In this document: positions 1 to 64,000 of the stretch, piece after piece
How positions within the stretch are numbered: position 1 is the first letter of the stretch
Layout: each line of letters starts with the position of its first letter
From: Morinoia aosen
Taxonomy: Eukaryota > Arthropoda > Malacostraca > Amphipoda > Talitridae
Length of the DNA stretch: 64,000 nt
Assembly (NCBI GenBank): GCA_030386875.1
Contig: CM059564.1
Location: 69,025,436 to 69,089,435, forward strand
Reading direction: 5' to 3'
Position numbers and translations under genes: made by a program
The notes under the pieces: model-generated
Told to the model about the DNA's origin: nothing
Seen by the model: the letters and a program-made list of their open reading frames with translations, nothing else
The model's database searches: none

Positions 1-869
1 TTTTACATCCAGGAGGATGTTGATTAATATAGGTTGGGGGGATTCTGTTGTGTCCCGAATACGAACCGTTAAATTTTCTCCACAAAAAAGAGTAAAGGGC
101 GGTTGGACGTGAGAGCTTACACCGAACTCTACTATCAGGAAATTTCAAAGCTCAGCAGTATACAACGCGCCAGATGTCGATGTGTACCCAGCGAGGGCTC
201 GGCCGTTACAAAAAAAGGAGAAGGCGACGCCTGCGCTCCCAACTACAGTGTGGCAACGTGGCAGCGAGGTGGCATCAGCGTGGCAGCGGCATGGCAGTAT
301 GGCAGCGTGTGGATGGCAACAGCAGCCCGGTCTCAGCAGGCTGGCGGTTGGACCATAGCCACAATAAACAATGGCGATCGGCGAGTGGCAGCGAGCGAGT
401 GGCAGAGTGGCCGAGTGGCAATGAGTGGCCGCGACGATACTGTGGGCGTCAACTTCAACGGCTATGATCAGCCGCGGTAACTCCTGCAGCACGACAGCTA
501 CTTAAAGGGTTCGACGAGGGTTAGGGCATCATCATTATAGAGCGAAACTCCGACGTTAGAAGGTCTCATCGTGCCACTTCATTAGATGTGTTAAATTTGC
601 ATACGGCGAGGCACTCCGTATTTGACTCTGACTCTGTGTTAACTTCACTTAATAATTTAACGTACAATTCGAGACCTTATTATAAAACTTCGTCACCGCT
701 GCATACTCAAGTTGCGTGAGACCTAAGTAACAATTGTTCCTATATATATTTGCTAGTCTCATCTACCCCATTGTCATATTTTGTGTACACCTTTCATCAT
801 AACAAGTAAAAATGACGTGGCCACGTTGAAAGAATCGTGTTTCCTTTCGGAAAATAACTCCTTTGATTT
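1..869. other. Non-coding flank downstream of the retroelement pol frame
   Basis: No gene is seen here. Positions 240-440 hold an irregular run of short motifs around GTGGCAGCG and ATGGCAGC, which gives several small shadow frames. The stretch lies just past the minus-strand pol stop, so it should include the 3' untranslated part and probably some of the 3' LTR of that element. I could not match it by eye to sequence on the other side of the element, so the LTR is not delimited. Confidence 0.5.
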
Positions 870-3800
870 TTAGACTTGAAAAGACGGAAAATAGAATTGA
901 AAAACCTTGAACTTGGATTCTAAAAGAAAAGAGGCTATAACAGTTGACCTGGGGCTGATTTGCAGCCTGGGTTGTTGTGGTTCACGAGAGTGTGTGGGGG
1001 TGTCGTCCGGAAGGGACAAAAATGCCGCCTTGAGGCGATCTATGCTGACGCTGTCGCTCTTGGTACCCCTTTCGATCATGAAATATTTAGGGGACCTTTT
1101 GAGGACCCTGAAGGGGCCATCATAGGGGCGTCGCAGAGGGGTCTTTACCCCGTCTACCCGGACGTAAACGTGGGTGCAACTCTGTAAGCAAGGGTCTAAA
1201 CTTTCAGATGGTGAAGGGAGGCGAGGTGGTTTGTAAACTACTTCGCTCATGACGCACTTTAGGCGTGCTGCGTAATCGGCGATTTGGCTGGGAGAATCAT
1301 CGGTTTGGTACGTGGGATCAATAACATCGCCAGGCAATCGTAATGATTGCCCGTAAAGCAGTTCAGAGGACGTGCACTTTTGATCCTGCCGAAACAGGTT
1401 CCTCAGAGTAAGTAATACTATCGGTAGCCTGTCGACCCAATCGTGGTGACATTTTAAACAGCGTAATGCCGCTTTGATGTCACGGTGAACTCTCTCGATG
1501 AGTCCGTTCGATTGGGGGTGGTACGCCATTGTGGCGATGTTCGCACACCCTAAGATTTTGGAGATCTCTACCCACAAGGCGGAAGTGAATTGAACCCCAC
1601 GATCATGCGTTATGCTCAAAGGGACTCCGAAACGGGAGATCCACGTTTCGACAAAAGTGCGTGCTACAGTTTCCGCAGTTATGTTAGCGATGGGAACAGC
1701 CTCGACCCAGCGGGAGAAGCGATCGATCATGGTAAGTAAGTAACTATACCCACGAGAATTAGGTAGGGGGCCTACCAGATCTATGTTGACTGCGTCAAAT
1801 TTACTCCCGGTAAATGCACAAGGTTGAATTGCGGCTTTGTTGTGCCGAGTGACTTTGCTTGCTTGGCAATCTGGGCAATGACGAACGAACTCGCTAATGG
1901 CCCTACGCATCCCGGGCCAGACAAAACGATCTGCGATTAGGCGGAAAGTTCTATCCGTCCCAGGATGTGACAAGTTATGGTAATGCTTAATGGCGGGCAA
2001 ACGCAAGTTGCTAGGCAGGTAATAACGGTTCGGCCGATCAGCGTCACAGTAAACGCCTTCTCTGAGTGAGAGTTTTAAGGAGGAGTCGGGGCACTCAATT
2101 AAGTTATGGATTTCCAAGTCGCACTGCTGCGCACGAATGACATCGGCTAGCGAAATCGCTTGTACTGAGGGTCGGAACTCGGGTGCTGACGGGTTTAGTA
2201 CCGCGCTGTACACACGCGATAAGCAATCAGCAACCGTATTTTCCTCGCCTTTGATGTGCCTGATGTCACTCGTGAACTGCGCGATAAAACTCAAGTGCCG
2301 GCTTTCCCTAGGGGAATGGCGCTCGGGAGGCATTCGGATTGCGTTGAGTATAGGCTTGTGGTCAGTAAAGATTATGAATTGACGGGCGTCCAGGGTGTAG
2401 CGAAAGTGCTTTACCGCTAAGTAAATGGCCAGAAGCTCTCTCCCGAACGTGCTGTAGCGTTGTTCGGTTGGAGAGAGCTTGCGGCTGAAGAACGCCAACG
2501 GCGAAGTGACATTATTTACTGATTGTTGCAAGACAGCACCGACCGCTATACTCGACGCATCCACTAGCAGGCTGAAAGCTGCCTCAGGGTGTGGGTAAGC
2601 CAGTTCTGTAGCAGTAGCGAGTCTCTCTTTGATGAGCTCGAACGCTCTCTCTGCCTCCCCAGTCCACTCGACCGTAACGGGTTTGCCTCTTTTTTTAGGT
2701 TTAATCAGGGAGGTGAGCGGGGCAAGGGTCTCTGCACAGTTCCTCAGGAATCGGTGGTAAAAATTAACCGATCCCAAGAACCTGCGCAACTGTCTTTGGG
2801 TCGTTGGTCTTGGAAAGTTCCGTAAGGCTGCCACTCTTTCGGGAAGCGGCTTAATTCCCCTCTCGCTAATGTGGTGACCCAAGAAAGTCAATTCCTTCTT
2901 TCCCAACACACACTTCTCTGGATTGATCAGTAGTGAGTGCGACGCTAGTCGTTTGCAAAGCTCTCTCAGATGATGTACATGTTCCTCAGGCGTCCCCGAG
3001 GCCACTAGCACATCGTCAAGATAACAGTACAAAAAGGGTAGGTCGGAAAGGACTTCCGTCATGTGACGCTGAAAGGTCTGAGGAGCATTACGCAGGCCAT
3101 ATGGCATGCGAAGATACTCGAACAGACCAAACGGCGTGCACACAGCGGTCTTTTTAATAGAACTCTCGTGCATCGGAATCTGCTGGAAGGCGCGTTTGAG
3201 ATCGATTTTTGAGAAGATTTTTGCCCCTGCGAGATTGGCAGTGAAGTCCTGCAGTAGGGGAATGGGGAATCTATCTGGTGTGGTGACTGCGTTAAGCATC
3301 CTATAATCCCCGCAGATCCGCGTCTCACCATTAGCTTTAGGCACTAAGATCAAAGGACTAGACCAGGGACTTTTTGAGATACGAACTGTCCCATCAGCTA
3401 TCATCCGCTGGAATTCAGACTTTACCTCCTGCAATCGGTCTGGGGGAAGACGCCTTACTTTAGCGTGAACGGGCGGACCACTCGTCTCAATATAGTGTTC
3501 CGTCAGCGTGTTGTGATTAGGGTTTACGTTAGGTAAGGAAAGGGCAGGGAATTCTGCCAACACCCGTTCGTAGGGGCAAGTGATAGTGACGTTGCAAGTC
3601 ACGTTTGCTGTGACGTTCACCATATTGACCGAGTGGAGAGGCCTTCTTTCACTGGATTCGCTATCAAACAAGCATCCGTTTCTCACGTCCACCACGAGTG
3701 CAAACCTCTGCAGAAAGTCTGCACCAATGATGGCCGTGTCCACATCCGCCACTATGAACACGAACTCCATTGAACGTTTGAGATTGAGGGAGCAGGTAAG

Positions 3801-3971
3801 TGATTTTGTGCCGTAGCATAGGATAGGTGAGCCGTTTGCGGCTTTAAGGCTCGGGGTTCCCGTACCCTGTTTCTCTACTTGGGAGGCCGGGATAAGGCTG
3901 ACAGCGCTACCCGTGTCAATGAGGAATCTAATGCTGGTTAAAGGGTCAAAAATCGTGAGGCATCGAGTCAA
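870..3971 (-). CDS. Retroelement pol polyprotein (protease, RT, RNase H, integrase)
   Basis: The open frame is about 1033 residues. Visible landmarks: aspartic protease [10 protein letters not shown] from residue 19; reverse transcriptase with YLDD at about 317-320; RNase H with the LLVDAS and FTDHKP blocks at about 469 and 536; integrase with an H-H-C-C zinc region near 665-705 and a catalytic D, D, E triad near 731, 790 and 826 (36 residues between the last two). No ATG marks the start given here, and the frame continues upstream into the end of gag. This agrees with expression as a gag-pol fusion rather than from its own start. It looks whole. It is a selfish-element gene and not a host gene. 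Confidence 0.95.
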
Positions 3972-4006
3972 TATCGGTTTCGTAAGCGACGGCGCCTGAC
4001 TCGCTC

Positions 4007-4951
4007 TTACGCCGCGCTGTACCCGTTTTTTTGATGAAGAAGTGCAAACATGGGGCAGGTGGGACCCTCACATTTCCGGGCCATATGTAAAAATTGCTGG
4101 TGATACCAGCACAGATCCTTAGCTTGAGGATTTTGATTCTGCCTATTGTTAGGTCTAGGGTCGTTCCTCTGGAACTGATTGAATGACCTATTTGTACGGG
4201 CCTGGCGGTCAAACGGAGGAGGGTTTTGGGGGTGAGAATTCGCGTGCTGATGCGGTGGTATTTGGTGTTGAGTTACCGCGTGCACATCTCCACGAGTGTT
4301 GGCACGCTCGGCTTGCTGGGTAGCGACTAACGCTCCAACTTGCTGAGCTAGTTCTCGTAGCAGCGCGTCAGTGGCGCTGCCGCTACTATTACTACTACTA
4401 CTAGTTTGATTTACTGCAGGGGGCGTGACTGGGCTATTCAGGCCCGATATTTCCGGATCGAGGAGTTTTTCGGCGAATTGGGCTATCTCATTTAGTGCCA
4501 CGGGGGCGGTAGGGGATATAAGGAAAGGTCGTACGTGAGCAGGCAAACGCTGGATATACAATGCTTTGAGTGTCTCGTCATCCATATAGCCCTTCGCTAA
4601 GCGTCTCATATCTTTGAGCAACGCTATAGGGGATTGATTTTGATTTGATTGATTTTGCGAAAGGGCTAGAATCCGAGAAAAACGATCCTTACTGTAAATT
4701 TTCAACATTTCGTTCTTTAAGAGGGTATACGGGTTATCAAGGTTAGGGTTCAAGAAGCTAGAAACGTCATCTATCACCTGCGTGGGTAAACTCCTAACTA
4801 GGGCAAAGTACATCCGCTTTTCGTCCGTTATGTTCAGGCTTTCGAAAAACTGTTCTGATTGAAGGAACCAGGCATCGATGCCGTTCATATCGAAGGGTGC
4901 CAATTTTAGTGCGGAGTTTGCGTGATCGTTCGTGCCCTCTGGGGTCGTCAT
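4007..4951 (-). CDS. Retroelement gag (capsid and CHCC nucleocapsid motif)
   Basis: This is a frame of about 314 residues, starting at the first good ATG (protein begins [11 protein letters not shown]). The N-terminal two thirds look like a Ty3/Gypsy capsid region with the usual [17 protein letters not shown]-type block. It is followed by a Ser/Gln/Asn-rich linker and a C-terminal zinc-binding motif, CWYHQQF with later C and C. In CsRn1-like elements this CHCC form replaces the usual CCHC knuckle. The frame ends within the start of the pol frame and is offset by one base, as expected for a family that makes Gag-Pol by frameshifting. It looks whole. Confidence 0.88.
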
Positions 4952-4996
4952 TTTGGTTAATTTTGACACAGGTGTTTCCAAATGGTGCAAATGGTG

Positions 4997-5206
4997 CTTC
5001 AGTAGCAATGGTGCTGCAGTAGCAATGGAAATTGCGAAGGTAATTAGTTAGGAGCTTCAGTAGCAATGGAAGTTATCCTAAAAAGGTCTCCTGTTGTGTT
5101 GCTTCAGTAGCAATGGAAATGCATGAAGAGTTTTGTAAAAAAAAGTGGCTTCAGTAGCAATTGAAAAACATGAAGAATTTGTTAGTATAGGCTGCAGTAG
5201 CAATAA
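4997..5206 (-). repeat. Short interspersed repeats in the retroelement leader
   Basis: About six copies of a 16-19 base motif lie irregularly spaced just upstream of gag on the minus strand. On the plus strand the core is GCTTCAGTAGCAATGG, or GCTGCAGTAGCAATGG in some copies. The copies start near 4997, 5013, 5054, 5101, 5148 and 5191. The spacing varies from 16 to about 47 bases, so this is not a simple tandem array. The position is that of the transcribed 5' leader between primer binding site and gag. The role is unknown; packaging or translation signals are possible. Confidence 0.8.
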
Positions 5207-5360
5207 CTTATTATTAGGGAAGAGTTTAGGGAGGAAATGCTATGTTTGACTACTGAATAATGAGGAGCAGAGTACTACCTCCTTCAAGACAACCATCAAC
5301 AGAAGTCGACAGCACTGGCATGCGCTCATCAACCCACAAAGGACAACTGTGCAAGTGAAA

Positions 5361-5378
5361 GTCACTCTGGGGTCACCA
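5361..5378 (-). other. Candidate tRNA-Trp primer binding site
   Basis: On the minus strand the sequence reads TGGTGACCCC followed by AGAGTGAC. The first ten bases match the complement of the conserved 3' end of eukaryotic tRNA-Trp exactly, and 14 of 18 bases match overall. The site lies about 410 bases upstream of the gag ATG, as expected just inside a 5' LTR. The 5' LTR would therefore end close to 5379-5382 on the plus strand. Confidence 0.7.
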
Positions 5379-8300
5379 ATATGAACTTTGAACTTCTCCC
5401 AAATTGGGAACTAATTGAGTTTGAATTTTTGGCTGAAGGCGGGTCACCAGTTGGCATCAACGCCAACACTTAATTAATAACTAATGAATTAATCTGACTC
5501 AGAAGGGTTTTATGTTTGGGTAATTCGAGCTGCCTTACTGGCCTCTATTTTTCTTTCACTTGCACTATCGACCTCTGCAGGATAATGAAGGAACTGATAA
5601 TCTCGCCTCGTTTATTTGTGTGGACTCTGAGTGCCGTGACTACGGCAGCAGTATGGGGATCCACTTCTTGAGGAAGGAGATCCGGGTCCAGTGAGTAGCC
5701 GCACTTCAGCAGGTGCCGCGGCTCGAGGGAATCCGGGGTGGATCCCGGCGAGAGTTGGATTTGTTAGTGTAATGTCCCGCAGGTGCGGTAACAGTTTGAT
5801 CATATGAGTGGTTGAAGGAGGCAGTTATTTCTGCTAGTGCCTTATGGCTTGAGTGTTTGATAGCTGTGTGGCTTGAGTGGTGGATAGCCGTGTGGCTAAT
5901 AGAGTATGGGAATTGTTAATTGAATGTTGGTGGTGATTGTTTGTGCGTCGGCTTCCCAGGATCTTCTGTACGGGAGGAGAGCTTGGGTTACTTGTTCAAG
6001 CATGATAACACAAGGAGAGACAGTCGCTACGCAAGCCAGGCTGCGAGCTTTACTGCTGAATTACAGGATTGCCTCAAATGGAGGATTATATGCGGGTGCC
6101 TCGGCCCAATTCTGGCGCCTGAACAAGGGCGAGGCAGTCGCAACAATAAGTACTCGTATGGACAATCATGAATCTCCCTACATGCCCTTAGTTCCCCACT
6201 AGTATTCTCTGGGTACTATTAATCGTGACGCGTCGTGTACGACCATCTCCGAGTTGGAGTGCAAGATTAACACATGAGATAAGAATATTCCGGGGCAGGC
6301 AATGCAAGTTAGTTTGTCTTCATTAATATTAAAGGCTTTCGCCGCCCAATAATCTACGCTTTGATTGCTATTTACAATGAGTATCTTAAAAATTGGCAGT
6401 GTTTAATTTGAACGTTTACGCTAAGCCGCAATCGAGGGCTGTTTGTACTGATCCTAACTAAGGCTAGAATTGTCATAAGGATTACTTGACTTAAGCTAGG
6501 AATTATGCCAGAGAGGGCACGTACAGTCTAATTATTGTTATTATTTATTATTATATGAGAGATCCCTGGTCTGAACGTGCAGGGTGTCCTACGAGAGGAG
6601 AGAGGAGGATACCAATTTGGAAAAAGGTAGAGGGAACGCGGAATCTATGCACAAAGTGCACAAAATTGGTAGTTGAGGAGGAGGATCAGAGCACAAGAAG
6701 GATTTAGAGAACATTGATCATGCGGATACATAACAGGATAGTATTAGGCGTCCTATGAGTTATAATGACAACAACCACTGGAGGTAGCTGGCATTACCAA
6801 GAGGTCAAAGGAACAAGTAGCTACAGTTGAGGGCGACCAATTACTGGTTAAACTAAATTTAACCCTCAAATCAGATAGTTGGATGATTTCTGGATTAGAA
6901 TTTCCAGGAGTTGGGAATTTAGAATATTCGGAGACTTTCCGAGGTAAGCATAATTACCCTAATTTAGCTAAATCAGGTAACGACTTAATTATTAACATTT
7001 TTATATACACAAATTGACCTAACCAAAAATCAATGGTAAGAGTCGTCACTAAAGTGATTATGATAGGAATTCTTGCTACAGTTAATGATCAGGAAAGAAT
7101 GATTATTTATGTGACTCGACTTGAGGTAAGTAACTACCGAGGGTACAATCTCCACTGTGTAAATAACCTATCATGGCTTCATTTCCCAAGATATGACATT
7201 TAAACATTGACTAAAATTCAAGGGAATTCCACAAATTAAATAGATCTGACTTAATAAACATACAAAACTAGAGAACACAATTCATTCCAACTGGAACACA
7301 CAAGAGATGGCAAAAATCCTAATGAGACCATGGCGATCAATAGCTATTCCAATTCAATTGATTAGAGGCTTGAACACATCAGCAACTTTGCCTGGACAAA
7401 CTAAGGTGGCATAAGCAGTAACACTTGAGCCTAGGTCTCAATTAATTCATGGAAAAATATTGAACATAAGAACGCTGCTTCTATTCCTAAAAAAAACATG
7501 TCAAATGTAGTTAGGTATTTATAAGGAACAATTATTTATGAATTGACTTGAAATGAGTACTGCAGAAAATACAAACACGATTTGCTGCAATATCCTATTA
7601 TATTTCTTAAGATTTTTGGACTTTAAACGTTGAGTGTTGAACGTGAAAAGAATTCCATACTTGCTTGAATCACGACTTAATTAAACAATTATGGTAAAAA
7701 TCTACAGCATTTGCTAAATGCAATTGAACTAGAAAACTCATGTTTCCAGTTTTTCCTAACTGAAATAATCAATTTACAATGACTATTTAATTAAATTTTA
7801 CTAACTATCCATTCTTCAGAACTAAGAATTATTTGTGTTTTTCTAATTGATTATCTACCTAATTTACTTTAGAAATACAGTTGTGGCAATAATTGGTAAT
7901 TGATGCAGGACTAGATGCATTGAGAAGGATACATCTGTGACTAAAAAATAATTGGTGCTAGCCTAACTTGAATAAAAATAACCACAAATTGACATATTGG
8001 GCTAAAAATATTTTAGACAAGAAAAAGGAAAAACTCCCTAAAAATGGCTTTACATTAAAGAGTGAATTGTTTGCTAAAAACTTTAAGATAGGATATACAA
8101 CAATCCACAAGGAAAAATGGCCTGTGGGGAACCCAAGTTCTGGGCAAGGACATCCTAAGCGTTTAGCACTCTGGAAAATTTAGGCAATTTTTCTTAATAC
8201 ATACACAATAAAATTATTGACGATTTACATAATATACATAAATATAGTTACCCGTAGAACAGCAAAGGCACACACAATACTTTATTTCTCACCAGAAACA

Positions 8301-9628
8301 ACACCGAGATGCACACACTTTCAATGACTTGGTACGAGTGGCGCTAGTGCGAGTAAAATGTTGCCGACACAGCGTCATGGAGGGTTTCGTTACAACGCAA
8401 AAGTGGTTTCTTAGAGGTTGAATTTTTCAGTACACAATTTTACTAGAATTGAGGATAGAAGTTAATTAATTCTGTAATAAAATTTTATTCTAATGGTTGG
8501 ATTTATTTTACTGAATTTTTAAATGATCATTTTGAGAATTTCCGAAATTTATACTGAGTTGCGTGCCGAAGGTTCGCTACAAGTTGATTAGAAGTAAATA
8601 TTTTATCCATTGCTAAAATCAACAATATTAGTGGTAATATTGGGTAAGTTCTGTATCATCATACAGATTTGAGAGGAGCATCAATGCTAACTCCCGTTCA
8701 TGAACAGAGCACTTTGTAAGCAAAACAAAGTTGATGCAGTGTTGTTAACATGCTGAAGTTATTTTCTTTCATGTCTGAAACCTGCAATAAAATTTATGTT
8801 AAATGACAATGATTGAAAAATGAAATTGAAATTTTTTTCAAACTTAATAGTTTCAGTTCAAGTTTCTTTTGCAAGTTTCAAATCTTCATTCAGGTTTCGA
8901 TACTCGGTAACAGTTTTGTGCAGATTATAAATGGCTGCAGCACATTTATGCATTTAAGAGACCCTAAATTATTTTATGCCAAGATTATAATAATGTTTGA
9001 GATTGTAACAAAGAATGAGATACTTTTTACTGTTCTTTATTTATCAAAAATAATAAAATAAACAAGTATGGCAGTAAATACAAGCCTTGCGAATCAAACA
9101 CAACAATGAGTTACTAGGAAAAATATGATATTCATTCCTTTGGGGACAAGATTTTTGATAATTAAAGACCGTATGACGTGAGCTTTCATAACTTTAAATA
9201 TTCTAAAATAAGGAGAAAGTAGAAAACAGAACTTTAAAACAGATGCAATCCTTTTGAATGCTTCCCCAGTCAATAATAGCTATAGGAATATAGAACAGAT
9301 CATTTCTTCATTGCTTTCTACATTGCTCACCATTGCCGAGTAATTGAAAATGTGCCCTTCTGTGAAGGAGTCAAGGGTTCAAATATTGCGCTGCACGGCG
9401 ACTACCTTGTTGGATATGAGGGAAAACTCAAGCTCAATACTTCACTCTACCCTGGTGTCTGAAATGCGTACTAGCTTGACCAAGAACTACCGTCCTGGTG
9501 TTAGTTATAAGGCAATGTATAAGATGATATATGTATCATACTTGACCAGAATAAACAATCCTTTTTAAAACAAAAAGTGCATTTAAGCTTGAGCTTTCTT
9601 ATCTCGCTATTTTATTTCTTCTTTTTCA
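5379..9628. other. AT-rich stretch with no recognisable gene
   Basis: It probably begins with the 5' LTR of the minus-strand retroelement, but no matching 3' copy was found to fix its length. The rest is AT-rich and has only short, unconvincing open frames. One fragment of the dispersed ~350-bp family lies at about 6595-6660. No splice-flanked conserved exon was seen. It may be a far upstream intron or the 5' flank of the tetraspanin gene. Confidence 0.5.
6595..6660 (-). repeat. Fragment of the dispersed ~350-bp repeat family
   Basis: This is a short diverged piece containing GGGAACGCGGAATCTATGC and then ACAAAGTGCA. The same words occur in the minus-strand copies near 58.4 and 60.1 kb. Only the middle of the element is present. 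Confidence 0.6.
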
Positions 9629-12350
9629 CGTGCCCTCATGCCATCACCTCTCATGCTGTCATGCCCTCACCTCTCCATGCTTTCTTGTGCTGTCATGCCC
9701 TCACCTCTCCATGCTCTCTCATGCTGTCATGCCCTCATCTCTCCATGCTTTCTTGTGCTGTCATGTCCTCACCTCTCCATGCTCTCTCATGCTGTCATGT
9801 CCTCACCTCTCCATGCTCTCTCATGCTGTCATGTCCTCACCTCTCCATGCTCTCTCATGCTGTCATGCCCTCATCTCTCCATGCTCTCTCATGCTGTCAT
9901 GCCCTCATCTCTCCATGCTTTCTTGTGCTGTCATGCCCTCAACTCTCCATGCTTTCTTGTGCTGTCATGCTCTCTCATGCTGTCATGCCCTCATATCTCC
10001 ATGCTCTCTCATGCTGTCATGCCCTCATCTCTCCATGCTTTCTTGTGCTGTCATGTCCTCACCTCTCCATGCTTTCTTGTGCTGTCATGCCCTCACCTCT
10101 CCATGCTCTCTCATGCTGTCATGCCCTCATCTCTCCATGCTTTCTTGTGCTGTCATGTCCTCACCTCTCCATGCTCTCTCATGCTGTCATGTCCTCACCT
10201 CTCCATGCTCTCTCATGCTGTCATGCCCTCATCTCTCCATGCTCTCTCATGCTGTCATGCCCTCATCTCTCCATGCTTTCTTGTGCTGTCATGCCCTCAC
10301 CTCGCCATGCTCTCTCATGCTGTCATGCCCTCATATCTCCATGCTCTCTCATGCTGTCATGCCCTCATCTCTCCATGCTTTCTTGTGCTGTCATGCCCTC
10401 ACCTCTCCATGCTCTCTCATGCTGTCATGCCCTCATCTCTCCATGCTCTCTCATGCTGTCATGCCCTCATCTCTCCATGCTTTCTTGTGCTGTCATGCCC
10501 TCATCTCTCTATGCTCTCTCATGCTGTCATGCCTTCATCTCTCCATGCTTTCTTGTGCTGTCATGCCCTCATCTCTCCATGCTCTCTCATGCTGTCATGC
10601 CCTCATCTCTCCATGCTGTCATGCCCTCATCTCTCCATGCTGTCATGCCCTCATCTCTCCATGCTGTCATGCCCTCATCTCTCCATTCTGTCATGCCCCC
10701 ATCTCTCCATGCTGTCATGCCTTCATCTCTCCATGCTGTCATGCCTTCATCTCTCCATGCTGTCATGCCTTCATCTCTCCATGCTGTCATGCCTTCATCT
10801 CTCCATGCTGTCATGCCCTCATCTCTCCATGCTGTCATGCCCTCATCTCTCCATGCTGTCATGCCCTCATCTCTCCATGCTGTCATGCCCTCATCTCTCC
10901 ATGCTGTCATGCCCTCATCTCTCCATGCTGTCATGCCCTCATCTCTCCATGCTGTCATGCCCTCATCTCTACATGCTGTCATGCCCTCATCTCTACATGC
11001 TGTCATGCCCTCATCTCTACATGCTGTCATGCCCTCATCTCTCCATGCTGTCATGCCCTCATCTCTCCATGCTGTCATGCCCTCATCTCTCCATGCTGTC
11101 ATGCCCTCATCTCTCCATGCTCTCTCATGCTGTCATGCCCTCATCTCTCCATGCTTTCTTGTGCTGTCATGCCCTCACCTCTCCATGCTCTCTCATGCTG
11201 TCATGCCCTCATCTCTCCATGCTCTCTCATGCTGTCATGCCCTCATCTCTCCATGCTCTCTCATGCTGTCATGCCCTCATCTCTCCATGCTTTCTTGTGC
11301 TGTCATGCCCTCATCTCTCCATGCTCTCTCATGCTGTCATGCCCTCATCTCTCCATGCTTTCTTGTGCTCTCATGCCCTCACCTCTCCATGCTCTCTCAT
11401 GCTGTCATGCCCTCATCTCTCCATGCTCTCTCATGCTGTCATGCCCTCATCTCTCCATGCTCTCTCATGCTGTCATGCCCTCATCTCTCCATGCTGTCAT
11501 GCCCTCATCTCTCCATGCTGTCATGCCCTCATCTCTCTATGCTGTCATGCCCTCATCTCTCCATGCTGTCATGCCCTCATCTCTCCATGCTGTCATGCCC
11601 TCATCTCTCCATGCTCTCTCATGCGGTAGTGCCCTCATCTCTCCATGCTCTGTCATGCGGTAGTGCCCTCATCTCTCCATGCTCTGTCATGCCCTCATGT
11701 CTCCATGCTCTCTCATGCTGTCATGCCCACATCTCTCCATGCTCTCTCATGCTGTCATGCCCTCATCTCTCCATGCTCTCTCATGCTGTCATGCCCTCAT
11801 CTCTCCATGCTCTCTCATGCTGTCATGCCCTCATCTTTCCATGCTGTCGTGCCCTCATCTCTCCATGCTCTCTCATGCTGTCATGCCCTCATCTCTCCAT
11901 GCTGTCATGCCCTCATCTCTCCATGCTGTCATGCCCTCATCTCTCCATGCTGTCATGCCCTCATCTCTCCATGCTGTCATGCCCTCATCTCTCCGTGCTG
12001 TCATGCCCTCATCTCTCCATGCTGTCATGCCCTCATCTCTCCATGCTGTCATGCCCTCATCTCTCCATGCTCTCTCATGCTGTCATGCCCTCATCTTTCC
12101 ATGCTGTCATGCCCTCATCTCTCCATGCTCTCTCATGCTGTCATGCCCTCATCTCTCCATGCTCTCTCATGCTGTCATGCCCTCTTCTCTTCATGCTCTC
12201 TCATGCTGTCATGCCCTCTTCTCTTCATGCTCTCTCATGCTGTCATGCCCTCATCTCTTCATACTGTCATGCCCTCATCTCTTCATGCTGTCATGCCCTC
12301 ATCTCTCCATGCTGTCATGCCCTCATCTCTCCATGCTCTCCCATGCCCTC
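9629..12350. repeat. Composite 24/34-bp satellite array
   Basis: This is about 2.7 kb of tandem repeats. The basic unit is 24 bp with core TGTCATGCCCTCATCTCTCC. A 34-bp form adds a 10-bp block, either TCTCTCATGC or TTTCTTGTGC. The left third mixes both 34-bp forms in no strict order. About 10600-11110 is almost pure 24-bp units, and both forms recur further right. Because 24 is a multiple of three the array stays open in several frames over hundreds of codons. These frames carry only His/Ser/Cys/Leu/Met repeats and are not genes. Confidence 0.95.
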
Positions 12351-12523
12351 ATGCCCTCACCACCACATGCCCTCACCACCACATGCCCTCACCACCACTT
12401 GCTCTCACGTGCCCTCATGCCCACACATCTCCATGCTCCCTCACGTGCTCTCATGCCTGCACGTCTTGTTGCTCTTTATACCTATGCTAGGTGCCTTGTT
12501 GATGCTTAACAAGAGTATAACAC
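12351..12523. repeat. Right end of the satellite, copy A of a 173-bp duplication
   Basis: It starts with 16-bp units of the CCCTCACCACCACATG type and continues into a unique tail ending TTAACAAGAGTATAACAC. The whole 173 bp is repeated without a visible difference at 14941-15113. Immediately right of it the two copies diverge completely (CCAGAGG here, AGTAATT there). Confidence 0.93.
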
Positions 12524-14940
12524 CCAGAGGCTATCCTGGAGAGTTGTATAGGAGATACCATATTTAGTTGAGGCTGTTTTTTTACGGGGACCTCCCTCCC
12601 AAAGTTTGAGCAAATTTGTCATGATGGTCGACAGGTGCCCTCATCTCAATAACCAATGTAATCTGGAACAGAAACAAGCTTTTTTTAGCAATAAGAAACT
12701 TCTACTAATCATACCGCGTATTTATGTTGAAAATGTATGTGAAACATTTCTCTATATTGAGAATTTGTTAGTGTTATTCATACTAAAACAATAAAATATC
12801 ACTACCAGAACTTGTTCTGCTATGGTGAACAGTGTGTATGAAAATGTGAAGATACTCCAAATAGGTTTGGTGTTGAACATTGCTAACATTTTAGCATCTT
12901 TAATTTATCTAACAAGAAAATTGTCGAATATGGTATCAAAACCTTTGTCAACAAAAATGACACCTCCCAAGCTTTGAAAGAAGAGCACTTATCCTATTTG
13001 TTCTTGCAATTTTGATGCCTATCAGTTAGGTGATTTCAGTTTTTATTTGAGCTAGTTTGCTGAGTGGTAATTTTGATGTGCTATGTTTAATTACGAGAGC
13101 ACACATATAGTTATATTAGATGTTGGTATGTACTGGGCAATGTCGTAAGTGTGTAACGAAGTTCACGCTTGCACTAGCTATTTAATATTAGCAGTTTTAT
13201 TTCAATTTAAATGCTGTCTATACGGTAGTGAGGAACGGTCGACAATATGGAACTCACCCTAATTGTAATCAAAATCCTCTGACACATTCCCAATTTACAT
13301 TAGTGATAGTTCCAAATATTTCAAATAAATTAAAAATTTATTTACTTGTCTTATATCAATTCTTATTTATTACAAATATTACTTGAAGGAAAGCACTTCA
13401 CCTTTGTATCTTTTGGCATAAAATTTTATCAGAATGACTTATTAGTGTAAAATTTAGTTGTATTATATCTTTATAATATTCCATAGTGATATATCTTAGA
13501 GCAGAGTTTCTTCTTCTAAATTGTCTTGATAGAATTTGAAAAAGTTAGAATCATGGTATTTGTGTGATTTACCAATCCAATGCTGCTCATGGCAGCTCAA
13601 TTGGCTGCTATTCCTTTGTTCATAAAATATTAAATTCACTGTCAAGATTCTTATTTCAGAAAATTTAACACTGCTTCGAAAATTTGTTTGTAAAAATGAG
13701 GAAAAAATTCAAACTTTGAAGTAAAAATATTAATTCAAGTAGAAAGGGGAATGTTCTGTAATTTTGTGTTGGACTAAAATACGATAAGATTTCCTTAGGC
13801 GTGACTCTCAGAATGATTGCAGTATGCTAGAATTTAAGGAAGGCCCACTAGCACAAATAAGTCAATACCCCTTAGTTAGAATGTAACAAGCAGATGTTGC
13901 TGCTGCCAAATCAGTGATAGTTTTATGTTAATGTGCAGTAATTATGTGTTGTGAAATTTTTTATAAATATTGGGCTTTCTGCAAAATATTCAAATGAGAT
14001 GGAAATTTTCGAATTTTATGAAGAAGATGAGGGTATAATAATTTATATTGTACTAGTCCACCCCCCTTTATTTGAAATAAAAAAGAGGGCAGACTGAGAG
14101 AAATGCCGTTATAAATTCAAAAATACAATCTCTAATGAATTGATAAGGCCGTGTGAGCACGGCCTGTCATAAAATATAGGACTGGAGCTTGTATCACAGA
14201 TACGCTCATCACACACTTTCGGCTGGCTTCGGACAGACTGACCGACCGACGGACGGACGTGGCTCTTATTATAGCATAGATTTTCAGATACTTGTATATT
14301 ATATAAATATGCTTTTAGTTTTAAAGAATATTGCCACTTTTAGTGTCAAGTATGACATGGCTAAATTACAAGCCTGTGGCTTTGTTTACTTCAGATCATC
14401 TCTCATGTTCTAATCTGCTGTGACACATCTTTTGTGTGTAACTGAACAAGTCAGTAGTTTGCTTTCGTTACAACCTTATCAGGTGCCTAAAAATAAAGAC
14501 AATTCTGAGGACACTGTTCATCTTTATGGAGAAAAGATTTTGGAGTCCAGTTCTTTCATCAGTTCAGAAAACAAGTCACTATGTCTCTGAAGTAAAAGAT
14601 CATAGAACAATGAATGTTAAGCATTAAATCAAATCTTGAAAAGAAAAACTAAGTATGTCAAATAAGAAACACAAAAAATTTACAAAGCATAAGTTTGAAT
14701 AAAATTGAGCATGTAATGAGGAGGTCTCTATCTATTTATTATTTACAAATGGGTCTGAACTGTCCATATTGTTCAGATCAGTGTTTTGCTTGAAAATATG
14801 TGAAAACTTTATTAAAATCCTGAGGTTGTAAGGAGTTGAAGTGGAGTCTAAAATTTTGAAATTGGCAGGAGATATAGATAGGCTACGTTGCATTTTTTTC
14901 GTGATTTAAATGAAAGTTATGGTAATGCCCTCACCACCAC
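12524..14940. other. AT-rich stretch between two copies of the satellite end
   Basis: No gene is seen. A perfect 7-bp stem with a 4-base loop (GGCCGTG, TGAG, CACGGCC) lies at 14147-14164. A short GACC/GACG simple repeat lies near 14230-14260. Nothing else is recognised. Confidence 0.5.
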
Positions 14941-15113
14941 ATGCCCTCACCACCACATGCCCTCACCACCACATGCCCTCACCACCACTTGCTCTCACGT
15001 GCCCTCATGCCCACACATCTCCATGCTCCCTCACGTGCTCTCATGCCTGCACGTCTTGTTGCTCTTTATACCTATGCTAGGTGCCTTGTTGATGCTTAAC
15101 AAGAGTATAACAC
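14941..15113. repeat. Copy B of the 173-bp satellite-end duplication
   Basis: It is identical to 12351-12523 by direct reading. It is preceded by an extra CCCTCACCACCACATG-type unit from about 14925, so the 16-bp unit number differs by one between copies. Both flanks are unrelated to those of copy A. The exact ends and perfect identity imply a recent copying event or gene conversion. Confidence 0.93.
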
Positions 15114-16342
15114 AGTAATTTTATTAGACAGTAAAATTAGACAGTAATTTTAATTTACGTGACAGCTTCTAAGACGGCACTACAAGACATGGAATTGAAC
15201 ATTATAGATGGTCTGTCTTGTTTTCTTCAACAGTTTGTGATGTGCATTGTTATGAGAGAAATATCTTACTTTGCCAATTAATGACCTCCCAATGGAAACA
15301 CATCAACTGTAAAATATGTGTAACATAAATCGAATTCACTATGAAAATTTTTAATAGTTGAACATACTTGGTTACCACAAATGATCAGAGTTTGAATACA
15401 TTTAATTTTAAAATTTGTTGAGCAAAAACTGAAGGAACTGGAGCCTCATCCTGTAAGAGTGGGCTTACCATGCACTGCTGTGTGAAAATGATTTTTGTCC
15501 CTTGTCACAAGGCAATCAAATTAAAGGCTGAAGTGTTGCACTTTTCTTTTTCCACAGTAAACTAGTAGAACTTGATTGGATTATTGTTCAGATAAAAGTA
15601 GTTCAAAAACTGTGCAATAGGTGATGGATGGCTAAAAAGAATATAAGTGCCATCCATGTGCCGATTGATATTTTAATATGTACATCTTTTGTTTACGGAA
15701 TAACTATGACACCCAAATTTTGGAGTAGCTCCTAAGCAACAGGCTTTTCTGTAATACACTCTTAAGGAAACTCCAGTAGAATAAGAGCTAGGTTTGAAAA
15801 TAGGTCAAGTCATTGAAGGGCTAAAATTCACTGCAAAATTTCTGCCCCAGATACATCTAATTTTCAAATTTGTGCTTTTTCTACTATAAGCTCAAGTACT
15901 CAGCATCTAACATGTTTATTTTTTTGAAAAATTAACACAGACCAGGGATTTTGACTGTAAAAATTCTACCATTTTCAAATGGACAGCTGTACTTTTACTG
16001 TCAACTGTAAAACTACAATATGAAGTTGTTTAAAAACTCTGCCCTAGTACATCTGGTGATGCAAAACACTGAATGAAAGTCATATTGGTAGATGTACTAA
16101 ATGAAAGTCTTGTATCTTGTATCTGCCACATATGGTGCCAAATGGTTATGTATCAAATCTTGCAGCAAGATTATTGAGGTGGAAATTATTTCATTAAATG
16201 TGATCAGGTAATTTTGCAAAAAGTATTCAAGATCTTCAAAATCCAGTACAATGGTTTTTGGTCTAACTTATATGTACCAAAGAATATGCAACCAGATTTA
16301 CTTTAACTCCAAGCCAGTGAGCTGTTCTTTTATACTGCACTT
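15114..16342. other. AT-rich stretch, no gene seen
   Basis: Only short frames are present. A TTAAGGAAACTCC word near 15762 resembles the ends of the TTAA-flanked elements nearby, but no partner end was found. Confidence 0.45.
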
Positions 16343-16346
16343 TTAA

Positions 16347-18370
16347 AGGGACTGTCTAGCCAGAAATCAGCATGAATCAACAAAATAACCGTAAAGTTTT
16401 TTCTGTGTGATCTAGATCTATGAAATTTGACATATGCACATATTTTCTGAAATAAATAGGGATCATGTTTCACGCTTTTTCTGATTTTTGCCATAAATAA
16501 GAGATAATGGAGATAAATTGGTTATTTTGCCAAATTCATCTCAGAGTTTTTATGGTAGATCAATGGCTTGGGTATCATTGGATGCGCAGAAAGTTGCTGC
16601 ATGTACTGACAAGAGATTGTTTAAAAATTCGCAATACTGTACTTTAGTTTTAAGGGGAACGTCTACCCAGAATCTGGAAAATTTGTGGTTTTTTGTTTTA
16701 TTACTTCTATCATCAAAGATTTGAATTTGCAGAACGATCTGAGCATCGTAAGTGGGTAAAATTGGGTTGAGAAGGGGGAGGAGGGTTCCTATCATCAGCC
16801 AGCGCTGATCAGTGAGGGAATATGCCTCGCCCCTGAAAGTTTTTTTTTTTGTGGTTTTTATTGCTCTATTCAATACAGAAATCCTTATTTTACAAGCTGG
16901 CCAAAGTTCAGAACGTTCTGCGCTGCGTGAGAGGGGGAAACGACGGAGAAAGGGGGTTGATTCGAAAGTAGCTGATAGTGCGAGACAGTCACCGCATTAG
17001 ACATGAACCAGAAATATCTGGATTATGTTGTGTTGGTCTATTTGACACAGAACTCCTTAGTTTACAATCTAGCAAAGCCACACAATGTTCTTTGCTCCAT
17101 AAGAGGGGAAACTGAAGGCGGGAAGGGGAGAAGAGCATTGAGAAGAACGCCGCAGCGTGCGCTTCTGGAGCGATAAACGTATCGTTGATATCTGTTAAAA
17201 ACGTCTATAGATAAGTGTGGTACAAATTCCTTCAAGGAACAACAAAAAACTTACAAGAAAAGATATTCATATGTTCAGATAGCTTTCAGAACATCAACCG
17301 CATCAATTTTTCTAAGCAGTATAGCTTGCAAATGAAAAAATGAAAACATTTGGAAAAAGGTTCGCCCTGGACAGTTGTAAATGGGAAATTAGGGTATTTT
17401 CAAAATCTGTCTCCGAAAGTTATCGTAGAGCAATGATTTAGATCTCATTGAATGCGCAAAAAGTGGTTGCATGGCAGGACTTAGAATCTATATGAAATTC
17501 ACAGTACTTATTTAGTTACAATGAAAAATCTACGGAAAAACCCTAATCTTTCAAAGAAATGAATTGAAATATCATAAAAACTAAACTTTCACAAATTTCA
17601 AATACATTCTTTGTCCAGCTATGCAGCAACTCTTTGCGCATTCAATGAAATGTAAATCATTGCTCTACAATAATGACTTTTGGAGAAGATAGCTTTTGAA
17701 ATTACCTTATTTTTTAACAAATTTTTCACTGTTATCTCAATAATAAGTTCAAAAATTGAAAAAAGTTGATAAGACGCATCAGTAGCCCTATCAAAAATAC
17801 ATACGTATGCCAAATTTCATTGATCTAGTTCCCATACAACAAACGCGACAGCTATTCATTTAATTCTGGGTAGTCGTTACCCTTAATAAAACTAAAAAAA
17901 ATTAAAACATCACATTTTTTATAGATTTTTCAATATAACCCACAAATTATTATAAATTTCAAAACGAGCTCTTGTCAGTACATGCAACTTTTTGAGCATT
18001 ATGTGATACCTGAATCATTGCTCTACAATGCAATAATACATTCATAATTATTATAACTATAATATCTATTATTATAGAGAAATTATTCAAGTATCATTGG
18101 ATGCACACAGCGTTCCTGCATCTACTGATGTCTGAATCAATGCTCTACAATAAAAACTCTTGAAGAAGATAGGTTTTGAAAAATAACTAATTTTTATCTA
18201 TTTTCTTCTATTATCTCTACAATTATGGCAAAAGTGGGGAAAAAATGTGGAACACAACCCCTATTTATTTCCAAAAATACAAATAGATGCCAAATTTCAT
18301 AGATCTAGAACCCATAGAAAAAAAAGGTTACAGCGATTTCATTGATTCATGCTGATTTCTGGCTAGACTT
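16347..18370. mobile_element. Long-terminal-inverted-repeat element (outer, TTAA family)
   Basis: The left end (TTAA, then AGGGACTGTCTAGCCAGAAA) and the right end read on the minus strand (GTCTAGCCAGAAATCAGC) are inverted copies. The inverted arms run for about 300 bases or more: words such as TCTAGATCTATGAAATTTG and ATGTACTGACAAGAG recur in opposite orientation. No transposase frame is present, so this is a non-autonomous, foldback-like DNA element. The TTAA on the left would fit a piggyBac-type target, but the right TTAA is degraded. A related element is inserted in its middle. Confidence 0.8.
16654..17882. mobile_element. Nested TTAA-flanked inverted-repeat element (inner)
   Basis: It is flanked by TTAA at 16650-16653 and 17883-17886. 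The terminal inverted repeats are GGGGAACGTCTACCCAGAAT on the left and GGGTAACGACTACCCAGAAT on the right (minus-strand reading), 18 of 20 identical. It contains a diverged internal direct duplication (about 16840-16990 and 17020-17165) with CTATT...ACAGAA...CTT and a GAGAGGGGGAAAC-like block. No transposase is visible. It is non-autonomous and related to its host element, since both carry the ATTGAATGCGCAAA and GTAGAGCAATGATT words. Confidence 0.85.
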
Positions 18371-19213
18371 GAATGACACATACCAGGAATATACTTGTCT
18401 TTCTTTTTTTCACAGAAGTTGGTTTGCAGTGTTTGCTACTTGACAAGGAAAGCTAGATTTAATGAGTCTGAGTTCTTTTTTCTAGTAAGCACTACATCAA
18501 AGTGAAAGTCCATTTTCATTTTTATCAAGTTCTAATGCAGTATCAAGACCTTTTTCATGAGCAAAAACATAATTTACTTATGCTCTGAAGTAATTGTTTC
18601 TTGAAATTATCTAGATAACTGAGTAGCTCACCAAAATAATTGAAGAGGTTATGGCTTCTGCTATTCTTGGGTTGCTGTTCCAATCCTGTATTGTTAAATA
18701 TACTAAATTGTCCACTGACATGAGAATAGAAGTTGCTGACATATATTAACAATCACATTTTATGCACATGGACCATTCATTAATAAATTTTCACAATACA
18801 TTGCTTTATTGGAAAGTATGGTTTGAGAATTTAACATGCGTTATGCCTTCCAAAGATCCAAGTCCTGCAACCTACTATTTGGTCTTGGCAATAAATGTCA
18901 AAAACTCCATGTTTACATTTTGCAATTCATTTTAATTTCTTTGTATGAAGGTTTCTTATTACTCCTGTTGGTTTCTTTTATTTAATGTTAAATACCTTGT
19001 TCTAAGTAGACAAATTGGTTTCTCAAAAAGCAGATAAGCTTTAGTTCTAATTTTTCTATGAAAATATCAATTTGAATCCAATTCACTCTCTGTAATAAAA
19101 CCATATTTATTGTCATACTTCATGAATGTGATGAATTTGATAACAATTCAGTTGTTTTAATATATGGTTTTCTGCTATAATATGCCTAAAATATTGTTGA
19201 TTTGTATGCACAG

Positions 19214-19366
19214 TTGGTGGCCATTCTCCTGATTGGAGTGGCCGGGGCAGCCAAGTACACAACCATCGTCTCCTCTCTGGCCATTGTGTCCGGCATCATA
19301 GCCTGTGGCGTGTTCTTGCTTATGATCTCCATTGTTGGGCTTGCTGCTGCTGCTCGCCATCACCAG
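19214..19366 (+). CDS. Tetraspanin (TSPAN13/31 class), exon with TM1 end and TM2
   Basis: This exon of 51 codons starts after TTGTATGCACAG and ends at CACCAG before GTTAGT; both ends are in phase 0. It encodes LVAILLIGVAG, the inner half of TM1, then a very short extracellular loop, TM2 and the tail RHHQ. In vertebrate TSPAN13 and TSPAN31 the matching stretch is TLVSLLLIGI to VKHHQ, with the next exon also starting just after HHQ. The class has a very small first loop, which is seen here too. The exon encoding the first ~20 residues (MVCGGF-like start in relatives) was not found upstream in the window. It is either outside the window or too short and diverged to see. Confidence 0.9.
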
Positions 19367-19390
19367 GTTAGTTCATGACTTTGTTTAGAT

Positions 19391-19589
19391 CAGTGGTTCT
19401 TAATCTGGGGGACGGGAGCCTCCGCAGTGAAGCTGTTTTTTTTTCCGGTTATGGTTTTGACAAAAGAGTGAGGTTTCACTGTTGAATATGTTTAAGGTCC
19501 TGTTTACAATATTCTTTTTTACAAGTAAGTCCATCTTCACACAACAATTCTCAAGGGGGGCATGGGAGTAAAAAGGTTTAGAACCACTG
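19391..19589. mobile_element. hAT-type MITE, 199 bp
   Basis: The terminal inverted repeats are CAGTGGTTCTTAATC on the left and CAGTGGTTCTAAACC on the right (minus-strand reading). The 8-bp target duplication GTTTAGAT is perfect at 19383-19390 and 19590-19597. The CAGTGGTTCT start and 8-bp duplication are standard for hAT MITEs. It has no coding capacity. It lies 25 bases past the splice donor of the preceding tetraspanin exon, inside the intron. The intact duplication argues for a fairly recent insertion. Confidence 0.95.
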
Positions 19590-20268
19590 GTTTAGATATT
19601 AGGAATTTCAGTACTAATGCTCATTGTGTTTGGTTTAGCCATTGATATCTTAGCTTCCAAAGCACTAAATGTAACATCTACTCTAGCTTAACTGGACATT
19701 CAATATCTCTAATCTCTTGTCATGAAAGGTATTTGAATTAGCTAAATGTATTGTCAAATAATGCTTTGTGGTATTGGAATGCCATAACCAAGGGTTTGAA
19801 TACTGTTTTCAAAGTGTGCTCCAAAATTGCCTAATTTTTTGGAGCAACTGAAAAAAAAAGTTGGTGCTTTGGCATACATATGAGTAACAGGGGACAAAAA
19901 GCCAGTCACCAGCTGCAATTTGAAAATTTCAGATGTGCATCCATATTCACTTGCATAGAACTTCAACAATGAACATTAGGAATTATAGTTTTTTTGCACA
20001 TGGACAAGCTTGACCATTAAATAGTATAACACAGTATTATGTTTTTGTTTTTGATTTATGATCAGAAGGGTTTTGGAGGACAATTTGATACAACTCTGCA
20101 AATACCCATATTTTCCTCAGCTCTTGAACATTTTAATTTTCTATATTTTAAGTTGCATTTTTCAAATCCTGTATTATGTGCCATGAAATTGGTATTTTGT
20201 ATATGGTGGGAATTTTAAATTACATTGTGTGAACTATGCGTTATGCCGTGAAAATTTGGTGTGCTTAA

Positions 20269-21297
20269 GAGGTTCTACTACCCTGGACTATACCTAATGT
20301 ACAAAATTTTACAAACTTCTTTTTTCCCATTTCTATTGCAACTAGGCAAATAAAAATGCATACAGATATGTTAAATTGAATTCTAAACACATTTGCTTCC
20401 ATAAAAATTTTTGATTTTTGCAAAAAAAAAAATTATTGCGCGATTATAAGAAAAATAGATATACTTGCCCCAACCTTATCTCACTCTACAATTTTCAACG
20501 TAGAAGCGTGATTTTGGTCTCATTCGACGCGCAAGGACTGTAGGAACACCGTAACGAAGGATTTTTTTGCATTTCGAACTAGAAAAAAGTTATTGTTGCA
20601 CATGTCCAACATGTAAAAAAAAATTAGTTTTTTCCAAATAAAATTTTTGTTTGGAATTTAAATAAAATTGCGCTTTGCCACACTTTCCACTGTTGAACCG
20701 CATTGAATGAGAACAAAATCACGCTTTTACGTTAAAAATTGTAGAAGGGATGTGATTTTGCGCAAAAAATAAATGAATGAATTTTTATACATATCTTCGC
20801 CCAATAATTTTTTGTCTATCGCGAAAATCAAAATTTTTATAGACAAATGTGTTTAGAATGCAATTTTACATATCAGTATTCATTTTCGTTCACCTAGTTG
20901 CAATAGAATGCTGCAATCTGAGATTAAAAAAAGTATATTGGATTTTTCTTTTTAATACATTTTTTGGACATATGTGACCATAAATTTTTTTCTAATCCAA
21001 AATTCAAAGAAAATCCTTCGTTACGGTCTTGGTACAGTCCTTCCGCGTTGAATGAGACCAAAATTACGCTTCTACGTTGAAAATTGTAGAGTGAGATAAG
21101 TTTGGGGCACGTATATATATTTTTTCTAATAATCGTGAAATAATTTTTTTTTTTAGAAAATCGAAAATTTTTATAGAAGCAAATGTGTTTGGAATTCAAT
21201 TTTACATATCTGTATGCATTTTCATTCCCCTAGGTGCAATAGAAATGTGTACAGGTGAAATTTGAATAAGAGGTAATGTGCATGGTAGTAGATTCCC
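20269..21297. mobile_element. TTAA-flanked long inverted-repeat element
   Basis: It is flanked by TTAA at 20265-20268 and 21298-21301. The ends read GAGGTTCTACTACCCTG and GGGAATCTACTACCATG (minus-strand reading). The inverted arms are about 300 bases each and well conserved: CTCTACAATTTTCAACGTAG and CGTAACGAAGGATTTT occur in both orientations. No transposase is present. The internal word TCTCATTCGACGCGCAAGGA resembles TCTCATTGAATGCGCAAA of the elements at 16.3-18.4 kb, so these are related families. It sits in the tetraspanin intron. Confidence 0.88.
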
Positions 21298-21929
21298 TTA
21301 ACACGTTGAAAACAATGTGGTACTTGTGTAGTATATAACTCATGGACATAGTGGTACATATGTGTACTAAAGCGTTCATTTTGAAGAATTAGATCTTTAT
21401 ATTTTTGGGAATTTACCATTTTGATCAAACATAAATTTAAAAGTTTGATTTTCCTTCCTAAGTTGTAAACTTTATTGAACATTTTTTTAAATTGAGGGAA
21501 AGACCCTATGATATATAATTACAATATAATAATTTCAATAAAGTAATTACTAACAGTGCTCAACAGCAGGAACACTATATAAACATGTAAACATGTGGGA
21601 AATATGTATACCACAACGCCCCACAATCTATCTGTCCAACTGCACTGACATAGTGGGACAACACTGTGCCACTATGCTTGCCAGCAATGCTTCAATTGGC
21701 TGGTGACAATATATACCATATTTGTCCCCGCCTTTTTGTATACCAACACGTTCATTATGATGAATAAAGAGCTACTACTTACCTTCTGTCACTGTGACGG
21801 TGTATGCTAAACTAACACAGGAATAATTGAAATTTGACATTGTTTGCTAGATATGTGTGGCATATGAGCAATGGTTGTCAATTTTTAATAATAAATTTGC
21901 ATTATGTAATGTAATGATACTGTTGCTCA

Positions 21930-22692
21930 CTGTATACTGTGCATTTTACCATGTGAATTCTGCATTGCATGCTGTAAACTTTGCATTGCACACTGTGAAC
22001 TTTGCATTGCACACTGTGAAGTTTGCATTTCACACTGTGAACTTTGCATTGCACACTGTGAACTTTGCATTGCACACTGTGAACTTTGCATTGCACACTG
22101 TGAACTTTGCATTGCACACTGTGAACTTTGCATTGCACACTGTGAACTTTGCATTGCACACTGTGAACTTTGCATTGCACACTGTGAACTTTGCATTGCA
22201 CACTGTGAACTTTGCATTGCACACTGTGAACTTTGCATTGCACACTGTGAACTTTGCATTGCACACTGTGAACTTTGTATTGCACACTGTGAACTTTGCA
22301 TTGCACACTGTGAACTTTGCATTGCACACTGTGAACTTTGCATTGCACACTGTGAACTTTGCATTGCACACTGTGAACTTTGCATTGCACACTGTGAACT
22401 TTGCATTGCACACTGTGAACTTTGCATTGCACACTGTGAACTTTGCATTGCACACTGTGAACTTTGCATTGCACACTGTGAACTTTGCATTGCACACTGT
22501 GAACTTTGCATTGCACACTGTGAACTTTGCATTGCACACTGTGAACTTTGCATTGCACACTGTGAACTTTGCATTGCACACTGTGAACTTTGCATTGCAC
22601 ACTGTGAACTTTGCATTGCACACTGTGAACTTTGCATTGCACACTGTGAACTTTGCATTGCACACTGTGAACTTTGCATTGCACACTGTGAA
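21930..22692. repeat. 21-bp satellite, left part of the array
   Basis: The unit is TTTGCATTGCACACTGTGAA plus C. About 34 regular copies follow a few decayed ones at the left edge (from about 21930). Each unit contains the odd palindrome CACACTGTG. The unit length is a multiple of three and lacks stops in several frames, so long meaningless frames appear on both strands. Confidence 0.97.
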
Positions 22693-22889
22693 CTTTGCTG
22701 CATTGCACACTGTGAACTTTGCTGCATTGCACACTGTGAACTTTGCTGCATTGCACACTGTGAAGTTTGCTGCATTGCACACTGTGAAGTTTGCTGCATT
22801 GCACACTGTGAAGTTTGCTGCATTGCACACTGTGAAGTTTGCTGCATTGCACACTGTGAAGTTTGCTGCATTGCACACTGTGAAGTTTG
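22693..22889. repeat. 24-bp satellite variant, left of the insertion
   Basis: From 22693 each unit gains CTG after TTTG, giving a 24-bp form (TTTGCTGCATTGCACACTGT plus GAAC). There are about eight units. The last six carry GAAG in place of GAAC. The array breaks at 22889 exactly where an inserted element begins, and it resumes at 24686 with units that again carry GAAG. Confidence 0.95.
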
Positions 22890-24685
22890 TGTCACGAAAC
22901 AATGCTGGTTAAGCACGTAACGTATGAGGGCTTCCAACCTCCACTAATAAATATAATGTACACTTTTGTGCTCGCACGTTATCCATATATATAAGCATGG
23001 AGAATAATGAGCCTCAAGATTAAACACATTTATTTTTGAGTGAACACATGGAGCTGACACAGGGAAATTGGCACAAGTAAACATCTTATTATCGCAACTA
23101 ATTTTGAGTGAACACATGGAGCTGACACAGGGAAATTGGCACAAGTAAACATGTTTTTATCGCAACACTCATTTTCGCACCAGAGCCCTCAGGCAAGATG
23201 TTAATGATCTGCGACATGATAGTTTTATCCGGCATAATGATATGCTACATAGACAAACGGCGAAGATTCAAACCCATTCTAATTAAGATGAACACGTTGA
23301 TTGAATATGACACATGAAATGAGAGATTCAGGCTAGAAACTTATTGAACGCCAGCGAACGATCACATGATTTAACGCAAATCAGCCTCTCTTGGCAATTG
23401 CCAACCCGGAGATTCACGCCCAAACAACATGAAATTAGAAACATATACCTGAACATCCTGGCCAGCACAATTCATATTAAACACTGCGCGCCAACCAAAG
23501 ATTTGCACTGTTCGGCGTGCCTCTTCTTCCCTTCATTCTTCAAAAATTACAACTGGAGTAAATACCCTGTCGTTGGCCTGTCGAGGCTCGAACGCAGCCT
23601 CCAGGCTTCGTCATTGGCGTTGAATGCCAGGCTGGCTGCCCGCCTCAAGGTTGCGAACGCTCAGCCGGTTGTGTCGCTACAGGCCCTCGGATGTTAAGCG
23701 TTCACAGCCCACGTCTCCGCTATCTCAGCAGCCGCGTAGGCCAGCTTTTCCCAACCCGCCTCTGTGAATAGTAAGCGGGGGTTGAGTAATCTATTCCCCG
23801 AGACATGAACGTTATATCCCCCTCTGAGAATTGACATGAAGCTTCAACTGACAATGTGGCTATTCCCGACATAGAATTAATTTTCTCCCCTTTTTACAAG
23901 AACAAATCATAAGCGCCCTTTTTGAGAACAAGGTCGAATGAGTCAATGAAAATGCTGTTAACTAGTGGGCATTCTAATCCCCGCTTGAGAAAAATCTACA
24001 AGTTCAAGCCTTGTGAGAAGTTATATCACGTGAACAATTCTAGAATGATTTGAAATCAAACCCACAGAATTAATTTGTACCCGAATTTTGACTGTAACAA
24101 AATATGGTATTGAAAAATACAAAGACGCTCCTAGCACAGAACACAGAATATCATCTCACCTCCCCTTTGGTCGTCAGGAAGCCTACATCCTTGCCACTAC
24201 ACCGATCAAATAGGCCGGTCCCCGCGCTTGCTCTGCTTAAATACCCCCGCCGCACAAAGGACGCTCATTGTAGATGGTGCGGCTACCCGCTCAAATTGTT
24301 AGTGACGTGGCATCTCGCGATTGGTGCTTCTAACGCGTCACCTCTGACGTGTCCCCTTGCGTCACAAACTTGGTATTGCCACGCGCATTTCCCTCTAACA
24401 TATTCTGCTCAGGTTCATATTTTCCACAGTTCCCTTTCCCGTTGGTAATTAATTTTAATACATAGTTTTTCTCTACTACACAATCAAGTTGTCCTTGTGT
24501 AATACTATGTGTAATTTTCCGAGCTAGCTTCTTACACAGCCGTTACCCCTTACGTACTCCTCCCATCTGCTGATGTGGTGCACCCCTCATCCCCTCACGA
24601 TTCGCGCCCCGATGCAGAGCCGGTTACCTTGCTGCGTAGCGTCGGTTTCCATATATCCGTGCCTACTATAAATTGTATCCTAACA
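22890..24685. mobile_element. LTR-like insertion (solo LTR candidate) inside the satellite
   Basis: This 1796-bp insert begins TGTCACG and ends CCTAACA, with the 4-bp target duplication TTTG at 22886-22889 and 24686-24689. TG...CA ends and a 4-bp duplication fit a solo LTR of a Ty3/Gypsy-type element. A TATA-like CTTAAATAC lies near 24237. The first and last 14 bases are also an imperfect inverted repeat (11 of 14), so a non-autonomous DNA element cannot be excluded. A 68-bp direct duplication lies at about 23034-23170. A 117-codon frame at 23344-23697 matches no family I know. It does not resemble the minus-strand retroelement at the left of the window. Confidence 0.7.
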
Positions 24686-27600
24686 TTTGCTGCATTGCAC
24701 ACTGTGAAGTTTGCTGCATTGCACACTGTGAAGTTTGCTGCATTGCACACTGTGAACTTTGCTGCATTGCACACTGTGAACTTTGCTGCATTGCACACTG
24801 TGAACTTTGCTGCATTGCACACTGTGAACTTTGCTGCATTGCACACTGTGAACTTTGCTGCATTGCACACTGTGAACTTTGCTGCATTGCACACTGTGAA
24901 CTTTGCTGCATTGCACACTGTGAACTTTGCTGCATTGCACACTGTGAACTTTGCTGCATTGCACACTGTGAACTTTGCTGCATTGCACACTGTGAACTTT
25001 GCTGCATTGCACACTGTGAACTTTGCTGCATTGCACACTGTGAACTTTGCTGCATTGCACACTGTGAACTTTGCTGCATTGCACACTGTGAACTTTGCTG
25101 CATTGCACACTGTGAACTTTGCTGCATTGCACACTGTGAACTTTGCTGCATTGCACACTGTGAACTTTGCTGCATTGCACACTGTGAACTTTGCTGCATT
25201 GCACACTGTGAACTTTGCTGCATTGCACACTGTGAACTTTGCTGCATTGCACACTGTGAACTTTGCTGCATTGCACACTGTGAACTTTGCTGCATTGCAC
25301 ACTGTGAACTTTGCTGCATTGCACACTGTGAACTTTGCTGCATTGCACACTGTGAACTTTGCTGCATTGCACACTGTGAACTTTGCTGCATTGCACACTG
25401 TGAACTTTGCTGCATTGCACACTGTGAACTTTGCTGCATTGCACACTGTGAACTTTGCTGCATTGCACACAGTGAACTTTGCTGCATTGCACACTGTGAA
25501 CTTTGCTGCATTGCACACTGTGAACTTTGCTGCACTGCACACTGTGAACTTTGCTGCACTGCACACTGTGAACTTTGCTGCACTGCACACTGTGAACTTT
25601 GCTGCACTGCACACTGTGAACTTTGCTGCACTGCACACTGTGAACTTTGCTGCACTGCACACTGTGAACTTTGCTGCACTGCACACTGTGAACTTTGCTG
25701 CACTGCACACTGTGAACTTTGCTGCACTGCACACTGTGAACTTTGCTGCACTGCACACTGTGAACTTTGCTGCACTGCACACTGTGAACTTTGCTGCACT
25801 GCACACTGTGAACTTTGCTGCACTGCACACTGTGAACTTTGCTGCACTGCACACTGTGAACTTTGCTGCACTGCACACTGTGAACTTTGCTGCACTGCAC
25901 ACTGTGAACTTTGCTGCACTGCACACTGTGAACTTTGCTGCACTGCACACTGTGAACTTTGCTGCACTGCACACTGTGAACTTTGCTGCACTGCACACTG
26001 TGAACTTTGCTGCACTGCACACTGTGAACTTTGCTGCACTGCATACTGTGAACTTTGCTGCACTGCACACTGTGAACTTTGCTGCACTGCACACTGTGAA
26101 CTTTGCTGCACTGCACACTGTGAACTTTGCTGCACTGCACACTGTGAACTTTGCTGCACTGCACACTGTGAACTTTGCTGCACTGCACACTGTGAACTTT
26201 GCTGCACTGCACACTGTGAACTTTGCTGCACTGCACACTGTGAACCTTGCTGCACTGCACACTGTGAACCTTGCTGCACTGCACACTGTGAACCTTGCTG
26301 CACTGCACACTGTGAACCTTGCTGCACTGCACACTGTGAACCTTGCTGCACTGCACACTGTGAACTTTGCTGCACTGCACACTGTGAACTTTGCTGCACT
26401 GCACACTGTGAACTTTGCTGCACTGCACACTGTGAACTTTGCTGCACTGCACACTGTGAACTTTGCTGCACTGCACACTGTGAACTTTGCTGCACTGCAC
26501 ACTGTGAACTTTGCTGCACTGCACACTGTGAACTTTGCTGCACTGCACACTGTGAACTTTGCTGCACTGCACACTGTGAACTTTGCTGCACTGCACACTG
26601 TGAACTTTGCTGCACTGCACACTGTGAACTTTGCTGCACTGCACACTGTGAACTTTGCTGCACTGCACACTGTGAACTTTGCTGCACTGCACACTGTGAA
26701 CTTTGCTGCACTGCACACTGTGAACTTTGCTGCACTGCACACTGTGAACTTTGCTGCACTGCACACTGTGAACTTTGCTGCACTGCACACTGTGAACTTT
26801 GCTGCACTGCACACTGTGAACTTTGCTGCACTGCACACTGTGAACTTTGCTGCACTGCACACTGTGAACTTTGCTGCACTGCACACTGTGAACTTTGCTG
26901 CACTGCACACTGTGAACTTTGCTGCACTGCACACTGTGAACTTTGCTGCACTGCACACTGTGAACTTTGCTGCACTGCACACTGTGAACTTTGCTGCACT
27001 GCACACTGTGAACTTTGCTGCACTGCACACTGTGAACTTTGCTGCACTGCACACTGTGAACTTTGCTGCACTGCACACTGTGAACTTTGCTGCACTGCAC
27101 ACTGTGAACTTTGCTGCACTGCACACTGTGAACTTTGCTGCACTGCACACTGTGAACTTTGCTGCACTGCACACTGTGAACTTTGCTGCACTGCACACTG
27201 TGAACTTTGCTGCACTGCACACTGTGAACTTTGCTGCACTGCACACTGTGAACTTTGCTGCACTGCACACTGTGAACTTTGCTGCACTGCACACTGTGAA
27301 CTTTGCTGCACTGCACACTGTGAACTTTGCTGCACTGCACACTGTGAACTTTGCTGCACTGCACACTGTGAACTTTGCTGCACTGCACACTGTGAACTTT
27401 GCTGCACTGCACACTGTGAACTTTGCTGCACTGCACACTGTGATTTTGCTGCACTGCACACTGTGAACTTTGCTGCACTGCACACTGTGAACTTTGCTGC
27501 ACTGCACACTGTGAACTTTGCTGCACTGCACACTGTGAACTTTGCTGCACTGCACACTGTGAACTTTGCTGCACTGCACACTGTGAACTTTGCTGCATTG

Positions 27601-27703
27601 CACACTGTGAACTTTGCTGCATTGCACACTGTGAACTTTGCTGCACTGCACACTGTGAACTTTGCTGCATTGCACACTGTGAACTTTGCTGCACTGCACA
27701 CTG
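24686..27703. repeat. 24-bp satellite, right part of the array
   Basis: There are about 125 copies. Up to about 25530 the unit has CATTGC; beyond that almost all have CACTGC, with a mix of both at the far right. Local blocks of identical variants occur, for example five neighbouring units with GAACCTTG near 26250-26350. The array ends about 76 bases before the next tetraspanin exon. Frames of around 1000 codons on both strands are artefacts of the unit length. Confidence 0.97.
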
Positions 27704-27779
27704 CTCAGAGTGAAGCTAGCATTGTACGCTTGAACGTTGTTTTTATATGCGTGTATGGTAAACTATACTCTTCGTGCAG

Positions 27780-27893
27780 GTGATGCTGTTCTTCTACATG
27801 ATTGTGCTGTTCATCATCTTCGTGATCCAGTTTGGTGTTGCATGCGCCTGCCTCGCTATCAACGAAGATCAGCAGGCAGTTGCTCTGGACAAG
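27780..27893 (+). CDS. Tetraspanin (TSPAN13/31 class), exon with TM3
   Basis: This exon of 38 codons starts after CTTCGTGCAG. It encodes [20 protein letters not shown]3, followed by [20 protein letters not shown], the start of the large extracellular loop. TSPAN13/31 proteins have nearly the same VLLFFYMI...CACLALN pattern directly after HHQ. The donor is taken as AAG before GTGGTT; using the next codon (GTG before GTTATT) would add one valine, which relatives often have. The phase is 0 at both ends either way. The satellite array ends only 76 bases upstream, leaving little room for the branch point and pyrimidine tract, both of which must lie outside the repeats. Confidence 0.92.
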
Positions 27894-28084
27894 GTGGTTA
27901 TTGCCTCTCTGTCATGTGCACCATACCTCACTGGTTGCCTAACTTTTATTCACTTCCCATCTTATGTTCACCGTAATTTTATATCTGCTTTCATATTCAT
28001 GCCTTTTGTTCCTGCTCAACCAAGCGGTGATGTTGAAACCAGGGAAAACCATCAACTTATTGTGTTGTCTCTCTAGTGTTTGTT

Positions 28085-28620
28085 ACCTGACCGGCGCCCA
28101 CTTTACCTTACTGGCGCCCACTTTACCTTACTGGCGCCCACTTTACCTTACTGGCGCCCACTCTACCTTACTGGCGCCCACTCTACCTTACTGGCGCCCA
28201 CTCTACCTTACTGGCGCCCACTCTACCTTACTGGCGCCCACTCTACCTTACTGGCGCCCACTTTACCTTACTGGCGCCCACTCTACCTGACTGGCGCCCA
28301 CTCTACCTGACTGGCGCCCACTCTACCTGACTGGCGCCCACTCTACCTGACTGGCGCCCACTCTACCTGACTGGCGCCCACTCTACCTGACTGGCGCCCT
28401 CTTTACCTGACTGGCGCCCACTTTACCTTACTGGCGCCCACTTTACCTGACTGGCGCCCACTTTACCTGACTGGTGCCCACTTTACCTGACTGGTGCCCA
28501 CTTTACCTGACTGGTGCCCACTTTACCTCACTGGTGCCCACTTTACCTGACTGGTGCCCACTTTACCTGACTGGTGCCTACTTTACCTGACTGGTGCCCA
28601 CTTACCTGACTGGTGCCCAT
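28085..28620. repeat. 20-bp tandem array with GGCGCC core
   Basis: About 27 units of ACCTGACTGGCGCCCACTCT type lie in the intron after the TM3 exon. The left units read ACCTTA, the middle units ACCTGA, and the right third GGTGCC instead of GGCGCC. Variants are therefore grouped along the array. The last unit is one base short. The six-base palindrome GGCGCC occurs in most units. The rest of the intron to 29342 shows nothing recognisable. Confidence 0.95.
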
Positions 28621-29342
28621 TTCACGTTATTAAGCTACCTGCAGACGACTACATTCGGGTAAGCTGTCTTCTGACTTTGCCCTTACCTTTTTGTTCACCT
28701 CACATAGCCTTTCTATTCGTTGTACTTTGCTTCTGTGCTCTCTCGTTTGTTATCCCCCCATTACCCTTGTTTTTGTCATGTCTTGCGTATTATATAAATA
28801 TTTGCAGGAGAAACTTGCCTTTTTTATTTCTCTTCTCATGGCATTTCATTATTTTGTTATATCATTCCTTCATTCCATCTAGTGGTATGTGAACTGCAAA
28901 TTAAGACACGTGTCTCTGGTTAGCTATAGCATTTATGTAACAATTTCTCTTGGTCGGAGTCTGAGAATAGACCTTGAGTTTTAGGCTGACAGAGGCTTTG
29001 GCAGCTGCTGTGTTGGCTAGCTTCTTGTTGTGCAAATGATGGGTCATCAGGTGTGGCAATATAGGTGGATCATTCGCGATGGTTTTCCTCCATTGGTTTC
29101 AAAATGATCTGGTTTGGTTGTTTCCACAGTGCTTTAGCTTGTTCTTTTTCTTTGTGGTTTTCTCAACAGTTTGACTTGTTCTTTTTCTCAATGGTTAGGT
29201 TTAGTACTCTGCTGTGATTTAGCTTATAAATTATTGAACTTGGCTTCCTTCATGAATGCTAACGTGGCAAGTGATGAGGCTTCAATACTAGGTAAGTTTA
29301 ATAAGCATATTTGTAATTTTCTCTCATTTCTGCTGCCCACAG

Positions 29343-29459
29343 GGTTGGAGCTCGTCGACTAAAACACTGAAAGAGGAGGCGCAAATTGTGTACCACTGCT
29401 GCGGCTTTGAAAATTATACAAACAACGGCACTGACATGGACCATCCTTCCTGTTTTGGG
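29343..29459 (+). CDS. Tetraspanin (TSPAN13/31 class), exon with CCG motif
   Basis: This exon of 39 codons starts after TGCTGCCCACAG and ends before GTGAGG; both ends are in phase 0. It encodes GWSSSTKTLKEEAQIVYHCC and continues GFENYTNNGTDMDHPSCFG. The HCCG block is the tetraspanin CCG signature of the large extracellular loop. NYT and NGT are candidate N-glycosylation sites. The preceding GW and the helix before CCG match the TSPAN13/31 layout. Confidence 0.92.
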
Positions 29460-31994
29460 GTGAGGCTGTAACACAGCACTTGTCTGCCTCTATTTCTGGA
29501 GTAACATTGTTTTATAGCTAGTCACTAATGAATATTTCTTTTTGAAAGTTGAAAATTTAAGTAAAATTAATGCAAGCTGTTGAAGTGTGTTCAACTTTTT
29601 GTGCATTTGCCATGGAAACTTAGAATGTTTCGGACACTGAACTTCAATTGTCTTGAGACGTAGAAATCCAGTGTGTAATGTAATGTCAGGCATTGTTGGT
29701 GGCCATGGAAAAATTTCAAGTCCTGGATCTCTTCAGTGCAGCACTTTTCAGTGTTGAGTGAAAAAATGTTTATTTCAGCAGTCCCAACCTTATGTAGAAG
29801 TTTGCTCGACAAAGTGGTGGTCACCTTGTATAATAATATTTGTCAAAAAATTTCCGGAGGGGTGATGGAACGTGGTATCAGGCCTTTGATAACATCTTGC
29901 AGTGTAGTTTCTTTGCTCCTCAGCTTCGTGAATGAAAGATAGGCTTCTTGTTGTGTAGCCCATGACGCATCTGATGGAGTTTTGGATAATGCCAACTGTT
30001 AGCTGTGGTAGGTCAGTTAGCTACAGACCAGAGTTGTGAAGACAGTTGTGCCTGAGGTATTCAATGCCTAAGTGACTAAGTCCCTTAGTGACTACATCAG
30101 TGATTATAAAATTCTCGAGCCTACAATAAATGTTCTGAGATATTATTACCTCGTTTTCTTAGCTCTGAGAAACAGTGTCCAAGGGGAAGAGCAATCCCAA
30201 TGTTCAAATGCTTTGATTCTCTGTGCAGTCCATGTTATGATATATTCTCTTATTGTAATGTTATCCACTGTGACCCTCCGTTCTTAGTGTTAGAATCTTT
30301 TAGATGTCCTTGAAGCCTAGACTATCATTGGGCAACAGGTAAAGCCATGCGTCGTTTGCCTTAGAGAAGAATTCAGTTGCGAGTTCTCTTTGAGTTTGGG
30401 GACATCTTTGAATTGGGCTATTCTCTCCTCAGGAGGATACAACTATTGTATCTATTGTAATTAGCGCTCCCAGGGGAAAAATGTGCAAGGGCCCGATGTG
30501 AGAGTTGGGTAAACCTTCATTTTTATTGAAATAAAATGTTTTTTGTAACGTTAAAGGACCCATTTTTTTCGGTTCACTGCTGTCCTGTTTTACAGCACCT
30601 ACTACTTTCTTCTTCAACTTTTATCTTGTTTCATGAACTTCTTTCTTAGCTTACTGTTTCTGTGCACCTTGTGCATAGATTCCGCGTTCCCTCAACTCCA
30701 TACTAAATGATGCCTTCCTTCTTCCTCTCTTGGAACATCTTTGTTGTAGTTAAGGGAGGTTAAAACTTTCTTATATCATAATAACTCCACATTTTAGAAT
30801 CACCACATATTTAAATCATTGAAATGTGTAGAAATATTCTCCTTCTCCTGTCCAAGGATTATCAGCAATTGCTTTTGTAGTGTTGATATAGTTTTTGGAA
30901 TGTATTTTTACTGTAGGGGAGGTGTAACATAGTTCAATATAGCTCTAGATCGTATCAAGACCTTCACAGAACTCGTTTTTTTATTTCGAATCAACCGTGA
31001 AACTTATTTGCCTTTTTAAGATGCAGGCCACTGATGCTTGAACGTTTACCACATGATAAATAAAACATTTTGATTTGAAATTGATCAGCCTATTCAAGCA
31101 GTCCTGAGATGCTTTGAGGCCCTTAGTAACTTGTGATATTGGCATCAAACTTTTGCAGCATAACTTCTACAGTAGAGAATTTCTGAGGCATGTTTGGTCT
31201 ACTGTTGGCAGCTTTTCTATTGTGATTTACTCTGTAGGAAGCATTTTCTAGCTCAGTGACCATTTGAATTCGATGACATTGTTTAACACTCTCACAATTT
31301 TAGCTATAGATTTCTTCTGTCACTTTTCCAATGTACCACAATCCAATCTACAATGGGGATCGTCGAGTACGTGAGCGCAACCATTGAGTCTTGAATCAAA
31401 ACCATGGCTAGTCATAGGCTGTACATTAGTGCCAAATTTGGGCCTGATATTGCTTCCCAGTAATAGCAAAAGTGAAATTCTACTGGAGACAGTTTCTGTT
31501 AAAAATTCGTCTAGAAATGGTACTTTATCTTGCCTGATAATTAATGCAGTTTGGATCAATTGGAAATGCATTAAGCTTTTTGAATAGCCAGTTAGGCTAG
31601 AGGTTCTGTTGACTTAGATGAAATACATCAGTATAGAATGGACGAGTTAAAAATTCAATTGTTGCATAGTAGTCTGAATATGAGTATAGGAGGCAGTAAA
31701 TTGATAACAGATTAGGTTTTTAAATATATTTTTCTGATAATTCAACCGTTCTTTCATATAATCAATTCCTTTCCTTGTACTTTTCGAAGAAAGAACCAGT
31801 TTTTCCAACGCCACATGCACTGTTTTCTTCCACTATCTTGCATTGTATTCAAGTGTATGATTGTTTGGACTAAGGATTAGAAAGTCCCTGCTTCTGCCCT
31901 AGCCTCCTAAACCAAGGCTTCTTTTTGCATGTGACATGAACATTTTGGTACACCTTGCACTCATTGCATGTTCAACTCACTTCATCTTGGCCAG
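29460..31994. other. Tetraspanin intron between CCG exon and TM4 exon
   Basis: Apart from one dispersed-repeat copy at 30429-30785 no gene or clear repeat is seen. The composition is AT-rich with short frames only. Confidence 0.6.
30429..30785 (+). repeat. Dispersed ~350-bp repeat, copy 1
   Basis: This is a near full-length copy in the sense orientation of the tetraspanin. It opens with TCAGGAG and the perfect hairpin GATACAACTATTGTATC, then GCGCTCCCAGGGG. It continues with AATAAAATG, the pyrimidine tract CTGCTGTCCTGTTTTACAG, GATTCCGCGTTCCCTCAAC and a tail AAAACTTTCTTATAT. The class is unsettled: it is SINE-sized and many copies end in TAATC repeats, as SINE or LINE tails do. A pol III promoter was not evident. 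Confidence 0.9.
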
Positions 31995-32159
31995 GTCACC
32001 AACGACTCAGGCGACTCATGCTGCCCTGATGTCCCGGAGGAGAATTGCTGCATGGACGATAGTTGCAAGTGCCCGCTGTGCCGGCCCATCCTGCTGACGG
32101 CGGTGCGCAAGGGCTTCAGCGCTGTCGGTGGAGTTGGGCTCTTCTTCTCCTTCACTGAG
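31995..32159 (+). CDS. Tetraspanin (TSPAN13/31 class), exon with loop end and TM4 start
   Basis: This exon of 55 codons starts after CATCTTGGCCAG and ends at GAG before GTGGGC; both ends are in phase 0. It encodes the second half of the large loop, with SCCP, NCCM and SCKCPLC, and then FSAVGGVGLFFSFTE, the start of TM4. GVGLFFSFTE is the diagnostic block of TSPAN13/31. Together with the previous exon the loop has ten cysteines, more than the usual four to eight. NDS is a further possible glycosylation site. Two downstream terminal exons (36806 and 50358) both fit its donor in phase. Confidence 0.94.
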
Positions 32160-32660
32160 GTGGGCCCTTGTTTTCATCCTTATTTTCTGTAGTCCACCTA
32201 TTTTCATTTGTGTCCAACTGTCCATAATGCTTGTCTTTTTGTGCCATCTCCAAGGATTTGATGAGACCAACGAAGCTCCAAGTCTTGTATACTCGCTCCT
32301 GTCTCTGAGAATCCAGGAATATCTGTTCGGAGAATGGTTGCCGTGCAGTCAATGGACATAGACTCGTTATGGCTCTCTCAGTTTACTTGAGCTGATAGAC
32401 AAATGTAACGCAATGTGCAATATGCCTGTTGCTTCTCAAGAGAATAAGGAAGATATGAAAGTTCTCAATGGTGTTTGATAAATTTTTGATGGAGGATGAG
32501 ACACGCTAAGCGTTGAATAATCATCGACTTTGCATGTGCACTAAATATTTTGACACCAGGTGTGCACTTCTTAAAAAATCCAAGATGACCATTCAGTGAA
32601 AAATATAGCGTTAGATAGATCAGTTCACTTTGAGCACACTGATGAGTTTCTCAACAAACT

Positions 32661-35592
32661 GCTATGGTATTGCCTCTCCCTAGTTGCATGATGGTGTGCA
32701 GGCTGCTGCAGTATTGCCTCACGCTGGTCACGTGATGGTGTGCAGGCTGCTGCAGTATTGCCTCACGCTGGTCACGTGATGGTATGCAGGCTGCTGCAGT
32801 ATTGGCTCACGCTGGTCACGTGATGGTGTGCAGGCTGCTGCAGTATTGGCTCACGCTGGTCACGTGATGGTGTGCAGGCTGCTGCAGTATTGCCTCACGC
32901 TGGTCACGTGATGGTGTGCAGGCTGCTGCAGTATTGCCTCACGCTGGTCACGTGATGGTGTGCAGGCTGCTGCAGTATTGCCTCACGCTGGTCACGTGAT
33001 GGTGTGCAGGCTGCTGCAGTATTGCCTCACGCTGGTCACGTGATGGTGTGCAGGCTGCTGCAGTATTGCCTCACGCTGGTCACGTGATGGTGTGCAGGCT
33101 GCTGCAGTATTGCCTCACGCTGGTCACGTGATGGTGTGCAGGCTGCTGCAGTATTGCCTCACGCTGGTCACGTGATGGTGTGCAGGCTGCTGCAGTATTG
33201 CCTCACGCTGGTCACGTGATGGTGTGCAGGCTGCTGCAGTATTGCCTCACGCTGGTCACGTGATGGTGTGCAGGCTGCTGCAGTATTGCCTCACGCTGGT
33301 CACGTGATGGTGTGCAGGCTGCTGCAGTATTGCCTCACGCTGGTCATGTGATCGTGTGCAGGCCGCTGCAGTATTACCTCACGCTGGTCACGTGATGGTG
33401 TGCAGGCTGCTGCAGTATTGCCTCACGCTGGTCACGTGATGGTGTGCAGGCTGCTGCAGTATTGCCTCACGCTGGTCACGTGATGCTGTGCAGGCTGCTG
33501 CAGTATTGCCTCACGCTGGTCACGTGATGGTGTGCAGGCTGCTGCAGTATTGCCTCACGCTGGTCACGGGATGTTGTGCAGGCTGCTGCAGTATTGCCTC
33601 ACGCTGGTCACGTGATGGTGTGCAGGCTGCTGCAGTATTGCCTCACGCTGGTCACGTGATGGTGTGCAGGCTGCTGCAGTATTGCCTCACGCTGGTCACG
33701 TGATGGTGTGCAGGCTGCTGCAGTATTGCCTCACGCTGGTCACGTGATGGTGTGCAGGCTGCTGCAGTATTGCCTCACGCTGGTCACGTGATGGTGTGCA
33801 GGCTGCTGCAGTATTGCCTCACGCTGGTCACGTGATGGTGTGCAGGCTGCTGCAGTATTGCCTCACGCTGGTCATGTGATGGTGTGCAGGCTGCTGCAGT
33901 ATTGCCTCACGCTGGTCACGTGATGGTGTGCAGGCTGCTGCAGTATTGCCTCACGCTGGTCATGTGATGGTGTGCAGGCTGCTGCAGTATTGCCTCACGC
34001 TGGTCATGTGATGGTGTGCAGGCTGCTGCAGTATTGCCTCACGCTGGTCATGTGATGGTGTGCAGGCTGCTGCAGTATTGCCTCACGCTGGTCACGTGAT
34101 GGTGTGCAGGCTGCTGCAGTATTGCCTCACGCTGGTCACGTGATGGTGTGCAGGCTGCTGCAGTATTGCCTCACGCTGGTCACGTGATGGTGTGCAGGCT
34201 GCTGCAGTATTGCCTCACGCTGGTCACGTGATGGTGTGCAGGCTGCTGCAGTATTGCCTCACGCTGGTCACGTGATGGTGTGCAGGCTGCTGCAGTATTG
34301 CCTCACGCTGGTCACGTGATGGTGTGCAGGCTGCTGCAGTATTGCCTCACGCTGGTCATGTGATCGTGTGCAGGCTGCTGCAGTATTGCCTCACGCTGGT
34401 CACGTGATGGTGTGCAGGCTGCTGCAGTATTGCCTCACGCTGGTCACGTGATGGTGTGCAGGCTGCTGCAGTATTGCCTCACGCTGGTCACGTGATGGTG
34501 TGCAGGCTGCTGCAGTATTGCCTCACGCTGGTCACGTGATGGTGTGCAGGCTGCTGCAGTATTGCCTCACGCTGGTCACGTGATGGTGTGCAGGCTGCTG
34601 CAGTATTGCCTCACGCTGGTCACGGGATGTTGTGCAGGCTGCTGCAGTATTGCCTCACGCTGGTCATGTGATGGTGTGCAGGCTGCTGCAGTATTGCCTC
34701 ACGCTGGTCACGTGATGGTGTGCAGGCTGCTGCAGTATTGCCTCACGCTGGTCACGTGATGGTGTGCAGGCTGCTGCAGTATTGCCTCACGCTGGTCACG
34801 TGATGGTGTGCAGGCTGCTGCAGTATTGCCTCACGCTGGTCACGTGATGGTGTGCAGGCTGCTGCAGTATTGCCTCACGCTGGTCACGTGATGGTGTGCA
34901 GGCTGCTGCAGTATTGCCTCACGCTGGTCACGGGATGTTGTGCAGGCTGCTGCAGTATTGCCTCACGCTGGTCATGTGATGGTGTGCAGGCTGCTGCAGT
35001 ATTGCCTCACGCTGGTCACGTGATGGTGAGCAGGCTGCTGCAGTATTGCCTCACGCTGGTTACGTGATGGTGTGCAGGCTGCTGCAGTATTGCCTCACGC
35101 TGGTCACGTGATGGTGTGCAGGCTGCTGCAGTATTGCCTCACGCTGGTCATGTGATGGTGTGCAGGCTGCTGCAGTATTGCCTCACGCTGGTCACGTGAT
35201 GGTGTGCAGGCTGCTGCAGTATTGCCTCACGCTGGTCATGTGATGGTGTGCAGGCTGCTGCAGTATTGCCTCACGCTGGTCACGTGATGGTGAGCAGGCT
35301 GCTGCAGTATTGCCTCACGCTGGTTACGTGATGGTGTGCAGGCTGCTGCAGTATTGCCTCACGCTGGTCACGTGATGGTGTGCAGGCTGCTGCAGTATTG
35401 CCTCACGCTGGTCACGGGATGTTGTGCAGGCTGCTGCAGTATTGCCTCACGCTGGTCATGTGATGGTGTGCAGGCTGCTGCAGTATTGCCTCACGCTGGT
35501 CACGTGATGGTGTGCAGGCTGCTGCAGTATTGCCTCACGCTGGTTACGTGATGGTGTGCAGGCTGCTGCAGTATTGCCTCACGCTGGTCACT
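32661..35592. repeat. 44-bp tandem array with E-box palindromes
   Basis: There are about 66 units of 44 bp in the intron before the canonical last exon. Each unit contains CTGCAG, TATTGCCTCACGCTGG and TCACGTGA. The last is an 8-bp palindrome with a CACGTG E-box at its centre. About one unit in six has CATGTG, and a few have CACGGG. The grouped variant CACGGGATGTTG recurs at intervals that are whole multiples of 44 bp, which points to amplification of multi-unit blocks. Short frames of 71 codons recurring in it are by-products. Confidence 0.97.
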
Positions 35593-36805
35593 TGGTTGTA
35601 CTTCATATAATATATTCAGATGTATCCATCATTCTTCACCTTTGGTAAAGTAAAATTATCTTATCTATGTACTAGTTTTTACTTCAGACTAGATAAACTA
35701 GCCAGCCAATGAAGTCGCGTTTCCTTGTGTTAGATTCATCTTTTCATGACGTATCACTGCTATTTACCACAACACTGAAGCACATACTAGTAAATGAAGT
35801 CTATTCTAATATTTCACCTGTAAGTCTTTGTTCTTAATTTTCTCTGTTATTTGTAAATTTTTCTCTTTGTATTTAGTTCTCCTACTTAACAACCCGTTTA
35901 TCGTTGTTATATCTTGAAAATTTGTGAAATGCGTGTCGTGTCTTTCTTCAAAAATTTGCAAACAGAGAATGGATGTTTGTGTTTCCGCCAGCTTTGTTAG
36001 GGAAGAGACTGCGACCACGTCTAATGAATAATTTCCAGATGTTTGTGTTAACATTTTCCAGGTGCTTGTGTAAATACTTACCTGGTGCATTTTTGCTGGT
36101 AATATTTTCAGTTCTTGCTTATGTCATATCCGAAGAAATGTGATGGGCGTGCATGTAGAGCACAGAGGAGGTAATGTAGATGGAGTTATTCTGGCTATCT
36201 GGAGAATTTTCTTTGTTTCCGTAAACTTGCATGACCAGGCATGCCGCAGTATGACTGGAAACTCAGATGCTCCTCATGCTCCTGCCTGTGGGGTCTACAC
36301 AACGGCTGCAACGTAGCAATCCTGGTTCTGACTCTTGTTCTAGTGAGACTTTTGCCTCGTCTTTAGCCGTGCCAACTGCTGACTCTTGTTCTAACGAAGC
36401 TTCTAATTTGCTATAATAGCAGGACATTTTTTGTAGATACACAACTTGGAGTAATCTTGAATTTTGACTCGTGTAACTTTTTTACTTACGAAACTCGAAA
36501 TATTACTTTCTCATTGGTATGAATTGTTGAATAACAAAACTTAATAGTTACTTATTAATCGTTTATCTTGTATACTAACGAAACTGTAAATAATAATCAC
36601 CTGTAATGCACGCGTTTGACTTGCATAGAATATTAACGCGACTTGCTGTAATATTTACCTTCAATTCGTATAACTTGTGTACTAATAAACAAGAATCTAT
36701 ATGGACTTGTCTCTTGCATAGTAGGGACATTTTGGCTTGTAACGAAACTAACTTGCATAGCTGCGGCACGTCAATAACGCCAGCACTCGTGCCGCTGTCC
36801 TGCAG

Positions 36806-36880
36806 TTCCTGGGCGTGTGGCTCACTGTGCGCTATCGGAACCAGCGCGATCCCGTGGCCAACCCTTCTGCTTTCCTCTAA
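36806..36880 (+). CDS. Tetraspanin canonical last exon (TM4 end and C-terminal tail)
   Basis: This exon of 24 codons plus stop follows CCGCTGTCCTGCAG. It starts FLGVWLT, completing TM4 after FSFTE, and ends [17 protein letters not shown] and TAA. The ending is almost the canonical TSPAN13/31 C-terminus (YRNQKDP...NPSAFL in vertebrates), so this exon is clearly real although it is too short to stand out as a frame. The phase is 0, matching the donor of the exon at 31995-32159. The intron between them holds the 44-bp E-box array. It makes an isoform of about 207 residues plus the missing N-terminus. No clear AATAAA was identified close downstream. Confidence 0.93.
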
Positions 36881-38477
36881 AGCGCTCCTGCTCCACGCCA
36901 TAGCCTTACACTCTCTCTCTGAGGGGTCTCTGTCTGCAACACTCTTCAGGGTCCTAATCTAACTCCCCTTTGTTCATACATCATACTCCTAATCAACGTT
37001 AATTAACTCGGTTGTCTGTCTACTCAATGTACGTGCTGCACACTCCACGTTCTTCAGGGATCCACTTTCTCTTTCCCGTAGTTTACTTTAGTTCTACTCT
37101 TTTAACAGAAGTTTTGCCTTCCTTTATTCCCTTGCTCTCATTGTTATCTCGCGCTCCCAATGGAGCGTGTTCTGATTTCGTGTGTTGAAATTTTGGTGCG
37201 TTTAAAGTAATTTTGGTCATGAATTGTGGTTTATCGTTGCCGTATTTTAGTTCCTTGTTTGATACTAGATATTGCTCTGAAGCGCCTTAATTTCAGTTCA
37301 CAAAGGTAAACTTTTCATTGTCTTCTCCTTAGCATTTTTTTAATTCTAGGACAGTTATGTACATACGGCAATTCGCGCTGACATCCATGCTCCTTCATTC
37401 AATCATGCTCTCTGAGTCAGTCTTGGGCTGTCATGAATGTAGCTCACTATTCCATTCACTCTCATCATCAATCGCGGTGGAATTTTTCTGGAACTGAAAT
37501 TGTGTGCGCAGCGAGCCCTAGTTCTCGTGGTGTGCGGCTTGTCAATTGTGGTGTAACTCGTATAATGCTCTCTACGAGTCGGCTCTCATTGAAGCAGTGG
37601 CGGGTCGAAGTTTGAAGCTTGTCACGTAGTGCAAATTTAGCTCCCCTGGGCCTAGTGTAGGTTGCAACTTGTTTATCCTCGTGTCTATCCATCGCTATAT
37701 TCTTATGATCTCAGTGCGTCGAGATACTGGGCATCCGTGGCTTTGCAGGAGCTAATTCCAGCCTATGGGTCATATTTCACCCATGTTTTATAATTTCTTC
37801 GGTATTGTCCTGTAACAGCGATAGGTTTGGCTCTGTCTCAAAACCAAATTTTATATTTGGCCTTTAACATTTCCATACGTAAAATGAAAATATGCCAAAG
37901 CATGCTTTCCTCTCTTGAATTAGCTTGAGGTTCGGGTGCCCAGAATATAGTTGCACTGTCTATGAAGATGTTCATGTAATTATTTTTAACTGCTGTTGAA
38001 CATTATCGTAGCTTCCTGGTTTCTTCATTTTGCCAGCTTGCTAGTAAAAGTAGCTGTATCAATTTTATTAGAGGCTTAACTTACGTCTTGCTGTTTTACC
38101 TTTCAGCACATATTACTTAAAGCTGTTTCCTTTATGTCATTCTTTTCCCGGTTCGCTTTGTTAGACTATCGCTTCCCTTATGTCAGCACTGGAATATTTC
38201 AACATGCCACTTCTAATGTTTGCTGCTGGTTGTAGCTCGTTTAGGCCACTCACTTGCTGGGTCTTTGATATCTGAGACGATGTTTTGATCAGGAGTAGTA
38301 GTCTCCTATCTATGAGTCTTGCCTCGCCGTAGTGCTCTTACGATGTTCGGCCGTTTTCGTTGAAAAATATCAAGAAGTTAGAGTTCGGCGCAGTTAACTT
38401 GTTTTGATAGAAAACTCGGGTGCAAAAAGTGCTGGTGTATCCTCGATTTAAAAATGTGTTGTCAAAACTGAGCCTCA

Positions 38478-38926
38478 TCAGGGGGAGACAACCATTGTAT
38501 TTGTGGGTATTAGCGTTCTCGGGGTTGGAGATACGAGCTCCCGATCTGGGGGTTTAGGCAGGCTTTCCTTTCGTTAAGTAGAATAGGTTTTTGTTTCTTT
38601 TCCAATTTTTCAACTTTTCAAAGCAGTTCAAGTTCATCACTTGTAAAATTGAGAAGAAATTCAACTCAGCTTTGCGGTCCATCAATTTTTGTTTCACTGC
38701 TGTCCTGTTTTTCAGCCCTTACTAATTTCTTCTTCAATTTTTATGTGATTTTATAATGCTGTTTCAAACACTTACTGTTTTTATGCGCAGGAGATCTAGT
38801 GTTGGAACACACCTTGTGCATATTCTATTCTCTTTACTCCATACTTGATGGTGCCTTCTTTTTTTTCCTCTCTTTGGGACACTTTTGTTGTGGTTAGAGA
38901 GGCTTAAACTAACTCCTCTAATCTGA
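38478..38926 (+). repeat. Dispersed repeat, copy 2 (older, longer form)
   Basis: This is a diverged copy. It keeps TCAGGGGGAGACAACCATTG, the tract CTGCTGTCCTGTTTTTCAG, ACACACCTTGTGCAT and GAGGCTTAAACTAACT, with a tail of TCTAATCTGAT. It contains about 100 bases more than the compact copies. Sense orientation to the tetraspanin. Confidence 0.85.
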
Positions 38927-41747
38927 TGTCGAAACTGAGATCCAGAGAAATTTACAGACTTTGAGGTTTCCTCTCTTGTGTCTGAAAACCTAACTTTTTT
39001 CCGTTGATATTGAGAGGTTCGTGTGTAGTTTGTTTAGTTATGCGCTTCTTGAGTTTTACCTGTTTTCCTATATTTAAATATTGGTCTCATTTTTTTAAGC
39101 AAGTGGCAAAGAGCAAACGCTTGTCAGGCTACTGGGTAAAAGCTCCAAGTTTCCCATTTATTTCAGATAGCTCTTTACAGCCATAGTGATCGCCTTCCTT
39201 TTAGTGTCTTTAGTGCAGGTTGAAGTCATTTTTTTATTGCGATGTACTCTTATTACTTCACTTTACGGAAACAGATCGTCGAAATTGAAAATGCGAATTT
39301 TATAACACCTTATTTGCTCATGGGGCATCTTTTTTGACATCCTGTCTAGAGTTTCGGTCATTTTCTTACTTCTAAGCAGTAGGGATGCAATGCTCTGCTT
39401 CATCTGTCTCTAGTACAGCCAGTCGGAGAATTAAAAGTGCGCTGTACATCGCACATCGACCTAGCGTCGTGTGATAGAAAAACAATGAGATCAAATATAT
39501 GAGTAAGTTTTTAGTATTTCTATGTGGCGACTTTTCGTTTTAATGTTATGCATCCATTTGACGTCTCTTTGTTGGTCTCAGAGCTTTTGATTTTAAAGTT
39601 CACCACTACTGACCATTTGAGTATATTTGTTTGACGAAGTTCTTGTGGGTCGTCTCAGTCGTGTTCATTCTATATTCTAAAGTAGTTGGAAGTATCTTTT
39701 TTATATATTTAATTCCTGTAAAGTGTGGCTGTAGTTCTGTTCGTAGTTTTAATATCACATATAAGTTGCGTTTTAATCATATCAATGCTATATGAACAAA
39801 TTCTTGCTAGTCGTGACAAGGCCTTTGATTAAGTCAGCTAGCTGTAAGCGATGTTTTGCGAATTTAGCTCAGTGTGCTGGTGGGCTTAAACGGAACAATA
39901 ATTTGTGTCGCTTCGACATTATTCAGTTCGTTAGGCTGGGTGACCTCGTAAAAAGTGGACGTTTTGCTTTAAAACGTAAATCTAACATTACAAACATTTG
40001 AGTTAAGAGTTGAAAAGAGCGATACACCCAATTTGTAAATGCTGTCATTTCCTTGAAAGAGGGGGTTCATTTTCTACAACGAAGCGTACTTTAATTGTTC
40101 TCATGGGAAATTATTTGAACGGTCTTTGATCTATGATAAAGTTGTAGGGGAAGGTAATTCATGGCGTGGAGTTTGTTCAATGCGTGTACCAGTTGCCTTC
40201 TAACGATGGGCTGCTGCTAAGCGTAGGGCTTTAGATACGGTGTGCACTTCGCGACCCTTGCTCTTGAGTTGAGCCGAGCGTTCTGAAGCTGGTCGAGGTA
40301 GTGTTGAGGTCCAGCGGCGTGGTTTGGCGCTTTCTGGGAGGTGTCGCAGTTACAGCATCCTTAATACACTGGTATACATTTTGTCGCAGGCTCATTTGTA
40401 TACGTCTAACAAGAGCCGTGAGCGTTCAAACTAGAGTGACTCGAGGCAGTGTTGCGGCAACCATAATGGATGAGCAAAGGGCAATACCACAGTTGATGAC
40501 TGCTAACTGCACTCTAACCGCTCTCAGACTGGATGAAGAGTTGCAAGGCACTCTTGTGTGGTGCCTCAAATTCGATTATAGCAAATAGGGAACTTTGTAT
40601 ACACGCTCTCAAATATGAACCTCAGTGGTGAGCCTCGTATACACGTGTCGCGCCTCACCACCAGAATGTCCCCCCAGCGTGAGCGGCGCTTTATTCTGAC
40701 ACCTAACAGGCCCCTTCAGTCGCTCCTGCGTACCTTGATTCTGAGTCGAAGTAGTGCCACATCGTCTTCTAACTCGATCGAAATCAAAATAGCGATTGTG
40801 GCTGATAATTTACTATGTCTACCTTATTATATATCTCTTGGGTTTATTTTATATTTATGATTCTGTTCTTACCTTTGAATCAGTATGAACATACGTTTAT
40901 TAAGTTGAAACGTGGTATCATATCGGGTTGTCACAGAATAAACACCGGAACTTTCTCGACATTCCTTTGTGTCCAAACGTGCCCTTGAAAAATGTCATCC
41001 TCTTTCTTGCCTGTCGGACATATATTTTCGTGTTCTCGCTCGTTTTTCTAGTGGTTTGAATTTATAAGAAAGAATGTGGTTCTACTCCTACCAACGTCAC
41101 TTCTGTGTTTCCTTTTGGCTAGTTAAAGTAATTCGTTTTTCGCTCCCAAGTGCTAGTGGCGTGCGCCATGCAAGGGCAATCTGTTGTTCGTTTATTGCTA
41201 CAGTGTCCAGATGATGCGGTATTTGGTATCTATATGGTGGTATTAAAATAGCTCGCTACATACATTCTGTATAGCGAGTCGCTTCTAATTTGATCAATGT
41301 CTATCTTTTAGAACACTGCTTTGAAGCAACGAACTGACTTTCCGCAAAGCACATTTCATTTCGGTGCCCGGCTTGATTAGAATTTTACTGTTAGGTCACA
41401 TAAACCTCCCCTGAAATCTAACTACAAATTCTAAGAATTATATAGAAAGTAGAGGATAATTGTTGTAACTGCTATTAATTGACTTTGTGGCATTGTAAAC
41501 TTTAGATACTGAACTCGACGCTGGATCTTGTGTCGCTTTTCAGTACATCGCATTCTTGTTTTTGATCAGTTGCTGACTTGGTGGTGTCCATCCTTCTTCT
41601 CTGGGCATTATTTCGTGCATTTCTAGTTGAATAGTTTTTTAGTACACTGGTCCAAACTGTTCTTTAAAATCTAAAACTTAGTATCGAAGAGGTTGCGTTC
41701 GGGGAGAAGTAGTACTTTTCAATCACTCTTTTCATTACCACTGGACT

Positions 41748-42025
41748 CGTTACCACTCATTACCACTCCCGGCCACATTGTCACTCATTACCACTCCCGG
41801 CCACATTACCACTCATTACCACTCCCGGCCACATTACCACTCATTACCACTCCCGGCCACATTACCACTCATTACCACTCCCGGCCACATTACCACTCAT
41901 TACCACTCCCGGCCACATTACCACTCATTACCACTCCCGGCCACATTACCACTCATTACCACTCCCGGCCACATTACCACTCATTACCACTCCCGGCCAC
42001 ATCACCGCTCATTACCACTGCCGGC
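41748..42025. repeat. 28-bp tandem array
   Basis: About nine units are built of CATTACCACT and CCCGGCCACATTACCACT. The copies are nearly identical, with sequence changes mainly at the two edges. A 143-codon frame through it is a by-product. It lies between the two tetraspanin last exons. Confidence 0.95.
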
Positions 42026-43678
42026 CTCGTCTCGATGAGACCTATGCCTAAAGCGAGTACCGTCGCACCTCCTGATGCTGTCGTGCGCCTCCGGACCGTC
42101 GTTGGACTGTCTTCTTTCCACTAACCAGTAACAGCTTTCAGTGGATGTATGAGGTAACCTTATCTCTAGCACGTTACTCCTGCTCGTTGTAATTGTTTTG
42201 GTTGGCGTTACTTCGTTTGACCCTGCTTCACTCACCCCAGCCCCTGTACGGTGCCCTGTTATGATTTTTTTCACCTGCGTGTGGGTCAGTTTTGTGACTT
42301 GTTTGGAAGTGAAGCTGATGAATCTCGATACTAGCACCCTTGTACCCTAATATAACTGTTTTAATTGCTTTGAGCGGTGCACGGTTAATGACGCATTCCG
42401 ACATTCTGGTTCAATTTTTTGGTGCAGAATATTTGCGTATCTAATACCTGCAGTTAGCGATGCGCTTATGACGTCCAAGAAAATTTTCTTCGTTGTACCA
42501 GTTAGACCGAGCGCTTGCTTCGGCTCCTCATTTTCCTGAACTCAGATTTCCCACCCGTGCCAGGGCTCCTATTGAAATGAGCGCTCTCCAAATTTACTCA
42601 TTGTAATTATTCTCACTGCTCAAGAGAGTCACAAGTAGGTTTAGTTTTAGGGTTTAATAAGTTTTGTTCTTGTTTATAATTTCTCCCTCTAAAATGACGC
42701 CTGTTCCATCAGATCGGCGTCCGCTAGCTCGAATGCTACCGTGCCGTTTCAATCTTCTATTCCTTTCATTCTTTTAAAAAAAAGTGCGCTGAACCGGATG
42801 GTCGTTCTGATCATTTACCAGGCTTTTTCTCATGAAATGAAAGTCTCCTAACCTCTTGCGGATGGTGGGATGCAGTTGTGTCTGCTCTGTCCATGTTAGA
42901 ATGTCATTTTTGAAATATTCTTGGAGAATGTTTCAGCATGCTACTGAAGCCAATTGCCAATATGCTCAGGAGTTGATAGACTTTGATTGTTTCACTTCTG
43001 ATTTCTTGCGCTCTCTGCTACCGATAAGTAGACTGGATACACGAACGTTTCATTAGCGGTTTATTTATTTTAACCTAATCTTTTTCTACTATCGAGCTGC
43101 TGTCAGACTAGACGTATCCTGATATAAATATCTCCCTGGCACAAATATTGAACCAATACCATTCACTTGGCTTACAACAGCTTTAAATTTAATGTAAATC
43201 ACTGCAGAATAATAATATTGGTAGACATGAAAGTTTCTGACCTTTCTCTTATTCCGTGGACCAGAAAGCATTAGTTTTCCACTGCTTGTGAGGTGAGACG
43301 AGCTCGGCACAATGAGACCTGCTTGATACTACGCAGACAATACAGCAATCTTGAGCAACTGGCGGTACATGCGTGCTGGGGTGCTAATTTGAGAACTCGT
43401 TGGCTTCATTTTCACCTTGCATGTTGTTTTTTGTGTCCCTCCCATGGTTTGTTTGCATGCCTCCATTTTTGTGCTTGTATTTATTGCTGCTTCGTTGTTG
43501 ATATTTTCCTTTTCTTCACGTAACACTGATGTACCAACCACTGCTGTAGATCTATCCACTTCCCGCATTTTAACTCATCCTGCTTCTATTTGCCCTTTAG
43601 TATTCGCTGTACACTTTTCTTTAATGGTTACCATGCCTTACAAATCATTATAATCATTGTCGCCTGTGGAATTGTTAA

Positions 43679-44148
43679 GGAGATCATCCGGGTTTGAGAC
43701 CTTTTTTCGTCCGATTCGTTTGAAAATTGGCCAGTATATGTCTTTGGTGAAAGTGAACCTTTTTTACTCCTGCCATTTTTTCGATTTAGGCCTTATTTTT
43801 TTTTTGACGAAAAATGTGTTTTTGGTATATTTTTCAAATTGGAACCCCTCCTTCAGTTTTGATGCTAGAACAAAAAGAAAGACAGTTTTAGAACCCTTGG
43901 AACATTTCTAACAAACGTTCGTTCTGTTTATTTTCCATTTCCCATTTGTTCTCTTTTTATATGGGGGTCAAAATTGGAAAAATTGAAATATTTTGGTCCT
44001 TTCATTCATTTTGGTCCTTCGGGAGGGGGGAAATTATTGTCGTAGCGCCAGAAAATTTTAGGAACGAATAGTCCACCAACTAAGGGTCCTTCTACAACAA
44101 AAACATGCAAAATGACCATGACATCGCAAGGGCCCCCGGATGATCTCC
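43679..44148. mobile_element. TTAA-flanked MITE with perfect 14-bp ends
   Basis: TTAA lies at 43675-43678 and 44149-44152. The ends read GGAGATCATCCGGG in both orientations without mismatch. It is 470 bp long with no coding frame of note. TTAA flanks suggest a piggyBac-type non-autonomous element. It is a different family from the 16-21 kb elements internally, but it shares TTAA targeting. Confidence 0.9.
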
Positions 44149-44261
44149 TTAATGTTCATGGTTAAACTGTATGTGTTTAGTACTTTTTACTATGCTATTT
44201 TTTGTGCTGCACGTAATACTGTTGAGATATCGTCTCTACTGTTTATTTTTTTTTTACCCCT

Positions 44262-44596
44262 CAGAATTAGCGCTCCCAGGGGGGAAATGTTAAGGCCCGA
44301 GCTGAGAGTTAGGCAAGCCTTCATGTTATTAAAATAAAAGGTTTTTTGCTATTTTAAGGACCACCTTTTTCGGTTCACTGCTGTCCTGTTTTTCAGAACC
44401 ATTTACTTTATTCTTAAACTTTTATCTTGTTTCATGAACTTCTTTCCCAATTTACTGTTTTTATGCCCCTTCTGCATAGATTCCGCATTCCCTAATATCC
44501 GTACTAAATGGTGCCTTCCTCCTTCCTCTCTTCGATACGCTCTTTTTTGTAGCGGTTAGGGAGGCTTAAACTAACATATACTCTAATCTTGTTCAT
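44262..44596 (+). repeat. Dispersed repeat, copy 3
   Basis: It lacks the leading hairpin and starts at CTCAGAATTAGCGCTCCC. It keeps AATAAAAGG, CTGCTGTCCTGTTTTTCAG and GATTCCGCATTCCCTAA, and ends CTTAAACTAACATATACTCT. Sense orientation to the tetraspanin. Confidence 0.9.
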
Positions 44597-44616
44597 TTTT
44601 TATTATTTCTCTTGTC

Positions 44617-44988
44617 ATGGGGATACCAATATTGCATCGATTTAAATAAGCACTCACTGGGGGAAAATGTGAGGTCACGAGCTGAGAGTTAGGTAGGTAT
44701 GCCTCTTTTTGATGAAAAAATGCTTTGTTTTGTTAAGGAACATCTATTTTCAACTCATTTCTGTCCTGCTTCTCAACACCTCTTGCTTTCTTCGTCAACT
44801 TTGATCTTGTTTCTTAACTTCCTTCTCAATTGACTCTTTCTATGCACAGGGGATGCTGTGCGGGAACACACCTCGGGCGTAGAGTCTGTTTCCTTTGTTC
44901 CATACTAAATGGCGCTTTCATCATTCCTCTCTTTGAACATCTTTGTTGTGGTAAGGGAGGCTGAAACTAACGTATCAATCAATCTGAT
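44617..44988 (+). repeat. Dispersed repeat, copy 4
   Basis: It follows copy 3 by about 20 bases in the same orientation and is more diverged. It keeps GATACCAATATTGCATC at the hairpin position, GAGCTGAGAGTTAGGTAGG, TTTCTGTCCTGCTTCTCA and a tail AACGTATCAATCAATCTGA. A further isolated tail fragment (CTAACTAATAATCTAATC) lies near 45060. Confidence 0.85.
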
Positions 44989-45668
44989 AATTTTTTATTT
45001 ATTTATTTCAACTAATGCATACGACTATCGTTTATTTCAACGGCTTGAAACACACCCTAACTAATAATCTAATCTAATCTTGAAACACACTGATGGAAAA
45101 ATAGTGTACATTTCCATCGTGACTAGTTTCTTCGCCCGAAATGCGATGCGAACGTTGTTGGATTACTGTATATACACAAATTAGAAAACAATTAAGCACA
45201 TATTGCTCTCAAGGGAACACTTCTCATCAAGATCACTAGAATTATAACAGATTTCTGGCACCTGACGTGTGAAGGATAGTTTAGTCTAAAATGTCACTGA
45301 TATCCATTTGTGTTAACTTATTGATTTTCCTGAACGCTGGAGCGGCGGCTGTCCTGCTATAAACTTATTCTAAAGGTTGCTGTGAAATATTTTACGACGC
45401 AATTGTTGTACTAATTGAACGGAGGATGAGAAAAGTTATTCACTTGAATATTTTGTTCACAAAGCTCTCTCAATTACAAGACTAGGACGAGGGGAATGAC
45501 GCGCACGATTTTTAAAATTGCATATCACAAACGACGTATTGAGCCTCGATCCATCTTCAGCCAGATTTTTGAAAGAATAATACCAATGATATAAAATGGG
45601 GATAATTTGAATAAGTTTTGCTTGAATCGCAGGTGTACAAAAAATGGCGGAAAATGCGTCGGTCAAGA

Positions 45669-45741
45669 GATACGATCGAGTAGTGAAGATACGACCGAGT
45701 AGTGAATACATCAGACATCAGATACGACCGAGTAGTGAATT
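45669..45741. repeat. Short repeat GATACGACCGAGTAGTGAA, three copies
   Basis: The copies are near 45670, 45690 and 45721, the first with one change. The function is unknown. Confidence 0.85.
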
Positions 45742-46391
45742 TTAAGAAAAAATTAATTAAAAATTTCGAACTATGCATCCCATGACAAATGTCATCCTAC
45801 CTGCCGACAATGTACAACAGATGAGCTCTTTGCATGCCGTTGATATTAGATTGAAACGTACATGTATAGACGGTTTCTAAAAATATGCTCATTTATAGTA
45901 TTGATTGAACCTACGATAGAAAAAGTAAAATCAGGAGTCAGCACAGTTGAACCTTATTGTAGTTATTCAGTTCTTATTCGTCAACACAGTTGAACCTTAT
46001 TGTAGAATGGAATGAGTGACAGTCACGTTCCAGTTCTAGTGACTGATTCCCGCGTGCTCGGCTCGTGACACTCGATGTGCGGTTCGGAGAATCGACGTAC
46101 GTCGATGCGCATCGTCCACCTCGGAATTCAAAGACGATATTAAAACAAATGCATATGGAAATGTCTTTGTACTGGAAAAAGAATCCAATTATTTGCATTA
46201 TTGCGAAAAAAATATTGCAAGCGATGCATAAGAGAGGAATAATGAAGTCAGAGGTAACTGTTCACCCTTTAGTTTTTGATTGCTGCCCGGACAATTGCAA
46301 CCATAAAATCCATTAATGTAGGACAGCATTTACAACAACAAAAAATTGTATGTTTTGCTTTGGAAATTTTTTGAGTAAATATAGACACCTC

Positions 46392-46740
46392 TCAGAGGGA
46401 TACAACTATTGTATCTATGGCAATAAGCACTCCCAGGAGGGAAATGTGAGGGTCCGAGCTGAGAGTTAGGTAGGCCTTCTTTTTGTTGAAATACAATGTT
46501 TTTGTTATGTTGAGGACCATTTTTTTCGATTCACTGCTGTCCTGTTTTTCAAAACCTAGTACTTTCTTCTTCGACTTTTTTCTTGTTTCACAATCTTCTT
46601 TCTTAACTTACTGTTTCTATGCCCTTTCTGCATAGATTCTGCGTTCCCTTAACTCCATTCTAAATGGTGCCTTTCTCCTCTTCGGATCGCCTTTGTGACG
46701 GATAGGGAGGCTTAAAGTAACTAATAATCTAATCTAATTT
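46392..46740 (+). repeat. Dispersed repeat, copy 5
   Basis: This is a full-length copy with TCAGAGG, the intact hairpin GATACAACTATTGTATC, CTGCTGTCCTGTTTTTCA and a tail of CTAATAATCTAATCTAAT. Sense orientation to the tetraspanin. Confidence 0.92.
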
Positions 46741-49229
46741 TAAGAAATTAACATTTTTATGCCGAATATTCAACATCAACCTTTCCATGTTTTTACTTAA
46801 ACTTATTAGTTGACGTGTTTTCATGCACATGAATTGCACATTCAAGTGAACTTCGTGAGAGGTAGAGAGGTGTTACATGCGACGTAGCGACTCTGACGTA
46901 GCAGTTGACGTCACGCTTCTGTCACGCCGTTCTTCTGACATCACGCTTGATATTTTGTTCTGAACACCGTACACTCTTGGTGGTCATCGCGTGTGTGTAT
47001 ATCATAGTACATATTAAATTTTTTTGTAGTGCGCTATAGCATTCTTCTATACAGCTTTTGAACTGAGTGGTCCAGCATCGGTGGTGTACTGCATGCTTTG
47101 TTTTTGTGCGTATCAGTTGTTTTATTTATACTACTAACTGAAACCATTTGCATTTTTAAGCCTTACTGGTCTTCGTACGCCAACTTACTGGCCTTCGTAT
47201 GCCAAATCGGCGTAGACTTGTGTGTTTTCTCATGATTGTAAACAGTGGTATGTTTTGATGTGGTATTACTCATTGTTGTAAAATATCCGTGACAGCTTAC
47301 AGCTTTCTGGATTGCCGTCTTGTGAAAACTTATATGTGGCTAATTTATATTTTTTGTAGTTTCAGTTCTTGAACAGCAGGTTCCCTATTGTTTGTCTCTG
47401 TACTAGTTTGTTCTATAACTTACCGTGAAGATGCATTAGACGTGGGAGTGTTAATTGAGGGGATATTACGTTGAAGAATGGGACGTGTTAGTTTTATGGA
47501 ATTTTATTATTAATGTAATAGCTTTGAGGTAAGTACCTTATTATTTTACCCCTCAATGTTCGAGTAATCCTGAGACTATCATTAATTATATTGTTCGTTT
47601 CAAAGCCATAGATTTACGTAACAAACACCCTAGTTATGTTATTGTTAATGTTCCAGTTCAAAAAGCGTTGAGACGAACTATTGCTGCATTTCATAAAATT
47701 CTTAGTTTCTCAGCATTACTTGACGATAATATTGAAAATCGATTACTTCAACCACAAGAATGAAAACTAATCAGTTACATGCTTGTGGCTCAGAGTAAAT
47801 TCAAAGGATTTTGAATCAGCTGTGAGGAATAGTTAGGTAGAAAGTTTCGATAACGTAAAACTGCTCGACTAAATCGTTCACTAAGCTCATGCAGTGCACT
47901 GAACTTGTGTTATCACAGTTCGTAAATGGGTCACTCCTTATCAAGGGGTCCAATACTCTCTACCCCACCACGTCGGATTTTCGTAAAATTTGGTACGCTT
48001 GTTGACACGTCGCCCAAATTAGCCGGAGAAAATTTTCAGCTCTAGCTGCTCCAGTTTCCAAGATACTCCAAACCAATTTATTACTCCGAACACCAGAACT
48101 GCGACTGGCAGTTCCACAGAGGCCTTTTTACATACATATTCCAGGCTTCTCCTCCCTATTGGAGGGTAGCCGACAGCAGGCCACACTCATTACTCTTAGT
48201 CACTTAGAGGCGAGAGAGGCCGAACTGGTCGCACCAGACGGCCAATTTTTAGTGGCTGAAATACCAGAGGCATTTTTAGTGGCTGAAAATAAGTTCGGGG
48301 TCACTTTTTTAGCGAAGTTCTCATAATTAAATCGGTTTCAACAGCGGCGGAGTAGATTTTCGACGAATAAAGATGTTCTATGCGAAAAATATCTTGAACC
48401 TGGGCTGCGTAGACGATCCAGAATATTTTCAGGTGATAAAGGCTCATCATAGCAGCACTGGCTGATGTTACGGGAATTTTTTGCAGTTCTTAAAGTTTCT
48501 GAAAATTTTGTAATCTTTTTCATAACTGATTACATTTTAAAACTAGTGGGAAAAATGACCCAGATTCAGTTAGTCGAAGCAATTATGAACTGGAAAAAGA
48601 CCCATCTAAATTCCTGTGTTAAATTCTCAGTTAGTCCGGTGTTAGAAGTGAAAACCTGAATACTGTATCTTGGAAATAGAAGCAGTTTCAGAACTGAAAC
48701 TTTTCTAATGCCCGTGTCAACTAGTCTGCAGAATTGCAGCGAAAATTCGAGAAAACACAGATTTGACTGATGTATAAAAACGTGAGCTCTGATGTTAAAT
48801 TGCTAGAACTTAAGGGTTATTAATTGAATTAATGTTCTGCGGTGTAACACGTGCACTTCTTCTCAAGCGTAGAAATCCCAGCTAAAAATTAGAAACTAAG
48901 TTAGTGTCATTTATTATCAGAGCTCGAGTTTTAGAGGCCCTGCTTGTATTCAATATTCTTCATTTAACAATGAATTACATTATAATTTTTTAATTTTTGA
49001 AAAATAACCATGCAAAGTTTTCTTCAAACCCAAGCTACCCTTTGAATCGGTAACGCTTACTGCATGAGTCAGTTGCTTTTTGGCTAAGTAGGCCTCATCT
49101 TTCATTCTTCATTTCTATGCCTTTCTCTCGAGGGAAACCGTGAGACAGGCCTGCATAAGATTCTTCGTCTGTTATTTTTTTTCCTACGTCACCTTTTCAT
49201 CGCTTGCACCATTTTTTACCAACGTTCCG

Positions 49230-49566
49230 TCAGGGAGAGGCAACTAATGTATCTATGGGAATTGGCGCCTTCTGGGGGAATATGTGAGGTCCCGAGTTAA
49301 GAGTTAAGTAGGCCTTCTTTTTATTGAAATGACATTTTTTTTTGTTTTGTTACGGACTATCTTTTTCGGTTCACTGCTGTCCTGTTTTTCAGCACCTTCT
49401 ATTTTGTTTCATGAACTTCTTTCTCAACTTACTGTTTCTATGTCCCTTCTGCATAGATTCCGCATTCCCTAATCTCCATACTAAATGGTGCATTCCTCCT
49501 TCCTCTCTTCGATACCCTCTTTTTTTTTTTAGCGGTAAGGGAGGCTTAAACTAACATATCTAATCT
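49230..49566 (+). repeat. Dispersed repeat, copy 6
   Basis: It starts TCAGGGAGAGGCAACTAATG and keeps CACTGCTGTCCTGTTTTTC, GATTCCGCATTCCCTAATC and GAGGCTTAAACTAACATATC. Sense orientation to the tetraspanin. Confidence 0.92.
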
Positions 49567-49714
49567 ACAGTATAATCTCTTCTTGCCAACGTTACATGCT
49601 GTACCTAACGAGACTAAGTTACATGCTGTACGCCTTTTGGTGCCATGTAAACTTGTCATTCGCTTGGATTCTCTGATTATCGACTAAGCGAGAACGGAGA
49701 TTAAACTTCGATTG

Positions 49715-50057
49715 GTACAACTATTGTATCTATGGGAATTAGCGCTCCCAGGGGAACTATGTGAGGGCCCGAGCTAAGGTTAGGTAGGCTTCCTTTTTGT
49801 TGTAATAAAATAGGTTTTTGTTTTGTTACGGACCATCTTTTTTCGGTTCACTGCTGTCCTGTTTTTCAGCACCTACGACTTTCTTTTTCAACTTTTTTCT
49901 TGTTTCATGAACTTCTTTCCTAGCTTACTGTTTCTGTGCACTTTGTGCATAGATTCCGCGTTCCCTCAATTCCTTACTAAATGGTGCCTTCCTCTTTCCT
50001 CTCTTGGAACATCTTTGTCGTGGTTAAGGGAGGCTAAAACTTTCTTATATAATAATA
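49715..50057 (+). repeat. Dispersed repeat, copy 7
   Basis: It starts at GGTACAACTATTGTATC with GCGCTCCCAGGGG and keeps CACTGCTGTCCTGTTTTTC. It ends AAAACTTTCTTATATAATA, the same tail type as copy 1. It lies only 300 bases before the alternative last exon of the tetraspanin. Confidence 0.92.
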
Positions 50058-50357
50058 GTAACTTCGATTGATTATAGTTAATTCCGATATAAACAGGTTT
50101 AGGTCGGAAGGAACTATAGCGAGTACGAAGCTGTTTTCTGCGTTGCTTACCCACTTGTAAATGACCATTGGAGTTCTATGGAAAAGCTAGGTGAAAAATA
50201 TTAACCCCCACTAAAACCTAACTGGCATTCATTTTAGAGCACAAATCGTAGGTATTAATCATATTGTTGAAGAGCTGTGGAACTCGGGAGATAATTCATT
50301 ATCCTTGGTACCAAGTGTAGTATGGAGGGACCTCGCTAAAACATGTCTGTTGTGCAG

Positions 50358-50438
50358 GTGCTTGGCTTCTTCCTGGCTCGCACGTACCGGCATCAGATCA
50401 ACCCTTACCTGTCGACTGAAGAGAGCCGCCTGCAGTAA
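50358..50438 (+). CDS. Tetraspanin alternative last exon (different TM4 end and tail)
   Basis: This exon of 26 codons plus stop follows ATGTCTGTTGTGCAG. It encodes VLGFFLARTYRHQ, then INPYLSTEESRLQ and TAA. It fits in phase 0 onto FSFTE at the end of the 31995-32159 exon and completes TM4. It shares the layout LG..L...YR.Q..P with the exon at 36806 but has another tail, lacking NPSAFL. The simplest reading is a duplicated terminal exon used as an alternative to the first, joined over an 18.2 kb intron. It could instead be the decayed or sole end of an unseen neighbouring copy, but no other tetraspanin exons lie between. Transcript evidence would settle its use. Confidence 0.85.
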   Translation: MLGFFLARTYRHQINPYLSTEESRLQ

Positions 50439-51568
50439 CGAGCCGTTCATCGTCGCTGCTCGTTTTTGCCATTCCTGTTCATTACATTCTGTTGTGGTTG
50501 TGCTAGCGATGCCTTTACGCCAATAGCATTTTCTTGAAAGACAATCTATGCAACACTTCCCCAGGCCAAGCTTGTCTGAACTCTTTCCAAAATTGCTCTG
50601 AAAACACAACGAGGTAAACATAGCGGTCTTGTAACTGAGCATATCATGGCGCTTGTACGCAAGTCTTCCATTCTGTTGATGCCTCTTATTCTTGTACTGA
50701 AACTCGGGCTCTTTTAAGTTTAGAATGTATTGATGAATTCAGTAATGCCTCATCCGCGTAAGATAAGTGTTCTGTGGTTCTGCTGAATGGGAGTCCAATT
50801 CTCAAATTCGTAATTCGGTCAAGTTCTGCGACTGGGTGATGAGCAAGAGCCCCTCAGTACTGGGTTTGATGTGTAAAGAGGACCATGTCCAGTATTCGGG
50901 CTTTTAAAATGTTGACTTGAATGACAACGTCCGGTTCTGAACTAGAGTGAAGTTTCAAATTAATTATTCTTGCGTTGACATTCCTACATGTTGAGTAGCT
51001 GTACTTCATTATGAGGGCGTTTTGTATGTTTTTAATACGATTACACTTTTCTTTCTTGTTTCTCATGTATTCTGCTAGATATTATAAACGGTAGCTACAT
51101 ATTATTTTCAGTAGAAAGTTTGTGCCTATATATCGCATCGTGCCATTTGCTTTGTCTTCGCGTTATTTTGTTTCCTCGCAATTTTATTCGCTGTAAACTT
51201 TATTGTTTTTCTTCGAAACCGATTTATTGACCGGGAGCTGCAGACAGCAGTCAAATTTATGCTTAGAGCGTAGCGCTGCGTCATGCTTTAACTGATGCTG
51301 CTACAGACTCCTTTCGCTTTGTGGTAATGACTGGGCGTAAGTGCGTCCTCTTACTGTGCATGTTCAAATCTTCAGGAGCTTCCCGAGTCCTCCACTAAAT
51401 TTCGTATAGAATCGGGGCTCGAGCAGCGTTAACTAATTTCGAGGTCTCAATACTCATCAATTCTATCGTTGTAGATGTTTCACGGATTCTAATGCTCTAA
51501 CTCCAACATACTACTTCTAATCTAATACATCAGCGGTTGCGTAATACGCCTGAAGCTTAGTGCATCAT
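50439..51568 (+). other. Probable 3' UTR and flank of the long tetraspanin isoform
   Basis: There is no coding sequence. The closest clear AATAAA downstream of the stop is at 51918-51923, with another at 52325-52330, so the UTR may run about 1.5 kb or more and include the 27-bp array. Confidence 0.4.
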
Positions 51569-51845
51569 CAATACTCCAGGAGCCTAATGCTCCAACGTCA
51601 CTCCAAGAATCTAGTACTCCAATACTCCGGGAGCCTAGTGCTCCAACACCACTCCGGGAGCCTAGTGCTCCAACACCACTCCGGGAGCCTAGTGTTCCAA
51701 CACCACTCCGGGAGCCTGGTGTTCCAACACCACTCCGAGAGCCTGGTGCTCCAACACCACTTCGAGAGCCTGGTGCTCCACCACGACTCCGAGAGCCTAG
51801 TGCTCCACCACCACTCCGAGAGCCTAGTGCTCCACCAATGCCAAT
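51569..51845. repeat. 27-bp tandem array
   Basis: About ten units of the type ACTCCGGGAGCCTAGTGCTC plus CAACACC occur. Edge units are more diverged (CTCCAAGAATCTAGTACTCC). The later units change GGGAG to CGAGAG and AACACC to CACCACC. Frames of about 110 and 89 codons through it come from the unit length of nine codons and are not called. Confidence 0.93.
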
Positions 51846-51917
51846 ACTGCAGGACCCCGATGTTCAAAATTACGAGTCCTAAACTGCTTTGACTTCATTT
51901 AACGTGAGTAGCTTGCA

Positions 51918-51923
51918 AATAAA
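51918..51923 (+). terminator. Candidate poly(A) signal AATAAA
   Basis: This is a plus-strand AATAAA about 1.5 kb after the alternative tetraspanin stop and just past the 27-bp array. It is a weak call, as the hexamer is common in AT-rich DNA. Confidence 0.3.
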
Positions 51924-51929
51924 GCTATA

Positions 51930-54900
51930 CTATTTTTGCGCCAGCTGTATTTCTGGAAGACCTAGTTTTCGCAAATGGCAGCAAATGTGTTGTTATAATT
52001 AGAATAGTTAACGCTTGCTCTGCACCAACTTAGTTTGGTCTCTTTTGACCGTTAAGATTGATCCTCGTTAGTGAAAATTATTAAAAATCCTATGAGTCGT
52101 TAGATGACATCCGTTCTATGACCGTGGCTAGAGTTCACTGGAATCCACTGGAATCATGTTTTTTGTTTAAAACGTTTAGTAGCTCCAACATTTTTTTTTA
52201 TCTAATAGAACTGTTTGATAGATGGTATAATTGGTAAGTAAATATGTAAGATGTTAGACTGTGTTGCAGGAGCCGCCATCGGCATGTGTTGGGACTTTGC
52301 TAGTCGAGTAAGAGTTGTGTGTATAATAAAGCGATGTCGCGGGATAGCTTATTTAACGACCTTATAAGATTTGTGGTGGTAATACACCACAAATGTTGCT
52401 TATTGTATGGTAGGTACACTGCACATGTACTGTGTATCAAAATATAAATTTCGTAAGCGACATCGATCTTGAATTTATATTTATGCTCAGTGTGTCTGTA
52501 AAATTGAACTTGAACCGTGCGACGCAAGAAAATGAAAAAATGAGAATTAAAAAAAAATGTAGAAGTGACCTCGTAATATGAAGACCAGTTCCATCTGAGT
52601 CACATTGCACGATTATTTTATGGTACTCAAGATTTCACGTTATCCAATTACATTGCCATACGAAATATCTCAATATACAGGGTACATAATGATTTAAAAG
52701 ATTACTCGGATTACACACTAGGTTGCGCATACGATTGAGTGACCCACTGTACGTAGAGTTGTCGATAGAGTTTAACAGCATATATAGTCATGCCTTACGA
52801 AGTGGAAACGAGCAGCCAGACAGCTTCGAGATGAAATATGCATCTGAGTGCACTGTGACAGAGGAAAATGAAGCCATAAATCGCACTTTAGCTTGTAACT
52901 GGAAGTGAAAAATCAACAAATCGTGAGGCGGGCTAACTCACTGCAAAATTATTCTAAAAAACTTTCTCGCAGAAGCTGCACATGATGAAATTGAACTTAA
53001 CATCACGATCACTGGCATCGCCATTTCACCCACAGCACATGTGCACAAAAAAATTTCCCTTCAAATCATCACGAAGTGTAACGGCAGGAGTAGGGAACAT
53101 GTAAAATCATGAAGTATGCAGTGGTCACACAGCTACAAAGACGTACATTAGTCGCATGTATGACAACTGCTTCAATGACCAGGTAACACGAAAGCCCGAT
53201 AAGCCTGGAAAATCTGAACTTCTTTGGCATTGGAACTCTGTCCTGAAGAATGAGAAATCCAATGAATGCTGAAGTCAATCACTAAATACTTCAATTTGAG
53301 CCGAATGACTATAGAAGTAGCTAGTTCCTTAGTTACGTGGGAAGGCTTTTCGCGGTGGCTACTGAAAGGGAGAAACAGGGACTTCAAATACTGCAATAAA
53401 TTTCGAACATCAATAGGAGTTACTTGCTCCGTAACAAATATTTCGTATGAAAGGCAAGCAACAGTACAAAGCGTTTCATGGAAACTATCGTGCAGATAAT
53501 TTCTACAGACAAATTTATAGTAGAGCCACAGAACTCAGAAACTATCTTCAAGGTTACAAAATGGACGACTCCGTTTGGACATGGAAGTAGAAAGCATCTA
53601 AGTCGCACACAGCTACTATTTAAAGATATTTACAATGGCGGAACGCATACGGAACTTCACGACGCTGATGTTCATGTTAACATGCACACATGTAATTTTT
53701 CTTTCATGCAAAAAACTAAGGAAATTGACTTACATCCCCCAATTGCCCAACAACTTACACTACTAAGAACAGATGAGCGTTCGCTCTCCAGTGAGGCACG
53801 ATCCCATACCAAGTTAACGAGTAAATTTAAAGAAATATCCGCTGTTAAAGCGTACAATTCGCATGTGAGAAAATGTTCTCTTTGTAGTTAGAAACGGACT
53901 TTATTATTGCTCACATTTTAAAATAGCAGCTTCGATAATAAGAGCATGACTCAAATTTCGTTGACCCCCACAATTAGGATGGGTTGACCTAAGAATGGTC
54001 GTAGAACTGAATCTTTCATAGGAAATATATCAACTAAAGAAAAGAATGCATCCAAAATTATACTTGGTCGAAATCGCAAAAATAGCGGTAAATTCGCGTC
54101 CTTAGTTATTGTCGTAAATTAATTTTCACTTATTGTCCGTGCGCTCAAAACTTATTTTGGAACGAATGTTCCTCATGCGAAATACCGCACTATTTGTATT
54201 AAAAAAAATCCATATGCTCCACACAGAACACTGGTGATTTTCAACAAACTATTTACAAAACATTTCAACTCACCAAGAGGCTTTGAAACTGAGATCATTA
54301 CTTTCTGTTATAGGCTACGCTTTCAACTTTGTGAGAACGGATGTCATATCAGAGGGGTCACGTTGAATAACCAACTTGGATAATTTTTAGAGTTGCAATA
54401 CTGCTATTAGCTCCCAACTTGGATTTTGACGACCATTGCTGGGTTATTTTTGCTACCCTATAAAATAATCGTCTTCAAATGGTTAGAAAGAGCTGCAGTT
54501 TCAGAAAATTCACAGAAATTAGCGATGCAAAAATTTCTGTCCATAATATTTCTCGCGGACAATATCAAGGGTTTGAATTCTACATTGACGACCATGAACC
54601 AAAATATGAAAGACTATCGTGAGAATTTGACGCGATTGTCCCGTTTCCAATGCACGAACGGAGAGATCAGGTGGTGATAGATAGAGTTACACATGTACTG
54701 CCACGGGAATTTTTTTTGACTAAGAGAAAGAGAAAGTATCTCAAAATACACGGTTTCACATCTATTCTAAAGAGTAATTCATTATGCTATATATCAAAGA
54801 AAAAAATGAAAATACTACATCCATTCGGCGAACAAAACCTTGAAAATTAATGAAATTTTTAGCATAATTGAGCATCGAGAATCCACCGAAGACTCAAACG

Positions 54901-57014
54901 CATAGAGGTTTACCAGTAGCCAGAACATGGGGGCAGTTGAAACAATGCTACATAATTCCTCTAGGAATATGATAGCTGTTGAAAAGTGTTACCTAACACA
55001 TCCCTTAATAGAGATGTAAATAATCAACTTATTAGTTCTTGATTTTCCAACTCGAAGAATCCCACAAAATCCAACAACTAAACATGAGGAACTGTTAAGA
55101 ATGAAATATAAGATAACATTTGAGCCAACGTATGTCGTTTTCTAGAGGATCACAGCGAGTAATGTAGTTGTGATGAGACAGCGCAATTGAAAGTTGCGAA
55201 GATGCACAGATGATGAAAAAACCTTGTGCAGAAAACCTTGATTTAATGATAACCTCAGTGTTATAGCGAGCTTTTCCATGAACAAGGAAGTGACTTGAAT
55301 AACAAACGCGCCCGTTAATTAATAAAACTTTGATGTTTCGGTGAGCTATAGAACTAACTTCCTTCGCTACCAAAATGAAAATTAACACACCATCAGATGA
55401 ACACTCATAAATTATGTCTTAACATCACTTATTTACAATAATGAACAATGTTCGTTCTCTACCCATTTTTAATCGAAAACACATGTTATCGATTACTCTG
55501 TTCTGACGTATAACTGTACGATTATTGATAAATTGCAGTGATATCTCTAGCGACGCTATCCTGCGATTTGCCTCGAATCAGCGAATCAAAACTCCATGAA
55601 AAATTGACACTGAATGTCTACCCTAACTACCATGACAGACTCGGAACGGTCATGTTCTACTAAGTTGAGTGCATAGACTTGGCAGCAAACAAAAACCGCC
55701 GCCTCAGCTCTACTGAAGAGGAGCTTTGGTTTTACCTGAAACGACAGTGATTGCTTTCTTGTGTGGCACAAAAGGTTTTGGAAACTGGAACAATCACTAG
55801 TCGATTTCTAAATGATAGACCAAACAGAGCTAAAACTTATCTGTGAAGTTTAAGAAATTCAAGGAGTTAGTTGCTAACATTGAGTCAACCCTCTCTCGCT
55901 TCATCCATCGAATAAAAAGTTGAACAGGCATCAATTGAAAGGCATTCGTACCCAAATTTTCAACATCGTTCAGCATTTGCTTGTTTGTCAACATTTTGAT
56001 TTCTTTAACAAAACATTTGCCTATCTCCATTAAATACATATTTCAAGTAAAATTTATTTTATCATCCATTCATATGAATGATAGGGCACACTTATCAAAT
56101 TAAAATAAATTTAGTGAATTAATTACCAAATTCGTGTCTAAAATAAAATTTAAAAAATATTAGATAGCGTTCCATTTAGCAACCATCACCCCTGAGTAAA
56201 TTCTTTCGAATGCCAATTTTTATTCAATTTATAGTCTGAGCTAAATCATAATTAAAATTACGCAGCAATGGAAAGTGAGAAAACGCTGCACAAGTCACGA
56301 ACAGACAGTTCAACGTGACGGGAAATGGTACGTTGAAACTGAGGCATTTAGAGAATACGTACCTCGTTCCCGAGAACTTCACTAGAATTCGTGATTGTTG
56401 AGAGCAAAGGTGACAAAGTTACAGAATTTAGCACTTAGAAAACTATTTTTTGAAAAATAACACCGTTCAACCTGAGAGTTTAAATTTAGGCCTGTGACGA
56501 CGTTGGCTGCCCACTCATTAGATGAAGAACCCAAGGAAATACCTGCGCATATTGAGCGACAATGCAGAAGAAACTTCTATCATGAGATCCAGTGGAAAAG
56601 ACCAGCGTGGTAGTCGCGCTACCTCCCTAGGTGTTCAGAGGCTGTGAATAATTTATCATTTAAACGTCCTCTTCAGTTTTAGAAAAATAATGTGAGAGTA
56701 TTTGTGCATACTTTTTCAACAAAGAATTAAAAATTCTTTCAACCTCTCAATTCGTTGAAAGTTTTACGGCACACGTCACTTCCTTTCTGGAGCTTCTGCC
56801 CATTCAAGCATCTCTTATCAAATGCAAAATAAGACCACTGAAGAAACGAAACCTGTCAATATGCCAATAACGGTACATGTCAGCACTACAATCTCCATAA
56901 GTAGAGGTCATGATGGAGATGATTTGCCAGTGGAGCCTAGAATATAAAAAGGAAAAATGCGCAGCATTTGGTAGACAGAATTGCTTGTGCTATGGTTTGA
57001 AAATCCTTGTTATT
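51930..57014. other. AT-rich interval between two convergent genes
   Basis: The tetraspanin ends to the left on the plus strand and the next gene ends at 57015 on the minus strand. Short frames such as 53478-53891 (137 codons, plus) show no domain I recognise. The stretch nearest 57015 should be the 3' UTR of the minus-strand gene; a minus-strand AATAAA occurs near 56218-56223. Confidence 0.5.
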
Positions 57015-57614
57015 CTAGCGAGGAACACAGTGAGGTCTGGGTGGCGAAGGAGGGGGTGGAGAAACTGGGGATGGAGGGGGAGTAATTTGGCAACGACTAT
57101 GGGAAGCGTGCCGACAGTTGCCGGGGGACGAGGAGGAGTGTGGGGAAGGCGTGTACTGCAGCTCGCTGTAGTGATCGTCAGGAGACGGGGAAGAGTGCGA
57201 GTATTCGGGAGAGTCTGACCCTCGTCCCGGAGCGGAGTCGCGGCTGAGGCCCTGCACCGCGCCGTAAGGCCCCGCGCCTCGTGACTGAGAAGGCCCAGGA
57301 TAATCGGCGTGATAGCCGCGCTCTGGGTACGGCTGGCAGGGCTTAAAATGTTGTTGTTGCAGCTGGTGCTGGTAACGTTGCTGCGGATGCGGGTGTATGC
57401 TGATGCTGGTGTGGCTGTCAGGCGGGAGAGGACGCTGCTGGTAGTCAGAGCAGCCTCTGGAACAAGAAGTGCCTCCCTCATCTTCGCTCTCAGTGAGGGG
57501 AGCTAGAGGGGCGTGGTCGGGGGGCAGCATGGTGGTATGGGTGGAATCACTCTGCAGGGTGCCGTTGTCACAGGCGGCTGGGTAGGCCTTCCTCTGCAGT
57601 GATTGGATGTACTC
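57015..57614 (-). CDS. Last coding exon of an unidentified protein, Pro/Ser/His/Gln-rich tail
   Basis: The exon begins after TTTTGTGCGCAG on the minus strand and runs 199 codons to a TAG. It starts EYIQSLQRKAYPAACDNGTL and then has an acidic patch TESEDEGG, a His/Gln-rich part (HPHPQQRYQHQLQQQHF, about 74-90) and a tyrosine-containing stretch YSELQY at about 149-154. It ends in SH3-ligand-like proline runs (ITPPPSPVSPPPPSPPRP). The sequence is GC-rich against AT-rich surroundings, and its frame stays open from the acceptor to the stop. No domain is recognised. The composition suggests a cytosolic signalling or scaffold tail of a receptor or adhesion protein, which is inference. Four dispersed repeats lie in the intron upstream. 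Confidence 0.75.
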   Translation of the reverse strand, partial: EYIQSLQRKAYPAACDNGTLQSDSTHTTMLPPDHAPLAPLTESEDEGGTSCSRGCSDYQQRPLPPDSHTSISIHPHPQQRYQHQLQQQHFKPCQPYPERGYHADYPGPSQSRGAGPYGAVQGLSRDSAPGRGSDSPEYSHSSPSPDDHYSELQYTPSPHSSSSPGNCRHASHSRCQITPPPSPVSPPPPSPPRPHCVPR

Positions 57615-57787
57615 CTGCGCACAAAAGAGCCACGATCGTCTAAAAGGTCATCAGGAAGAAAGTGCAAGCGCTATAAGATTATAATAATTATATTAGTGAA
57701 TTCAAGAAACCTCAGCCACAATAAAGACGATCTCAAGAGAGCGCAGATAAAGCACCATTTAGAATGGACTGAAGAACATGAGGTGTA

Positions 57788-58092
57788 GATTAGATTCGAT
57801 GTTAGCTTGAGCCTCCCTAACTGTAACAAGGTGTTCCAAAGAGAGAAAGGGGGAAAGCACCATTTAGTGTGAATTTACGGGAACTTGGAATCTATGCACA
57901 AGGTGATGGAGATTGTAAAAGAAGTGGTTTTAGGTGCTGGAAAACAGGACAGCAGTGAACCGAAAAAAGATGATCCGTTGCAAAACAAAAACTTGTTTTA
58001 TTTTAATAAAATAGGAGGCCTACTCAACCTTTACTATGGGACATGAACCATTTCCCCTGGGAGCTCTAATTTCCATAGATACCACTTGAAGG
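57788..58092 (-). repeat. Dispersed repeat, copy 8
   Basis: It is the reverse complement of the plus-strand copies: GATTAGATT tail first, then GAATCTATGCACAAGG, AACAGGACAGCAGTGAACCG and CCCCTGGGAGCTCTAAT. The hairpin end is partly lost (ATAGATACCACTTG). Sense orientation to the minus-strand gene. Confidence 0.9.
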
Positions 58093-58340
58093 GAGAAAAC
58101 GGGGAATCTAAGCACGAGGTGCATTCACACACAGAAGAACCTGCACATGGAAAAACTAGTTAGGAAGGAATACGATGACTAGAAAAAGAAAAATAGCAAA
58201 GAAGGCAATGAAAATTATTAAACTAAATGAGAATGAAAAATATACAATTCTCAATCTAACATTTTCCCCCTTAAGGAGCGATTTAACATATTATATCACA
58301 GGTAGTTCACGACTTCTTCATCAAAACAAAGGTGTTCCCA

Positions 58341-58696
58341 AGATTAGATTAGTTTAGTCGTTAGTTTTAGCCTCCCTACCCAGCAACAATTGCGATCCAA
58401 AGAGAGGAAGGAGGAAGGCACCATTTAGTATGGAGTTAAGGAAACGCGGAATCTACGCAGAAAGGCATAGAAACAGTTAGTTGTGAAAGAAGATTATGAA
58501 ACAAGACCAAAGTTGAAGAAAACAGTAGTAGGTGCTGAAAAACAGGACAGCAGTGAACCGAAAAAAGGTGGTCCTTAACATAACAAAAAAATTATATTTC
58601 AACAAAAAGAAGGCCTACCTAACTCTCAGCTCAGGCCCTCACATTGTCCCCCTGGGAGCGCTAGTTCCCATAGATACAATAATTGTATCCCCCTGA
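58341..58696 (-). repeat. Dispersed repeat, copy 9
   Basis: This is a full-length copy: AGATTAGATTAGTTTAG tail, AACGCGGAATCTACGCAG, AACAGGACAGCAGTGAACCG, TGGGAGCGCTAGTTCCCATA and the intact hairpin GATACAATAATTGTATC before CCCCCTGA. Sense orientation to the minus-strand gene. Confidence 0.92.
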
Positions 58697-59227
58697 GGGG
58701 GGTGTTCCCAAGAGAAGAGGGCACCAATTAGTTTGAAATTACTTCTTTTATTTGAAATTGTAAAGTAATGCCAGACACCGTATAATGGGTGAAGGTCCAC
58801 ATAACAAGGGTTATAGCCCTGCCACTGAACTGACCTCGAGGTTCTCAACACCTTACCTATGCAACTTATGGATTGAATATGTGGTATGGTCACGTATGAA
58901 ACACCAACTTAGATGAAGCTGAAATTTTTTCATAACATGCAACAACTGTTCTGAGCCACCTGATTAAGAGCTGGAGAGCACGCGTTGTTCGCGTATAAAG
59001 TTGGAAGACAACAAGAGAGCGTGCCACACGATCAATATAACATACCAGAAAAGAGTTAATCTCTAGAAATTATGAAGTAATATTCATATCAATAACAGTT
59101 TTAAGCAACATCTAGAATGTTAAACACAAATATTAACCATAGTTTGGTGAAAGCAATGAATTGTAAATCATATTGAAGTGTCATCTCTCAAGTAGAACCT
59201 AGACGGTGCTTAAACCCATTAAGATAA

Positions 59228-59510
59228 GTCAGATTAGATTACAAGTTAGATTTAGACTCCATAACTACAACATAGGTATTTCCTAGAGAAGAAGGAAGAA
59301 GGCACTATTTAGCATGGAGTTAACTCAAGATCTCCAGCGCCCCGAAACAGTAAGTTACGAAGGAAGTCTATAAAACAAAATTAAAATTCAAGAAGATAGT
59401 ATTACGGGTTAAAAAAACAGGACAGCAGTGATCCGAATAAAGGTGGTTCTTAGCAAAACAAACAACCTATTCTATTTCAATAAAAGAGAATATCAATTCA
59501 ACTCTCCAGT
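59228..59510 (-). repeat. Dispersed repeat, copy 10 (incomplete)
   Basis: The tail AGATTAGATTAC, GCACTATTTAGCATGGAG and AACAGGACAGCAGTGATCCG are present; the hairpin half is missing. Sense orientation to the minus-strand gene. Confidence 0.88.
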
Positions 59511-59983
59511 CTATCATAAGGCTGAGAAGCAAATACGCTGCCAAGTGTTCGGGCGACAACTCGAGCAGAACATCTGCATCACTGGAGGAATAATTGTGAT
59601 ACATTGGAAAACGGAATGCCTTCAGCGTACAGCAAAGAACAAAGATCGGAAGCTGAACGTAAGCACATATCGCTTTGTGTACTGAAGATAAAAGACTTTG
59701 AATCACATTTCACGAAATAAAAGCAATACATATCAAAACCCCACGCACAATGAAGATAAAGAGTATTGGAACCTCAGCTTTGTAACCACAAATCATACAA
59801 GGTTTGAGAACCAAATATTAACGAATTAAGAGAAACAAGTATTTAGTGACCGAACACTTGAAAAAATATCGTTCAACTCAGACCGCGGGGCAGGTTCAAA
59901 ATATCAAAAAAATACTTCAGAAATACGAAGAAGTGAACGAAATGAGGCAACAAGAAATGAACACTTGAAAATTGACTGCTTGA

Positions 59984-60292
59984 TAATAAGAAAGTTTTAG
60001 CTTCCCTTTACCACGACGAAGATGTTCAAAGAGAGGAAGGAGGAAGGCACCATTTAGTATGGAGTTGAGGGAACGCGGAATCTATGCACAGGGTGTATAG
60101 AAACAGTAAGCCACGATAAAAGTTCATGAAACAAGAAAAAAGTACTAGGTGCTGAATAACAGGACAGCAGAGAATCGAAAAAAGGTAGTCCGTAACAAAA
60201 CAAAAAACTATTCTAGTCCAACAAAAAGAAGGCCTACCTAACTCTCAGCTCGGGGCCTCACATATTTTCCCTTTGGTAGTGCTAATTCCCTA
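59984..60292 (-). repeat. Dispersed repeat, copy 11
   Basis: It starts GATAATAAGAAAGTTTTAGC, the reverse complement of the tail type in copies 1 and 7. It keeps AACGCGGAATCTATGCACAG, AACAGGACAGCAG and TAACTCTCAGCTCGGGGCC, and it ends near GTGCTAATTCCCTA without the hairpin. Sense orientation to the minus-strand gene. Confidence 0.9.
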
Positions 60293-63189
60293 AACACTTG
60301 AGAAAAATTGAAACATAAAGTTACTGATAACTAGAATCATTTCAAAAATTTTGATACGTCGCCCTTTTCTTTTCGCTGAAACTGTTGCATTCGATCACTC
60401 TTAACCCTTTAACGCCCACATTTTTATACTCATATTACCGTTATAACAACCACTATCACTAAACCGACACTGGCATTAGGTAGTCAATGTTATAAAGATG
60501 GGGAAGGAACTGCCACTCGGCAGTGAAGTTCAAAGGACACATTAGTGAACAAATTGAATAAGAAATAAAATATATTATTGTTATTTTTGAAAGAAGACCG
60601 TACAGTCCACTTGGGCGTTAAAGGGTTTAACACCGTTTCTGAATTGTTTAACTTGGCTCTTGTAAGTTCAGAAGTAAAGCCAATTAGCTCCCAAGAGGAT
60701 CCCTTCATTTGTACGAGGCAAAAGTTTCCCTGGACAAGCCAAACTACTAAATGTGAAGGCTGATTTAGATAAAGATTACTAAAGAATATTTGGAGGCATC
60801 AGGCACCACTCGGCTCCGTCAGAAATTCAGCTCTACATGGTTATTTCATCAATAGACATTATGTATACATTCTTATCTGATAAAATATCAACCTAGCCTG
60901 GATTTACCACATACAGCAAACCCAGTCTCTTTGGAACGAACTACATGGATCCATGATCATCTATTTTTCTATAATTTAAACAAACAATATATTGAAAGAA
61001 AGTTATAAGCTTCATTTCCATGAGATATACTTTCTGACAAGCAACTTCGTACTCCAAATCTCCCACTGAGCAAGAATTTTTTTACAATACCTACTTCCAT
61101 AGCGGAACCGTCGGAAATGCAAGTACGTAATTCAACTTGAACAAGCCGTTAAAGCGTCAACCAAGCCAGTCCAACAACAGCAATTCTAGCATGCACATTT
61201 CTATTAAAACCATCAGCGTAAAGCTTGTGCGTATATATGTACATACATACAATCTTTAGTTAGATGATGGACATATCAGACGGAAAAAATATCCCGTTAT
61301 TCCCTATTCTAAAACGTATACATATTTGAACAAAACTCTCAACGCTATTCTACACCAACAATAGTTTCCACAGAATAAACGAGAATATTACCATCCTTAA
61401 TTGTTAGCATACAGTGAAGGACTACTTAGTAATCGTGGTACAAAGCTAACACAAAGGTAGTGCAGAAACCGAAAGCATACCTTTACAAAGCATTAAAAGC
61501 TGCAGACAAGGCAGCAGGAGCAGAATAAAGCAGTCAAGAGAGCACAGCCAATATCTCTCCCATATGATGGATGATGTGCAATGAAGTGATGCGGATCTCC
61601 AGTGCCAGTGATGACAGCAGAAAGGGTATGACGAGGATGGTGGTGGATGGTGGTGAGCTCCCGGTGATGTGCCCTTAAGGAAGCGCTTGCCATGAGGCTT
61701 CCAGTCACCTCAAGCCTCAGGTTGGCGAGACGACCACACGGCAGGACGGTGAGCGCGCATGTCACCTCAGTGTACAGTTAAACTAAACCAGTGACTCGAG
61801 TCTAGTACCTGAGAACCCGAGGCTATGTCTGCCTTGAAGATGTAGCTAATATTCGAAAATTTCCTCCCGACAGTAGAGATGCTAGCCCGTATGATGTTCT
61901 AACCCGATGCCACGAAAATCAGTCATGAAGGAAAAGACAGGTTCGACAATAACCAAGGAAGTTTGAAAGCAATGGCAGTTAGTCACCCACATATAAACCG
62001 TTGACATTAATTCTCGATGATAGAATTGAAAACAGCCTAAAGCAATACAGTAACTTGGAAATACCGACAAACCACACATAGATTAATAAAATTCTCACTA
62101 CAAGCATACTACGAAACAGGCAAAGGAGAATATTTTAAACATATCAAGTGTTCTTTAACCACAGAAAAGGGAAAAATTAGGCTTTAGTTTCCTGAATGCT
62201 TGAGAGAAACAAAGGTGACTCTCGAACAACTAACTGTAGTCGGTCCCAGTGATATGTACAATAGAGGAGCGATTACTTAAGGAGAGATTAAGAATTTAAT
62301 TAAATACAAGCTGTTCAATATATATGCCAATATTATGCTTCGTAAGCTTTTTAATAATAATTTTCATCTCTATACAATTTTCTTTTCATATAACAAAATC
62401 TCGCTAATATCAGGTATGACTAGGTACCTAGCCTCTAAACAAACACAGTAACTTAATTTTGAGCAGAATGTCTAGCACCAAACTTGTTTTCAAAAGAGTT
62501 CATTGAGTGCGAACCGTTAGTTAGTTACAATTCAGAGAAGTGAATTTAGGAAGCACCACATAGAGGTGAAGAGCGCAATATACACCACAACACGTAGTAT
62601 ACAACGAACAGCAAACCCAAGCACTGCCCTACACCGATGGTTTCATTCCAGTTAGACGTATTTAGATTCTTCAACTCGATTTAGTGCGACAAGAGCCACT
62701 GTTTTTTTTTCAATTTCGTTAATTTAACTCAATCATCCGTCAAAATTTGCATTAAACAATTAATTCAAGCGTAACACATTGGTTATATTTTGGTATGTTA
62801 CGCAAGATTGGCAGCCCTTATCAACCTGTAAAGAAGTAAGGGCCACAAGCAAAGTTAAAAAATATTCTAAGCTAGTCTAAGAGGAATGGCGCCATCCATT
62901 ATCAAGTTTCTATAGTAATGAATATGCTGAATGACTCTATAGCTTAGCATACGAACACGAATGTGCTGACAAAAACAAAAAGCTCACAGCCAAGAAAGAT
63001 CTGCTACCGAGCTGGAGAACAAGTAAACTTAGAGGCTTCTATAACGACGGAGGTAACAGAAGGCTCAGTTTCGGTGGCTACCGAAGTTTCAGACATGGTT
63101 AAGGGAGGGTCAAGATCGAGCGTTGTCGTGTCAGAGTGGGCAGAGGCCGTGACCGGCAAATGTCGCCGCTCGGATCCCGGCAAGTTCAC
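60293..63189. other. Rest of the intron of the minus-strand gene
   Basis: AT-rich and without a clear exon. A GC-richer patch at about 61500-61765 has a 90-codon minus-strand frame (His-rich, hydrophobic end) with no recognised domain and no convincing splice-site pair; it is not called. Confidence 0.5.
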
Positions 63190-63326
63190 CTGGCTGATGA
63201 TGTCACCGTGCGCAGTGCGCACTTGGTAGAGGTAACGGTACTTCTTCTGTCGGATCTCCGCACGCGCCTCGCGGCTGCGCAGCCGCTGCGCGTTGGCCGC
63301 GCTGCGGGCGTTCTTGGTAGGCATCA
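63190..63326 (-). CDS. Internal exon of the unidentified minus-strand gene
   Basis: On the minus strand, AATGACGTGCAG precedes the exon and CAG before GTGAAC ends it. After two bases completing a split codon it encodes 45 residues: MPTKNARSAANAQRLRSREA, then RAEIRQKKYRYLYQVRTAHG and DIISQ. It ends in phase 0, which fits the start of the 57614 exon. The sequence is strongly basic and GC-rich, like a juxtamembrane or coiled cytosolic segment. The open frame continues another 62 codons past the donor, so a longer exon with another donor (for example before GTAGCC) is possible. No family is recognised. Earlier exons lie beyond the right edge. Confidence 0.6.
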
Positions 63327-64000
63327 CTGCACGTCATTACGGAATGTTAGGGGGGAGAACTCTCGGTCCAAGCAATGCTATGAATCATACACTCTTAAAA
63401 AAGAGGAGGAACTGAAGTAGATGGAAAATTCATGCCAATAGACGTGAAACGACTTCAAAGACAATGAGAACATGTGAAATAATAAATTATTGTATACTAA
63501 TGCGTAAGATTAATGTAGCAACAAGCCTTTATATATTAGTAAAGAGCTAGCACGGGGAGAAAACAATCGATCACGTAGAAAAATTCGTGCTTAAATGAAA
63601 GATGCAAACAAGAAAAATTTTTCTTTGAAGAAAAATACAAACGTGAGAAGTAACACAAAATAGCTTTAAATTGAGTTTAATAATTCATCTAATAAAGTAT
63701 AAATAATGGAACAGGCGCCTAAATATGTCTGACACTAACATACTGAACTAGGTCTTGCCACAAGCACTAACAGTACAAATCAACACGTGCCTAGCGTCAG
63801 CGCCGGGTACGGCCTGCACCGCCAGCAACAAATTCTCATATTTCCAAAGAAATAAATAAATTAATTAATAGCAAAGGCACTACAAAATAAGGCAAAACAA
63901 TTAATCATTGGTTCGAAAATTAAAGTTAAGTCTTCAGACGCTCTTAACATTGTAGGCGTTTTATGAGACATTCAATCCTGAACCAAATGTTTCGTTCTTT
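63327..64000. other. AT-rich intron-like sequence to the right edge
   Basis: No gene is recognised. A small GC-rich patch lies at about 63790-63825, too short to call. Confidence 0.4.

What the first reader, a model, noticed from the sequence alone, without database searches (positions are those of the whole stretch)
36806..50438. Two alternative last exons in a TSPAN13/31-class tetraspanin
Seen: the TM4 exon at 31995-32159 ends in FSFTE in phase 0. Two downstream exons, 13.5 kb apart, both have good acceptors (GCTGTCCTGCAG and GTCTGTTGTGCAG), begin in phase 0 and complete TM4 with LG at the same place. One ends [17 protein letters not shown], the conserved family tail; the other reads ARTYRHQINPYLSTEESRLQ. 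Inference: a duplicated terminal exon lets one gene make two proteins that differ in the last part of TM4 and the cytosolic tail, the region that in tetraspanins governs sorting and partner binding.
Basis: partly seen in the sequence, partly recalled or inferred. Interest (0 to 1): 0.75.

Follow-up and report, generated by a model that had tools for sequence, protein, structure and literature searches.

The report
Tetraspanin gene with two alternative tails
An animal gene for a small four-pass membrane protein carries two related final exons, so it can probably make two proteins that differ in the end of the last membrane helix and in the tail inside the cell; such swaps are a known theme in animal genes, and this looks like one more case that still needs RNA evidence.

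Summary
The window carries five of an expected six coding exons of a TSPAN13/31-type tetraspanin, 19214-19366, 27780-27893, 29343-29459, 31995-32159 and a last exon, all joined in phase 0. There are two last exons, A (36806-36880, the family-type tail) and B (50358-50438). B is most likely a real, old, coding-constrained relative of A: it is second only to A among 3558 stop-free phase-0 readings after an AG, and 2 to 5 of 4000 random sequences do as well. Its first 16 codons match A at 12/16 second but 5/16 third positions, and 20 of 26 codons end in G or C where the flanks are 41% GC. tblastn finds no second set of upstream exons. Corrections: B's acceptor is the weakest of six scored (568 of 3271 AGs score better), and A has no AATAAA or ATTAAA for 2.5 kb, so B, if used, is probably minor or regulated, and A's 3' end is unclear. 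Use in RNA, conservation in relatives and changed sorting are untested. Kind: homologous C-terminal exon substitution, as in KRAS 4A/4B.

The parts
19214..19366 (+). coding exon: second half of TM1, short extracellular loop, TM2 (LVAILLIGVAGAAKY...ARHHQ); phase 0 on both sides
   Evidence: tblastn with recalled human TSPAN13, E 3.9e-11; splice sites gcacag|TTG and CAG|gttagt
27780..27893 (+). coding exon: TM3 ([38 protein letters not shown]), phase 0
   Evidence: tblastn E 1.4e-12; gtgcag|GTG and AAG|gtggtt
29343..29459 (+). coding exon: first part of large extracellular loop with CCG motif (YHCCGF), phase 0
   Evidence: weak tblastn hit, E 0.029; cccacag|GGT and GGG|gtgagg, in frame with its neighbours
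31995..32159 (+). coding exon: rest of large loop and first half of TM4, ends FSFTE in phase 0; shared splice donor GAG|gtgggc
   Evidence: tblastn E 7.1e-6; 0.6% of + strand GTs score better as donor
36806..36880 (+). alternative last exon [25 protein letters not shown], the family-type tail
   Evidence: tblastn E 1.9e-9, 20 of the 24 exon residues identical to the recalled human tail; acceptor behind 43 of 3271 AGs
50358..50438 (+). alternative last exon B: VLGFFLARTYRHQINPYLSTEESRLQ*, diverged tail; weak acceptor
   Evidence: chance tests; codon-position and GC3 tests; Pfam gain; acceptor behind 568 of 3271 AGs
39430..39435 (+). first ATTAAA downstream of exon A (possible poly(A) signal, 2.5 kb after the stop; first AATAAA at 40937; variants AATATA 37944 and AGTAAA 38043)
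   Evidence: motif only
51918..51923 (+). first AATAAA downstream of exon B (possible poly(A) signal; variants TATAAA 51083, ACTAAA 51394, AATACA 51524)
   Evidence: motif only

Best explanation
One TSPAN13/31-type tetraspanin gene has two homologous, mutually exclusive last exons created by an old duplication of the terminal exon. Splicing the shared donor at 32159 to A (36806) gives the standard protein with the RNQxDPxANPSAFL tail. If the A acceptor or A's poly(A) site is passed over, transcription continues 13.5 kb and the same donor joins B (50358), giving a protein of the same topology with a changed end of TM4 and a different cytosolic tail. Shown here: two homologous phase-0 last exons, coding-type composition of B, and no second set of upstream exons found. 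Inferred: that A is the default because it is proximal and has the stronger acceptor, that B is regulated (for example by tissue), and that the tails differ in sorting or binding.
For: B is second only to A in the window; 2 to 5 of 4000 random sequences reach it. Third positions of the shared 16 codons are at background (5/16 alike) while second positions are kept (12/16); a neutral model started from A with the same 23 differences gives a stop-free reading with as high a score in 0.46% of 20,000 runs and with as many identities in 1.6%. GC3 20/26 against 41% flank GC, P 2.4e-4; 8 of 10 in the part of B beyond the similar region. Joined to the core, B raises the Pfam tetraspanin score from 62.0 to 67.4 bits, nearly as A does (67.8); intron read-through gives 62.9. 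Outside the gene's own exons, the best hit of A in the window is B and the reverse; the other exons find only chance-level hits (E 0.5 or more).
Against: No transcript evidence. B's acceptor is the weakest of six. Conservation of B in relatives unknown. A has no AATAAA/ATTAAA for 2.5 kb (about 1% by spacing alone), so A's 3' end is not clear. The codon-position test is partly circular, because B was found by protein similarity, and blastn of the two exons with their flanks reports nothing at E 1, so homology rests on the protein reading.
Confidence: 0.72

Rival explanations
1. B is a relic: an old duplicate last exon that was once used and is no longer spliced, or is spliced only as noise.
For: Weak acceptor (568 of 3271 AGs better); 13.5 kb distal; copies of a dispersed repeat between A and B, two of them just upstream of B (49230-49567 and 49716-50057).
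Against: Intact frame, AG and stop although silent positions are no longer alike, and coding-type GC3. A loss in the recent past would leave the same picture.
Confidence: 0.17
2. A is not a separate 3' end but a cassette exon with a stop: some transcripts run A and then join B as an untranslated last exon, and skipping A gives the B protein.
For: No AATAAA or ATTAAA for 2.5 kb after A; a moderate donor AAG|GTAAAC about 425 bases after the A stop (score 2.9).
Against: A stop so far upstream of a junction would be expected to mark the A message for decay (established knowledge), yet A carries the family-type tail.
Confidence: 0.07
3. B belongs to another, partial tetraspanin gene downstream (gene duplication rather than exon duplication).
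For: None found; exon B alone would not tell.
Against: tblastn with the recalled human protein and with the gene's own exons finds no second TM1-TM2, TM3, large-loop or TM4 exon beyond chance level (best 40 rows shown, E up to 10). A strongly diverged copy could be missed.
Confidence: 0.02
4. Chance resemblance of intron sequence.
For: 5 of 4000 and 2 of 4000 random regions do as well on the two scores.
Against: Separate support from GC3, also in the part of B beyond the similar region.
Confidence: 0.02

Closest known systems
TSPAN13/TSPAN31 and Drosophila Tsp97E (tetraspanins)
   Same: Protein core, CCG loop and the A tail; human TSPAN13 is listed with 6 exons (table in PMC6773723, passages seen).
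   Different: The variants listed there for human TSPAN31 are a deletion of exons 2-3 and an alternative splice site, and TSPAN13 has one form; none is a second last exon. The B tail is not the family-type tail.
Human Tspan6 isoform 3
   Same: Alternative splicing gives a tetraspanin with a changed end of TM4 and a different C-terminus (PMC6773723, passage seen).
   Different: There exon 7 is skipped and a stop in exon 8 is used, which removes half of TM4, together with an N-terminal truncation; here a homologous exon would keep TM4 whole.
KRAS 4A/4B alternative last exons
   Same: Two homologous, mutually exclusive last exons give two membrane-targeting tails on one protein (PMC9882654, passages seen).
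   Different: Unrelated protein; the paper suggests that exon 4A came from the last exon of NRAS, and states conservation for over 450 million years. Here neither use nor conservation is tested.
Tandem duplicated exon substitutions (human set of 236 events)
   Same: 77 of 236 swap one homologous C-terminal region for another; most events are ancient; transmembrane proteins are enriched (PMC9741552, passages seen).
   Different: The term TSPAN does not occur in that paper's main text; human set only.

Membership tests
Tetraspanin family (PF00335) | Profile match above the curated cut-off | tested here: met
   67.8 bits (A) and 67.4 bits (B), cut-off 32.1, although the first exon was not found
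Tetraspanin family (PF00335) | CCG motif in the large loop | tested here: met
   YHCCGF in 29343-29459
Tetraspanin family (PF00335) | Four membrane helices | tested here: inconclusive
   TM2, TM3, TM4 and the second half of TM1 are present; the exon with the N-terminus was not found
TSPAN13/31 class | C-terminal RNQxDPxANPSAFL (motif recalled) | tested here: met
   Exon A: 20 of 24 residues as in the recalled human TSPAN13 tail. Exon B does not carry the motif.
TSPAN13/31 class | Closer to TSPAN13/31 than to other tetraspanins over the whole protein | not tested
   No comparison or tree against other tetraspanins was made; 58% identity over TM3 and 45% over TM1-TM2 with the recalled human TSPAN13
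TSPAN13/31 class | U12-type intron, reported for Drosophila Tsp97E (intron 2) and its human counterpart TSPAN13 | tested here: inconclusive
   Reported in PMC2831892 (passage seen). The four donors seen here are GTTAGT, GTGGTT, GTGAGG, GTGGGC and no RTATCCTT occurs on the + strand of the window; the donor of intron 1 was not found and I did not map the fly intron onto this gene.
Alternative last exons from exon duplication | Two homologous terminal exons, same phase, each with acceptor AG and stop codon | tested here: met
Alternative last exons from exon duplication | Each exon has its own poly(A) site | tested here: inconclusive
   A: no AATAAA/ATTAAA for 2.5 kb; B: AATAAA 1.5 kb after the stop
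Alternative last exons from exon duplication | Both forms present in RNA | not testable with these tools
   no RNA data at hand

The most novel reading that the evidence does not exclude
The two tails are an old, conserved two-state switch: in this lineage a tetraspanin whose C-terminus is otherwise nearly fixed across animals (recalled, not tested here) is made with a second constrained tail in particular tissues, sending the same membrane scaffold to a different compartment or partner set.
Probability: 0.35. Interest if true: 0.5.

Novelty: new member of a known kind. Interest (0 to 1): 0.35.

Why it matters
If both exons are used, one gene offers a natural swap of only the end of TM4 and the tail, with the rest of the tetraspanin held constant, which is a clean way to ask what the TSPAN13/31 tail does. 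The event type itself is well known.

Tried and rejected
Looked for relatives in the collections open to me: with isoform A as query, viral contigs gave 2 pattern matches and genome contigs 26, none confirmed. These hold viruses, bacteria and archaea, so the blank says nothing about conservation in animals. Looked for exon 1 upstream of 19214: no convincing candidate. Looked for a third tail: none near B's score (next 21 on either score). Looked for DNA similarity between the A and B regions (exon plus about 1 kb each side): blastn reports nothing at E 1. Looked at the tails by eye for sorting motifs: no classical Yxxphi or dileucine motif and no cysteine in either (recalled motif knowledge, no call). 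T-rich motifs are denser after A (19 in 2.7 kb; window 3.9 per kb; after B 4 in 1.6 kb), which fits, but does not show, the ELAV route to distal last exons described in flies (PMC8055025, passages seen; it names no tetraspanin). Solved structures by sequence: only tetraspanin-15, weakly (E 0.0034 and 0.023), and the match stops before TM4. No structure was predicted: by its description that tool takes proteins read directly from DNA, not spliced ones. Literature: ten searches, seen as listings (12 of 310 papers shown); no title or abstract start shown reports alternative last exons in the TSPAN13/31 class. Passages of six papers were seen. The strings NPSAFL and RYRNQ occur in no held text. 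The library lacks most subscription papers, so this is weak evidence of absence.

Full report
What is there. The window (64,000 bases, 41.7% GC) holds one tetraspanin gene on the + strand. A tblastn with a human TSPAN13 sequence recalled from memory finds TM1-TM2 (E 3.9e-11), TM3 (1.4e-12), the first half of TM4 (7.1e-6) and the tail at 36.8 kb (1.9e-9); the large loop is weak (0.029), and the second tail at 50.4 kb appears only at E 2.0. Exon borders were set from splice sites: 19214-19366, 27780-27893, 29343-29459, 31995-32159, then A 36806-36880 or B 50358-50438; each is a multiple of three and joins in phase 0. The N-terminal exon was not found upstream and is probably outside the window. 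The spliced proteins match Pfam Tetraspanin at 67.8 (A) and 67.4 bits (B), the core without tail at 62.0, the core read into the intron at 62.9. The assignment to the TSPAN13/31 class rests on the recalled human protein and on the A tail (20 of 24 residues identical); no tree against other tetraspanins was made.

Is B more than chance. All AG dinucleotides were taken as possible acceptors and the next 16 codons scored against A's tail and against the recalled human tail. Of 1320 (+) and 2238 (-) stop-free readings, A is first and B second on both scores, B with 32 and 37, the next with 21. In 60 first-order Markov sequences of 128 kb per score, 1 reached 32 and 0 reached 37. For the region downstream of the TM4 exon, + strand, the only place where an alternative last exon can lie, 5 of 4000 and 2 of 4000 null sequences reach the observed scores. 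The null keeps dinucleotide content only.

Is B coding. Over the first 16 codons A and B share 25 of 48 bases: 8 of 16 first, 12 of 16 second and 5 of 16 third positions; 7 of 16 residues are identical. Third positions are at about the level of unrelated sequence while second positions are kept, as expected of an old duplication with both copies under constraint; because B was found by protein similarity this is partly circular. In a neutral model from A with the same number of differences (23), 48% of 20,000 runs have no stop, 0.46% also reach the observed similarity and 1.6% the observed identities. Third-position GC in B is 20 of 26 where flank GC is 41.3% (P 2.4e-4), against 18 of 24 in A and 0.56 to 0.78 in the four upstream exons; it is 8 of 10 in the last ten codons of B, beyond the region similar to A. 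This does not depend on the similarity search. blastn of the two exons with about 1 kb on each side reports no match at E 1, in line with age but also meaning that homology rests on the protein reading.

Is B part of this gene. Searching the window with its own exons finds no second copy of the TM1-TM2, TM3, large-loop or TM4 exon beyond chance level (non-self hits at E 0.5 or more); the best non-self hit of A is B (E 0.60) and of B is A (E 0.69). So B looks like a duplicated exon, not part of a duplicated gene in view.

What speaks against use of B. On a rough acceptor matrix written from general knowledge, A ranks behind 43 of 3271 + strand AGs and B behind 568; the other four acceptors of the gene rank behind 1 to 231. 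B is the distal exon, and the interval between A and B holds six copies of a dispersed repeat of about 350 bases, two just upstream of B (the 45 longest of 70 rows shown). After A there is no AATAAA or ATTAAA until 39430, about a 1% event for the spacing of these motifs in the window, though weaker variants lie at 37944 and 38043; after B the first AATAAA is at 51918. These facts make A the likely default and B, if used, a regulated or minor form, and leave A's 3' end open.

How it may work. The shared donor at 32159 joins A in the default case. When A's 3' end formation or acceptor is held back, RNA polymerase reads on and the donor joins B. In fly neurons ELAV proteins promote distal last exons by inhibiting proximal poly(A) sites (PMC8055025, passages seen); T-rich motifs are denser after A than in the window as a whole, which is only a hint. 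The products share topology: the best 19-residue stretch of TM4 is as hydrophobic in B as in A (1.75 against 1.55 on the Kyte-Doolittle scale). Three of the last six membrane residues differ (FLGVWL against VLGFFL), then a tail of similar length; what that does to sorting is inference.

Compared with what is known. C-terminal swaps of homologous exons are common among tandem duplicated exon substitutions: 77 of 236 human events (PMC9741552, passages seen). KRAS 4A/4B is a well-studied case with two membrane-targeting tails (PMC9882654, passages seen). A survey of human tetraspanin splice variants lists for TSPAN31 a deletion of exons 2-3 and an alternative splice site, for TSPAN13 a single form, and for Tspan6 an isoform with an altered end of TM4 and a new C-terminus made by exon skipping (PMC6773723, passages seen). 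My ten literature searches, seen as listings, showed no report of alternative last exons in the TSPAN13/31 class; the library is incomplete. Hence a new member of a known kind, of moderate interest.

Limits. The species is unknown to me, no animal sequence collection or RNA data could be searched, and the human comparison sequence was recalled. The step from 'constrained duplicate exon' to 'two functional isoforms' remains to be shown.

Noticed in passing
870-5047 (- strand): LTR-type retrotransposon, Ty3-like by its domain order (recalled): an open pol frame of 1065 aa (reverse transcriptase, RNase H, integrase; a protease match below its cut-off) and a 346-aa frame with DUF7041, probably gag. 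Described only.
   Followed up: partly
24686-27703 and 32667-35591: Very long, nearly perfect minisatellites inside introns of the tetraspanin gene: 24-bp unit x 126 (99% matches) ending 76 bases before the TM3 exon, and 44-bp unit x 66.5 (97%) between the TM4 exon and exon A.
   Followed up: no
30421, 38672, 44264, 44607, 46385, 49230, 49716, 57786, 58340, 59231, 59968 (approximate starts): Dispersed repeat of about 350 bases, copies about 65-88% alike on both strands, two of them within 1.2 kb upstream of exon B (45 longest of 70 rows). Class unknown.
   Followed up: no
introns of the tetraspanin gene, 19367-50357: Drosophila Tsp97E and human TSPAN13 are reported to carry a U12-type intron (PMC2831892), but the four donors seen here are not of the RTATCCTT kind: possibly a conversion to U2 type in this lineage; intron positions were not mapped.
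   Followed up: partly
57015-57647 (- strand): Open frame of 210 aa rich in proline and serine, no Pfam match at E 0.1; could be an exon of another gene.
   Followed up: partly
12302-12567 and 14882-15118 (+ strand): The end of the array at 9.6-12.4 kb (16-bp unit) is present a second time about 2.5 kb downstream, with the same following peptide reading.
   Followed up: no
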